Shown in pieces: positions 1 to 64,000 of a stretch of 64,000 nt of DNA (within the stretch, counting starts at the first letter, position 1; every line of letters starts with the position of its first letter). The translations under genes were made by a program, and so were the position numbers. The notes below the pieces were generated by a model, which saw nothing but the letters and a program-made list of their open reading frames with translations, did no database searches and was not told the DNA's origin. Source of the DNA: Ceratodon purpureus (lineage: Eukaryota; Streptophyta; Bryopsida; Pseudoditrichales; Ditrichaceae); the NCBI GenBank assembly GCA_014871385.1, contig CM026426.1, positions 15,914,650 to 15,978,649 of the forward strand. The letters are read 5' to 3'.

Positions 1-132
1 TATGTTGACATCTCCCCACTACTGTGATCAAATATTTCTCTGTCTTGAAATATTCAGCCATGTAACTGAATCTATAAGAGTGGCTCCTACCCGTTCTGAC
101 ATTGTCATTTGCCTGTCCGGACTGTCTTTCAG

Positions 133-1508
133 TACCCTCTCTACATTGTTATGGTGTTCGATGAGTGGGAGCAAGGAATCCCGGTTGCCTTCACCATTCA
201 AGGAAGGTCCAGAGAAGTTGACATCACTCCTTGGCTGAGAAAGTTGCGGGATCGCTGTCTAGCCATTAAGCCAGATTGGAGGCCCAACGCCTTGTTTGTG
301 GATAATGATGACGCCGAGTTGAATGCAATACGATATGCTCCTAAAATGTCTTTGTACAATTCAGGATCTCCGCTGTCTTGGATTAATTGTTTTTTGTTTT
401 GCACCCGCTCCTTGGACTGAAATGGTTGCGAAATAAGACTCTCATTGTGGTTCTATGCCTTTGTAGAAAGGTGTGGCCGGAGGCAGAGGCAATTCCTGGA
501 CAGAAGAAGGAGGAAGTGGCTGTTCTACTCTGCTTATGGCACACTAGGAAGGCATGGTTGGAGAACGCAACCCAGAAGATCAAGGCGAATTATCTACAGA
601 CAGAGGTTCTAACGGCCTCCGCAGATCTGATGTACGGCAATGGAATTCTGCAGGGAGACTTGGCTGTCCAGGCTGCTAGGGAGCGTTTTCAGTTTTTGAA
701 GGCTAAATACCCGCAAGCGAAGGCTTTCTTTGCCTACTTCGAGACTCATTGGATTCGGAAGATCGAAATGTGGGTCAAAGGATACAGGAACATGCCCCAC
801 GCTAATCAGGACACCAATGCGGCTGTAGAGAGCTATCATGCAAATCTGAAAGCACTGCTCCGGATGTCAAGGGCGAAATTCGATGGTCGAAGGGTGGATT
901 GGCTAGTATACCACCTGCTGAAGGACGTCCTGATTCATTATTGGTACGTAGTACAATGTAAGTTGTATGGATTTATCAAGAACAAAAAGGCAGAGGGCAT
1001 CGTGGCTAGTGCTGTCATCAGGGCAGAAGAGATTACTGGTGAACATGTCCTGATTGACATGGAGCAGGATGTGGCTTACGTTGCTTCCGTGACAAATTTT
1101 GGACAGGTCTAGGTAGTGACGAGTCCGAATTCTGATTGGGCTCATTGTAACTGTCCTTTGGGGATGAGGGGAAACACTTGCTAACATGTTGTTAAGGTTT
1201 TTAGGATGCTGAACATCGATGCTCAGCCGGCTGACATTATCAAGTACACAGGCACCTTGCGAGGAACCATTCAGTTGGGGTGCAAACCTTCAGGGATTAC
1301 CAACATCTCTGAAGTTGGGGTGGTGGAGGCAACTTCGGACAGGGATAAACATGTGTCCAGTGTTGACAATCCAGCAAAGACCCTGCGCAGTTATCGATCT
1401 ATTTTGGCAGATTTGGACAGTTTAGGTGTGGAGAACCCTACTCTACTGAACAACTTCCTTGCAATGGCGAACGAACTGAAGGGGAAAATGGCGTCCTTTA
1501 AGGTGTAG
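133..1508 (+). pseudogene. MULE transposase, 3' part, decayed (MULE-1)
   Basis: This is the catalytic and C-terminal part of a Mutator-like transposase that cuts and pastes its own element. It opens at a splice acceptor (CTTTCAG, ending at 132) and reads YPLYIVMVFDEW, then the second acidic motif (FVDNDDAELNAI), then LCLWHTRKAW and DTNAAVESYH, the catalytic Glu region. A SWIM zinc finger follows (CNC...C.H, about 1147-1190). The first 200-nt exon (133-332) has exactly the length of the matching exon in the second MULE of this window (61836-62035). The next exon starts at 467 in the same phase. Damage: the donor at 333 reads AT instead of GT, and in-frame TAG (1110-1112) and TAA (1182-1184) precede and interrupt the SWIM motif. 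The frame resumes to 1508 with a helical C-terminus. The 5' part, including the first catalytic Asp, lies off the window. The family call is firm; the gene is dead or nearly so. Confidence 0.85.
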
Positions 1509-1879
1509 TCTGATGCTGGTTTATTAAATCCTCTATCACAGCCTTCGTTCAAGGTTGGAGCCGGACCAAAGAACTTGCGAAGATTTAAAGCCTGCTCAAA
1601 GTTAGGGACGAAGAAACGGGGAGGGCAGTCTAGGAAATGGAATTCTTAGAAGTATATAGCTAGAGAATTCACTGTATTTCATCCAAATTTTTTGTATATA
1701 TTGAAGCTTATCAAACATGGATCTGCCTGTCCGTGTATCTCTTTTAACTTCAGTGTAATTTCTTCCATGTGCTGGTTAAACGCAAATTGTGTAATTGCTA
1801 TAACATGCTCCAGTCCCCCTGCTAATCTTCTCATCACAATGAAAGTACTGGGACACTCTGAACCTGTTCGGAGTGTGAT
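1509..1879. other. 3' flank of MULE-1, no gene seen
   Basis: No coding signal is convincing here. The stretch holds one copy of the CCTGTCCG motif (1726-1733); another lies just beyond at 1905-1912. It passes into the T-rich repeat on its right. Confidence 0.4.
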
Positions 1880-1899
1880 TTGAGTCCTTTGGAAACCCT

Positions 1900-2889
1900 T
1901 AATCCCTGTCCGAACTTACTCAAGCAGCATTCCCACCTTTCTTTTGCTGGATTTCGGTCATTATCCTTTTATCATTTTAAACTTTATTTGTTATCCACTT
2001 CTTTTATTCCTTTGTTTGATGTGGTTTTGTATTGTTTTTTTCAAATTTTAATGTTTTTTATTTTCTTAATTACATCCATTCTAGAGTTTAGTTTCTTTTC
2101 TCTATGTACCTTGTCTTCCTTCCGCCGTGTGACTCTCTGTCTTCATTCTTTTCCATTATTTCCCCCCACTCGTCTCTCTTACTTCCCACTCCCGTCTCGT
2201 ACACATACACCCTCTCTTTCATTCCTTTTTTTCCCTTTATTTCTTAATTTTTTTTGTTTATTAACCTTTTTTTTTTTTAATCCTTTGGTTCCCTTCCACT
2301 TCCGATCACTTCTCTTTCTTACCTCCCACACCCACCTTCGTGCACCGATCCGTTTCGTTCACTTCCTTTATTTAAAAAAATTTTGGCTTCTTTAAATTTC
2401 AGAATTGGATGTACTTCTGTTTCTTCCCATACCCACCCTCGCACCCCCCCTCTCTCATTGTTTATATTTTCCTTTTTCATGTTTTATTGTTTTTACAATT
2501 ATATAATCGGGTTAAATTTTTTTTCCTATTCTTTCGTCTCACCTAACTCCCACACCCACCCTCACACCCCTGCTCTTCCATTGTTTTATTTCTCATCTTT
2601 TTTTATTTTTTATTTTTTCAAATTTGGTTTCCTTCTACTTCTTCTCACTGGCCTCACTTCTCTCCCATACCCACCCTAACGCCCCTTGTCTTTCATTTAT
2701 TTCCTTATTTTTTATTTTATTTTTTATTTTTTATTTTTTATTTTTAAATTTGGTTTCCTTCTAGCTCTTCTCAGTCGCCTCTCTTATCTCCCACAACCAC
2801 ACTAACACCCCTTCTCTTGAAAAGGCATATTCTCAATTTTTATTTTTATTTTTATTTTTATTTTTATTTTTTCAAATTTCGTTTCCTTC
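1900..2889. repeat. T/C-rich minisatellite, left part
   Basis: Degenerate tandem units of about 105-135 bp occur here. Each has a poly-T/TTTATTTT stretch, a GTTTCCTTCTA block and a CTCCCACACCCACC core. Cores fall near 2321, 2424, 2547, 2663 and 2788. The array resumes at 16552 (cores near 16587 and 16723), so the hAT element interrupts it. Open frames called in it on the plus strand are low-complexity artefacts. Confidence 0.75.
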
Positions 2890-2904
2890 CAGGGTTGTTC
2901 AAAT

Positions 2905-3400
2905 AGACGTCCGACCCGGCTCCGAACGTCAAGACGTCCGACCCGGACGTCCCCCGTCCCGGACGTGGCGTCCTGACGCTCGAGAATTACGTCGCGGTAA
3001 TAATTTTGCGACCCTGGAGGGGTAAAAACATTCCCAAGCCGTCCGATCGGCCGATCCCGCCACCACGCCCCATCTCGGCCGTCCGTTCGCGGGGACGGCC
3101 ACGGGGACGGCCGCGGAGACCATGGCGGCCGCGGAGGGCCGTCCGATCCCGCGGCCGTCCGCGTGGGCGACCGCGGGGAGACACGGCCGTCCGCGTAGCC
3201 AACCGCGTGGAGACGCGGCCGACCGCGGAGACGGCCGCGTCGGTCGGACGGCCACGCGGCGCCATCGCCCGACGCGGCCGTCCGATCGGACGGCCGGCGC
3301 CTTCGAGCGGAGTCGCGCCCGATCGGACGGCCGCGGGGGCGTAGATCGGACGGCCGCGGGGACGGCCGTGGGGACGGCTATGGGGACGGCCGCGAGGTCG
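2905..3400. promoter_or_regulatory. GC island 1 of the hAT element (GGACGGCC repeats)
   Basis: Very GC-rich DNA made of short irregular repeats such as GGACGGCC and CCGTCCGATC in both orientations. The terminal part has ACGTCC-type repeats close to the TIR. It ends a few bases before a TATA-like box and about 300 bp before the kinase-like start codon. Likely roles are subterminal transposase-binding sites, a promoter, or both. The long open frames through it on both strands are composition artefacts. Confidence 0.6.
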
Positions 3401-3408
3401 GCTTCCTC

Positions 3409-3416
3409 TATATAAG
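3409..3416 (+). promoter_or_regulatory. TATA box of kinase-like gene
   Basis: TATATAAG directly follows the GC island and lies about 290 bp upstream of the ATG at 3701. The position and match are good, but no transcript evidence is available. Confidence 0.5.
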
Positions 3417-3542
3417 GGGAAGCCGCCTCTTCATTTTTTACCTTTTTGCTCCCTTTTCGAGTGAGGCTGATTGCTACTGGTGGGGGATTCGATCCTTCTC
3501 CGTTGGTCGTTCTCACCGGGAGGAAAGGGGTCCTTCATTTGA

Positions 3543-3569
3543 GGGGGGGGGGGGGGGGGGGGGGGGGGG
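3543..3569 (+). repeat. Poly-G tract, 27 G
   Basis: An uninterrupted G run lies in the presumed 5' leader between the TATA box and the kinase-like ATG. Runs this long can form quadruplexes, and their length is prone to assembly error. Confidence 0.8.
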
Positions 3570-3700
3570 ACTTTTCGAATTTTTAAACGGTTTTTTTCAA
3601 AACCCTTTGGATTTGTATTGCTCTTATTAATCATAGTGGGAATTGAGGGTTTCTTTGGAGTTGCGGTTACGATTTCTTGATGCCTTGAAGGCTTTCCACG

Positions 3701-5148
3701 ATGCCGAAGAACAAGAAGTAGAAGAATGTGGGGGAATGGGCGAACAAATTCGATGACATGCCGAGCTTACGTTGCAGGGATTATATTGTGGCATTCATCG
3801 TGGAATTTTATCAGGAGAATACCCTTGTTTCATTGAATAGTCGTTACGTTCGGTATGGGGAAGATGGGCCCAGGAAATTCAAGTCAGAGATGGAGACAAA
3901 GATTAGGGATCGTTTGATGGATCCGTGCTGGCATTCGGATACACAGAAGCCCGGTTACGATCATTACGTGTCACAACGTGCACACGATGCGTTATGGAAT
4001 GCTAAAGAGGTTATTACTAATATGCAAAGGCGCAAAGGGGGGGAGTCCAGGCCTTCAAGGATACTATTGCAAAGGCAGATTGCTTCACGAGACTAATGGC
4101 GCCCCTAAGCTCAAGAAAGCATCGACGGGCGTCTATTACTTGGTGGAATTCTCCGATTGGGATGGAGACGGCGGCTGACTTACGTAAACGGCATTTGACT
4201 ATCTTGGCAGACTTTGCAAATTTCTATTACTTGGACAAGGAAGTCCAGAGAGGTGGTTATGCTACCATACGTAGGGTTCGTATTGAAGGAAACCCGGAAA
4301 TCCCACCGTACTGGGAGTTTGCTGAGAAACGGCCGCTCAATTGGTCTATGAGGCCGGATTTGGCACGTGTGGACCACAACAATGAATCTCTTGCGATAAG
4401 GATTCCCCATCCTGGTGTCATCCGCTTCATGGCCATTCATCAGTTGGAACATGTGGGATTCATGTTCTGGTGGAACGGTGGGACCCTTCGAGCCATGCTA
4501 TAGAGAGACAACGAGGCCCCGGGTGACCTCCCCATCGACTACATCTTCAGAGAGAATGCAGAGGACAGTCCGATTCTAGGGAAGCGTCTCCAACTTTTTC
4601 GAAGTAAGCGTACAGAGCTTGCTTGGGCATTGTGTAACATCATAGATGCTGTGCACAAATACGGTAACCTCCACAATGACTTGTCACTGGACAACATCCT
4701 ACTTCACTTTCCGGAAGATGAGTCCAAGATCTACATCGGAGTTTGTGATTGGGGCTTGATGACGAAGACACTAGAGAACAGAAGGTCGCCTTGGGTTTTT
4801 GAGAGTGTCCATCAGAAGGACGAGACTATGAGGAGGCGATACTGGGTGGATCCTCGCGTGGTATACGTACACAAGGAAAACCAAGATATTCAAATCATTC
4901 TAGATTTGACGGTTGCATCGGAGGATTTCGCAGCTGCGAAGATTGCAGCAAAGATCAACAGGGGCAACATGTGCACGGCATACCACGAAGCGGAGCCAGT
5001 AGAAACACGCCATTTCAAGAATATCGGAGAACTCGCAATGGTTTTCGAAGGTTACCTTGAGAGAGTTTGCCAAAACAACAGAGGAACGATTGGTGGACTC
5101 GGACATCTTATTAACCGTTTCAAAGATACACACAACTGGCCCACTCCC
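3701..5148 (+). pseudogene. Protein-kinase-like cargo gene, broken
   Basis: The frame starts at ATG 3701 (MPKNKK) but meets TAG at once (3719-3721). It continues to a frameshift in a G7 run near 4035-4045, then reads on in the next frame, with a further TAG at 4501-4503. The C-terminal part has kinase-fold landmarks: an alpha-E-like helix (ALCNIIDAVHKYGNLHND), a catalytic loop HNDLSLDN near 4672 with Asn where HRD has Arg, and CDWG near 4744-4755 in the place of DFG. A Gly-rich patch (RGGYATIRRV) lies near 4250. Such substitutions occur in divergent kinases and pseudokinases, so activity is uncertain. Both TAG codons could be CAG before a C-to-T change. After about 5148 the frame runs into GC island 2 and meaning is lost, though it stays open to 5568. 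It is the first gene of the hAT element and is preceded by a GC island and TATA box. Confidence 0.6.
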
Positions 5149-5149
5149 A

Positions 5150-5395
5150 ACGTGGAGCGGAGCACTACCGCGTGGGCCAACCGCGGGGACGGCCGTGCTG
5201 CACCCCGCGGTCGGAGGCTGCAGCGGCGTGGTCGGCCACGCCTTTACACGCGGACGGCCCTTCCGACCGCGGGGACGGCCTTGTCCGACCCCGCGGGGAC
5301 GGATGTCGTCCGCAGCCGTAGGATCTTCTCGGCGGAGAAGATCCGACGGCTGTGGGCGACGGTCGTCCACGCGGGGACGGCCGGGGGGGGGAGAG
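5150..5395. promoter_or_regulatory. GC island 2 of the hAT element
   Basis: The same GGACGGCC/CCGCGGGGACGG repeat type as island 1, abruptly replacing the coding sequence of the kinase-like gene. A pyrimidine-rich stretch follows (5400-5475). I see no gene directly downstream, so this island may mark a rearrangement or an internal former end. Confidence 0.5.
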
Positions 5396-5476
5396 GGTTG
5401 AAGGAACTCCCCTCCTCTTGTGTATTCTCTCCTCTCCTCCCCCCTCTCCTTCCCTACTCTCCCCCCTCCTTCTTGT

Positions 5477-5504
5477 CCCAAACAATCCCACTTGGGATTG
5501 TTTG
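5477..5504. repeat. Perfect short palindrome
   Basis: CCAAACAATCCCA and its exact complement are separated by two bases, forming a 13-bp stem hairpin just after GC island 2. It could be a terminator-like or element-end structure; its function is unknown. Confidence 0.6.
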
Positions 5505-5619
5505 GACAGCATATCTCCTACAAATGGAAAATTCAGACATATCCCGGATATTGTGGGGAATGTCCTGAAGATCCTGTGATCGGGGAGGTGGGGTCGACGT
5601 TTGAAATTGGGATCCAATG

Positions 5620-6932
5620 AACTATGTGATATTTTGGTTCTTTGGGGGTGGATAACCCCCTAGGATCTACAAATAATGTGAACACGTTTATGAAGAAGAA
5701 CATATATCCTATTGAATGGAAAGAACCGTAAACATTGTGGGTATACTAAAACAGTTTTTACCAATTGTCATTTAAATAAACGAAGTTACACATGTTTTAG
5801 CATACGGTAATGAATTAACATTTTATACTAACGAATCAAAAGAGTAAATGTCAACAACGAGATGATAAGGGGAACATCGCGGAGAGAATGCACTAGAAGT
5901 AATTCAACGCATAAATTGATGTACACACTTGGTTTTTCATGCGGTGCAACTTACGTTTAAATGGTTAAGAGATTTGCATTTATATTTCACCGGTTTACGG
6001 TTTCATAAATCTCTTAGAAATATAGATCCAATTTCTTCTCGAATAGTGGTATACAATGAAAATATTTATATAGATTCTTTGACTCTAATTTTTTATGGAA
6101 TGATTTACCCCAGTTTTATTTCTTTAATTTTACATACTCTCGTTCTTTAGTATTATGATAAAATCAAAAATAAAAACATAAATAGTAGTTTAGATTATGA
6201 GAGAAACTGGAGATAATAATAAATTAAAAAAAACCAAAACAAACATTCAATTCTCTTGGGATTATGGAATTCATGAGAGGAATAAAACTCAAATCATTGT
6301 TTTCATAACAAATGGTCCAATTCTAATTTCTCATGCCTGGTTTAGAGTTATATGAAATATAAAAACTCTCCTTGCACTTTAATGTCTTTTATTTTACACA
6401 CTTCCATACCGTAGTACTGTGTTAACATTAAAAAAAAATAAAAAATCACTAGCTCACATTATGAGATGAGGAAGGGATAATAGTAAAAAACAAAACAAAA
6501 ACACAAAACATTCAATCGTCACTGAATAATGCCAATTTGTGAACGACTAAAATCGAAATCATTGTTTTTATAAACAATTTTAGTTACCCACGCCCAGAAT
6601 TGAGTTGTAACTTATATGAAATAAAATAAATAAATTAGGTAACACATTTACATTATATACTATACGAATATATGTTTATTCATATACACTTTAACATAAA
6701 TATAAATATGGAATTGGATTCTAACTTGTACAATGTATAGTATATACGTACAAAAGTAATCACTTACTAATGACACAATGAGAGAATTTAACAAACACGA
6801 TAATTCATAGAGACACATAGACTATACTGTACCAAGGAAAAATTAAAAAGTCACAACGTGAAATACTTGGAGCTACAAGTACGGAAATAAAATTATTACA
6901 CGAAAACGTATATTGACGGGACATAATTTTAG

Positions 6933-7001
<69 letters not shown>

Positions 7002-8160
7002 GAATACTAAAAATACTGATGAACGATGTTTGGTAGGGTGGTATTGTTTCGGAATAGTAATTAATTAAATTAATGAACAATACAAAGAACAAGAGGTTTG
7101 AGGACGGATATGAATATTAGAACTATAACGACGACGGGTGTAATATTAAGAAATAACGTATCGATACACTTGGGGAAAGCTGTGAAGTAGAAGTATATTC
7201 ATAAGTAAACAAATGAGTGAACCATCAAAATAATAGACGAAAAAAAAAATAGTTTGAGAGGGAAAGTATCGAAATTATAATTATTAGAAGAAATAGAAGT
7301 CGGCCATGATGTAGTGATACATGGAGAGTTCAAAACGTATATATGAAAGAGGGGTACAGTACTCAATAAAAACTAAAGCAGTAGGGTACATCTAGTAGAA
7401 TATAATTCAAAACTAAAGCAGTAGGGTAGAATTAGTAAAATGGTGGAATAGTGGTCGAATTAGTAAAATATACTTTAACATGGGTCATGGAGGAAATAAA
7501 TCGAAATACGAACGTTCGAAACGATATGAAAGGAGGAAATTCACGAAATGGCATTTATGGAGCTTCGAGGGTTGGAGTCCTAGATTAGACAAATTAGACG
7601 TTAAAAAAAGGGCATAAACTAATGGGGAATAAACATAGAGGAAAATAAAGAAGAAGTAAATGAAAACCATATTCGAAAGTGGAAATTGTATAGAGGGAGG
7701 AACGTTAAAAGTACATAAAGAGATGGTAACTCGAATTAAATTGAGAATATGAAGCCGTTTAATGAAAGTATAATAGAAGTACTTATGTATTTAAAAAAAC
7801 AAAAATTCAAAGCGGAGAATAAGAAGACTGAGAACTATTAAGATTACAATTTCTGAAACAAGTTTAGGTGAGTTCGATTTCTGCAAGGAACTTCTGGAGT
7901 GCGATGGTAGACAGCATGAAATGCGTACGATAGAAACAACAGAAATAATGATTTGAATAAATGACACATACATTAACTTCGGTGGAGCGTACGGAATAAT
8001 GACTCGTTGAAGAATTTAGATGCTTTGCATACCATGAAGTATTTTAATTCATGTTTACATTAACTGCTGTTCTCATTTTAATTAGTGAAAGAAATTAACA
8101 GGTTTAGTTTAATATGTGGTCGGAAGATGTAGCATTATATGTTATTATCATTTTGTATTT
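5620..8160. other. AT-rich gene-free stretch inside the hAT element
   Basis: About 2.5 kb of AT-rich DNA with no convincing gene. It holds a degenerate tandem duplication of about 260 bp (around 6110-6390 and 6390-6640, sharing an AACATTCAAT...CAAATCATTGTTTT pattern), an (AT)n run at 6935-6996, and a short direct repeat AAAACTAAAGCAGTAGGGTA near 7367 and 7410. Its composition differs sharply from the coding parts of the element, so a separate nested insertion is possible. Confidence 0.5.
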
Positions 8161-8184
8161 AAAAAAAGGAGGGGGGGGGGGAAA

Positions 8185-8745
8185 TTTCCCGCGGCCGCGA
8201 CGGCCTCGTCCCCACGGTCGGGGGCCGTCTCCACGGCCGTGGGCCGTCTCCGCGAGGGGCCGTCCGCGGGGACGGCCCTTCGACCGCGGCCGTGATCGAA
8301 CGGCCGTCGCCTTGGAGACGGCCCCGATCGGACGGCCGCGGGCTGTCGCCGACGGGGCCGTCTCCAAGGCCGTCAAGAAGGCCGTCTCCGCGGCCGTCCC
8401 CGCGCGGTCGGCCGCCATCAGACGGCGACGGCCGCGGAGACGGCCGCGATCGGAGGGCCGCAAGCCGCCCCCTCGGGGGCCGTCTCCAAGGCCGTCCCCT
8501 CGGCGACGGCCTTCATCGGACGGCCGTCGCCGAGGAGACGGCATGATCGGACGGCCGCAGAGGCACGGGCCTCCGCGACCGTCACCGTGGCCCCCGACCC
8601 GGCGGCCCTCAACGGCCGTCGTCAGGTTCGGAACGACGGCCATTGGCCGCGGCCGTAGGATCGGGGGGCGACGGCCCCAGGCTTGGGGGGACGGCCGTAG
8701 GGTTGGGGGCCGTCGCCATATATGGCGACGGCCGTCCCCCACTTC
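8185..8745. promoter_or_regulatory. GC island 3 of the hAT element
   Basis: The densest run of GACGGCCGTC-type repeats, in both orientations, ending in GTCGCCATATATGGCGAC. It lies about 220 bp upstream of the ATG at 8967, the same arrangement as island 1. Long frames over it on both strands (Arg/Pro/Gly/Ala rich) are artefacts of composition. Confidence 0.6.
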
Positions 8746-8966
8746 CTCACTTCACTCTCCTCAATAGTCCCTCTCCTATTGCTACAGTTTCCCAATTCAC
8801 TTGGGAGCTTGTTGGTACGTGGGGTTGAGGAGATGGGGGTCCCTTTTTATTGTGGGGGGGGGAGTTTTTGAATTTTCTGTATTCGTTATTTTGTAAACCG
8901 TCATTTATCAACTCCTTGTTTTCTTTAAAACAAAACCATTACGTTTTTGTTTAAAACGAGGTTACT

Positions 8967-9908
8967 ATGGCGGATCCGGAACATGATGAGATTGGAGGAA
9001 CCGGGAAGAGGAACAGGCCGAAGGGAACGTGCCACAACTTTTCTTGGGAGATCCTAGACAACAAAAACATTGTAGCAGCAGAAGGCTGGGAATCTGTAGG
9101 GGAGATTTTCTGGACTTTCAAGGAGTGCAAGAAGTATGTGAAGATGTATCACATTGACAAGTTGTGGCCGCGAGAAGTACACGAGATGAACACACGGACT
9201 TTTACTTGCAAGCCCTGGTCATGCATGGATGACCATTTCTTGCATCGGGCATATGAAGTCTGGACTACTATGTTTGGGCAACGTAAGCCCAGCAAAGGCC
9301 ATTTCAATTATACCATTTGCAGTATGGTATATGCGGAGCTAATATTGAAGCGGAAGATTAGTTGGTGTACGTACCCCACTACGAAAGATAGGCCGTTGCA
9401 AATTGGATGGATGGTAAGAGACATTCCGGATTTATATCTGATCGATCCTTTGCAAGCAAAGAAGGTTGTAGCGGAGTTCCGAAAGCGGCAGTGGCCACAT
9501 CTAAAGAGCTTTCCGAAGAATGAAGTAAAAAAATTACAGAATGAAACTCCGCATCGTCCAGAGGAAAAGAAGCCCGTTGCCATTGCCAATGTGATCGCTA
9601 CGATGTTCCCCATTGCCACGGAAACTAATGTCCCTACTATTCCTAGAGCAGACCTGGGAATCACGGTGAAATCTTCCAACGATACAAAGGGCAAGGCAGC
9701 CGTAGATGAGGTGGAAGTGGAGGTGGACAATGACTGTTCAACACATCTTACGGCTGCGGAAGCTGGATGCTCCAACCCTCGTTCAGTGGATGATGGTCCA
9801 AGTTCCTTGGCAATAGTACAAGTGCGTACCGAAGAGGATAGCACAAAGGATGCAGTCCATTCCATTTCGGAGATTATGGACATTAGGAGAAAAATGAGCT
9901 CAAAATAA
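8967..9908 (+). CDS. Unknown cargo protein, 313 aa
   Basis: An uninterrupted frame begins at ATG 8967 downstream of GC island 3. The N-terminal 180 residues look globular, rich in Trp, Cys and basic residues (RTFTCKPWSCMDDHFLHRAYEVW, shown only in part elsewhere). The C-terminal half is acidic and low complexity (VDEVEVEVDND). I recognise no family. The last dozen codons and the stop are supplied by the left arm of the fold-back element at 9881-10280, so the original protein may have continued into the RING-H2 gene that starts at 10294. In that reading the two frames are one gene split by an insertion. There are no internal stops, unlike its neighbours. Confidence 0.6.
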   Translation: MADPEHDEIGGTGKRNRPKGTCHNFSWEILDNKNIVAAEGWESVGEIFWTFKECKKYVKMYHIDKLWPREVHEMNTRTFTCKPWSCMDDHFLHRAYEVWTTMFGQRKPSKGHFNYTICSMVYAELILKRKISWCTYPTTKDRPLQIGWMVRDIPDLYLIDPLQAKKVVAEFRKRQWPHLKSFPKNEVKKLQNETPHRPEEKKPVAIANVIATMFPIATETNVPTIPRADLGITVKSSNDTKGKAAVDEVEVEVDNDCSTHLTAAEAGCSNPRSVDDGPSSLAIVQVRTEEDSTKDAVHSISEIMDIRRKMSSK

Positions 9909-10280
9909 GGCCGTGTAAGCCTGCCCTTTCTAGGTGAACTCCCTACTTTGGACACCTCTGCCGCTGGCAGCGGATGCCAGAGTTGCTGCCCGCACAGAAC
10001 TGAGTTGCGCACTCACAACAAAGGTCCTCGGAATATTAGGTGAGACATGAATGCCTCGGCTCGGGCTTTGGTCCCAAGTGGGCAGGTTGTGTCAGCCCGA
10101 CACTGTAGATGTGCCCTCCACACGCCTCCCTCGGAGGTCATTGGTTCGAGCCCCCGTGACGGTTGCTGGCACCACGGTGGCACCTCACATGCCATGTCAA
10201 AAAGTACGCGGGCAGCGCCCGTTTTTTTCTCTCACGTGCCGCTTACACGGCCTTTTTGTGACCTGATTTTTCTTCTAATG
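9881..10280. mobile_element. 400-bp fold-back element with tRNA-like B box
   Basis: 40-bp arms at 9881-9920 and 10241-10280 are inverted copies with about six mismatches; GGCCGTGTAAGC is shared exactly. Between them lies GGTTCGAGCCC (10143-10153), close to the RNA polymerase III B-box consensus, so a SINE-like origin of the core is possible. No convincing target duplication is seen. It sits between, and overlaps the ends of, two cargo reading frames. Confidence 0.6.
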
Positions 10281-10293
10281 GCTGGTGAAGTCG

Positions 10294-12537
10294 ATGCCAA
10301 ACAACGAATCATTGAAGGAGTTACTAGATTTTAGCATCAAATTGACGGAGGTGTCCTCTGATGAACAGCGTGGGGGCTTAGAGAATACCACAGAGGGAGA
10401 CGCTGCAAGAAAAACCACGGAGGAAGTGCAACAAATTCATAATGTGTTGAAGATTGCACACACCCTGAAAGAAGGGGCTTCCGTATTAGGCGCTATGGCA
10501 CCAAGTCTCATAAATATGGCTCATGCATTTGGAAGTATCACTCCGGGCATGATACAGGGTGCCCTTGGCTTTGACACTTTGGCATCTTCCATTAAGCCTC
10601 TTCTGGAAGACCGTGTGAAGTTAGGCGAAGAGAACGTGGCCCTGAGTAAGGATTTAATGGATGCAACGGAACAAATCAAGAGTTTGACAAGAAGGTTGGA
10701 CCATGTGAAGATGAATTTTTATGCACAATTGGAAGAGTGCAAAATCTACCACCCGGTAGATAAGGAGAAAAACAAAACAAAAGAAGTGAAGCCTACGGTG
10801 AAGAAGGAAGTGGTGAAGGTGGAAGGAAAGGATCGTATTATTGAAGTACTGAGCGATGGTGAGGATTCCGATGACCTTGGCCTTTCTAAATTTTCAAATA
10901 AAAGTGGAGATGGGGCAAGACAAAGGATGGCGTCTCAGAAGTCTAAAATGACATCTGGTCCAGTTCCATTGGACATTGGCTCTAGCCAAGCAACACCAAG
11001 ACATGAGGATAGAGGAAAAGGGCCAATGGATGATTCAAAAGAATTAGACATTCTTTTACGGGATTTGGAGGTGGCTAGAAGGGAAAGAGACGAGGCCCGT
11101 ACGGAACTGGAAAGGCTGAAGACCACCATACAGATGGTAGATGATACACCATCTTCCACAAGGGCATTATCATGGCTTGGTTGGGTCCACAAACTACGAG
11201 ATAAGGAGACAATAGTCTCTAGAGCACAACAGGATATGAAGAAAAGTGCAATTACTTCCATGGATGTCGAAGAAGCTATCCAATCATCTTTACAGAAGTA
11301 TAACGAGGCAGCAGCCAAGGGCGGCGAGGATGCTACAAAAATCACGATATGGCGCGATGTAGGAGAGATGATGGAGCGCACATTACATAGTTCCAAAAAT
11401 AAAGAAGGGGTCATTGACTGGGCGCTAGAGGTCGAGGAGGGGTGGATGCCGTACGATGTACTATCATCTCATTTGGATGAATCGAAACGTGTGGTTATCC
11501 ATACCCGCAAACCGTCGGAGGAATATTCGAAGGAGACGTGTCCCATCTGTCAACAATATTTTGGGCCGGAAGGGGCCTTTGAGATGGGAAATTGTAATCA
11601 CAAGTTCCACATAACCTGCATCGCGAAGGCTGCTTTAAACAACAAACAGTGTGGTATGTGTCGCTCCTTAATTAGTTCACGTTTTTACGAGATGCTGGGA
11701 CTACAACACGTGATGCCGCCTGGGCATGAGTTTGATCGGTGGAATTTACCACTAGACCAACTACCTAAGAAAGAGCTGAATTATTATGATTGGGGCAAAT
11801 CACTGGCTTGGAACCCGGAGACAATGACTCACCAACTATCTACGGCTAACAATGCCGAAATGGACGATCTTTCATGGATGACACACGACTACGAGGTGGA
11901 GATGAGGGCACGTGAAATTCCGGATGCCAAGGACCGAGAATTTTTTTGTAGGAACTTCGGTGGACATTGAAGTATACATGGCAATCGCTTCTTCCGGTTT
12001 CCAAAACCGGAAGTTGTGGTAGATGCCGACGGTAAGAGAAGAGAAGTAGAACGGGACTATGGCCAACTTGATGAGTACAAGATGTATGACAGAACCCCGG
12101 TTGGGAGGGCACTTGTATTGGCCAAACTAGAAGAAGCCATTCAGCATTGTCGCACTTTTACAGAGGAATCCTTCAAATATTTGGACCTAGACTACTGGGT
12201 GATCATTAAGAAGTCTGACGATGCTCTTCAGAAAATAGTTTGCGACTGGAGAAGGGCACTTCGTGCGGAGGATAATTCCTCTCCTTGATCACGCAATAGG
12301 ATTGAGAAGATTGTGCAAGAAACAGTAGCCAAGATTGAGAAGGCAAAGGAGTTGTGGAACGGGAAGAATTCCAAGAAGCGCAATCGAGACAACCCTTATG
12401 AAGATGACCCCGAATGGGGAGAAGATAATCGTCGTTCTTTGGAACGCGTGGAAGAAGAATATCAATCGGGGGGTACGATTACACATCCAAGCCAGCGACG
12501 CCAAACTCGGAGGTCAAATGCAAACAATGGACGTTGA
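10294..12537 (+). pseudogene. Coiled-coil RING-H2 protein (E3 ligase-like), two in-frame stops
   Basis: One reading frame of about 748 codons starts at ATG 10294 and ends at 12537. It is interrupted by TGA at 11968-11970 and again at 12286-12288, and each could be CGA before one C-to-T change. Predicted coiled coils cover roughly residues 95-150 and 245-285, with charged heptad-like stretches such as DLEVARRERDEARTELERL. A RING-H2 finger lies at 11539-11661: C-x2-C, then C-x-H-x2-H-x2-C, then CGMC. RING-H2 domains normally recruit a ubiquitin-conjugating enzyme, so an E3 ubiquitin ligase role is the family-based inference. The region after the first stop is basic and charged (KKRNRD) and stays in frame, showing the stops are recent. 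The gene converges on the hAT transposase, with about 470 bp between their ends. Confidence 0.75.
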
Positions 12538-13006
12538 GTACAGTATTTTCGTTGGACATGGTACCCGCATTACTACGGTTAATGTGACAATACACTGGGT
12601 GATAGTCGTATTTAGAGCAGTATATATATATATATTGGTTGCGGAGCCGGGTGTATGGACTTTACACTACTTCTATATGTACTTGCAAAAATTACCTCTG
12701 GTTTTAATACAATTTCATTTATGTTTTCTCGGAGTTGCATTTGTGTTGAAAGAATTGTTAGTACTTAGATGCATCGAACTTCATATGTAGATTTTGTACA
12801 TTCATTACGAGAAAGAAATTGCGAGAAGTACAATCAAAGTAAACATAAGTACACAACGCGGAGGACAATATTGAGGATGCAAGCACCAGCGCTTAAAAGT
12901 TAAATGTATATGATATGATAATGGTTTTCTAGAAATGGACATTCATAAAAGAGTGGCATTCTAGGGTGCTGCACCGGAAATGCTGCCTTCTAACTATCGT
13001 GCACAA
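12538..13006. other. Convergent 3' ends of the RING-H2 and hAT genes
   Basis: AT-rich presumed 3' untranslated and intergenic DNA between two converging genes, with an (AT)n patch near 12622. No gene is seen. Confidence 0.4.
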
Positions 13007-15991
13007 TCACGCCACATAATCGCTGTCGTCCTTCACTTCGGCCCCACTAGGACCGGAAGAATCGTATTCGTCATCGCCATCGCTCTCGCGTACCTTCTTC
13101 ACCGTCGCCTTAGTCTTCTTCTTTGACTCGAATGGCTTCAGGAATTTCTTTGGGCCATTCGGGTCATCCAAAGGAGTTTTTGGCCTCCCAGGATTGAAAG
13201 CCAACACCTTCTGAGTCTTGTCTACAGCCTTTCGCTTGGACGTGGCTCTAGCAGGGGGTTTCTCAGGAAATATGTCCGATTTTCCCAAAGCCAACTTCGG
13301 CCCAAAGAGATGCCCAATTGGAAGTCCGTCATCAGTAGAAAGGAGGCCCAGGTCCGCTTCTCGGGTTCGGACCAATCTCTTCCTACATTTCTACGCTACT
13401 TCAGCAGCCTTAGCATCTGCCTTCATTTTTTTAGACAACTCAACCAACCTCGTGGACGATTCGAACCCACCAACTTGGACCCTAGTCTTTGCGGTTCCAA
13501 ACAATGTCCGAGATGCACCCGATACGGGTACGGGCACATCCTCCTTTGTAGTGGGTGGAACCATATCGTCCTTCAGGCGGTTGAAGTTTGGAGAAACAAC
13601 CTTAGAAGTATCAATGGTGGGGTCTCCCTCTTTCTTTGGTACGACCAAATCCACGGTAGTGTGAGAGGATCCTCCCCGGAGAATCTTATCACTGTTTAAT
13701 AAACCGTCTCCATTCAGAAAAGAGGCAAGAGGAATCGTATCCTCCTCGTTGGTACCTTCTTCTTCGACATCATCATACTCGAAAGCACGCTCCATCGGCG
13801 CAGGAGAACAACGGGATTTTCCTTTCGGAGACACCTCGAGGTCGTCGACTAGGGCCTCAATAGGAGGGTCAATTGATAGATTGTCAAAGGGTAGATCAAC
13901 ATCAGACTCACTAGAGTAGTCAACGTCCTCGGTTTCCACGGCCTTCGGATCCTCCTTCCCCTCCAACTCCCCGTAGAACCTGCCTAAGGCACTCAACTTG
14001 GACTGGGAAATTATCTTGGAATTTGTATACACAAACACGAGGTCATTAGCCCTCTCCGGAAGTAAACGGTTTCGCTTCCTGTCATGGACAAAGGAGTAGC
14101 TACTCCAATTCCGCTCGCATGAAGAAGAAGACAGGGGCTGAGCTAAAATCCTTTTTGCAATTGGGGAAATGAATTTACCAGCGGATCTGTATATATCCCA
14201 CCAACTAGAAGGCGGCAGTTGTGACTTAGAGGAGTCACGTACGTCACGAAACGGAGGATAAGCTTCACGAAATGCAAAGAACTCTTCTATGACCACTTCC
14301 TTCAGTGTCGGAGGAGCCATCGACAACAAGACCTCCTTTGCCGATGCCATCGCATCAGTATCATTGTGAAGGTCCTCATCGTCAATAAGATAAGGGTTTA
14401 GAAGCGCAGCAGCACACTGTAAGGGTGATTTAATCATGGCTTTACGCTCATAAAATGAGTCCTCGCAGAAATCAGCATTGTCAGAGTCTAGTTTGAAGGG
14501 CTCATGGCGTAAAGAGAGGACATGCTTCTCAAGGTTGCGGAGAACGACGTAGGCTTTACCCAATGCCGATTCCTTTGCATCAAACTCTCGTAGGGCATAT
14601 ACAATGGGACTCGTCATCCACTTGAAGTTTGCACATTGCTCCCAGAAAACGTCATCCAAGACAACCCTCTTAACATCGCGTGAGATCTTTGCTTTGTCAC
14701 GGGCAGATAAGGTCTTCTTCGTTTCGTAGTTTCTCTAGTTAGGATCCACAACGCTCTGCTCCAATGCTCCTTGAACCTTCAATAGACGCAAAATCATAAT
14801 GTAGTGCGATGCAAACCTAGTCTGACCAGGCATCAGCAAGCTAAGTTTTGCCTCGTGCTTTCGAAATACCGAGAGTGGCATTTGCCTTATCTTTATGAAC
14901 TTAACCAAGTTCTTAGCCCGATCTAGGAGCTCCTTCACCCACTTCATCTTACTCCAATCCTCCAACAAAAGGTCCATCGCATGGGCAGCACATCCTTGGA
15001 CAAATATGGATGGATAGAGTGCCTGGACCAACTTTCCGGCATTAAGCATCACCGGAGCATTATCGTAGCATACTTGAATGATGTTCTGTTCTCCAACTTG
15101 TTGGATAAACTTCTCAATGACGGTCGCTACTAAAACGGCATCCTTCTCTTTCCCACTCGTGTCAACGGCTCCCAAGAATAACTCACCAGCAGGAGATACC
15201 AGCATTGCGTTTATTAGAGGGCGACTGCTTACAGAAGTCCACCCATCCAGGGCCAACGTTCCCCCGTACTTCCTAACACTTGAAAAAATCCTATCATTCA
15301 AGGAAGTCTCCAAATCAGTCCTTGCTTGGGCTAGTAAATTTGTTCGGAGATGGTGGAAAGATGGAGGTGTGTATGATCTCTTCATGTTGGACGTCTTCAA
15401 CACCGCGTCCTTGAAAGAGGCACTCCCAGCCACGTTAAACGAGATACTGTTCTCGTAAAAACATGTGGCCCATGCTTTGTCGCATTCCCGCCTCTGAGTC
15501 TCTTCGAAGCCCTCTTGAAGGGTAGATTGCCTCTTTGCCTTCAAAGGAGGAAACGGTCCACTACCTTCCCCCGGAAGAGTGGAAATGAAAGGTACACCCT
15601 CACCAAATAAAACGGGTTCATTCTTCGGAGTTGAAACTCGGGATCCAGAACATGAGTCCACATCCATGGGAGTGTTCACTCTCGGGGATATATTGCCACG
15701 AGTCACAGGGGAAGTACTCTGCTCCGACATGAATATTCTGGAGTCGTTGGGGAATTTGCCACCGCAATTCTTGAACAAGGACAGTATAGCGGGTGACAAA
15801 TTAGTGCAACGACCTACTCCACTAGTCCGTACCCCTAGAACTTTGTCATAGCCCAAATGACTGAGCATCCGCTCAATCCTCTTTGCGAAAGTGTTCTTGC
15901 ATAGCATACATTGAACCATCTCAGTCTTCTTCTTCTCCGCATCGATCATATGGACTTCGGTATACCATGGGGAGTAACTTTTAGACGCCAT
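13007..15991 (-). pseudogene. hAT transposase, complete length, two in-frame TAG
   Basis: The minus-strand frame of 995 codons runs from ATG 15991 (MASKSYSPWYTEV) to 13007. In order it has a BED-like zinc-binding region (CMLC...H near 15910-15870), a low-complexity linker, and a DUF659-type catalytic region with LALDGWTSVSSRPLINAML and CAAHAMDLLLEDW. It ends with the hAT C-terminal dimerisation domain (WWDIYRSAGKFISPIAKRIL, then SSSSCERNWSSYSFVHDRKRNRL). An acidic then basic tail follows. The frame is broken only by TAG at 14735-14737 and 13391-13393, both possible CAG-to-TAG changes. The frame is also open upstream to about 16087 (LNWSFFGGSS), which may be extra coding sequence or an exon. 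This is the enzyme expected to move the element and its smaller relatives. A TATA box and GC island 4 lie upstream. Confidence 0.9.
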
Positions 15992-16196
15992 TGGTGCACT
16001 TGATAGATCGCCCGGAAAAACTTCAAAAAATCCGGGTACCACGTCCTCAAGAGAACTAGAGCCTCCGAAGAAGCTCCAATTCAACACACTTCTGAACGCC
16101 GCCGTTCACCATGCAACAGATACACACGTATATTAGTGCAACTAGTAGCATATGGAGTACAATTCAGAAGTGTAATGCCAACTTTCAGGAGGGGTC

Positions 16197-16203
16197 TTTT
16201 ATA
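16197..16203 (-). promoter_or_regulatory. TATA box of hAT transposase
   Basis: TATAAAA on the minus strand, about 205 bp before the transposase ATG and immediately downstream of GC island 4. It repeats the island-TATA-gene order seen at 2905-3701. Confidence 0.55.
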
Positions 16204-16239
16204 CTCATCCCATGAAATGCCAAGGGGTAAGCCCTAAAA

Positions 16240-16540
16240 ATCAAGGGAGGACGGCCGTCGAGGCCGTAAGTCAAGCGAGGGGCCGTCCGATCATGGATTG
16301 TCACGGCCGTCGAAGGGGCCGTCGCCGGGGACGGCCCCTTCCCGACGCGGCCGACGGCCCCCCCCCCGCTCCGCGGCGACGGCCGCACCCTCCCCGCAAC
16401 CCCTCCCCCGCGTAGAAGGTGTGGTTTCACCCCGGGGTGAAACCTATGCGGGTGATTTTTTTTTTCTAAGTCACAGGACGTCCTCTGGCGCTGACGGACG
16501 TCCGCGGACCTCCCCACGTCCCGAGCGTCCCGGACGACCG
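16240..16540. promoter_or_regulatory. GC island 4 and right subterminal region of the hAT element
   Basis: GGACGGCC/GACGGCCGTC repeats occupy 16245-16385. An imperfect palindrome follows near 16420-16445 (TTTCACCCCGGGGTGAAA), then ACGTCC-type repeats up to the right TIR that match the left terminal repeats. It is the likely transposase-binding and promoter region. Confidence 0.6.
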
Positions 16541-16551
16541 TGACAACCCTG

Positions 16552-16870
16552 TTTCCTTCTAGCTCATCTCACTCCTGGCTCTTATCTCCCATACCCACTC
16601 TCACATCCCTCTCTTTCAGTGTTTCCATTCCTTTTCTTCTTTTTTTATTCTTAATTTCTTTATTCATGTTTTTATTTTTTATTTTTATTTAGTTCTCTTT
16701 GAGTCCTTCTCACAAGTCTCTCTTATCCCCCATCCATCTCCATCACACCCCCTCTTTTCTCAGTATTTCATGTCGTTTTTTTTTTTTTTTTAATTTTTTT
16801 TTAAAAATTTTATCATTGGATTTCCTTTGTTGTTTTTGATTTTTACCTTAGAGTCGTCTAGTTCAAGACA
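16552..16870. repeat. T/C-rich minisatellite, right part
   Basis: A continuation of the array at 1900-2889, starting with the duplicated target TTTCCTTC. Two further units have CTCCCATACCCACT and CCCCCATCCATC cores. Confidence 0.7.
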
Positions 16871-17289
16871 GCGAGCCCAACCTTTGCCAAAGACGAGGAC
16901 CTGTCTTGAAAATTAAATATCGTACATGCATTGAATCGACTCGCCCACACCATATTCAGTGACCTAGATGGACATCTATAGCACATATCTTCGAATTAGT
17001 ATGAAAACGTATTAAAATATGCAATTCAGAAATCAAAAATAAAGAACACGGTATTTGAGTTCAAAGTGAACTCTGTTTTGCAAATAAGCCTAAACAAATG
17101 GAAGAAGATGAATTTCGATTCTCCAAATTAAAAAAAATATATATATGCCGTGGCAATGTTGCCTAAATATCTAAGGAGGCCATGGTTTTGGCCTGAAATG
17201 CTACTGTGAAGAACCAAAGTATAGCTTCATATTTGCTCGGATTTGTTCGGACACGAGAGTGAACTAGCAAAGCTCTAAGGCTGTACCCC
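16871..17289. other. Flank with no gene seen
   Basis: Mixed AT-rich sequence downstream of the minus-strand cysteine-rich gene, presumably its 3' untranslated part. No repeats or frames of note. Confidence 0.35.
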
Positions 17290-20200
17290 CTACACAAACG
17301 GCAGCTGCACAACCGGATCGCATGAGGCTACCTCTTCCTCCAAGACAGGCGCTGCAACGGGATTGGCCACACCTACACAATGTTTCTTCACTAAATCTCT
17401 TGGGGAAATGCTGAAGTCCCATGGGTCACTTCTGTCCGAACGTGAGGGCTCTTCGTGCTGATTACTTGGAGCAGGTTGATGTGCCTGTCCGAAAATCCGC
17501 TCCTGATCGATAGTGCAGAGTACTTGAGAGGCCTTCCACTCATCTAGGTCCTCTAAGTCGTCCGTGACATTCGAGACTTGGAGCTTCCCACGCAAGTGAT
17601 GGAGGCTGTCTTGGAAGAGCTCCTTCGCTGCTATGAAAAGCCCGTGACCAATGGCTGGCCAGGTTCCTGTAGCCTCCAAGGATCCGAAAATGTAATCCAA
17701 GTCCAGATTTTCTCGATATAGCAGGACGATACGAAATACATTGGAGACGGCCTCAAAGTCGACACCCTCCCTGGTCACCCACATGTCGCGCAGCAAGCTC
17801 TTCTTGTCCAAAGCCAGCATATCAAGACAGGCCCTAACAAAGGTGTCACGGCCCCAACAATGGTACTGCGCCACTTCTCCCGTCCGATTAACGCAGTCAT
17901 CCAACACAAGCCGGAAGGTCTCGAAAGACTCACTCTGTGTATCCATAGTGGGAAAGTAGATCTTCCCAATCCATATGAGCTCTTACATTGCAACCAAAAT
18001 CTGGTGCCCCCGGTCCGTCATCGTCTCCTCAGTGAGGCCCAAGATAGGGCAAAGCATGGGCATACGTGACCCAAGCTCGCTCTTGGCAAATAATTTTAGC
18101 GCTCTTGCCATGTGGGGTGGCTCATTCTTCTCGCCTATTCTCTTCCCCTCCATCTCCATCCACTTTACAAGTCCCTCGAACTCCTCCTCTGAATGCTCGC
18201 AAGGCCGGCTAACGTACTTGGGTGCGGTTCGCACTTCAGCTCCCTAAACAGAGGAGACCACACCCACTCTTCCTCCTCCTCCTGAATACGTATCTTGATA
18301 TCATACCGTGACATCTTCTCCGCAACAAAGGCAGCTCGATTCCTATGAACCTGCTCCACTAATCCCTCGTAGTCTCTCTCGCGGTCCGCAAACGTGAGGA
18401 CGTCGTCGTGATGCAGATAGAAGAGGTGGATTTCCCTGGTAATGGCCCCTGCGTCCTTATAGGCGAATGCATTCTTACACCTGTCGATGGCAGCAACAAC
18501 TGGTAGGGGCAAGGAATCCTGTCCGAAATCAAAGGAGACAACATAAGCTGCATGTCAAGAGAATGCCGAACCTTTCAACAGAAACAACCAGACAACAAGC
18601 GCACACCCTCTGTTACACCCCTCTTGACTTACTGCTAGTTTGGGGTTAAATTGAAGCGCCCCCCAAGCTGCCGAGACCTTGCCCGCCAACTCCCCTATAG
18701 AATTCATCTTGCATAGCCACTCCATGGGTGCTTGGAGATCGCCCATGAGTTCAGTGGGAACTATTGTCCCAAAAAACTCCTGGAGTGAGTAGAGACCGGG
18801 AGGACTCGGAGGTTCAGCCGGAGCGCTAAGTGGATCCACTGCCGGGTAAATTTCTCGAGCCTTCTCCCATGCAGCTGTCTTGAACTCGCGTCTAGCCTTC
18901 CTTGCTCCCACCAACGGCACGCTGTAAGACGGCTCCCATACAGAATTCCCCGCATCCCCCACCTCCGGCTCCCCGTTTTCATGCCCCGCAGTGCCTACTC
19001 CCGGCTCCCCTGCCTCTTGCACCTCAGCGGTCAATCCCGGCTCCTCCGCTTGGTGCCCCATTTCCCCCACCTCCGGCTCCGCTATACCCTTCCCCGCAGC
19101 GCCCACTCCGACCCTGAGTATCTTCTGCCCCGCATGGCCCACAGCCGGCTCCGATCCATCTTTCTCCCCCGCCTCCACTGCTGGCACTACCCCTCTAAGG
19201 TCGTTGTTCGCCTCCATAGCTTCCGCTTCTCCCCCTTTCTGCCCCGACCCGACCTCTACAACGTCGTCACTGCCTTCGGTACTGGACGCCACCTCCACAA
19301 ACCTCCTTTTGTTTCCCCCGTTGCCTGCTCTTGTGCCACCGCCGCTCGGGTTCTCCCTCCTATACCCCTTACTGGAGTCTTCGGCTTCTAGAAACTCACC
19401 CGCCTTCCATTGCCCCCTTTCTTCCCCTTCGCCTTCAACCCCACTCTTTCGATCTCCCCCCGCTCAGAATCCTCAGCCCCACGCCCCCCCTTCTTCCCTT
19501 TCTTCTTTTTCCCTCCGATTGACCCTCGTGATCGCCGATCCCTGAACGATGTCCCTGCTTGCCGCCTCGGAGTCTCCGTCTTGGTTGTCCCCCCCTCACA
19601 TCCCCCACTCTTCTCTTTGTCTGCGTTAATTTTCCTGATAATCTCTCCCACATTGTCCCCGTCCCCAATTCGCCTCCTCTTCGCCCCCGGTTCTTTTCCC
19701 GTGTCCCCCTCCCTCTGCTCCTCTAAACCTGCACCTTCAATGTGCTCTGTTCGTCCCTCGCCCCTCCCCCCTCCCCCCCCCCTCCACTATCCACTGCAGG
19801 TGGACTTAAGTCCTCTCCACCCACAGGCCGATGGCTCCCCTCTCCACCGTCCTGATTTTCTCCTTCTCTGCCTTTCTGTCCCGACCCATTTCCCTCCCGA
19901 CGCCGTTCTATCTCTCTCTCCCCGCCCAATTCGCCATCACGTGTGTCGTCTCCTCCTCCTCCTTCCTTCGGGTCCCCAGCTTCTATTCCAGTGCCACCCC
20001 GTCGACGTTGAGGACTGCCTAGGGGTCTGCCCTTTTTTAGCCGCTTCCCAGGTGCGGATTTCCCCTCTCTATCTGGGCTACTCAGGACGACCACTTCGTT
20101 CTCTCCGGCAGTCTTCTCTGTCTGCGGCTCCACATCACCCTCCGCTCCCTCTCCATCTCTATCCTCCCATGAATCCGTCCCCCTCAGCCTTTTATTTTTT

Positions 20201-20987
20201 CCCTTACACCCCCCACCCTTCGCCGGTTCACGTCGCTTGCCAATCATCTGCCATGGTAGCGGAATTTTATACTTGGCGAACACTGCCCTCGCTACTCTGT
20301 TGCCCTCTAAACCCCTGGCCAGATAAATCTTCAGCGGGCCACATTCCTCGTAACAGTAACACTCGCACATCCCGCACTTGCAATGCCAGCCGAGGGTGGC
20401 CTTGTCCACGAACTCCATGTCGCAATACTTACAGACAAAGGGGATCTTCATCCTGCTCTTCCCCTTCCTCTTATCTTGTGTCAAATCCCCTTTACCCTTG
20501 TATTGCAGGTTCACCTTCACCATGAGCCAATCGTGCTCGGAGGTGGTGAACGCGTCCCGGTTGGCATCGTATCCGGATGCGACACTGGTGCAGACGATGA
20601 CCTCCTCTATACCGTGCTTCCCCTGCACAAGCAACTACGAATCCAGATCGACGACCTAAATTAGACGACACTCTTGGAAATTAAACCCGTACCCTTCCAA
20701 GAGGAAGAAAATCAGACCTTGGATAGACCAACCCACTAAACCCCGGACAGGCACCCTAAATTCACCCGGACAGGCTTTATGTTTTTCAATTCGTCTACAC
20801 AGTATAATGAGAAGAAGGGGATGCGTAATCTTACCCCGAGCACCACCCTTGGTTCTTGAGTGGCAATTTTACGGTGCCACTCCAAGGACAGGGAAGAGAC
20901 ATCAAGTTCCGTCGCCCTATTCTCCAACACGTCGACCGCGTCTAATGCTGAGAGCCCGGACAGGTCCGGCGTCTCCTTGGCATCGAT
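17290..20987 (-). pseudogene. Unknown cysteine-rich multi-exon gene (possible MULE-1 accessory)
   Basis: I do not recognise the family. Exons supported by splice signals: 20987-20835 (acceptor GCTGTAG, donor GTAAGA, phase 0), then 20655-18633 (acceptor TTTAG, donor GTAAGT), then 18518-17290. The second exon has an in-frame TAG at 20635-20637 (CAG-like). A metal-binding cluster follows at 20433-20340 (CKYC, then HCKCGMCECYCYEEC), then long Lys/Glu/Gly-rich linkers. Frames shift at a G run near 19766-19790 and again near 19390 and 18234. A TAA lies at 17983-17985, beyond which the frame continues to PVVQLPFV at 17290. The last two exons encode a helical, Trp- and Leu-containing region that looks folded. 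The gene shares the CCTGTCCG motif with MULE-1, suggesting both belong to one element. A domesticated or ordinary host gene is the alternative. Frameshifts in G runs could be sequencing errors. Confidence 0.5.
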
Positions 20988-22090
20988 CTACAGCACCAAA
21001 AAAAAATTAAAAAAAAATAAGAGAAACAAAACGGATGGAAAAAGAAAGCGGGGGAAAAAAGGCTTTGATATAAATGGAGGATTCAACAGAGAGTATATGG
21101 AAGGAGGAAAAAAAAAAAAAAAAAAAGGAAAAAACCCAACAACATGCCAATAAGAGGGGAAAACAACAGAGGATAAATAAGTAAAGATGAAACATAAAAC
21201 ACATAATCGATAAAGGAAAAATAAAATATATAAAAAAATATAAAAGGACGTACAAAATAAGCATGGAAAAAAGTAAATCAATCAGAAAGGGGATCAAGCA
21301 AAAAGAAAGATGAAAACAAAAAGGGGGAAAGGAAAAGGAAAAAAAAAAAATAACCAAATCAGGGAGAAATTAAAGAGGTAGGATTCAAACAGCAAGTGCT
21401 TAGGACAGACAGTGCTAGAGAAGAACAGGAAGAAACGATAGAAGGAAAAAAATGATTAAAGAATGGGAAGGAAAAAAAAGAAGGTAATATAGACAAAACA
21501 GATGTAAAGAAACAAGCACCCCAAAAGAGAGAAGGCAGGATGGAGCGAATTAGAATGTGGATTCAATCAGAAACTCAGGTTTCGAAGGATACCGGACAGG
21601 CAAATAGAGTATTGGACAGGACAGGGGAGCCCGGTAAAGTTGACAGGAACCGAAAATTTGTGGAAGGAAAAAAAGAAACCGAGGCCAGTATTACTCAGGC
21701 ATGAAACAATACAAAGTAAGTAGGGAAGTGCATCTTCCCAATAAGAGGAAAATTAAAAACTTTTAGGAATTGCATAAATAAATGGCCAAATTACTAGTAA
21801 AAATGATGTTCACATGCCGAGGTCTAGAATGGAAGAGTATCCGAATGTAAGATAATAGGAACCAAAATAAGACATAAAAAATGGAAGGGCGAATACAGGT
21901 TTAATAAAAAAACAACAACAAGAACACTTCAAAAAAACTGTAGAGGATAAGCCAAGACAGGGACAGACGAAGGAAGAAAAGAAGGGGTAACAACGACTAA
22001 CAGCCCAAGACAGGGCAACCAAAAAACATAACAAGAATGACAAGTAACATAGGGGCTAAACATCGAACATAGTATACGACTGAGGGGAGG

Positions 22091-22144
<54 letters not shown>

Positions 22145-22366
22145 AAAAGAAAAAAAACAAGCATGATCACTACAACCAAGACATCCGGACAGGCAATCAG
22201 AAGCAGGGGAAGGGGAGGACCGAATGTGGGAGGTGGTGTAAGCTTCATCACGGCTCCTCACAGCATCAGAAATAGAGGACATACATGGCAAGGAATGGAG
22301 AAGTCCAAAACAAGAAGAGAATAAAGCATAAAAAAACATATATAAAGACAAGTAAGTAGAAAATAC
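20988..22366 (-). other. T-rich (minus strand) presumed intron
   Basis: Purine-rich on the plus strand and pyrimidine-rich on the minus, lying between a possible upstream exon and the exon starting at 20987. It contains two exact CCTGTCCG copies (21593, 22186) and a 52-A run at 22091-22142. No coding signal. Confidence 0.4.
22091..22142 (+). repeat. Poly-A tract, 52 A
   Basis: An uninterrupted A run, T on the strand of the flanking gene. It may be a retroposed tail or a microsatellite; the length is unreliable in assemblies. Confidence 0.8.
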
Positions 22367-22480
22367 CAGGTCTCTCTTATCCTTCGGCATCGACTCTCCT
22401 CTCCACCTCTTGGAGCCTCTGAGGTGCTCCTAATCACCTAGCTCCGACCCCTCTATCTGATCCTCCAAGTCCTCAGCTGG
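22367..22480 (-). other. Possible upstream exon of the cysteine-rich gene
   Basis: The minus strand reads EDLEDQIEGSELGD, stop (TAG), then EHLRGSKRWRGESMPKDKRDL, ending at a GT donor (GTATTTTC, 22366-22359). The acidic-then-basic character and the single CAG-like TAG match the rest of this gene. Upstream, toward 22600, another frame (GDFGEYAVGDVGHEEMA) may continue it after a frameshift. Support is modest. Confidence 0.3.
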
Positions 22481-22936
22481 AGCTCACTTGAAACCGAATC
22501 ATTTGGGGACATCACGCCATCTCCTCGTGTCCAACGTCACCGACAGCATACTCCCCAAAGTCGCCTAGGCTCCATGGCCACCTCCATGGAAGCAAAAACC
22601 GCAAATACCGCAGAGACCATATCACACCAACCCTAATTGCTACACACCTAGAATCGGTAGTTCAACATCCATACTTCAACAATGCACTCTCCCATTCCAC
22701 GAACAAGCCCTCGTCGCATCACAACCGTGCACCATTGCCATCCTGTCCGAAGCTCGAGGGAGCAGCTGGTCCGACGACACCCAAGACACGACACCAAAAA
22801 AACGCGCGACAAGCGAGGGAGACGACGCCCCGTGGATAAGGAGTAAAGCGGATGAAGCCTCGGGCGGCGGATGAGACTCGCGCGGGCGGGCGGGGGAGAA
22901 CGGGGGCGCCCCACGGGCTGGGCTGAGCTCCACGAG

Positions 22937-22976
<40 letters not shown>

Positions 22977-23280
22977 AGGGGCCGGGGGCGTGGGAATGCG
23001 AGCGCGAGGGGAGCATGCGAGTGTCCCCCCATCGGGCGCTGCCCCTGCCCGCGAGCAGGGCATTAGCACCGCTTGATGGGGGGAAATAGAGAGACCTGGC
23101 CCTTCTTCATGAGGTGCCACCAACTGGTTTGGGGAGGTCTTCTGGGCAGTCGGAGGATCGCGCTGATCAGAACTCAGCGATCATGCTCCTTGAATCGCTC
23201 CTGTGTACATAGAATTCTTGGTCGATTCCAGGAGCTTTGGGCTATCACCTCTCCTTGGTCCATGCAATGGAACTAGCTAG
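22481..23280. other. Mixed region with a 36-G tract
   Basis: No gene is assigned. GC-rich DNA around 22860-23050 contains an uninterrupted run of 36 G (22939-22974). Proline- or glycine-rich frames across it are artefacts. The last CCTGTCCG motif of the cluster is at 22742. Confidence 0.45.
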
Positions 23281-23723
23281 CCTCTGACCTATGTTGTTTT
23301 ATACTTTAGCAGCCTCATAAATTTCCTGACCTGCAGGTTACGCTGCTTGGCATTTGTGTTCTCTCTTTGCAATGATCAATAAACGATTGTTCGTGCCAAA
23401 TAAAATTATAACAAAATAAAAGAATTATGTTTATATTAGTGATGAATCAAGAAAAATGCATCAAAGGTTTGTCAAAGCACTGATTTCCTGAAATCCAGAT
23501 CTCATTGATGCCGAAATCATATGTTTTTCTGTGAGTGTTCTTTTCTATCATGAAACACACTTTTAACCTCCAATTTAAAACAATACTTATGATCTGAAAA
23601 AATGAGTTCAGTCTTTCCATCAATCAAGATGTTTTGTTAATGATATAAATCTACTCCTTTAGTATGTGGTGATTTCATATGTATTAATGATATTAATTCA
23701 TATAGTTCTTATATGTTTCTACT
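23281..23723. other. AT-rich flank, probably decayed LINE
   Basis: No gene is seen. The sequence leads into the reverse-transcriptase fragment that follows and may be an older part of the same LINE. Confidence 0.3.
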
Positions 23724-23973
23724 TTGGAAAGAGATCAATTGATATTTAGAACAATTGCAGTAGTCAAACCAATGAGAATAATGACCTTAAGGGTCTCAGA
23801 ACAACTATTGAATAATTTTTATCAAATATTTTCCGTTAACTCCAATAAGAAATTCACAGTCTCAATTACACAAGTGAAATTGAAGTATTTTCTTCACTCA
23901 ACGGAGACAAGAAAGGCTCCAAGTCCTGATAGATTTGCAATTCATTTTCAGTACTAAATTTTGGTATCTCATT
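23724..23973 (+). pseudogene. LINE reverse-transcriptase fragment, 5' piece
   Basis: The frame includes TRKAPSPDRF, matching the KAPGPDGF motif at the start of non-LTR reverse-transcriptase domains, then FY-like residues up to the CACTA insertion. Sequence directly right of the CACTA element (from 42075) continues the same motif order (IGEGFYRD, then VNKDLIALVF). The LINE was therefore split by the 18-kb insertion. It is much decayed. Confidence 0.65.
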
Positions 23974-24536
23974 CACCAGTGAAAATGCAGCGCAACTACA
24001 CTCAATTGTACACTAAAAATGGTGCTATTTGGGGGTGCAGCACAATGGTGTAAACATGTTCCTATTTTGTGTAATTGGGCACCAGGGCTTTTTTTTTCGT
24101 TCGCCAGATTCCCTCTCACTCAGTCACATTTCTTCCCTCTAAAATTACACCCAATCCAGGCTTGACAGGAAATAGAGTGTCGCCAGAAAAAAAAGCGCTG
24201 TTGGGCACACCTGATTTCTATTCCGGAGCGCTCTCAAAAGGCCCACTCTCTTCAGCGTGGTCCCAATGTTTTCATTTTTTGGGAGCACTCCCACGTGGGC
24301 TGCGTGAGTCTGTGAACAGTGTCCGTTTACTTGTGATTAGGAGTGAACTAAGCTGGTAATTTGTGCTTTAATACGCGCGTTGGATGAGGATGACAATCGG
24401 GGAAAACAGTTTCACCTCTCTCATGGTCTAGGCTATTTTGTTTCCAATTAATAGGGGCGTAATAGTCGCGGGCCCGGATCGAGAACCATTTGTCAATGCA
24501 ACCGGGTGTAGAAGAATATATCATCAGGAAAGTCTG

Positions 24537-25249
24537 ATGGAGTAAATTTTATATAAATTCTGTAATAAATCACTGTTGAATATAACAAGCTAGCCATTTA
24601 TATAAAATAATTGTAAATCTTTTGTCAATTTAATTAGTATCATGTTTACTATAAAAATAACATTAATTATGAGTACAATTTTGAATGTAAAATTTATATA
24701 AAATTTATATAAATTACATATAAAATTTGCAGGAAATAAATCTTAAAATTACACATGAATCCACTTCTCTGTTAAATTTTGGAGGTGGAATATTTAATAT
24801 TTGTAGACTTCGGACTGAATGCTCCTGTAGCTACAGGGTAGATTTAGATTTAGGGAATATGGTAGATTTAGAATCAGTGAAGTGTAAACATATGGTAGAT
24901 TTTCTGCCCATAAAACACATATAAGTGTACATTCCATATTCATGCAATGTAACAATGACGCATATGTATAATAGATCAAATGTAACAATTGCATACATTT
25001 AAAAGGTAAAAAGTACATGCTAATAAGGAGAAGTTATATCTAAATGAGCAGGATTCTTCAAATTGGGTCCTTTGTGCCCTTGCTGCGGCTATATGCGCCT
25101 GCACAGACGGATTGTAAAGCTACACAACAATAAAGCTACACAACAATATTAAGTTCCAGTTCAACAATCTACAGCAGAATAATATAATCTGGAGACCTTC
25201 ACCTAAAATTAAAAAAATTCTATAGATTGCATCCACTGATTACCTTTTC
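24537..25249. other. AT-rich left arm of the TIR segment
   Basis: ATATAAATTT-rich non-coding DNA. One possible minus-strand exon (AHIAAARAQRTQFEES, about 25095-25040, after a CTGTGCAG acceptor) is too weak to call. Confidence 0.3.
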
Positions 25250-25250
25250 T

Positions 25251-27298
25251 TTATTAAAGCTCTTCACAACGTCCACAACGTGGTACCACTCTCGCTGTTG
25301 AAAACGCTTCCACGGCACCATCGTGAAACGATAGAAGCCATATGCACAGCGTTGCCTCATATAGCAGCTGCAACACGAACAGGCATCACATAGGTTTATA
25401 TAAATTGCACCCTTAAGCGAAAAGAAACTGAAATCTGCTGTAACTAAACTTGGTATTTGACATGAACTCTTTATAAATCATTTGTCCGAATGTCAATTCA
25501 GATTACAAACGCAAAAGTGGATGTTGACTATCATTCAAATTAAGAACATTAAAATTTAATAATATTCACAACTGGTATCAAACAACCAGGCAGGGACGTT
25601 TACTCGAAAGTGAAACAAGGAAAATAAAAATTACTCTCGTTATTCTTCTCCGCATTCAGAACATATCGTATTACCTGCATTCAGATCCCCTTCCACACTC
25701 TCCCTTCCTGAAGAAGTCAAAGCATGACCCTGGAGATAAGGCCTCATCTGCAGCTCCATTATCTTCGAGCGAATGCTTGTAACGACATTCAGCTCCTTTC
25801 TCGCACTGTCCCTTGGTAATAAAATCGAAACACGCTCCTTTAGGTATAGGCTTTCCATTGCCCAGGTCATGCTTGAACTTGCAAGTTTCCCCACGCGAAC
25901 ATAAGCCTTGCTTGACAAATTCAAAACAGACCCTATCGCCACCATCGTTACGCCTCTGTCGCTTGCCCTGAGAGGTATCGTACCTCCAGTACTGACCATC
26001 ATCTGCAGAGGCCTTATCCATCTGACCCACGTCTCTTTTCTGAGCTGTACCAGCTGTTGAACTTCTATGAGCTCCCTTGATGTAAGGAGACATAGTAGTA
26101 TTCGTAGGTTTCGAAGCCAGGTCAGATGCGGACATCACTGAAGCAGGAGTTGGAGACAAGGCATGGACAAATTTCTGGAATCAACACATTAAACTCAACA
26201 TGGCAAGATGTTAGATAATCTCATACTAAGAAGGTATTCAGAAATTCACTTTTACACAACTTGTGCTCTTCAATTAAACCTATATTTATACCTGCTTATT
26301 TTCGTTTCCAACAGCTCCAAGTCCAATAAAGCGTGTGACATGAGTAGCGTCGGGATTCACATATGGCTCACGTGCATAGAAGACGCCCTCTGAACCGTGA
26401 AAAATGATAACTGGTTGCATACAACAGATTGAAATTTTTTTCGCCACTTGTGCAATCCAAGACACATATGTCGCCCTAAACACTGAGCCAAACAATGAAC
26501 AAAATGATAACAGCCGGTACTCTTGCGACCCAAAATAGTAGCATTAACAAAATCGACCCACTGCGGACTTTCTGCGAATAATTGCACAAATTAATACATA
26601 CAAATAGCACGAACCAAGTTCAGAAACATCACTTTACTTGACATAAAACTCGAGATAACAAAATTGCGGTCATAAACCCTAGCATCAAAAACCCTACCTT
26701 TCAACTGAAGAACCCCGCTGCCTTTGAGGTAGAGCAAGTTATCGCACAGAGGGATCCCGTCCATGGAGAACCCCATGTCCAATGCCTTCGATCGAGCAGG
26801 CACCAGAAGCGAATTGACTCCGTCCCCATAATCCCCAATGAAGTAAGTCGACACCGGAATCACCTTCTCTCCTTTGAAGTACCCCTCCACGCCTTCCACC
26901 CCGCTTCCATCAGCCGGGAAGAACTGCCCCACGCACAACGCAGCGTCGAACGGGCCATTCTTCTCGTTCACCTGAGAAGAAGCGCAACAGACCAGTGAGC
27001 CACAACAGATTACAAGCGTTCTAGCTCAATACTGAACCAAATGAGACGAAGTAAGAATGTGTACCGATTGCAAACGCTTGACGAACACTAGTAGAAATAT
27101 GGTCCTTAAGGACTCGTCCGTAATGACATAAATGGTCCAAAATGACTCATTTTCACTCAATTTGAGTCATTTTGGACCATTTAAGTCATTACGGACGAGT
27201 CCTTAAGGACCATATTTCTACTAGTGGAAGGCGTCGAGGCGCCCGAGCACAACCCCGAAGACGAGAATCCGCGGCGCGGTTTGCTTGGCCCCGCTCAT
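25251..27298 (-). pseudogene. CwfJ-like / CCCH zinc-finger gene fragment (captured, interrupted)
   Basis: Homologous to the plant CwfJ-like CCCH family (Arabidopsis C3H64 type), whose CwfJ domains are linked to spliceosomal lariat debranching. Exon 1 is 27298-27065 (MSGAKQTAPRILVFGVVLGRLDAF, then VKRLQS), split by a MITE. Exon 2 is 26971-26698 (GPFDAALCVGQFFP, STYFIGDYG, LLYLKGSG). The next clear exon is 26389-26292 (GVFYAREP, THVTRFIGL), then 26174-25675 with the PTPASVMS, ASDLASKP and QYWRYD motifs and two full C-x8-C-x5-C-x3-H fingers. A third finger is cut at the exon end. About 85 residues expected between exons 2 and the GVFYAREP exon are missing or degenerate (FAESPQWVDFV near 26570), although the flanking phases still join in frame. 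A last exon-like piece at 25370-25251 is not recognisable. The CwfJ C-terminal domains are absent. Likely a captured fragment, not a working gene. Confidence 0.8.
27086..27226. mobile_element. 141-bp CACTA-type MITE inside exon 1
   Basis: A near-perfect inverted repeat with ends CACTAGTAGAAATATGG, flanked by a 3-bp target duplication GAA (27083-27085 and 27227-27229). Element plus one duplication is 144 bp, a multiple of three, but it brings in-frame stops at once (CAC TAG). Deleting it restores a 30-codon exon 1 that matches the family exactly at the junction (LGRLDAF then VKRLQS). Confidence 0.95.
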
Positions 27299-27801
27299 GG
27301 TCGCCGCTGCTTGCAACGCAAGTGAGCCTCCCCGAGCACTGAGCAGCATTCACAGGTTTACAAACGTAGTGTTTCAAGAGCGTTTCCCAAACATGAGTAC
27401 CTTGGCAACTAGTGAAAATTCGCTCAGATTTGATATAAAGTTTATATCATATTAATAATAAGAGCATATAAGTTTCATATAAAATATTTTTGTTAACTTT
27501 CTATAGAATTATTATCGAGTATTGAATCACTATGAAATTCATATGTTTTTTTTTCAACAAAGAATTAATATCCAATTTTTTAGTTATGAATTTCATAGTA
27601 TGTAATGGATGTTATAAATTTTATATAAAATGTATGTTTGAGAGTTAATACAGTTTTCATATTAAAAAAAATTACGTAAATTCTATGTGACAGGAACCAC
27701 CAAAAAACAGTAAATCAATGTCAAGTTCACATTGATTATTTTTTAGTCAATTTAATATAAAATTTATATAAAATTTTACAAGGCAGACTTTCCTGATGAT
27801 A

Positions 27802-28060
27802 CCCATCTTGACATATTTGATACTGTTATCCGTATCTATCCGGATAGGACCGTTCTATGCCCGTTTTCTGTATATCCGCCACTATACCCGGTTGACTATA
27901 TTCTCGAAATAATGCCCGGCCAATATGGAAGGGCTATGTTGATACCCGTTTGATTATACCCTACATTGTTGTTACCCGTTCTACATATACCCGGTTGAGA
28001 AACCCGGCAGTATGGTAACCGGGGGATTTTACGTCAGTAAATCCGGATATTAAGGGGAGC
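27802..28060. repeat. CACTA left subterminal repeats
   Basis: Clustered short motifs of the type TACCCG and TATACCCGGTTGA, in at least eight variants. A single related block, GATACCCGGGCTGATATACGGG, lies near the right end (about 41652). Subterminal repeats of this kind bind TnpA-type proteins in other CACTA elements. Confidence 0.6.
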
Positions 28061-28440
28061 TATTTTCTCGGTTTCGGACAATCACTTCCGTTTGCTCTTT
28101 GGCGGGAGACATTCGGTTCTTTTGCATGCTGGTTTGTCAAAATTATTCATTCAATGTTGGAAATGCATGACTAACGAAACCAAATCAAAGAATTAGTCTA
28201 TGAGCAGATCCACAAACATCACCTCGATAGGGAACACAAAGTTGATATTATCATTGCTATTGATTACATTACATTGGTATGCATAACCGGGAACTCAAAC
28301 AGCAGAATAACACAGATGTAATGTATAGAGTAGATGAACCGCATGCGGTTGAAAATCCAAGCCCTCTAGACTATTTGGATGCAACATCCCTAGTGTGGGA
28401 GACCAATCGCCTGGCGGAATTTAAGATCCAGCCGTTGTCA

Positions 28441-31382
28441 TTACCTGGACTGAACGAAGCTAAATGCAAACCAAGTTGATGTCTTCTTTGGGGCACTCTT
28501 ATTCTTCTTCCACAGCAACCTGCTCTCCCATTTCACATAGACACTCGACCCCGAACTTTTATCTAGTGCATGTTCTAATAAATTGAAAGGCTGTTGTTCT
28601 TCAAGGAATATCAGAGGTAAGTTTGGTACAATGATTTTGTGGATCTGTATCATTTGCTGGCCGGTACTGCATAGCGTTCCAAACTTTTGCGACGAAGACT
28701 TCCATGATCCTCCAACCTTTCCTTTAGCAACTATGGTTTTACCTTGCTCTGGGTGTAAGATGTAAACGACGCTGTTCGCCGCGATTGCATGACTTGTCAT
28801 GCGTGGATGCAGTGCCAACTCAAACCATTGACGTGGGCGCCGCGGCTGTTTTGGTTGATCAATCTGTGTCGCCATTCCCCTTGTTGTGACGTCGTCATAG
28901 GGTGTGGACACGTTCGTTGGTTGCGTAACTGCAAGCTTCGACTGTAGAGTGTGGTGACCTCCTCTTGTTTCCATATTACCGGCCCCCCCTACACTCTGGA
29001 GTGGCAAAAAGTCATTCGACGTGGTCCGGGTCGATGCAGAAATTTCTGTTGAAACTGCAGCACCTATGGGCATTTTATTGCGGAAATTTTGAAGCAAGGT
29101 GGAGGGGGTGACCGGAATTGTCTCACCACTGGCCCATGATGGCGAATATGAAGTTGATGCCACTGTTCTCCCTGCCGCGGCTACAGTCGGGGCAGTCATG
29201 GTTCCCAATACATTGGAACGTTCCGGAGGAATCTAGATGTCCGAAACATGGACTGCAGGTATCTACGGAGGCGTGAGTGGCGTGGTAGTGGCGCGAGAGA
29301 GCGTCTGAGTGGGCTCCGTTATTGTAGGAGTTGTGTACGGGGTGTTCAACGTTCTCGTCAATGTTGGTACCAACGCATCCGGATTGATGATTCTTAGCAA
29401 TAGTTGCTTCACTTCAATTATTTGCTCTTTTGAGCTGGATAAGTCCGATGCCATCTTCTGTACGGTGGTTTCTAGAGCTCAATAAGAGTAGCTTCCCGAA
29501 TTGCGTAAGATGGTGTCGAATCCCTCTGTGAGATCATCCTTATGCATGTCAATATTCCCTGAATAAATTCTAATGCTAGATCTTCTTGTGCGCCGACTAT
29601 GCGGCGACAACAGGGCACATTTCACAAAGGGATCTACAACTAAGTGAACATAATGAAATACAATCAATTGCAGTCATAGTTTTGACCTTTACCTGGGGGA
29701 AATTTGGAATGTTCTTGTCGTTGCGTGGGCCCTAAAAATTGGAAACGCAAGTTGTCACATGATTCACTGCAGTAGTCGGATTACTGTGCTGAAAGTCTGT
29801 GCTTTGGCTGGCAGTGGAGTCGGACAGAAAAGTCGAACCACTTCGGATGCGCTGCGAGCCACCTTGATATGGAGTCGTATGCTTAGGCTGCGATTCATTC
29901 ACTCAGTTGTCGATCCTTCATATTCAGGGGAAATAATGTAACCAAATAAAAAATAAAGATAAATGGAAAAGGCTGTGATGGGATGTTGTAGTCTGGAAGG
30001 TTACCTGCAGAGTTTTGAAGCCGGTGTTCCCTTGCTCTGCAGCAAAATTCACCTGATCGGTGCGTTGATTTTTATTTTTTTTTCCTTCCCTAATTTCCGT
30101 CATGTACTAAAATTTGTCCTTCCTGGCTGCACTCAACCAATACTTCTTCCATTCCGTGAACGCCTCCTCGGGACATCGAGGGTGTCTTTAACTGCCAATA
30201 GAAAAAAATGCTTCTTCCAACATTTTCTATCATTCTTTAAAGTATTTCTCAAAAGTTTACCTAGGTATCCAATGTCTAATGGACGAGAATATGTGAATTT
30301 CTATGCAAGTATTTCTGCTACACATTCCACTTGTGACCTCCAATATTCTTGTCTAGATTTATTACTACGAACTTTGAAATTAATAGTCTCCCGAGCACAA
30401 AGACATGCATGCCTATGCCAGGGTCTTTTCAAGCCAAGTATGGCACCTAAGGTGCAGACTTGAATTTGAATCACAGAATCGCGATTCTGTGCATGCGCCT
30501 TGGCCATCTCCTTCAAATACGATCTCTGAAATTCTCTAGACGCTATTCGCTTCCGATTCTTTTCTGTTCGGATATCTTCAACTATTGTCTCTTGACCAAT
30601 GCGTCAGTCATTTGTGCTGCCGTTGGTAAACGCAAATGAGGGAGTCCGCCAAGTCGCATTAGAATTTGTAGGTCTAACACTCGGCTATGACCAACATTCA
30701 GGGTGACGGAGTGATTGCGTCGGTCACCGCTCCTCGCTCCACTAGCCGTGCGAAGGAATGCCTCCAAATCGTGTAGAAAATTGTTGCTCACCCTGTGTAT
30801 TTTGGACGTTTGCATTGGGTGGGGTGACAACATTCGGCATCTGGTACGAGCTTCGGTGTGACGGCCTCGACTGGTCCCGCCACTGCTGCAAAACAAGCAA
30901 TGTCAAAGAACAAGGCATTTGACACTGATTAGTCTACCTTCTTTGAATGCATGCGACACTTCATCTCTTTGCTCCAAAAATTTAATTTATAGTGGGAGGG
31001 AATACATAATTCTCGACGAAATCTAGATATACACAAATAGAAGACCCACTACACGACAGTGCATAATACTCAGTGGCCGTTTCCCCACATCTAGCGACAA
31101 CAGCCTTATTCGATTCCAAATAATTAGCAAACAACGAATCAACTGAATTACCTGGTCCGGAAGAGAGTAATGGAAAGTTCGGCCATCGAGTACTGGCCTA
31201 CATGACATACGAGCAGGGAAGGCCATCTCAAGAAGTTTGTCGTTGTCATGGCCGTGTCTGCAGAAATCCAGACCAGTCACTCCCGAGGAGAAACTGTCTT
31301 GCGAAGAAATATCAGAGTTCCAGGGATCAAACTCGCAATAATCTATGTGGTGGTGGCCTGGGTTCGCAACCGAGGACCCCAT
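28441..31382 (-). pseudogene. TnpA-like accessory gene of the CACTA element
   Basis: A multi-exon minus-strand gene, divergent from the tnp2 gene. Exon 1 is 31382-31152 (ATG 31382, MGSSVANPGHHHIDYCEFDPW, donor GTAATT). The next begins at 30885 after GTTTTGCAG. A helical basic piece (EDIRTEKNRKRIASREF) lies near 30590-30480. The last exon, about 29690-28441, carries a domain resembling the C-terminal half of plant En/Spm TnpA-like proteins (MTSHAIAANSVVYILHP, then GTLCSTGQQMIQIHKI). Isolated stops, TGA at 29476-29478 and TAG at 29260-29262 and near 29224, interrupt an otherwise continuous frame; each fits CGA or CAG. Its role would be binding subterminal repeats and assisting transposition. 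The exon set in the middle is uncertain. Confidence 0.5.
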
Positions 31383-31385
31383 TAG

Positions 31386-31824
31386 GGTTTTGAGGGCGGC
31401 GATATGAAAATCGTCGCAGATAGTTGAGCGAGAAAATAGAGTGCCGAAAATGGTCCGCACGAAGTGACCGTGTGAAAGACCGTGCTGTCTAAAGTGGATT
31501 GATCGCGGCTCCTTCTTAGTAGTCTCGTATCACAACCTACCTATATTGGAGCTTAAACGCTGAGCCACGATGCAATCATCACGTTATTCTTTGAAGTCAA
31601 AAATTTAATTTGGACATGGAAAGGGTAGCCGCCATGATCCGATCCGTTTATAAATAGTAATCATGTAATATTGTGCCACATAGTATCACGTACAATCCTT
31701 ATTTGACTCGCGGCTTCCCTGCTGTTGGGTTACTTCGATACGAGAAAGAGTTCCTCCCCTAAGGCATGCACGTCGACAATTGAACAGTCGCTGGTAACGT
31801 AGCAAATCATGCAATCTGGTACTC
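31386..31824. promoter_or_regulatory. Divergent promoter region between CACTA genes
   Basis: About 440 bp separates the start codons of two divergently read element genes, so it must hold both promoters. I cannot point to clear TATA boxes. Confidence 0.35.
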
Positions 31825-34800
31825 ATGGAAGCTCAACCGCTATGTTCATTACGGGATAGGGGACGGCGCGATGGTCGAGACTCTAAGTTATTGTTCAGAG
31901 AGGAACTTCTAGCAGACAGGACAGGGTTGCTTAAAAGAATCTGCCCTTGCAATATATGCCTTGGCAAAAATCGTTCAATGAGGTACCGAGCCGTTGTGCG
32001 GAGGCATTTGACACTATACGGCCGTCATCCTTATCATCGCGGCTCCACTCAGGTATGAGTTCATACAAATCCTTCTTTATGTTGTTTTGTACATTTATTT
32101 AAGGTTACTGTAATTGTATCAATGCGGTGGAATACCCATTCTGTAGGGGTTCGATCCGGACGAATCTGATTTGGAATGGGATGAGGACATACGAGAGGAG
32201 TTTAGTGTTGGGAATTGTTAGAGAGGGGGAGCGGGAGCTTCATGTAGGGGCAAATATAGAGGGGCTTGTCCAGCACGCCTTCCATATCTACGATGGATTA
32301 GTGGGTAGGCTAGGCAATCTGCAGGATGGGAGAGATGACGAAGAGGCTTATGCTGGCGCAGAACAAATTGGTCGTGGGGTGCAGGGAGACGATCCAAGAG
32401 CTAGACAAGGATTACCACCGAGAGCTGTAGAGACAGAGGAAGGCATTGTGCCAGGTGTGGATCCCATGGTCGGAGTGGGTACTAGGGTACATGATAATTT
32501 GGGTGTACCTGACATGGTCAAAGAAGATATGCGTGACAATGATTTCCCTGCAATGGAGCACCTGCCGCTGACTTATCAGCAATTGTTGGAGGATAGCTCG
32601 AGAACACCTCTTTTTGCTGGGTCAAGACTCACACAACTTGGAGGTATGCTCCTGTTACTAAAGTGCCTCCGCACGCACGGGGCCTTAAATCTATTGGTGA
32701 ATAAGGTCTTCGGTATACTGAGCAAGAGTATGCTACTCACGGTTAATTCCCTACCGTCTAATGAGTATCATGCAAGTAAAGTTTTGAAGCAACTGGGGCT
32801 CGCTTACGAAACCATTCATTGCTGTCCAGGGCCCTGAACATGCATACTATTCCGGGGCATGGAGTACAAGGACTTAGCATCGTGTCCACAATGTGGTGCG
32901 GCACAGTATAAGCAAGTGGGGAAGTCTCAGGTTCCTATCAAGGTGTTGAGATTCTTCCCCCTCATTCCCAGATTGCAACGCATGTTTAGTACCCCACTGC
33001 AGGCCTCCTATATGTCATGGCATTCTCGACACAAGAGCGAGAACTGGATGATGCGGGGTGCGGTTGACTTGCACCAATAGAGATTTGTTAACTGGCGATG
33101 GCATGACGAATTTTCATTTGAGCCTCGTAACCTTAGACTTGGGTTAGCAACTGACGGGGTAAACATGTTCTCTGTGAAGTGTTCAGGCTTGGAGTACATG
33201 GCCGGTTTGATAATGAATTATAATGTGCCGCCTTGAATGACCACCAAGAAACATTTCATAATGTTGAGGTTGATTATTCGTGGAAAGCGCTCGGTGACAG
33301 AAGAGAATTTTGATGTGTACCTACAACCCTTGCTTGAAGAACTACAAATTCTGTGGCATACCGGTGTTCCTACTAATGACACGTCAAGGTTTTGTGGGAG
33401 TGCAAGATTCAATATGAAGGCAATTTTGTTATGGACTATTCATGACTTTCCTGCTTATGGTGTGGTTGCAAGATGTGTTACAAAGGGGTATCGAGGCTGT
33501 CCTGTTTGTGGGCCAAACATCGTTTCTAGGAGATCTCTTGCCCTACACAAGAATGTATACAATTAGCAACACCGTCGATACCTCCTCCATGGCCATGTCT
33601 AGCAATTTGGAAGGCTAGAATTCAATGGAGTAGCCGAGGAGCGAGCCCCCCACCTCGGATTACATCTGCAGAGGTGCTAATTTTTGGCCAACTTCGAGAG
33701 AGTTGGGTGCAGCTTGGGGCCACTCCGGCCTACTTTGAACCTACACGCTTATATGGCGTGAAGCGTGTTTCGGCCCTCTTTAATCTCCCTTATTGGAAGG
33801 TACACACTCTGGAACGGACTAGCTGTTCAACTATTGTTTTGATGTGCTTTGAATTGCTCTCCTTACTGATCGTCTTTCTACCCTTTTTTGTTTTTATTAT
33901 TCTGGATTTCAATTTTGTTCTCACTAATCGCACAGGTCCCCACATTCTTTTGTTTTCTCTTAAATTAACCACTCATTTCCTTTCCTCTCTAGTCGACTAT
34001 CTGCCTGTACTTATGTTCCAAATATATTTTGCAAATGAGTGCTCTATTCGGACTGTATTGTATTAATTATGTTTGGTTAATGGGCAGTGTTATGCTGTGA
34101 TCCTTGCAGCATGGTTTGATGCGCATTCAAATATTCTTGTCCACCTCCACTAATCTGAGATTTCTAAATCCATGTACCTTATATCAAATATCCTTGAGCA
34201 CTAAATTCTTCTAGGATTCTTTTTTTTAATTTGGTAGACGTCTTTAAAATCCTTGTTTCAGATGATTCATGTAACGGAGTTGGGTCTAGTATTAGTGAAC
34301 ACACTACATTCCTGAATTGTCCTTTTGCATTTGGTTATGTTAGGTTGTAGAATTTGGAGATCTCACTCTCCACCGGAATCTGTTACAATTTTATCTCTAT
34401 TTTTCATGGTCGCCTTTTTGCGTGTTGATTTTCGGCACTTTCATAGTAGAACGGAGAGTGTTCCATTGTACATGTGGAAGCATGTTCGATGTCTGCCTTC
34501 TCATATCAGTGTATTGTTGTCATCAATGTGACTGTTTTTCTTGTTCAATACCTAGGTAAATGATGTAGATCCATTGTGTGTTTAAGTTGGTTGCTAATTG
34601 TTCTTGGTTTTTTATGGTGTTAATTGTTTTTAATCCTCAACATTAGTGTGTCTTCTATTTTGAATGTCTCACAAATGACTGTCAGTTCTGTAGGCGCTCT
34701 CAAGAGCCTCACACCTAGAGGTCCATACATAATGTGATTGGTCGTTGCTCAAATTTTAGTTTAGGCTATTCCTTTTTTTTTCCCAATTCTTTTTAAACCC

Positions 34801-37679
34801 TTGATCGCATTACCTTCTTCTATTTGTCGTTTAACTCTATCTCTGCTGCAATATTCCAGTTCTTTTTATTGTTTTTTTTTTCCTTAAATTTTTTCTTTCA
34901 AGTTTATCCTATTTCACTCCTCTACACTTGCTTTCCTACTTCTGTCAATGACAATTCTAATCTGTTCGCCTTCACTCAATTCAATGTTTTTGGTTTTTTT
35001 TTTTTATCTTTTTTTATTATCTTTTTTTCTTTCCACACAATAACGTTAACTTCCACCATGATTGAAGTCCCTACACTGCTGATTAATTTCTCAGTTGCTA
35101 CGTTCCTTCTAACCTAATTACCTCAACGTATCGCTATCTTCGTTTTCTTTCAATCACCGCTTTAGAGTGGCCCTGTCGGCCTTTCTGGACCAAGCTTTCA
35201 ATTTCCACTAAGACTTCACCTATACCTCTTTGAGTTTACAATTGCTGTTGCCAAATTTTCTTCCATAGTTTTCCCTATCTCATTCCTCTACACTCACTTT
35301 CTTGTTTATCTCAATGGCAACTTTGATCAGTGTCACTGTCATTCAATTCCATTCTCCTTTTTTTGTTTTTTTTTTTTTTTTTTTCCCATGTAGTAACGTT
35401 AACTTCGATTATGACTGCAGTCCTCTTTTAATTTCAATTTCTCACTCGATAAGTTGCCTCGTCTCCAATATGACTTAAGTCTATCATCAATCCCGTTTCT
35501 TGCGTTTTTTTTTTTTTTTTTTTTTTTTTTTTCCATTTAACTCTGTAGATCACCATGGTCAGAGAAGTGAGTACTGTGGTGTCGATTTCCCTCCTATCTT
35601 TTTATACATCTTTGAGTTTACGGTTACTATGATTCCTTTGCGTACGTCCATGCTTAGAATCTTTCTGTTTGCTTTTTGGCAAGAGGAATTCGGAATATTT
35701 CGATTGTGTAATTTCAATTTTACTGCTTAGCCTTGATACCAAGCCAATCATATCATTAATATTGTTTGATTTTCCTTTGCTTTAACCAGGAACTCCCGAT
35801 CAGGAACACATTAGATGTCATGCATATCAAAAGAAATGTATCTGACAATCTTCTCAAACACCTGTTTGGAGAAAAAGATACTACAGCATGCCAAAGAGAC
35901 ATGAAACAGACGGGGAGTATGCCCAACCTTAACATGGTTCAAGATGGATCAGGTAATTACATAAAGCCTAGAGCCCCCTACGTGTTCACTGAAGCTGAGA
36001 AATCCAGCTTCTTATCCCTCATGACATCGACGCGGGTTCCGACCGGATATAGGAGCACCATGATCAAGCACATAGGAGAGAGTCGGTTACAAGGCTTAAA
36101 AAGCCATGATTACCACGTGCTGTTGCACCAAGTCCTTCCGGCAACGATCAAGAATATTCTAACCTGTGGAGTTCGCGAAACCATAGTTCGACTAGGCAAC
36201 CTATTCCAACGTATTTGCGCAAAAGTCATTAGAGTATCAAAAATCAAGAGCTTGCGAACAAGTGCAGCCAAAGTACACTGTCCCTTGGAGATTAATTTCC
36301 CGCATGGTTTCTTTGAAATAATGACATACTTGGTTGTTCATCTCGTAGATGAACTAGAGATATGCGGTCCAATTCATGCACGCTGGTGCTACTCTGTAGA
36401 GCGATACTTGGGAGTACTCACTGAGTGTGTTCGAGATAGATCCAAACCCAAAGCAGGGATAGCATCAGGTTATATGGTTGATGAAAGCTTAGGCTTTTGT
36501 ACCGAATATTTCCAGTTGCACGACCACACGAAGAGTAGGCTATGGGATGCGGAGGAGGAGCTCAAGGATGTCGGAGAATGCTTGTTGGAGAAACCAAAAC
36601 CGAAGCTGCTCATTGACAGGGAAATGGATTTCATACATGACTATGTCATCAAGCATTCTATACACACCGAGGAGCTGTTAAGGTGAGTTGTCCATTCAGT
36701 ACCTAGTTCACCTCCTTGTCTCTTGGTCTGGATAACAAGTTTATTTCCATTGTCTTACCAGCTTCCATTTCTGTTATTCTGAGAGACGATCACTCTCCTT
36801 ATGTAATCTCATGTTGAACAATTGTTCGCTGTGAGTGGAGCGAGCAGCGGAGACAGTACAAATTGAGGCGGGAGCAGTTTGCTAGACGTCCTTGCGGAGG
36901 CGTTATAATCTACCCAAACGACGTGGCCCTTCCATTCTAGAAATTCAGTCCCTGGTTGAATGCACATGTTTGTATGCTCAAAGAGGAGGGTTTTCTCGTC
37001 TCTTATGAGTTCGACTCACTGCGTTGCCCCCCTTCCCAACATGCATTTTCATTTTATGCTATGTGGGCATACGGATGCCACTACTCTTACACCAACGAGG
37101 GAACTCAATCTTCAGCCGTATTTGATTGCGGGATTGCGGCTATTCCTCCCTCACCGACATGTACACAGATTGACGTTGGCATCCTCCGAGATATAATCAT
37201 GGTATAAGATGCGTGGTCATGGAAGCGTCTTGGGTAAAGGCCATCGATCAAGGGAGAAGAGTCGTGAAGAAGGATCCTCTTGGATTCTGAATAGTAAATT
37301 ACGCGTCAAAGGAGGCACGGGAGAAGGATAATCCTTATGTATACCCGGCCAAAGTTCTCAGGTTTTTTTCCTTCCGGACAGTGTTGATCCGAGCTAAAAA
37401 GTTGTGCTCAGACATGATCCGCGATCACGGCATATAGAGGGTGACCGCGACGTCCATGTGTTTGGTGCAACCAGGGATTGTTAGACCCACACTGAGCACC
37501 ATGTCCGAGGCTAACGTTACTTCTGCATCTACCTCATCTAAGACTGAACACGTTACCCTGAGGTGGTTCCTGCTGATCACTTTAGAACAGTGGTACATGC
37601 GGAAGAGTCTCCCAATGATGACACTCACCTGGATGATGTCGAGTTTGAGGACGAAGTGGAATTAGCTTACGTAGAGTAA
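31825..37679 (+). pseudogene. CACTA transposase (tnp2 / TnpD), broken
   Basis: The DNA-cutting transposase of the CACTA element. Exon 31825-32052 encodes the N-terminal CPCNICLGKN finger region (donor GTATGA). Coding then runs from about 32147 to 33799 with the tnp2 landmarks SCPQCG (after ILFRGMEYKDL), PRNLRLGLATDGVNMF, NFDVYLQPLLEEL and LLWTIHDFPAYG, ending LFNLPYWK at a GTACAC donor. A 1,990-bp intron (33800-35789) leads to exon 35790-36682: NTLDVMHIKRNVSDN, then a DUF4218 region (CPLEINFPHGFFEIM, VERYLGVL). Decayed exons to 37679 hold a DUF4216-like piece (QVFFLPDSVDPS) and an acidic tail. Breaks include TGA near 32835, TAG at 33078-33080, TGA for an expected Trp near 33234, and a frameshift in a C6 run near 33640. 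Confidence 0.85.
34830..35740. repeat. Degenerate ~375-bp tandem repeat in tnp2 intron
   Basis: T-rich units recur with shared phrases: CCTCTACACT near 34920 and 35288, GTAACGTTAACTTC near 35041 and 35393, and CTTTGAGTTTAC near 35228 and 35609. Spacing is about 350-380 bp. It has expanded the intron without touching exons. Poly-T runs lie near 35360 and 35505. Confidence 0.6.
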
Positions 37680-38726
37680 GGAGCGTTTGTTTGGCTTCTT
37701 GCCTCAATGGAATTCTTCTACATTCACTGGTATGTCCATACCATTCTCTATATCCGAATAAACAACGACTGTACTTGATGAACTAGCCTACTTAATGTGG
37801 ACTGTACCATAGTCTCTCGCAGCTGTTTGTTTATCCCCTATTTGATTTTGACTTTGTTTATTTCCTCCTATATTTTGCTTAACATATTCAGACTCCAGCT
37901 GATTCTAATCGCTTATGATGCCTATTTTATGTATTTTTTTTTTTCTTCATCTCCCAGGTGTTTAAAATTACCGTAGAGCATCTGAATCCTGGATCATCTT
38001 ATCTCTAAAGCTCACAATTCAGTGTCCATTTTTCAATCATGTACTTACATGTCTTATTTTATTTTTTGATTCCTCCTTTTTCTACTTTTGAATTTGAGCC
38101 AAATCATCTATGTACATGTGAGCACATTGTCCTTTGATCAGCATTAATCATGTGTCGCTCTTCTTATTCCATGTTTTTTCTCGTTTTTTTTTCGACCTTC
38201 CTTCTTTTTTTTTTGATTAATTTGGAATTGTCCTAATTGTTGTATTACATTTTATTTCACAAAATAGATCTTCGGGTGTTTTGAGATGCCTTTGTCCCCT
38301 TTTCGTTGTATGCAAGTTATGATTTGTTGTTCCGTTTATGTTTCTCTTTATTTCATACATCTGGCTGTTTCAGTTTATCGTCGTAGTACTGAATCGTGAG
38401 TTCTTTCCATGCCCAATGCAGACATGCGGGTGAGAAATTTTCGGCACTGCGCTTGAAAGAGGAACCGCCCGACTCTTTGTGAGGCAGTAGCAAGAACTAT
38501 AAAAGCTCCCGCTTTGTCACATTTTTAGTGACTGTAATAGTATGCTTTCTAATCTGCATTACATATCGAGTTCTCATTTTGTCCATGATCCATGCAATCA
38601 GTTTTAATGTACTCCAGATTGCGTATTAATTTGAAATTAAATTTGGATGGACACATGTTTCAACTCTAAGTCAGATGGTCACTTCTAACTCTTATAGGCT
38701 CCTAAAATTCACTTTGATAAGACCGT
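37680..38726. other. 3' flank of tnp2, no gene seen
   Basis: T-rich non-coding DNA. Frames are short, and I see no motif or repeat worth naming. Confidence 0.35.
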
Positions 38727-39470
38727 CTAGGGGGGGAGGCACAATAAAGTGGACCACCAAGTGCAATATGTGATTATTAGGAAGTGAATATGAAGTGTGC
38801 TGTTTTTAATAGCTCAAAGCTGATTTTGAGCATTTTGGTGTAGTTTTTGAGCATTTTTGTCACTTTTTACGGTTTCATAAAGTATCCTATAGGCATCTCT
38901 ATAAAAAAAACATCTTCAATTGAAACGTAATTTGACCCCTACTTCTAAATCATGAAAATGAACTTTTCCAAAGTCTTAATTTCTTCATTTGGGCCCTCTA
39001 TTGTCTTTAGAGGATGTTTTTTCCAATTTAAAAAACAATGTTCGGTGAAAAAAACCTAACAAAAAGTTTCACCAAAAACAATGTTTTAAAAACGTCTTGG
39101 GGACACTTTTTGCCGATCTAGGATTCCAAACACGACCACCTGGATCATTTCTATAAGTCTAATGTACAAAAGAAGGGCCCCGCAAAGTCAAAAGTGATTT
39201 CTGTCAAAACTACAATGTAATATGGTCACTTTTTCAAATGACTGCATTCACTTTGTTCAACTTTGTGGTGTTCATAGAGGTGTCACAACTCAACAACTAC
39301 GAACGCAAATTTCGGAAGTTGTAGTACATCAAGTCTACTTTCCGTATTCCAAACTTAATTTCCCATCAAGAAGTTTTAGATGCCGCTTTCTAGCGTGTTT
39401 ACACAACGGGCTGAAATTGGCAATGAGCTAAGCACTTTTGTGGTCCACTTTATTGTACTTCCCCCTCTAG
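38727..39470. mobile_element. ~744-bp non-autonomous TIR element
   Basis: The ends are about 38-bp imperfect inverted repeats sharing ACAATAAAGTGGACCAC, next to G-rich tips (CTAGGGGGGG on the left, CCCCCTCTAG on the right). GTCTAG occurs at both outer edges and may be part of a target duplication. The interior is AT-rich and non-coding. It is nested in the CACTA element. Confidence 0.7.
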
Positions 39471-40008
39471 GTCTAGTGGTCTTCAATTTCATTGCTGCAG
39501 AACATAGTGTTAGATGTGACTACTTAGATCCTAGCTTCACTTCATCATTGCGTTTGAAATCTTTTTATCGGATCTGATTATATTACAAGCTGTGGTAATC
39601 ATGCCAACTCAGACCACTGTGAAGGAAATTGGCGGCCCTTACTATCCATGTCATCACCTTCAGGGCTCCCACTTGGCAAACAGAGTACCCATTTAGAGGC
39701 ATTCCACTTCATCTTCTTCCCTAATTGCTTTGTCTTTGTGTCCTCTTGTACCATTCCACACACGTTCTGGACGTGCTGTCTAAATTGTATTGTTCCCTTC
39801 TTGGTTGACCAAAACGACGCGTGAGAACTATCAGCCGTTGTCATCGTCTTGTTCCCTCTTGGTACGTACTTTAGTGATACCGTCCATGCTTAGAATTCTT
39901 ACGTTCTGTCATTCGTTGTAGCAGAGTTCTACTGATATTGAAATTCCGTTGTTTTCAAATGATCCCCTTGAATGCATCATTAACTATGAATTAGCTTGTT
40001 GACAGATA
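39471..40008. other. No gene seen
   Basis: A non-coding stretch between the TIR element and the next CACTA gene. Only short frames. Confidence 0.3.
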
Positions 40009-41308
40009 ATGCTGAATTGTCCTATGGATTCCTTTCAGACCGCCGAGCTTGTTATGGAAGCTCCCGATATGTGCTCAACAACTTGGTTTGCCACGTACAT
40101 GGCAATGAACAATCGGGAGCTCGTTCCGACTGTCTCACCTCCGGAGGAACTGCCATCGCGTGCCAATGTTCTCGAATTCTACGTGCCAAAACAAAGACCT
40201 AGATTTGTGTTCAACTCTCACGGAAGCAGCGAGTACGACGTCTATGTGCATGAGCTGTTTCAGCGAGTTTTGCAGGTTCCTTGGCATCCAAACTCACTTA
40301 TTCCAGTGCACTTTGCGAGAGGATTGATGACAAAGGCCGCCAAGAAGGAAATAGACTGGGCTCATTTCGGTTTCAAACAGACCCACCCTCATCAATCCGA
40401 GTCAAAGCTCCCTTGAATTCTCCCAGAGTATGCCGTGCTGAGGGATCCTTTGCCTCCGCTGATCAAAGTTCGGCCTTCCGTGAGTGTACATGTATCCATT
40501 TTTTCACTAAATCAATATTTGTTCTTCTATTTATTTGCACTCGACATTGCATTGTATACTAAGTTTAATTTCTTGGTTTATGAAGTGGGCTGTGACTGTC
40601 CTAGTGCATTGCAGTCTTTCCAATAATCGTGGTTTCTTCAATGGGTTCAGGAATTTTATCAAAAAGGTGTACAGTCCGTAGTTGGACCTACCAAAGCCGG
40701 ACGTTGGAGAGACCTTTAACGCACGCCACTCCTTCTCAGGCACGCATGTTGACGGAGCCTTTCTCATGAACATTTTCTATGATGCCCTGTATGGAGTACC
40801 AGACATTCGGAGAGGGATCAGAAAGCATGTGGACGCGGAATTCAAAATCCTACGAGCACCTCGTCATAGTGCATACACCCCGGTGTGCAACACCCTGCTC
40901 CGTCTGGAGAATGAGAAATCAAGCATGAGGTATCTCGAAGAGAAGCTCGAAGAGAAGCGCAGGAATCTAAGCAGGGCCGTGGAGGACCAGAAACGAGCCA
41001 AGGAGAAAACAGTCCATGATTCTACTTTGGACGGGTCCACTGTCAAAATAGAGATCACAAAGTCAGCGATAACCACTGCCCCCCTCAATTCCGAGTTGTC
41101 AGTTAAAAACTTTGGCCACAACGTGAAGATTGCCGTAGACAGTCTTTGCACTATGGATTATAAAGCAAAAAAACAAGCATCACTTGTAGCGTAGGGCGAG
41201 AGGGAAGTGGCTATTGCCGAGGAGAAGCACCGCATTATATGTGAGCAGATCGACACAAAGTACTGCCACCTTCAGGCGATCGAACATCTTCAAACAGAGT
41301 TTAAGTAG
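40009..41308 (+). pseudogene. Unknown third gene of the CACTA element
   Basis: Part one (40009-40479) reads PMDSFQTAELVMEAPDM, then YVPKQRPRFVFNSHGSSEYDV and EIDWAHFGF. It has one TGA at 40414-40416, after which the frame continues (ILPEYAVLRDPLPPLI) to a GTGAGT donor. Part two, about 40651-41308, reads LDLPKPDVGETFNARHSF after TAG at 40679-40681. It ends in a strong coiled coil near 40920-41010 (YLEEKLEEKRRNLSRAVED) and a charged tail interrupted by a stop at 41192. The proposed splice phase between the parts does not fit simply, so a frameshift or another exon is likely. I know no family for it. Confidence 0.5.
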
Positions 41309-42074
41309 AGTTTCAGTCTGTGATTAGAGAGTAAAGAGATGATGCTCGCATTTTGTATGCTCTTAGTGACTAGATATCTGTAATTGCTAGACGGTGCTGT
41401 TTATATATCCTTCAGACACCATTTCCATATGTGTAGACGTTATAAAAGCAATTCAGAACCAGAATATAGTTGTTTGATTTTGCATTCCATTTGCTTGCCC
41501 GCAAATCATCTCCTTTATGCACATGCATGAAAATCAAAGGCCCAACCGGCAATCACTGTACCACTTTTCCTGCCACGGTGATACCCTAAAACCATCCCAA
41601 TCAAAATGAATATCGTCACGAAGTGCCGGTCAGAACGATTCATTTGTTGGGTGATACCCGGGCTGATATACGGGGCGCCCTAATATGTAACGGTTCCTTG
41701 AGGGGGGGGGGGCGAGTAACTCTCTACCGTTTTCCCTCATGCCTTTTCATTGATGAATAAATGCGTGGATGCCTTCGAGTCATCCATAAAATACACAGAG
41801 GAAGCTGTCCATTAACTTCAGAGTTACCGCCGGTCCCACACGAAGAGTGTGAGCAGTGTTCGCAAGGATCTCCTACTTTTGGAACAATTTCTCATTGGAC
41901 GTTGCTCTGTCATGCCTCCAATATTTGACGTAACCGTCGACCTCAGAGAAACCAAAGAACATTATACTAAAAAAATTCAATGACCAATGAGATGAGTCAC
42001 AGGAAATAGACATTGCACCAAATCGTTTTTTCAGTGTAATCGTTTAGTGTAGTTGTACACTCTCTCTACTAGTG
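41309..42074. other. Right subterminal part of the CACTA element
   Basis: Non-coding. It holds a GATACCCGGGCTGATATACGGG-type block near 41652 related to the left subterminal cluster, a 10-bp G run near 41701, and the right TIR. Confidence 0.45.
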
Positions 42075-42167
42075 ATTGGAGAAGGATTTTATAGGGACAG
42101 ATTTGCATTCACTTTGAGGAGTTCTTTTATGTTTTGCGTCAACAAAGATTTGATAGCGCTTGTGTTC
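42075..42167 (+). pseudogene. LINE reverse-transcriptase fragment, 3' piece
   Basis: Starts with the CACTA target duplication ATT, then IGEGFYRD and VNKDLIALVF, the motif order expected directly after the fragment ending at 23973. It is cut at the start of an AACCCCTAAA repeat. Confidence 0.6.
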
Positions 42168-42620
42168 AACCCCTAAAGGCTATTGGTGTTTTTAGAGCCA
42201 AAAGTGCAAAAACAGACCCGTAGTGACAACAACTTACTGATTTATGAAATTAGACTAAAATGGAATATAAAACCATAGAATCTTGTACCTACCTTCTCCC
42301 AAAGATGTAAACCAAATTTGAAATCATTGCACCGTACAGATTGCGAGATCATAAGGTTTGAATCCATTGTAAAAGTTTTTTACGCTACTATCCCAATAGT
42401 ATACTTAAGTTTTGATGCACAAAAACTACACATTGCAAACAAAGTTGATTTGTAGAGGGTCATCAATTCTTGTAACTGTGGAAATTAGGTCTACGCTAAA
42501 AATATTTGAGCCCCATACGTGCTTAAAAGTAGTAAACAACCCTTGGTTTTGTGAAAAGGGGTGTGATGAAAATGCCTTGCATTCTCCGAATTTAAAACTA
42601 GCAAAAGGGTAATCAAAACA
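42168..42620 (+). repeat. AACCCCTAAA-family repeat, divergent copy
   Basis: Begins AACCCCTAAAGGC and keeps, more diverged, internal phrases of the family (ACCATAGAATCTTGTACCTA, GCGAGATCATAAGGTT). The right limit is unclear; another family end (TTTTAGGGGTTAAAG) lies near 46915-46926. Confidence 0.5.
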
Positions 42621-42824
42621 TGTCAAATTCAAAATCCAAATGGTAGACATGTTTATGTCAATGTGAGAAAGTATAACAAAAAAAATTCAATGCAATTGGA
42701 ATAAAAATCAAATTTTAAGAATTTTTTGAAGTGTAAATGGTATATTTCCCTTTAATTTTGTAGAGTAGTTGTGACAATAGGGGGTCCTCTGCATGGACCC
42801 TTTGCCACATCATAGATATTGGAT

Positions 42825-43040
42825 GAAATTTATTAAGTTTGGATGAAAAATTAAGATTGGATGTTATATTTATGTGGATAAAAAAAATATTTTGGATGCA
42901 AATTGAGTCATGGATGATAATTGTCATTTGCATGAATTGTTTTTAGGAATGAAGACAACTCTTTAGATGGAAAGGACTAGTTAGATGAAAAATGTCTATT
43001 GAATGAAAATTTCATCAATATATATGGATGAAAAAATATT
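42825..43040. repeat. Degenerate GGATGAAA tandem repeat
   Basis: About a dozen imperfect copies of a 16-20-bp unit around TTGGATGAAAAAT, with variants such as TGGATGATA and TTAGATGGA. It looks like an old minisatellite. Confidence 0.5.
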
Positions 43041-44171
43041 GGGCCCATTGTTTTGCAAGTGCCAATTCTTTGAAATTTAGTCTTGTCACTTTGTACCCTT
43101 GTGAACGACGAGTAACTTGGGCAGAAAATGGGAGATTTTGATTGGTTATTGGCAGTTTGTATTTAGAGCAAATTTTATAAAATCTATAATTTTTGCATTG
43201 TAACTCAAAATGCTTCAAAATTTTGGGCCATTGAAAAGCTACCGGTGAAAGCTATGTAAAGAAAAAATTCACAAAATATTTAGACATTAGGATCTTAGAA
43301 TAGCATGCCTAGAAGTGCTACAACCACAATGTACTCTCAAGATCCTTTAGCGTGTTATATAATATGTGAAGTGTGGTTATTTCTCTAGTCAAAGACCTAT
43401 CGTGTATCTCAAATTATTGCAAAAATCTTAAAAAGAGGGCTCCAATTTGTATAGCTTGATATAAAAAGCATGTAACAAATAATTTTTATACCTAGTCAAT
43501 CTATTTTGAAAATATAGAATAATCCTTAAAGTCGCTCTGAATTTTTATAAGATAACATTAATTTTTCTTTATTCTATTATTACTTTAATTCCAAATAATT
43601 GAATATTTCTTGGTGGTTTCACTATATTTAGTGTGTATAAGCAAGGTGATTTTTAAAGTCACTGAAAACTGCTTTTGGCATCATTTCATCTTCAAAAACC
43701 ATTTTTTCTTGAGATTGAAGACCATCCAGCTCTTATTTACTGAATCTAGAGATACCACCAAATTTCTCTATGGTTTTTTAATAATTATGAGTGAGCAAAT
43801 AATACTATATCAAAAGCCATGGTATCTAAGTCAAATATTAAATGCCTTTACAAATAACTGTAATATTATGGTGCAAAATAAATACCATGGACAAATTACT
43901 TTACACAACCAATGGTCCCTATTTAAGATGGGTATAAAAAATCCAAATGATAATGTATCAATGTAAATTTTATTTAAAGTAATGGAATAGGTCAAAATTC
44001 TAACGCTACATTTGGGATACTTTTTTGGACAACCAATCAGAACCTTGTATTTGCTTAAAGGAACCAATCTTTTAAGAACATATTCCAAATATTTGTTTTA
44101 AAATACTGAAAATGAACACTTTTTAGTCATGTGGATTGATTATTTCCTTACACTTTGTAAAATCAGTAAGT
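43041..44171. other. AT-rich non-coding
   Basis: No gene or structured repeat recognised. Confidence 0.35.
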
Positions 44172-45057
44172 TATTTAACCCCTAAAATTCTGAGGGTATT
44201 TTCATCAAATCTGCCTCAAAACAGCCCCTCTTCAAAGCAAGGTGGATTTTGAAAACTTGGGGTCCTTTTTAGTACACCTAACCATAAGATCTTGTAGCTA
44301 ACTTCTATGTCTACATGTCCACCAAATCTCACACACTCATTCTTCACCAATTGCAAGATCATAACGTTCAAAGTAGGAAAACAAGTTTTTTTTTATCTGC
44401 GAAAAAAGGGGACAGCAGAGTTTTGAAGGCCCAAAAAACCATTTTTTGCATTATGGATTTTGGTGGTTTTGATGCACGACAAAGAAGACTAAGTTAGCTA
44501 ATTTCATTCAGAAAAGTTATATTCAAAAACGTTGTGGAAGGTTTCCAAAAAAATCATTTTCCGCTAATGGGTATACTAAAATTCACAAACAAAGGCCGTT
44601 TTTGGACAATAAAAATAGCATATGAAAACAAATTGGATTAAAAATCCAAACGATGGGAACATGCTCTACTGCCATCTCTATACATTGAAATTTTTATTTT
44701 TGAAATATATCAATATCTCAATTTTTGGTGGAATTTCAAAGTTTCTTCTTTGGGCAGATTTTCGCAGATTTTCGCAATTCTGGGCAGTTTTGGGCAGTTT
44801 TGGGCAGAATTTTCTGCATTCACAGTGGCTTAGAAAATTTCAGCAGCTGCCCAACGAGCAGCGTTTGACACTTAAACCTTCATAACTTTTGATCCCGATG
44901 TCGGAATTGAAAAATAAAAATACCTACACGAGGATCCCTGAACGGCCCACCTTCAATAAAAATTTCAGAAAATCCCGATGTAAATTACATTCATAGGTAC
45001 ATGCCCAAATTCCAAAAAAGCCCAAATGTGGATGATTGTCCTTTAGGGGTTAAAAGA
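44172..45057 (+). repeat. AACCCCTAAA-family repeat, copy b
   Basis: An ~886-bp repeat starting TTAACCCCTAAAATTC and ending CCTTTAGGGGTTAAAA, so its tips are inverted. It contains TAGCTAACTTCTATGTCTACAT and short GGGCAGTTTT tandem copies near 44780. A second copy lies in opposite orientation at 47966-48824. No coding capacity. Confidence 0.7.
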
Positions 45058-45828
45058 AATGAACCACCAGAATCTCAACTAATTGCCAGTCTACTGCGTT
45101 GACTATTTACCACTATTTAAATGATCACTGTTCCAGAAGTGTTTACCAATATTCAGGGCCGATTGAGACTCTGGCCAAATTTTGAGAGGAGAAGCATTTA
45201 GACCAATGAAAATGCAGAAATGCCTAAAGTTCCTCATCTCGGCCTTCACACTAAAGGCCAAAGTCCAAACGACGTCAACTCCAAAGAACCTAGGTGGCAA
45301 CACTCTCAAAAAATTATGGTGCCAAGAATTCAACCTCTCAAGCAAAGTTTGAGTGGAGCAAAATGCTCGACCTAAACTTCTATCGAAAGGCCAAACTTTT
45401 TTTCATTAAATTATGCACAAGAAGATAAGGCTCTTAAGTTATTAACAGCGGTCATGCTCCAATGCTCGTCCAAAAATAAGTTGAATTCTACTTAGTCATA
45501 ACTTTGTCAAAACAATGTATATTTTGCTAAAACAAATCCACACATTCTTCATTAGTTTTTATACCTTCCCTATTTTTTTCAATTTTAGTTTTATTTTTTT
45601 CCAATTCTCTATAAATTTTAAGATATTCGGATCATAGGTCTTTGAACTTCTACTTTGGGCCTTCACACTATGACTAGCCAAAGGCTTCAAACCAATGATT
45701 TTCATATACTCTATTGACCCAAAAGCTTTTTTCTCGACAAAATTCTTTTCCTCTTGACTTCCGCCCAATGTGAACCGGCCTTCATATGACAAGTGTATTA
45801 TTCATTGGCACAGAATTTGCTCTTGATT
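45058..45828. other. Non-coding, no feature seen
   Basis: Low-complexity AT-rich DNA between the copy-b repeat and a MITE. Confidence 0.35.
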
Positions 45829-46157
45829 CCCGAACAATAAATCTCGCCCTTGTCTTAATGACAAGCCAAGCCCTGCCCTACCTCTCTCCCTTCCTATTTC
45901 CCTCCCTAGTTCTATTTTAAGGGGCCTTGTGGCCTTTTTTAGTATTTTTTTATATTTTTCATGGAACCAAAAACCCTGAATTAGCCTAAGGGACACACTA
46001 CATTAATTTTAGCTAGTTTAATTTTAAATTTTTAAATTTTTAAACATTAATTTTTTTTTAATTAACAAGGAAATTATAGGTGGCTTTTTGCCTCCTTTAA
46101 TGGGAGCCCTGGTTGGGATCCCTCGTCATTAAGACGAGGGTGAGGTTTATCGCCAGA
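45829..46157. mobile_element. MULE-type MITE, copy A (329 bp)
   Basis: Inverted ends share TAAATCTC/TAAACCTC and GTCTTAATGAC. The flanking 9-bp sequences CTCTTGATT (45820-45828) and CTCTTAATT (46158-46166) differ by one base, and a 9-bp target duplication is typical of Mutator elements. The interior matches copy B (CTATTTTAAG, CCTTGTGGCC, CCCTGGTTGG). Confidence 0.75.
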
Positions 46158-47965
46158 CTCTTAATTTGAATGGTGGCAATTTCTCAAAGCTTTCCCGTGA
46201 AGAGGGAAAGGTAGGGTTGCTTTAGTTCCTTACCTCTTCTTCTTCATTGGAGAAGTTCTTGTAGCAGCAGTTAAAATTGCAAATTTATCTGGGTACGTAC
46301 ATGGTGTTAAATATTTGTGTTTTAATTAGAAGCAAGTTATTACTCAACATCTTTGATTATTCCAACAAAAACATTGTTGAAACAAAAACAAATTCATAAA
46401 AAATCCATCCAAATTTTACATGATGTTAGACAAGAATAGGATTGGAGGCTAATTGGCTATGATTTGGAATTACATGAAGCACTTCCATCTTTAGGTTTTT
46501 TTGGGGCAATTGAAGGCACATAGCAAAGTCACTAGAAGCCCCTCATGGATAGAATCATTTCAAAACTGTTGTTTCCAAATCAAAGAGTCAAAGAACTAAA
46601 AAAATAGTTTTTGGGAAAAACATAGGATCTTGCCAAAGAATACCAAATGACCATGTATAAAAAAAAATTATAAACTTTTGACTGCACGGACTATAAAACT
46701 ATAAATTTTGAAGTAAGAAATAATGCTTTTTCTATCATATCCAAACAAAACTAGTAGTCTTTGACTTATTTTGGTGTCAAAATTTTGCACTAGGTAAGGT
46801 CTAAATTTTATACTACTATGGTACTGTATGCATGAAATTAGATTCTTGCACAATTTAAGAGTACGAAATTTTTAACATTTTAGAAGTGAAAATTGGCAAA
46901 AACGGGCTTGGAATTTTAGGGGTTAAAGAAGAAAGGTGTGGCATAATGAAAAAAATTGTAACACTATTGTTGATAGTTGCATTTATTATTATTTTTATTT
47001 ATCCTTTTATAAAGCATGAATCCATGTGGTGGGAAAAAAAAAAGGTTTTTGTATATTTTGAAGCAAATAACAAGAAAATAAATTATTTTCATATGATTAA
47101 AGATTTATATTTTTTTGTATTTTGACCAAAAAGGGTTAGGAAACTTTGAATCCTCATGGAAAGATTTTTTTCTTTCCATTATGAGCATTTTTTTTAGCTA
47201 CCTCTTGTTAAATAAAACTCACTAAGAAGAACATATTCTTCTTCAAGAAGCTAGGTAGAATAAAAAGTATCATATTGGCATAATACATTTGCAATTCTTT
47301 ATAGGGGACTTGAGGATAGCGTTTGGGAGTGAGTTGTTTAGGGTGGTCATCTCATCAAAGTCAAAGAATTAGGATGCAATAAAAAATTAATAAAAAATCA
47401 TTTATCAATAAATAATCACTTAGTCCAATCCATCAAATTATTTATTTTATTTTTTAAAATCATTAATATAATAGTTAAATTTCTAAAAGTTAATTTGTAA
47501 ATATTTCCATCATAAATTTATCATAAAATTATTTACTTTAAGTATTCAATGTATAAATTAAAAAATAAATAAAATAAAATGAGTGACTTCTAAGGTTCTT
47601 GTTTTGCTGTGGCAATTGGAATCAAGTTTTTAGTTCAGACAGAGTTTTCGTCACTTACAGCTTTGTTCAATGTAATAACCAGATGGTCTACATTCTGGCA
47701 GAGACAACCAAGAAATGGACTTACACACCTTTAAGGACCAATTCTTAAACTACTGCCTCAGAGGAGCGTACCTGAAATTCTAATTGTCTATTGAAACGAC
47801 ATTAGTCATTTAAGAGTTAACATGGTTCTTTTTATACTCTTTATTATTTCATCAACTTTTTGAAGGGGCTCAATTTCAAATATCCTTAGAGTAACGAGCC
47901 TACTCTTTATGGTCTGGAAAAGAACCAACACATATAATAGGGAGTTTAGGCAAATTTGTGCGTAC
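46158..47965. other. AT-rich non-coding
   Basis: No gene. Contains an AACCCCTAAA-family end near 46915-46926 and otherwise simple AT-rich DNA. Confidence 0.35.
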
Positions 47966-48824
47966 TTAATCCCTAAACGGCCATAGTCCTAGAAGGGGCG
48001 TTTTTGAACTTTGGACAGGTTCCTATAAATTCAAATTTACTTGAATTTTCTAAATTTTTTTTGTGGAAAAAGGTTTATTCAAGAGGTTTATGGAGATATT
48101 TTTAAATTTTTTTTTGGATGAAGTGAGGAAAAGTTATGCTCCTCTGAGAATAAAACGCCCTTTTATGGCAGGCTCTCAGCCACTGTGAATGCAGCAATTA
48201 CTGCCCAAAACTGCCCAAGATTGCCAAAATCTGCCAAAATCTACCTAAAGACAAAACTTTGAAATTCCACCAAAAATCGAGATTTTAGTGTGTTTCAAAA
48301 ATAAAAATTTCTTTATATAGAAGAGGCACTAGAGCATGTTTCTGCCGTTTGGATTTCAAATCAAAGAATCTTTCATATGCTATTTTTATAGTGAAAAAAC
48401 GGCCTTTGTATGTGAATTTTAGGATACCCCCTTGTGGAAATTGCTGATTTTCTCAAGGTTCCACACCTTGCATGGGCATGAGATTTTGTGGACATGTATC
48501 TAACTCACCTAGGAACAAGAATCTAAAGAAACGTATTCTAAATCTACTTAGAAAAAATGGTTTTTTTGGACCCCAAAAGACTGATGTCCCCCTTTTGCAG
48601 GGTAAAAAAAACTTTTTCTTCAACTTCGAATGTTATGATCTCTCAAATGGTAAGGAATGAGAGTGTGAGATCTGATAAGCATGTAGACATAGAAGTTAGA
48701 TACACGATCTAATGGTTGGAAACACCAAAATTGGTTCCAATTTTGCACTATCGCGCTTGCTTTCAAAAGGGATTATTTGGAGGCAGTTTTGAGCAAAAAC
48801 ACCCTTGGCCATTTAGGGGTTAAG
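47966..48824 (-). repeat. AACCCCTAAA-family repeat, copy c (inverted)
   Basis: The reverse complement of copy b over most of its length. Shared phrases include the TAACTTCTATGTCTACAT block, the poly-A/GGGGACA block and CACTGTGAATGCAG. The tips are TTAGGGGTTAA at 48813-48824 and TAATCCCTAAA at 47968. Confidence 0.7.
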
Positions 48825-49870
48825 AACAAGGTGGATTTAGGTCTCATCAACTAGGAAGACATGTTGTATGCATTATTAGCAAAATGGATTATGTAGGCAT
48901 TACACCTTCTTGAATCTACTTTCCAGATTGTATTTGAATATCATATTAGCTAGTTGTGCCATATGATATTCTTTGTGTTGAAATTTGTGATATCATTTGT
49001 AGTACTCAACTCTATAAATTTAAGGATACCTTGATCAAACAAATGTTGGTTTAACCTAGTGATGTTTTCAAACGTTGACTGCAAATATCTCCTAAAGTAT
49101 GACAAGTTTTGAAGCATGAATGGTTTTGTTATAAAGACATGGAAGAACTCCACAATTTGCAAAATAAACCAACTTCATACAATCTATATATTTAGTAACT
49201 ATGAGCCTAATCAAAGTCAAGTCGACTTTATTATGGCTCTTTTTGACTTTACAAGAACTTAATGTCAAACCAATACTTTTAGTTTCATAGATAAAACATT
49301 AAAGATAATTTAGGTTCAATTTTGAATTTTTAATGAAGATGAATTAGTAGTTTTATAATTTTTCAAAATTGTACTCAAACATACATTTTGTTTAATTCAG
49401 TAGTCTACTCTAATAAGTGATTTCAAGCGAATGAGTATCTAAATTAATTTATAACTTAAATTAGATGCAGCTTCTACCGGATATCAATAACTGATTTAAT
49501 GTCTCTATATCCATAATACAAAATATATATTTTTCATTTCACATAGTGCTTTCTTTGTCACATACATGAAAGAATAAAACAATGAATAAGCAACTTTTTG
49601 CATGATGGTTGAGAACATCACATCAATCATTACCACAAACTAGCACATGGAAACTTGCAGTGGATGACGGCGCCAACCCTAGCTTCGTTTTTTAGGTGTT
49701 TCTCCCGTTTGGACATAGTTTGGAGGAGACTTCTGCACTCAATGGCAAGAATTCTAGTGTATAGTATTTTCTTGAAGTTATTTCGGGTTTTTTGAGGAAG
49801 TGACGAGTTTTGAGGGGGAGGTTTCGTGTTTCCCGTAAATTAGGGATGTGTAGATATCCATACACATGAC
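48825..49870. other. AT-rich non-coding up to the LINE
   Basis: No gene. The last ~200 bp may be the LINE 5' untranslated region. Confidence 0.3.
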
Positions 49871-51494
49871 GAGTGCATGGGAGAAGCCAAACCGGAAGAC
49901 TCACATTTCGACTCTAAGAGGCGAGGACACACACAGTTACACAATCTAAACCAGACATCAACGCCTCCCGCAACATCCCCACCAAGACTGTTGAGCGAGG
50001 ACGCACAACCAGAATGCATTGAAGGCGTATTAATCTACCAGTTCACCGAAGACTCAAGAGGAACGGGTTTTTCTCAAGATACAAAGATGCATTAGCAGAA
50101 AGGGCAATACAGGGTCACTTTTTGGTTTCTAGTCCTGGATAGAAAGCACTCGCAATCTGGGCCAAGGAAAACTTACACATCGTGCAAAAAAGCGGCACAA
50201 ATAGGTTACAATTTCTTGGATTCTCTTTACTACCAAGGTAGGGGCAGAACCTACATAAAAGAATACCATTTTCTTCGACAAGAAGGAGGTCACGTTTTCC
50301 ACATGAAGTCCGGAATTCTCCTCGGAGGAAGAGGAAACCTATACTCCAACCCAGTATCCGATATGGGCACATTTTCTTAGGCTCTCAAGGCAGCTCATGA
50401 ATGAGGAAATTGAGGCTTGTCTTGCCGTTCTCGACAACCGCTTAGATAGGATCCTCACAATTGATGTCTCGGACACATTCAAAGGGAAGTCATCCGGACC
50501 CAAAATTAAGGTTTTGGTGTCGGATATGACGCACTCCTGACAAGCATCAAGATTCGCGGAGAAAACGGAAACAAACCTTGAACATAAGGTGGTTTACAAA
50601 GGAAGACCAGATCAATGCTCAGGTTGCAAACCCATTAACCATTTAGTCAAGAACTGTATCCAACTGCGACACAAGGGTAGCACACAAGAGCGGTCTCACA
50701 AGCAATTCTTCCGCACATGTCGACGGTACCCGGGCACCACAAGAACAGAGCCACCACGACAGAACTTGAGACCTGTGCAACACCCATTACAGAGACAACA
50801 AGCTCAAAATTACCGACTAATTAACGGTACGCAGCGCGGTCGCAACGAGAAACGCAGCCAACGTACACAGCCAATCACACCGATTTCAAAGGGGAGAGCC
50901 TCTTCAACGACACAAACAACGCTACAGACACAGACTCTACAAGCTGGACCATTTCCAAAGGAGACAACTCAGAAGGGGGAATCACCAACATCGGCATCAC
51001 CAAAGGAGTCACCACCGAAGAAGGCATCACCAAACGAAGCATCAACGAAGGGATCTTCATCGAAGGGGACATCGACACCACCGGCGCAAATGAAGAAGAT
51101 AGAGCACACCTAGAGCTCTCCACAAACATCACCGAAAGAGGGAACACACCTCAACCAAAGAAACATTGCCGGGTTAAAGAATGTCCAGCTGTGCGAGCTG
51201 CATCCCCAGCGGCAATTGATAGCATCTTCAAACATGAGATCCACTTGCCATCACAGATCAAGATTGAACAACGTTTAGAATTTTTATGCAGAAGCGACGA
51301 CAAGTTCTTTTAGAACTGCTTTCCCGAACCATTCCCGCAAGGACATCCAATGCCGGAATCGGAAACTATTCAGAGCTGGGGCTATCTAACATCGGATATT
51401 CCCTTTGCGTTTTGGGGCGGAGCAAAAATCACCACGACCATGCTCTTGAAGCACAGCTCATGCAGAGTGTTCCAAATACTGACCACATCAGTAG

Positions 51495-51811
51495 CCCCGT
51501 CCCGGTGGTCTTAATGACGGGGCGGGCCCTCCCCTCCTCCTCCCCTTTCTCCTCCCCTCCCTGTTTCTATTTTAAGTTGGCCTGTGGCCCTTTTTTAGTA
51601 AATTTTATATTTTTAATGGAATCTGGTACCCCGAACGAGTCTAGAGGGACCCACTCGATTATTTCTAGTTAGTTAATGCATTTTTTTTTAAAAAAAAAAA
51701 TAATTTTTTTTTCATTAACAAGCAAATATAGGGGGCTTTTTGCCCCCTCCAATGGAAGCCCTGGTTGGAGGCCCCTCGTCATTAAGACCACCGGGAGATT
51801 TAGAGACGGGG
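51495..51811. mobile_element. MULE-type MITE, copy B (317 bp), in the LINE
   Basis: Perfect 9-bp target duplication CATCAGTAG at 51486-51494 and 51812-51820. Ends CCCCGTC...GACGGGG, then CCCGGTGGTCTTAATGAC in inverted arrangement. Same family as 45829-46157. Confidence 0.9.
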
Positions 51812-52164
51812 CATCAGTAGCCAAGGACACTCCACAACTTGACAAAACCTTCTAGATCTTACATTAAAAAGGCACCTCCAATTCATCTACGAATATCGCA
51901 GTTGCCTTTAAAGAGGTCCAATATCTAGAAGAGAGAACATAGTGACACGACAAGGAGGGTCAACACATATTACCAACGGAACATCTATGGCCTGCAATCT
52001 ATGATTGTTAACACTAACAACAAGATCAACTCACTCAAACATTGAAATAACGCTATCTGACTTTACCAATGGGTGAATGATTTGTATTATAACCACTATG
52101 TATGCCTTGCATTTATCCCAATTCAACCTCAAGATATTCCTCAGGCCAAGTGAGAGGACGTGGA

Positions 52165-52441
52165 CAGGACATCCCCCACGCTGGGACTTACCTAGTGCTA
52201 CGAGCATTTTTAGGAGCCACTCCCATTGGTTGGCTTTTTTCTTCCAAAACCCTGAAATTTTCAATTTGGACCCCCCCAAGGCCATTTTTGGTAATTTTGA
52301 ATTCAAAAATGGGGCCTGCGGCCCCAAATTACTCTAGAGAGACCCTTTTGGGAATAAAAACCAAAAACTAAGGGCTCATCAACCCTGCCCCTCCGAAAAA
52401 CGCTCGTAGCACTTGGTAAGTCCCAGCGTGGGGATGTCCTG
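52165..52441. mobile_element. 277-bp TIR MITE in the LINE
   Basis: Inverted ends of about 40 bp beginning CAGGACATCCCC and continuing ACGCTGGGACTTACC and AGTGCTACGAGC, with one length difference in a C run and one mismatch. The interior is non-coding. No clear target duplication, so the superfamily is open. Confidence 0.85.
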
Positions 52442-55400
52442 CCAAAGTGAAGCGAGAGGCATATACTTAGGTCAAACTGGAACCTCCAATCACCTTAGCG
52501 CTCAAAGCGTCGACACAGATGGGAGGGCTCTTTTTGGCTATTGAAAAAGATACTCCAGAGAGTAGTTGGTCATTCGATCTATGCTAAGGACTCATTACCA
52601 CAACCCCCAACAACAAAAAAGAACAAAGTTCAGGGCGAATTCACCTCTCACCCTCTACAACTCTATCAACCTACAACTGCTCGTTCTTTCATCCCAGAAC
52701 ATTTAGAGCCTAAGCCAGGGTGCCTATGGGCTGCACAATCAATAGGAGTTAAAGGTTTTCCTATCTGAAGCGAATCCTCAGCCACAGACAATCTTGCTCC
52801 AAGAGCAACATTTTCATAATGAAGATTGTATGAGACAGACGAAGGAGTTATATTTCCGAGGAGGAGATGGCTTATGGAACAGTGCCATCTACCCAGCCAT
52901 CGAGGGCCGAATGAAAGCGATGACATGTATCCTAATCGAGAATCAATTAGCCCCCTTCATCACTGACAATGTAGTCATCATCGAAGGCAGATTCCGGTTC
53001 TTGATTTCACAGGTTGAGAAATGACGCATAGGCATCATCAATAGATATGCTCCGAACCAGACAACAAAACGATTTCGCTTTTGGTCAAAATTGACAAAGT
53101 ACCGCTTCTTGAATGGCACTGGATCGAATCAATGGATTTTAATATGACTGGATCAGAGGTCAATCGAAGCCCAAACAGGCAATGGGAGCCCGGGCAAGTG
53201 GCATGGCACACTTTTGCACTCCACCGAGGAGTCAAGGATATTTTTTTACATAGACAATTTTTGTAGAATCGGTACCAAGCGAGCCATTTAGGCCAAACAG
53301 CGTCCCACAGCAAAGTGGTCACGCCTCGACAATTTCTATCTCAACTTATAGCTTCAAGAATACGGTGGTTGTCACGGGATTTGGCCCTTTGTAGCCCACC
53401 TCTCCGACCACGTCGGCTATTTTTTTGCAGATTACACTGAGGCAAACAAACCTTGCCAAAGGCCTTGCACATTTGAATTCAACATTCTTTTATAAGGAAG
53501 ACACCAAACAACAGCTCTTAACCGCTTGGAAGAGTGCAATCGCGACTATCAACACTTTTTGAAGGCCATGCCTGACACAAATGCCAAATGCACCAAAGCA
53601 GAAAAAAGAGCAGGTAGACGAGTCTATCAAGCCAAATACAAGGACGTTTGAGCAGCTGAAGCAGTCTTTCAGGAGAACGAGAGTAAACTCTAGGCAAGGG
53701 TGGGGTAATCAACCGCGTCTAAAATAAATTATAAGAAGTCCACATGGCAAAAATTGAAAGGAAAAAAGAATCTCACCAGTGCCACATGGGCCAAAAGGAC
53801 ATGTTCAAGTTCTTCCAGTTCCACCAAGCACTTTGAACAAGGAATAGAATTTAAAAGCTTATGGATGGGGGACGCTCATACCACTCACTTGAAAGATAAA
53901 AGAGTACATACAACAATACCATAAAATACTCTACACTTGGGATCCGTTGACGGATATCAACATCAAAGCACGATTTAAGTGCCTATCCAGCATACGCACA
54001 GAAGTGGCCGATGCTCAAAATGCACATCTCTTAAAACCTTTTATCCAGCTGGAGCTGGAGCTACCACCAAAAGAACTACCGCTCCACAAGGCATCGGCCT
54101 TGATGGAATCCCGACATAGTTCCTACAAACTCTATGGGAGCAGATCAATTCGGACATACAGAGCGAGCTAGAGGAAGCGTTACAAGCTGACTCGATCTAG
54201 AAGGACCTCAACATCAATCTCCACTCTCTAATCCCTAAGGGTGGAGACAGATTCCAAATCACCAGATATCGACCAATTACGGTTTATCCAATGCATAGAA
54301 GACCATGGCAAAAGCCATGACAAATCGAATGCAACCATTTCTTTTAGATTGGATAAAAATGTCACAGACGGCCATACATCCTCGACAATATTTTCTAACA
54401 TATGAAGCTATGGAGTGGGCTAAAACAACAAACCATGATTTGGTCATATTCCTGATTGATTTTGTATTTATTATTCATGATTCCTGTTATTCGAGTCTCA
54501 TAAATTTTGTCGTTGATGACATTGCTGAGACTTTCCAGGTATTTGCATATGATCAAATCAATCAGAAACTATGCAAACAATGGGCTTCTCCCCCTAGTGG
54601 ATCAAATTGGTATTGACTTTTTACGAAGGAACAAATACCTTGATTCCAATAAATAGAGACATCAATGAAGAATTTGAGATGGGCCAGGGCGTATGTCAAG
54701 GCTGCCCAATAGCGCCATATCTTTAACTCTTTATCGCCGACACTGTTGCACGTATGTTAAACGACCCTACGAATGGAGTGGAAGGACTCCAACTTCCAAG
54801 TGGAGTAGAGAGGGTCTGTTTGCGGACGATTTGAAATTACATCTTAAAAGGAACACACGCCAACCTAGAGAAAGCCTACATAATCCTCCAAGCGTTCTGT
54901 GGTAGTTCACGATCTAATATCAACTGGCTGAAAAGTGCAGCGAATTTGGCTTCAAATAACCATGACTCCTGAGACCTGGACTTGAGACAAGACAAAGGCT
55001 TACGGTGGATCCCGGAAGGCAGCACCGTCACTAGCCTCAGATACCCGATAGGATTCAACATGACTCAACAGGAAACGAACACAAAAATTCTAACTCAAAT
55101 TTGAGTCACCCTAAGCCAATGGAGGAACAAACCGCTTTCCATGGCAGCCAGAATCCTTGCGTCCACTTGATACATTGCTAGCTGCGCTGATTTAGCTCGA
55201 ATTGTCCTCTCAAAAGCCACAAACATGGTACGCAATTTCATCTGGAGCGGTTCATCCGAGGGTCAACCGGCATGGGACTTGACTGTGTTACCCACAACCC
55301 TTGGAGGAATAGAAAATTTTGATCCATATGTACAAGCGTCAGCCTACTTGCAAAAATGGTGACCCAAGGAATGGAACCCGGTCCTGAACCGTGGAAATTT

Positions 55401-57010
55401 GTTTTACAGCATCGAGTCAACGAACTCCAGCTCAAACACGGAGGAGACTGGCCTCCCAATGCCGAACGGTTGCTTACCGGCAGAAAGGTCTGTGACCAGA
55501 GGAGCCCCCTTAGGCATGGCATCTGGTCTGCCTGGTTAGAGGTTAGAAGAGGCACCAAAAAGACGATACCGGCCACAAAAGAGGAAACACACCGTCAGCC
55601 AATTTTTTCAATTCACACAACCAATCCTCATGACATCATGTTCGGTGATGACAGACCCAGGGTCTTTCAAAGATGGGCCCAAAAAGGAATCACCAGACTT
55701 ATGCACATTCGGGACCATCCTCAAAGACAATCCCTCAGCATCCAAGACATGCACCTAAAAACCGTACAAATCACCTCAACACCATCTTCCCACAGATACA
55801 CACAGGAGTCCTGTGGAATTTGAACTCGGACTACTTAGGCACCCTCGAGACTAGCTCACCTTTGACGAGCCCGAGAGGAGCCTACCGGAAGAATTTTTCC
55901 ATATTCAGAAAGCGTATCTGGAGGGTGTCATGGACGCACACGTCTACAGAAGACACGAACAAGCTGAAAAGCTCAACCGTGTTTCAGGACCCCCGTCCAA
56001 TTCGTCTACCGACCTGGACCTACCAACAAGCCCGCACAATACTGCGAAACCCCAACAGAAAAATTGAGTGTTTCAACCCACGATATGTTCCACATCTCCT
56101 CCCCCATTGGGAGGTATATGTAGTATCTCACGGACGCGTCAAGGACCTCTCGCTAGACTCAAAAGAGTAGTACTGAAAACCCATAGGACACCTCAACATG
56201 GCCATTTTTTTGAGTACACTACTAAATGATGATATAAGATAATCACCAGAAGCAAGGAGTCCAGCCCCCTTTCACCATCCTCATGAAGGTTACAATGCCT
56301 ATCAATGGAATTTTTTTTTATCGAAACCTCTGGCATAAATGGGTTCCCCGAAAAATCTTAGCCATGATCTGGTTAACATGCCAGGGTTCTTCCACTAGGA
56401 CACTGGAGCCTGAGGTTAGGACCAAGTAACCAAGACCTCTGCAAATTATGTAATTTAGCAGCCTCGGAGACACCTGAGCATACCTTTTACGATAGCCCTT
56501 CCGTCCAAGGAGTCTCGCACAAGCTCAAGCGATGAGGGAGCTCGTAGGTTTCCAACCTGCAATCACCGGATGGTGGCAAGCAATTTCAGGGAACCTCGAC
56601 CCCCCTAGTCCACCGATCCAACCACCTCAGCCCGCAACAACACCACACCCTGCAAACGAACAACACGAGGATAACCAGATACTACGACAACCGGACCAGA
56701 CCCCGCGGAACATCCTTAGGATATGCCTGATTCGGTTTCTCTGGTGTGAGAAATGTGCTTACGACCTACGAGACGGGGAATTTCACATTCGCTTTGCCCT
56801 ATTTCGCGCTTGGCAAACTACGGTACAGTTGGGGATGGGGGAGTGGCAAGAACCAACGACGAACAAAACCTAGCCCGAATCCCGGAACCAACTTGCTAAA
56901 GAAGAAGCCTTCCTGCACACGTAGTGCCATGCAGGTCTCTTCTGTACGTAAACTAATGGGGCCATTAGCAATTGGTTCTCAAACGCGAGTTCCTCGCCCC
57001 GCGAGCAGTG

Positions 57011-57525
57011 GTGATTTAGAGCATCCCAATGGTCTTGCTGTGCACTCCCTCTAAATCTAAATCTATCTTTTGACTGAACTAAAATTAGATATTGAAATTA
57101 CCATCATTAGAAGCGCATTAAAATGAACGTGAGATATTTTTTATGAAAAAAAATTTGTTAAATTTTAATGTAGGTGAAATCCCTCATTGAAAATACCACA
57201 TATTCAAAATTTAGAGGGAGTGCACCAAATCTTGCTTTAAAATGGAAATCCCTCTAAATATCACAGATGTAGAGGGAGTGTGAAAGGATTTTTCCATTTT
57301 TAATCAAGATTTGGTGTACTCCCTCTAAAATTTGAAAATGTGGTGTTTTCAATGGGACATTTCACCTAATCCTAAATTCACAATTTTTTTTCTTGAAGTG
57401 TAATTTTTGTAATATTAACTGCGCTTCTAATGATGGTAATTTTACCCTCTAAATTTAGGTCAGTCAAAAGATACATTTTGGATTATAATGAGCTTTAGAG
57501 TGACCCACTACTGATGCCCTTATCA
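57011..57525. mobile_element. ~515-bp full fold-back MITE
   Basis: The two halves are imperfect reverse complements across almost the whole length, from GTGATTTAGAGCATC to GATGCCCTTATCAC, meeting near 57250. Phrases such as AAATTTAGAGGGAGTGCACC and its complement GGTGTACTCCCTCTAAAATT pair. Such an element can fold into one long hairpin RNA. GAGCATC ends are common in plant MITEs; I do not assign a superfamily. Confidence 0.85.
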
Positions 57526-58490
57526 CAAGGTCCCTAACATGTCCAAGGACATGTTCATGAAAAAAAAACTTTTCCAGTGGACAGACTCTTAGAAAATCAA
57601 CCAGTTTTGGGAGAGGTTCTAAAAATAATTTTTCTTTTTGATAATTGTTTCCCAAAAAATAATGGTACAAATATCAATTACGTTATGTCACATATGACTT
57701 CTGCATCATGTTTTGGGAAATTCTTGACTTTGTTTGTTGGGAAAAAATTAAATTAAACTGCAATATTGTCCAAAATTACATGAATTCAAGCTAGATGTGG
57801 CAAAATCCACGATGCAAAGTCCACTTTACTTTTCTACAATATCTCTTTCACAAATGACATTACAAACAAAATCTTTGACCTATATAGAAAAAACCACTGA
57901 CACACAACAATATGTTTTTTTAAAGTACTATTGCATGCAATTAGGGTAAAGTTAAAGGTAGAAATAGCGGCCATTCCTCATGAAAGTAACTAATTTTAAA
58001 AGGTCCCCACTTTGAAACAATATTTTTTGAACTATCTAATCGCTTTTTGCACTGTAAATAATTATTAAGCAAAATGGTGCCTAAGATACTAGTAGCCTAC
58101 ATTATCAATCTTCAAGTGCTTGATTCACTTGCACACATTGATTCTTCAACCACAAAATGTAAAACCTTTTTAATACAATGTCAAAGATTATAATTGAAGG
58201 TAAACTTAGCAATTGAATAAAAATCAGTTTATAAAAACATGTTCAATTTTGTTTCTTTACATGCTACTTACCTTCAAATAAGTGAGTGACTTCTCTTATC
58301 TTTCATGTATTATAGCTCCGCAGCTAGGTCGGACGAGCACACCCAGCCTTTGCCTTCAGACTCCGTCTCTGATCCGACCCTCTTTGCAGATCCCTTCTCC
58401 CAGGGTCCTCTCCTCCCTCCCACCCCTTGCTCGCATCAAACGAAGGAAATTTCCAACCTCCGATTGCCCCCCAACATTACGTTCGTACAG
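57526..58490. other. AT-rich, then GC-balanced flank; no gene called
   Basis: Non-coding AT-rich DNA to about 58310, then a C-rich stretch with only short frames. Confidence 0.35.
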
Positions 58491-58617
58491 TAAGAGGCCC
58501 CGCCTCTAGGGCCTCACGGGATGTGAGGTCCCTGACGAGGAGGGGTAGGGCGTCAGCCCGAACCGACGAGGAAAGGACCTCACATCCCGTGAGGCTTGTA
58601 GATGCGGGGGCCTCTTA
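58491..58617. repeat. Long hairpin, possible MITE or MULE-2 end
   Basis: TAAGAGGCCCC (58491-58501) pairs with GGGGCCTCTTA (58607-58617). Inside, a 21-bp arm starting GCCTCACGGGATG (58511-58531) pairs perfectly with 58575-58595. CTGACG/CGTCAG adds a partial inner stem. Confidence 0.8.
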
Positions 58618-59334
58618 CGGCGTAACACCCTGTCGCTGTCACCTGCCCAGGACTTTTGACGTGAGATTGTGCCTGCCCGGGTTTTTTCCTGTGAGGTTTC
58701 GTGAGGGATGCCGCAGGAGGGAGAACGCTGTATCGCATGTAGGGAAGGGTAAGGTTTAGCGGCGCGCGGTGGCGTCCATCGTGGCGCTCCACGCTGGCAT
58801 CCCGCGTTTCCCCCCGCCTCGCCAGCTTCGGTAAATCGCGATTCCGGTAAATTTCACCAAACGGGTGACACTGTTCGCCCGAGACACCCCGACACCCGAG
58901 GAGCATGTGACACTAAACACTGCCCGATCACCGAGACACTGGAACCCCCAAACTGACCGTAACCCCAAATATTTTGACGTCACAATGACGTCAGCCACCC
59001 GGATCGCCCTGCTCCTCCCGAATAGGGTTTCCAGTGGATTAGGTATCCAGTGTTCTCCTCATCGGTTTTACGCTTCCTCTTGCTCGGTTCTCGGTTTTGA
59101 TCTGTTTTATGTGTCGATATATCCATTTCTTCAGATCCCACTACTGCATTGCGACTGTCATGTTTATGGGGACATTCTTCACTGATGAGATCTGACCTAG
59201 GCATGCAGATGAGGAATGTCACTAGGGTAACGCTGTAATGTTTAGGGTGTTCTAACCTAACACTCATTCGCTCTAAGCTGCATCTTTCTTTCGCTTGATC
59301 GATAGCGGTTTCGGTCACCGTTTGCATAATCCCA
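58618..59334 (+). promoter_or_regulatory. 5' region of MULE-2
   Basis: Presumed promoter and leader of the transposase gene. It holds two exact GTGACACT motifs (58865, 58907) and a CTGTCACC variant near 58637. I see no clear TATA box. Confidence 0.4.
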
Positions 59335-62300
59335 ATGGACGCCATGGAGGGCATCGATGTGGAGTTACCTGGTGCAATGGAGGTCGACGGTTTTGGATCT
59401 GAGGTGGATCTAAGTGGTTTGATATTCATAAACTCCAGCTACAGGCAATCGAGGACCGCGTTCAAGACCCTCCTCCTGGCATTTTCGGACCACGCGATCT
59501 GAGGTGGGACCTCGAATACCGTCCCCCAAGAGGGGAGCACAAGAAATCTCACGTTGTTCAACAATGTTTTGTACCGACTGATAGGGTTCAGGACTTCATA
59601 GAAGGGATGCAGTGTGGGCGGGAAGGGGCTCAGTGTAAATTCCGCGCGAACAAGGAGAATCGGAAACCCAACCTAAGTAGAGATGGGCACAAAACTTCTA
59701 TGGAGTTCACAAGGTACGTGCCTCACTGTCACAGTGTACATTCCAATCTTTCATGTGTTGAGCTCTCCTAATGTGAAGATGTTTAATTACTACTGCTACA
59801 TGCGCAGGTTTAGATGTGAATACGGGCCGAAGGACTTCTCTCGAATTGTGAAGCCAATTTCCGAGGACCTCCTCCCTAAGAAAAAAAAAAAGGATAGGAT
59901 TCCTGACTGTGTTCCTGAAGGCAGTACTCTGGCTCCAACTAGGAAAGCTAGAGCGAAGAAGACAAAGGCTGCGCCAGGAAGGAAGCCCCCTCGTAGATTC
60001 AAGTCAAAGACAGGTACGTCTGTCACCGACGCTATGGACTGGATGGTCAAGGACCCGATTCCGTCTCCGAAGAAAAGACGTACGGGGAAGGTGAAGGGAC
60101 AGGGTGTGCCACCGGCACCATGCCCAGATAGTTGCAACAATCCAGTTGTATGTGACATTCCCGACTTGAATGAACTCCCAATGGACGAAGTGCAGTCCTC
60201 CGGATCCCCTGTACCTGCGAAGAAGAAAACAAGTCGTAAGAAGAAGAACGCCATTGACTCAGACGTTCCTAGTGTCACAGTAGAGGGGCCGCCCGCCCTA
60301 AAATCGAGAAGGAGAGTTCAACGTGTTAAAGGGCAGGCAGGTGTAGTCGCTGAAGGTCCGACTGTATCCGACAGTCGTTGTGTAACAGACGTTGCCCCAC
60401 CTAAGAAGAGAGCACCCAGGAAGAAGAAGGGTTTCATGGACCTCTTGCAGAGCGGTGCATTGGACAAAGCGCCGGACTCGGCTGTCGAAGCAGGGATTCT
60501 CCCACCCCCACCCCTTCTTCATAGCGGTGACACTACTTCAGTGGAGGTGAATTACTCTGTTCCCTATTCCCTTACTGTCCCTGGAACTATACTGCAGTGT
60601 GAACACGTCGTTTCAAATGCCCCAATGACTACTAAAAAACCAGCTCGTAAATACGCTCCTCGAAAGAAGAAACAGTCTCCTGTGACAGAGACAGCCTTGT
60701 CGCAGTGTCACGGACAAGCATCTCCGAGTGAGTTCTCTACGGCTTGTCCTACTCATGACCAAGCGTGTGTAGAATCCTGGGAAAGCTCTATGCTCGCGAT
60801 ACCAGAGTGTGTCTCCACGGTAGAAAATTCTGACGGTTGTCTGGGGCTCCCACCTTTACTCTCGGTTCTCTGTGACACTGCAGACGCTCTTAGAGAGGAA
60901 ATCGCTGCGTCCGATGGACAGAATATGATGGACCTGGGTTCCGACGGGCCAGGGGAAGTAGTCGACCCTTCAAGAGGCAATAGAAAGGCGGTAGACGGCA
61001 TCCAAAATCCGCAGGCCCAAGTACCACGACCCCGCTCGAAGATCAATCGGGATTCTAAGAAGAAGTGGGGGAACTCCATCAAGAGGGGTTGTCAAGCACA
61101 ATTCACGGTAAAGCGCCTTCTCTACTTACCCCACGTTTCAGAGATTTGTATTATCCAAGAGAAGCACGTAAACCGGGACGGTTTAATAGTACATGGTGGT
61201 ATGAAGAATGGAGATCGGAGTGCATTCTCAGCCCATCTTTCACCTGAAATTCGGTCCTTTGTTGAGGACTGCCTACGTAGAAAAGACACTCCCATCCAGA
61301 TTATGAAGAAGCATATAGAACTGCTGAAGCAGTACCAGGCTCAAGGGAAGGTCATAACAAGGGATTTATTCCTTACAACGAAAGACATTCGCAATATTTC
61401 TGGTAAGCTGGCGCAAGAAACGTACATGCTGCACAAAAACGATGCACAGAGTGTCCGTATGTGGGTCCAGAGAAATCCTGAAAAAGTATTTTACTACACT
61501 GAGTCTTATAAAGAGAAACCCGTTCCTGTGCCGGGCGAACTTACTGGATCCAACATGCCATTCACGATCGGAATTCAGACTGAGTGGAAACGTAAAATGA
61601 TGTTGGAGCATGGGCATTGAAGTGGAATTTCAGTGGACGCCACTTTTGGGACAAACGAGAAAAAGGTAAGCATAGTAATGCATTATCTTCTTCTGTGGCA
61701 ATGCATGTTACGTATCCATTGAAACATATTATGTAGCCTTTGTTCCTTATGCTGAAATATAAGTGAAATTATTCTCCTGGGGTGTCGGATACATTCATTA
61801 AATTGTTTCTGTCTTGTCTGTTCTGATCGGTTTAGTTTCCATTGTATACGCTCATGGTATTTGATGAGTGGCACAATGGAGTGCCTGTGGCATTCGTACT
61901 TACATCGAAGTGCGCGGAAGTGGACCTCACCCCTTGGATGAGGGCGCTGAATGCAAGAATGGTTCAGGAGAAACCAGACTGGGAACCAGCTGCATTCATT
62001 GTTGATTGCGCCCTAGGCGAAATTAATGCTATTAAGTGAGTCACTGCTGCCTCTCTTATTTCGAGTGACGTCACTGAATGGACTGTATGAGATGTGAAGT
62101 GACAGTGTCACAAGAAATACTATAGTGTCACAATTCTGGTACATTACTCTAGTACTCTGGTGTAGTGTCACACAATGAATTATGGACACTTTCCAGTTCG
62201 TACAATCATGTCAATCCATCTGCAAATACAATGATATCTTACTTATCCTTACACATAACCTGTGACTCTTTCTGCAGTGACGTGTGGCCAGGCACTGCGA

Positions 62301-63454
62301 TTTTCCTCTGCCTATGGCATGTGAGAAGAGCCTGGCAGAAAAATTCTTGCTATAAAATAGCTGATCATGGAAGGCGTGCAGCTATTATGAAGGAATTAGG
62401 GTTAATGATGTACGACAGAAATTCAAGGCCGGGGGTGGAAGGACAGGAATGGGCAAAATCAAGAATCGAAGCTCTAGAAAAAAAATACCCTCAAGAAATG
62501 GAGTTCTGGGCCTACATGAAGGAGTACTGGGTTCACAAAGCACACATGTGGGTTGTCGGATTCAGAAATCTGAAATACTGTGGTCAGGATACCAATGCGG
62601 CCATTGAGGGGTACCACGGTTTTGCCAAATCTATTCTAAGATCCGAGCGCAGTAGGATGACTAGGAGGCGAGTGGATTGGTGCATCATAGCCCTGACCGA
62701 GGATGTATTAGATCACTACTGGTTCAAGGACGTCCGTAAAGAGAACGGCTTCGTCGACAACAAAAAATTGCAGGATACAGTTGTAGACTCTATTCTTAAG
62801 GCTAGACAGATACCGGACATTGACGTGACACTGCCAGAGACTAAGGGTAGTTTTGCTATGGTGACATCCACCTCACATCGACATTTACGATACACTGTTC
62901 ATAACCCAGATTCGGAGTGGGGAGTGTGTAATTGTATTTGGGCACAACGGGGTAACATGTGCAAACATCACGTGAAGGTTCTGTTGATGATGAATCCAGA
63001 TCTAGCGGAAGGAACTATTGCCAGGTACTGTGGGAGGCTTGCTGGCACCGTGAACGGAGGCCTTAAACAGATACTAACCCCATGACGCCAAAGCCAACCC
63101 GAACCAGAATGCGCTTTCACCCTTGCTCCGGAATTTGCTTCGGTGCCTGTGACACCAAGTTATACCCCTCAGGCATGTCACCGAAAGGATCTTCCAAGCA
63201 CATTGATACAGCAAGTGACCATGCTGATGCACGAGGTAGATGGGGATTCCGCCATGATGGAGCACCTTGTTGCGGAGTTTAATTTGACATTAGGCAGATT
63301 GAGAAAAATTAAAGCCGAGAGACGAGATGGAATATTACATCCCGTGGTTGGTGAGCCCGTATTTTTTCCCGTAGACGATGGTATGGGATTCAAGTTAGGT
63401 CGTAGGAAGGACTTCCTCGAGAGATCAGGTCCCTCTTGCGCACGTCGCCTTTGA
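59335..63454 (+). pseudogene. MULE transposase, near-complete, two in-frame TGA (MULE-2)
   Basis: The catalytic protein of a Mutator-like element. Proposed exons: 59335-59403 (ATG 59335), 59445-59713, 59808-61665, 61836-62035 and 62278-63454, about 1,191 codons with matching phases. The first gap (41 bp) may be a frameshift, not an intron. The N-terminal region has basic repeats (PPKKRAPRKKK, YAPRKKK) resembling AT-hook-like DNA binding. The DDE core reads SVDATFGTNEKK, then FPLYTLMVFDEWHNGVPVAF, FIVDCALGEINAI, FLCLWHVRRAW and DTNAAIEGYH. A SWIM finger (CNC..., CKHH) lies at about 62926-62970, and a helical tail ends at 63454. TGA at 61618-61620, just before the first catalytic Asp, and at 63083-63085 interrupt an otherwise open frame; both fit CGA. 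Exon structure matches MULE-1. Confidence 0.88.
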
Positions 63455-63741
63455 GCTGATAGGTTTAGACGCTCTGACCAAGACCAAAGCTTGCACGTCA
63501 AGCTAAAGAGAATATTCCTCTCTAATGCTGTGTTCTTAGGGTATTTAAGCATGTGTTCTCCTTTGTGGAGCGTCTTCCTTCATATCTTAGTTTTCGATTG
63601 AGTCTTCTCCAGTGTTGTGCGAATATGTTCCGTTTTGGCCTGATGTTGGAGATGGGTTTTAGCGAGATAGCGATTATGGGTTTAACGTTGTTGCTATGCG
63701 TCTTTTTCCGAAGTTATGTACACAACGTAGATATGATTTGA
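63455..63741. other. Intergenic region 3' of MULE-2 transposase
   Basis: No gene assigned; a short hydrophobic frame (63553-63741) is not convincing. Confidence 0.3.
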
Positions 63742-64000
63742 GTTCCAGTCGCTGCGCGTCCTGTTGGAGACTCCGTCAAGACCGGCGCTGTACCCCGTGT
63801 TCATCGGACGTGCTCAAAGCGTAGTTTCAGAGGACTTAGGCTGAGGGACACACGCATTGTGGGTAACAGCCCAGTAGACGATATGGGGGACTACCGCGAC
63901 TCTGTGACGGACTCAAACATCAAGCGGGAGTTAGCCGAGAAGAATGCAGAGGAGTCGACGTGGGTTTTGAGACAGTACTACGGTGGTATGTGTGAGGAGG
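63742..64000 (+). CDS. Partial open frame running off the right edge
   Basis: An open frame from just after a TGA at 63739-63741 to the window end, with ATG at 63883 (MGDYRDSVTDSNIKRELAEKN, shown in part). It is charged and coiled-coil-like (IKRELAEKNAEEST). It may be an accessory gene of MULE-2 or a following exon. No family recognised. Confidence 0.4.

Follow-up and report, generated by a model that had tools for sequence, protein, structure and literature searches.

Why would a hAT transposon of a moss carry genes for a kinase-like and a RING-H2 protein beside its transposase, and do such genes serve the element or only travel with it? The question is raised by a locus of Ceratodon purpureus within the 64,000-nucleotide stretch of DNA analysed here, hereafter the window. 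We found that positions 2890-16551 of the window are a transposon of the hAT superfamily, present there as a decayed copy. The boundaries drawn in a first-pass annotation stand: TIRs and a perfect 8-bp target-site duplication (TSD) mark them, and the flanks, once joined, align across the junction with upstream minisatellite units (112/145 and 114/147 identical positions). The length of 13.7 kb stated there is right for the decayed copy but not for the intact element, which measures about 16.7 kb, because ORF2 has been deleted from the window copy. Copy e, to which the layout refers, is a copy with all four frames open.

2890-16551, plus strand: whole decayed hAT element, set by TIRs and TSD; intact relatives are 16.6-16.8 kb
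2882-2889, no strand: left target-site duplication TTTCCTTC, a perfect 8-bp repeat
16552-16559, no strand: right target-site duplication TTTCCTTC, a perfect 8-bp repeat
2890-2898, plus strand: left TIR CAGGGTTGT, 9 bp, read from the sequence
16543-16551, minus strand: right TIR, complement of CAGGGTTGT, read from the sequence
3701-5176, plus strand: ORF1 remnant, kinase-like; start placed from intact copies
5176-5181, no strand: junction of the deletion, which removed ORF2 and, in total, about 3.1-3.4 kb present in intact copies
5500-8100, no strand: AT-rich central spacer
8967-12535, plus strand: ORF3 remnant, RING-H2; 3' end estimated from alignment
9881-10280, no strand: nested insertion of 400 bp that splits ORF3, absent from copy e
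13007-15991, minus strand: ORF4, hAT transposase with DUF659 and hAT dimerisation domain and two in-frame TAG stops

In intact copies, the ORF4 protein matches two Pfam families above their curated cut-offs, DUF659 (E 2e-35) and Dimer_Tnp_hAT (E 1.5e-10), and zf-BED under the cut-off (E 0.06); its best PDB match, Hermes, was not significant (E 0.14). Four stretches picked by eye, LALDGWTS, CYDNAP, CAAH and CERNW, are what we take to be candidate DDE-residue motifs. Furthermore, CAGGGTTGT at both ends fits [T/C]AGNGNNG, the plant hAT TIR pattern as excerpted from PMC6027215.

The window copy looks dead, with ORF2 deleted and ORF1, ORF3 and ORF4 broken, and the family apparently is not. Window ORF1 has two stops and one frame change and loses its last codons at the deletion, and it retains HNDLSLDN and CDWG. 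A gene of unknown type (8955-9908) and a RING-H2 gene (10279-11970), initially taken as two, are one ORF3, disrupted by stops and by the 400-bp insertion, whose 40-nt inverted ends are 88% complementary. Three genes besides the transposase are indeed present in intact copies (ORF1, ORF2 and ORF3), but not as first listed, ORF2 being deleted in the window. Within the central spacer, the stretch 6801-7433 is absent from copy e. CpG decay in the window copy, counted in the ends versus the genes as a possible trace of methylation, amounted to only a few changes, too small a number for a contrast.

Searches with the left end and the four ORFs, confined to the one genome of C. purpureus, showed that the window element belongs to a family of high copy number. 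We scored the best 40 of 474 left-end candidates, 87 of 1140 for ORF1, 86 of 1133 for ORF2, 77 of 1021 for ORF3 and 46 of 1426 for ORF4; because only part of the candidates were scored, the locus counts are lower bounds and biased to intact copies. They include equal-score locus pairs on C4 and C6, which are probably duplicates and not separate insertions. Both ends were readable in nine of ten fetched copies, all nine between 16,619 and 16,783 bp long, and perfect 8-bp TSDs, all different, flank the eight copies with both flanks readable. All four frames are open in 5/9 copies (c, e, f, g and i), and near-identical copies stand at many sites, with an identical ORF1 protein at four loci and an identical ORF2 protein at six (by top score). 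The empty-site check that had been suggested gave a positive answer: the site of the C11 copy is unoccupied (40 bases over the joined flanks, with one or two mismatches) in five of the seven loci tested, L005 and L007 being without it. Insertion is implied by the near-identity of the copies, by their TSDs and by the empty site, which is a paralogous one.

The distribution of the closer half of the scored copies follows chromosome length; the more diverged half lie mostly on a 110-Mb contig, a probable sex chromosome. On C8, copies h and j adjoin runs of N and have the 8 bases CTCACAGG in common, to the right of one and to the left of the other; either an assembly gap may have divided a single insertion in two, or there may have been exchange between copies. 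Eight left-end loci were read. The window copy is among them; L005 and L007 skip ORF1 and ORF2, and in the remaining five the match covers no more than about the first 605-660 bases of the element. Seen from the left end only, these look like non-autonomous relatives.

Intact copies contain four intronless ORFs: ORF1 (491 aa, plus strand) converges on ORF2 (500 aa, minus strand), and ORF3 (1056 aa, plus strand) converges on ORF4 (994 aa, minus strand). Other copies with the same ends and gene set, which the first-pass annotation had proposed to look for, are numerous, with at least 24 four-gene loci among the matches listed. In these matches, all 93 clusters with more than one gene have the same order and orientation, and all 160 neighbouring gene pairs are collinear, on 13 contigs; clustering was done regardless of strand, and an earlier strand-grouped count gave the same outcome. 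A single listed gene was seen in 36/129 clusters (13 ORF1, 12 ORF3, 6 ORF4 and 5 ORF2). The one that we opened, a transposase-only entry, holds element positions 826-12863, its left end not being found; because these positions lie there, ORF1-3 are present, frame state aside. Neither copies lacking all cargo nor single genes in elements of their own were met among the loci read (one of the 36 single-gene clusters and eight left ends). The first proposal, that these additional genes are part of the transposon, has strong support.

What do these genes encode? In kinases, HxD...N is the catalytic loop and DxG the metal site. HNDLSxDN and DWG are kept in 12/12 ORF1 copies read, and ORF1 of intact copies matches Pfam Pkinase over residues 303-388 only (E 3e-5, bit score 24.0 where the cut-off is 31.7). 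The gene is real, and we call it kinase-like because its Pkinase score is under the curated cut-off. Its best PDB kinase match has an E of 0.002 over 60 residues; BLAST gave no relation to ORF2 or ORF3, and a pattern scan of IMG/VR no relative.

ORF3 is a predicted RING-H2 protein of the ubiquitin-ligase kind. The RING-H2 gene is likewise real: in intact copies it matches zf-RING_2 above the curated cut-off (E 2e-7), and the C3H2C3 zinc ligands are complete in 16 of the 18 copies read, the exceptions, L012 and L039, having lost one apiece. No Pfam family matches ORF2 at an E of 1 or below, and in a single comparison ORF2 was found to have an N-terminal domain in common with ORF3 (35% over 105 aa, E 2e-9). 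This domain gave nothing convincing in PDB (one match, E 0.6) or Pfam (one member, E 0.12), and none of the 76 pattern matches of its alignment in IMG/VR was confirmed. For ORF1 and the ORF2/ORF3 domain, AlphaFold gave models (pLDDT 35 and 33) too poor for use.

A further feature of the element is that GGACGGCC motifs are confined to four arrays, so placed that every gene has one upstream of it. Copy e has 59 exact motifs, all of them within the arrays (24, 18, 8 and 9). In eight of eight copies measured, the ORF1-ORF2 and ORF3-ORF4 stretches are free of the motif, and the array-bearing gaps are far more variable in length than these stretches. TATA-like motifs adjoin the arrays in 35/36 copy-by-gene cases; every gene begins beside its array, the TATA-like box lying in between. 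The window copy retains the following.

3077-3391, no strand: array 1 of GGACGGCC, 13 exact motifs, upstream of ORF1; shorter than in intact copies
3408-3416, plus strand: TATA-like CTATATAAG just past array 1, role putative
5187-5382, no strand: what is left of array 2, with 4 exact motifs; in intact copies this array stands upstream of ORF2
8258-8737, no strand: array 3, 9 exact motifs, upstream of ORF3
16249-16336, no strand: array 4, 3 exact motifs, upstream of ORF4
16196-16206, minus strand: TATA-like GAGTATAAAAG between array 4 and ORF4, role putative

We infer that the arrays act as promoters of the four genes. In our opinion, the family is likely to be an autonomous, recently mobile hAT of about 16.7 kb made of four single-gene cassettes, whose accessory proteins would serve the element, perhaps in a VANC-like anti-silencing or regulatory role. 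By analogy with VANC, ORF2 and/or ORF3 may bind the arrays via their common N-terminal domain and so keep the four promoters active, and the RING and kinase-like parts may target chromatin or silencing factors, or regulate the transposase level. We propose only tentatively the fuller version of this model, a hAT with its own multi-protein regulatory or anti-silencing system, in which a putative new DNA-binding domain of two proteins would read the GGACGGCC arrays at all four promoters, and a RING-H2 arm with a kinase-like partner would eliminate or disable silencing factors of the host, or adjust the transposase.

On the other hand, the arrays could be nothing more than transposase-binding repeats that double as promoters, a case of transposase self-regulation, with ORF1-3 acting elsewhere, for example in excision repair or the cell cycle. 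We regard this as possible, if doubtful. Subterminal repeats are used by hAT transposases, as excerpted from PMC4763223, and the outer two arrays of the moss element are subterminal. However, the other two lie inside the element, over 5 kb away from both ends, and no role would be left for the domain common to ORF2 and ORF3.

The accessory genes might instead be passive cargo, captured once from the host or another element and hitch-hiked through the recent burst with no service to the element. Selection was measured against a noncoding-spectrum null, variants being called shared when found in two or more copies. For shared variants, omega was 0.21 in ORF4 (p 3e-7), 0.61 in ORF3 (p 0.008; 0 stops versus 5.9 expected), 0.61 in ORF1 (p 0.23) and 0.38 in ORF2 (p 0.13). 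ORF1-3 together have no stop among 147 shared variants versus about 7.3 expected, in copies picked for high scores or open frames, a sample that therefore favours few stops. In ORF1 and ORF3 shared variants are no more constrained than singletons, and the RING is no more constrained than the remaining ORF3. One old ORF1 copy gave an omega of 0.92 (p 0.46), and two old ORF3 copies 0.81 and 0.77, neither significant. These estimates point clearly to purifying selection on the transposase and more weakly to purifying selection on ORF1-3; the check for selection on the cargo that had been suggested gives a weak signal in ORF3, significant on shared variants, and for ORF1 and ORF2 none that is significant.

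An omega of about 0.4-0.6 for ORF1-3 on most counts, nearer 1 in some pairs, would suit passive cargo, for which the hAT capture and amplification of histone H3 in Pseudocercospora fijiensis offers a precedent (PMC6710886, in excerpt). Against it, the three ORFs, 2,047 codons in total, are open in many copies, their shared variants are without stops, and every gene comes with an array and a TATA-like box of its own. Moreover, one element (L041, L045), picked for open frames, is diverged by about 5% in ORF2 and 3% in ORF1, and still has both frames open. We therefore consider passive cargo unlikely.

A virus-transposon composite of the Teratorn kind is very improbable: the length of the ORFs, their lack of introns and their kinase-like and RING domains would fit it, but the Pfam matches of the four ORFs include no capsid, polymerase or packaging family, and IMG/VR, queried with ORF1 and the ORF2/3 domain, gave no confirmed relative of either. 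That the genes sit in separate nested elements, together by chance, is hardly credible and was rejected because gene order is fixed: the real nested insertion at 9881-10280 and the single-gene clusters among the listed matches might speak for it, but every multi-gene cluster is collinear and spacing is nearly constant in the measured copies.

The likely reading, an autonomous hAT with accessory proteins in its service, can be set beside known systems. With Ac, Tol1/Tol2 and Hermes of the hAT superfamily, the moss element shares a DUF659/hAT dimerisation transposase, a fitting TIR, an 8-bp TSD and a near-end repeated motif, but it differs in its 16.7 kb, four genes and two internal motif arrays. 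The compared hAT elements have one gene and less than 5 kb (Tol1 4.4 kb and Tol2 4.7 kb, excerpted from PMC10175614; Ac 4.6 kb, excerpted from PMC3260210), whereas the moss element has a transposase and three further genes. The Dothideomycete hAT with histone H3 also has an extra gene amplified to many copies, but that is a captured housekeeping gene with copies inactivated by RIP (PMC6710886), whereas the three accessory ORFs of the moss hAT are open in many copies. Teratorn, a 180-kb piggyBac-herpesvirus fusion, and the fungal Starships, which span 27-393 kb, exist in few copies and carry accessory genes (both excerpted from PMC10175614), are likewise large multi-gene eukaryotic mobile elements; the moss hAT differs by its small fixed gene set and high copy number. 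Our literature search, mostly at summary level, found no description of such a four-gene hAT element.

VANDAL21 of Arabidopsis, with its VANC, belongs to the Mutator-like superfamily and, like the moss hAT, has several genes. It has a short motif that is dense in noncoding tandem repeats and varies among copies (PMC5735166 and PMC10398659, in excerpt). Superfamily and motif differ from those of the moss element, for which anti-silencing is an analogy only. If true, the hAT system would parallel VANC anti-silencing as its independent counterpart, in a different superfamily and in a haploid-dominant plant. A recently amplified family with three fixed accessory genes and a motif array at every gene offers a testable case of a transposon with its own regulatory machinery.

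The window element at 2890-16551 is a decayed member of a hAT family for which we observed both insertion and many near-identical copies in the Ceratodon purpureus genome (362.5 Mb in 151 contigs searched), and which has probably been mobile recently. We scored the best 40 of 474 left-end candidates, all of which cover at least query bases 1-231, with 100% identity for the window copy and 94-97% for the others. Ten copies (a-j) were fetched, 20 kb apiece; the nine with both ends readable measure 16,619-16,783 bp. A perfect 8-bp target site duplication (TSD) was found in all eight copies with both flanks readable, and all eight TSDs differ. The copy on contig C11 is inserted in another repeat, and its joined flanks match five of seven loci tested (L002, L003, L004, L006 and L008) across the junction with 1-2 mismatches per 40 bases, which is a paralogous empty site; the insertion site is absent from the other two, L005 and L007. 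Hence, further copies with the same ends and gene set, and an empty site, both of which the first-pass annotation had proposed to look for, do exist.

Two copies on C8, h (L031/L032, with an N run at its left) and j (L035/L036, with N over its right end), are 98-99% identical. Each copy borders a run of N, and since the right flank of h and the left flank of j have eight bases, CTCACAGG, in common, the two may represent a single insertion that the assembly has divided, or result from exchange between two copies.

Intact copies carry four long intronless ORFs:

Genes of the intact element
ORF1, + strand, 491 aa, kinase-like
ORF2, - strand, 500 aa, unknown type
ORF3, + strand, 1056 aa, RING-H2
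ORF4, - strand, 994 aa, hAT transposase

All four frames are open in five of nine copies (c, e, f, g and i; e is our reference), while ORF4 has a stop in copy a, ORF2 has one in copies b and d, and ORF3 is shortened in copy h. Pfam recognizes DUF659 and hAT dimerisation domains in ORF4 and a RING-H2 finger in ORF3, and has no match for ORF2. The RING-H2 gene proposed from the first reading is therefore present, and so is the kinase-like one, with the protein kinase match confined to the catalytic part and under the Pfam cut-off. ORF2 and ORF3 have an N-terminal stretch in common (35% over 105 aa). The genome search scored at least 87, 86, 77 and 46 copies of ORF1 to ORF4, with no stop inside the match in 57/87, 47/86, 60/77 (resting on 563 aa only) and 28/46, respectively.

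TIRs (CAGGGTTGT) close the window copy at 2890-2898 and 16543-16551, and an 8-bp octamer, TTTCCTTC, flanks it on either side. This TSD alone would be open to doubt, because the octamer occurs in the unit of the minisatellite that forms the insertion site. The doubt is answered by the joined flanks, which align across the junction to upstream minisatellite units (77-78%), and by the family-wide evidence, so that the boundaries originally drawn from TIRs, a perfect TSD and rejoining minisatellite units are borne out. The original length of 13.7 kb, instead, does not describe the intact element: compared with copy e, the window copy lacks ~3.1-3.4 kb, including ORF2, it has also lost part of array 1 (the motif array upstream of ORF1), and its ORF3 is interrupted by a 400-bp insertion. 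ORF4 contains two TAG stops, and ORF1 and ORF3 are also broken; these three ORFs are ~97.5% identical to those of copy e. The 400-bp insertion (9881-10280) has 40-nt inverted ends and no clear target duplication in comparison with the intact copy. An AT-rich stretch at 6801-7433, containing (AT)31, is missing from copy e; as a C1 copy at 8.80 Mb has ~585 additional bases there, copy e may carry a deletion. Elsewhere in the window, long ORFs at 59677-63085 with a terminal zinc-binding-like CNC...CKHH stretch appear to resemble a MULE/FAR1-type transposase, and a 308-aa ORF at 35760-36686 appears to resemble a CACTA-type transposase-associated protein.

The gene set and its order are those of the family. 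Regardless of strand, the best-scoring gene matches fall into at least 129 loci: 93 of these list at least two genes (24 have the complete set of four) and 36 list one; some equal-score loci are probably segmental duplicates, so that 129 is not the number of insertions. Among the matches listed, order and orientation are identical in 93/93 multi-gene clusters and in 160/160 adjacent gene pairs at most 8 kb apart, in agreement with the conserved gene order that had been suggested as a check, and strand-fixed clustering had an identical outcome. Because clusters hold only the best matches listed, an absent partner in a one-gene cluster says little: the one opened among the 36, a transposase-only entry on C1, contains element positions 826-12863, its left end not being found.

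Eight left-end loci were read from the left end: one is the window copy, two jump internally and five match a short stretch. The two, L005 and L007, pass from element position ~611-711 to 5748-5852 (array 2), losing ORF1 and ORF2, and are internal-deletion derivatives. The five (L002, L003, L004, L006 and L008) have ~605-660 bases of the left end followed by other sequence, and would be either non-autonomous elements or a second family. Repeated ~280-base units between GC-rich blocks are seen in L006 and L008.

Purifying selection on the accessory genes (ORF1-ORF3), also proposed as something to look for, is weak. Substitutions were counted against an expectation from 175 noncoding substitutions in the same copies, assuming independent substitutions and a known spectrum. 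For variants common to at least two copies, omega was 0.21 for ORF4 (p 3e-7), 0.61 for ORF3 (p 0.008), 0.61 for ORF1 (p 0.23) and 0.38 for ORF2 (p 0.13); for singletons it was 0.52 (p 0.03), 0.55 (p 0.0025), 0.56 (p 1e-6) and 0.52 (p 0.001) for ORF1 to ORF4. Pairwise values for copy e against older copies were 0.65 and 0.92 (ORF1), 0.47 and 0.53 (ORF2), 0.81, 0.77 and 0.57 (ORF3) and 0.40 (ORF4), and against the window copy 0.59 (ORF1), 0.62 (ORF3) and 0.31 (ORF4). Stops were in deficit (p < 0.05) in 5/11 pairwise comparisons, a count biased because most older copies were chosen from lists for open frames. The N-terminal domains tend towards slightly stronger constraint, with N/S at 1.10 in that of ORF2 versus 2.13 in the remainder, and at 1.25 in that of ORF3 versus 2.28 in the linker, neither difference being significant; no stronger constraint was seen in the RING of ORF3. 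ORF4 stands apart from the others in the same way when sites are simply counted and the spectrum is left aside. Constraint is thus clear for the transposase and weak for the accessory genes.

All 59 exact GGACGGCC motifs of copy e (both strands counted) lie within four GC-rich arrays of 24, 18, 8 and 9 motifs; every ORF has one such array upstream of it. Spacing was measured in eight copies with all four anchors (the ORF4 anchor was not found in a, and j is outside the nine). In these, no GGACGGCC occurs from the ORF1 start to the ORF2 start or from the ORF3 start to the ORF4 start, distances varying by 10 and 16 bp, and the array-bearing distances vary by 27, 151 and 209 bp. The window has 29 motifs versus a mean of 0.86 in the shuffled window, and none in the 50.2 kb outside the element. 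In the right flanks of the ten fetched copies (30 kb, partly N) there are 12, of which 11 adjoin the C11 copy, beside a second, related left end. Counted from the first base of the array motif closest to the gene, a TATA-like motif begins 24-120 bases further on in 35/36 copy-by-gene cases, a sign of conservation and not an independent discovery, because the motifs searched came first from copy e. We infer that the arrays act as promoters.

Copies on C6, the contig of the window (which spans C6:15914650-15978649; C6 has 110,524,308 bases, 30.5% of the genome), appear older. With score as a proxy for age and duplicate loci retained, C6 holds 12/43 of the better-scoring half of the best ORF1 matches listed versus 40/44 of the lower half (Fisher p 1e-9), and 14/43 versus 36/43 for ORF2 (p 3e-6). 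The closer half is thus proportional to chromosome length, while the more diverged half is mostly on C6. C6 is probably a sex chromosome, those of this moss being put at 110.5 and 112.2 Mb in a review (PMC9273592), and longer survival without recombination could explain the excess of diverged copies.

A four-gene hAT was not found in the largely open-access literature searched, and a survey of hAT elements in plants reports none detected in Physcomitrella (PMC6027215). The nearest working analogue, by likeness and not by membership, is VANDAL21 of Arabidopsis, whose anti-silencing protein VANC binds a short motif that is densely packed in tandem repeats of noncoding DNA, and reduces methylation (PMC5735166, PMC10398659). 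The ORF2 and ORF3 proteins may likewise bind the arrays, and the accessory proteins would serve the element.
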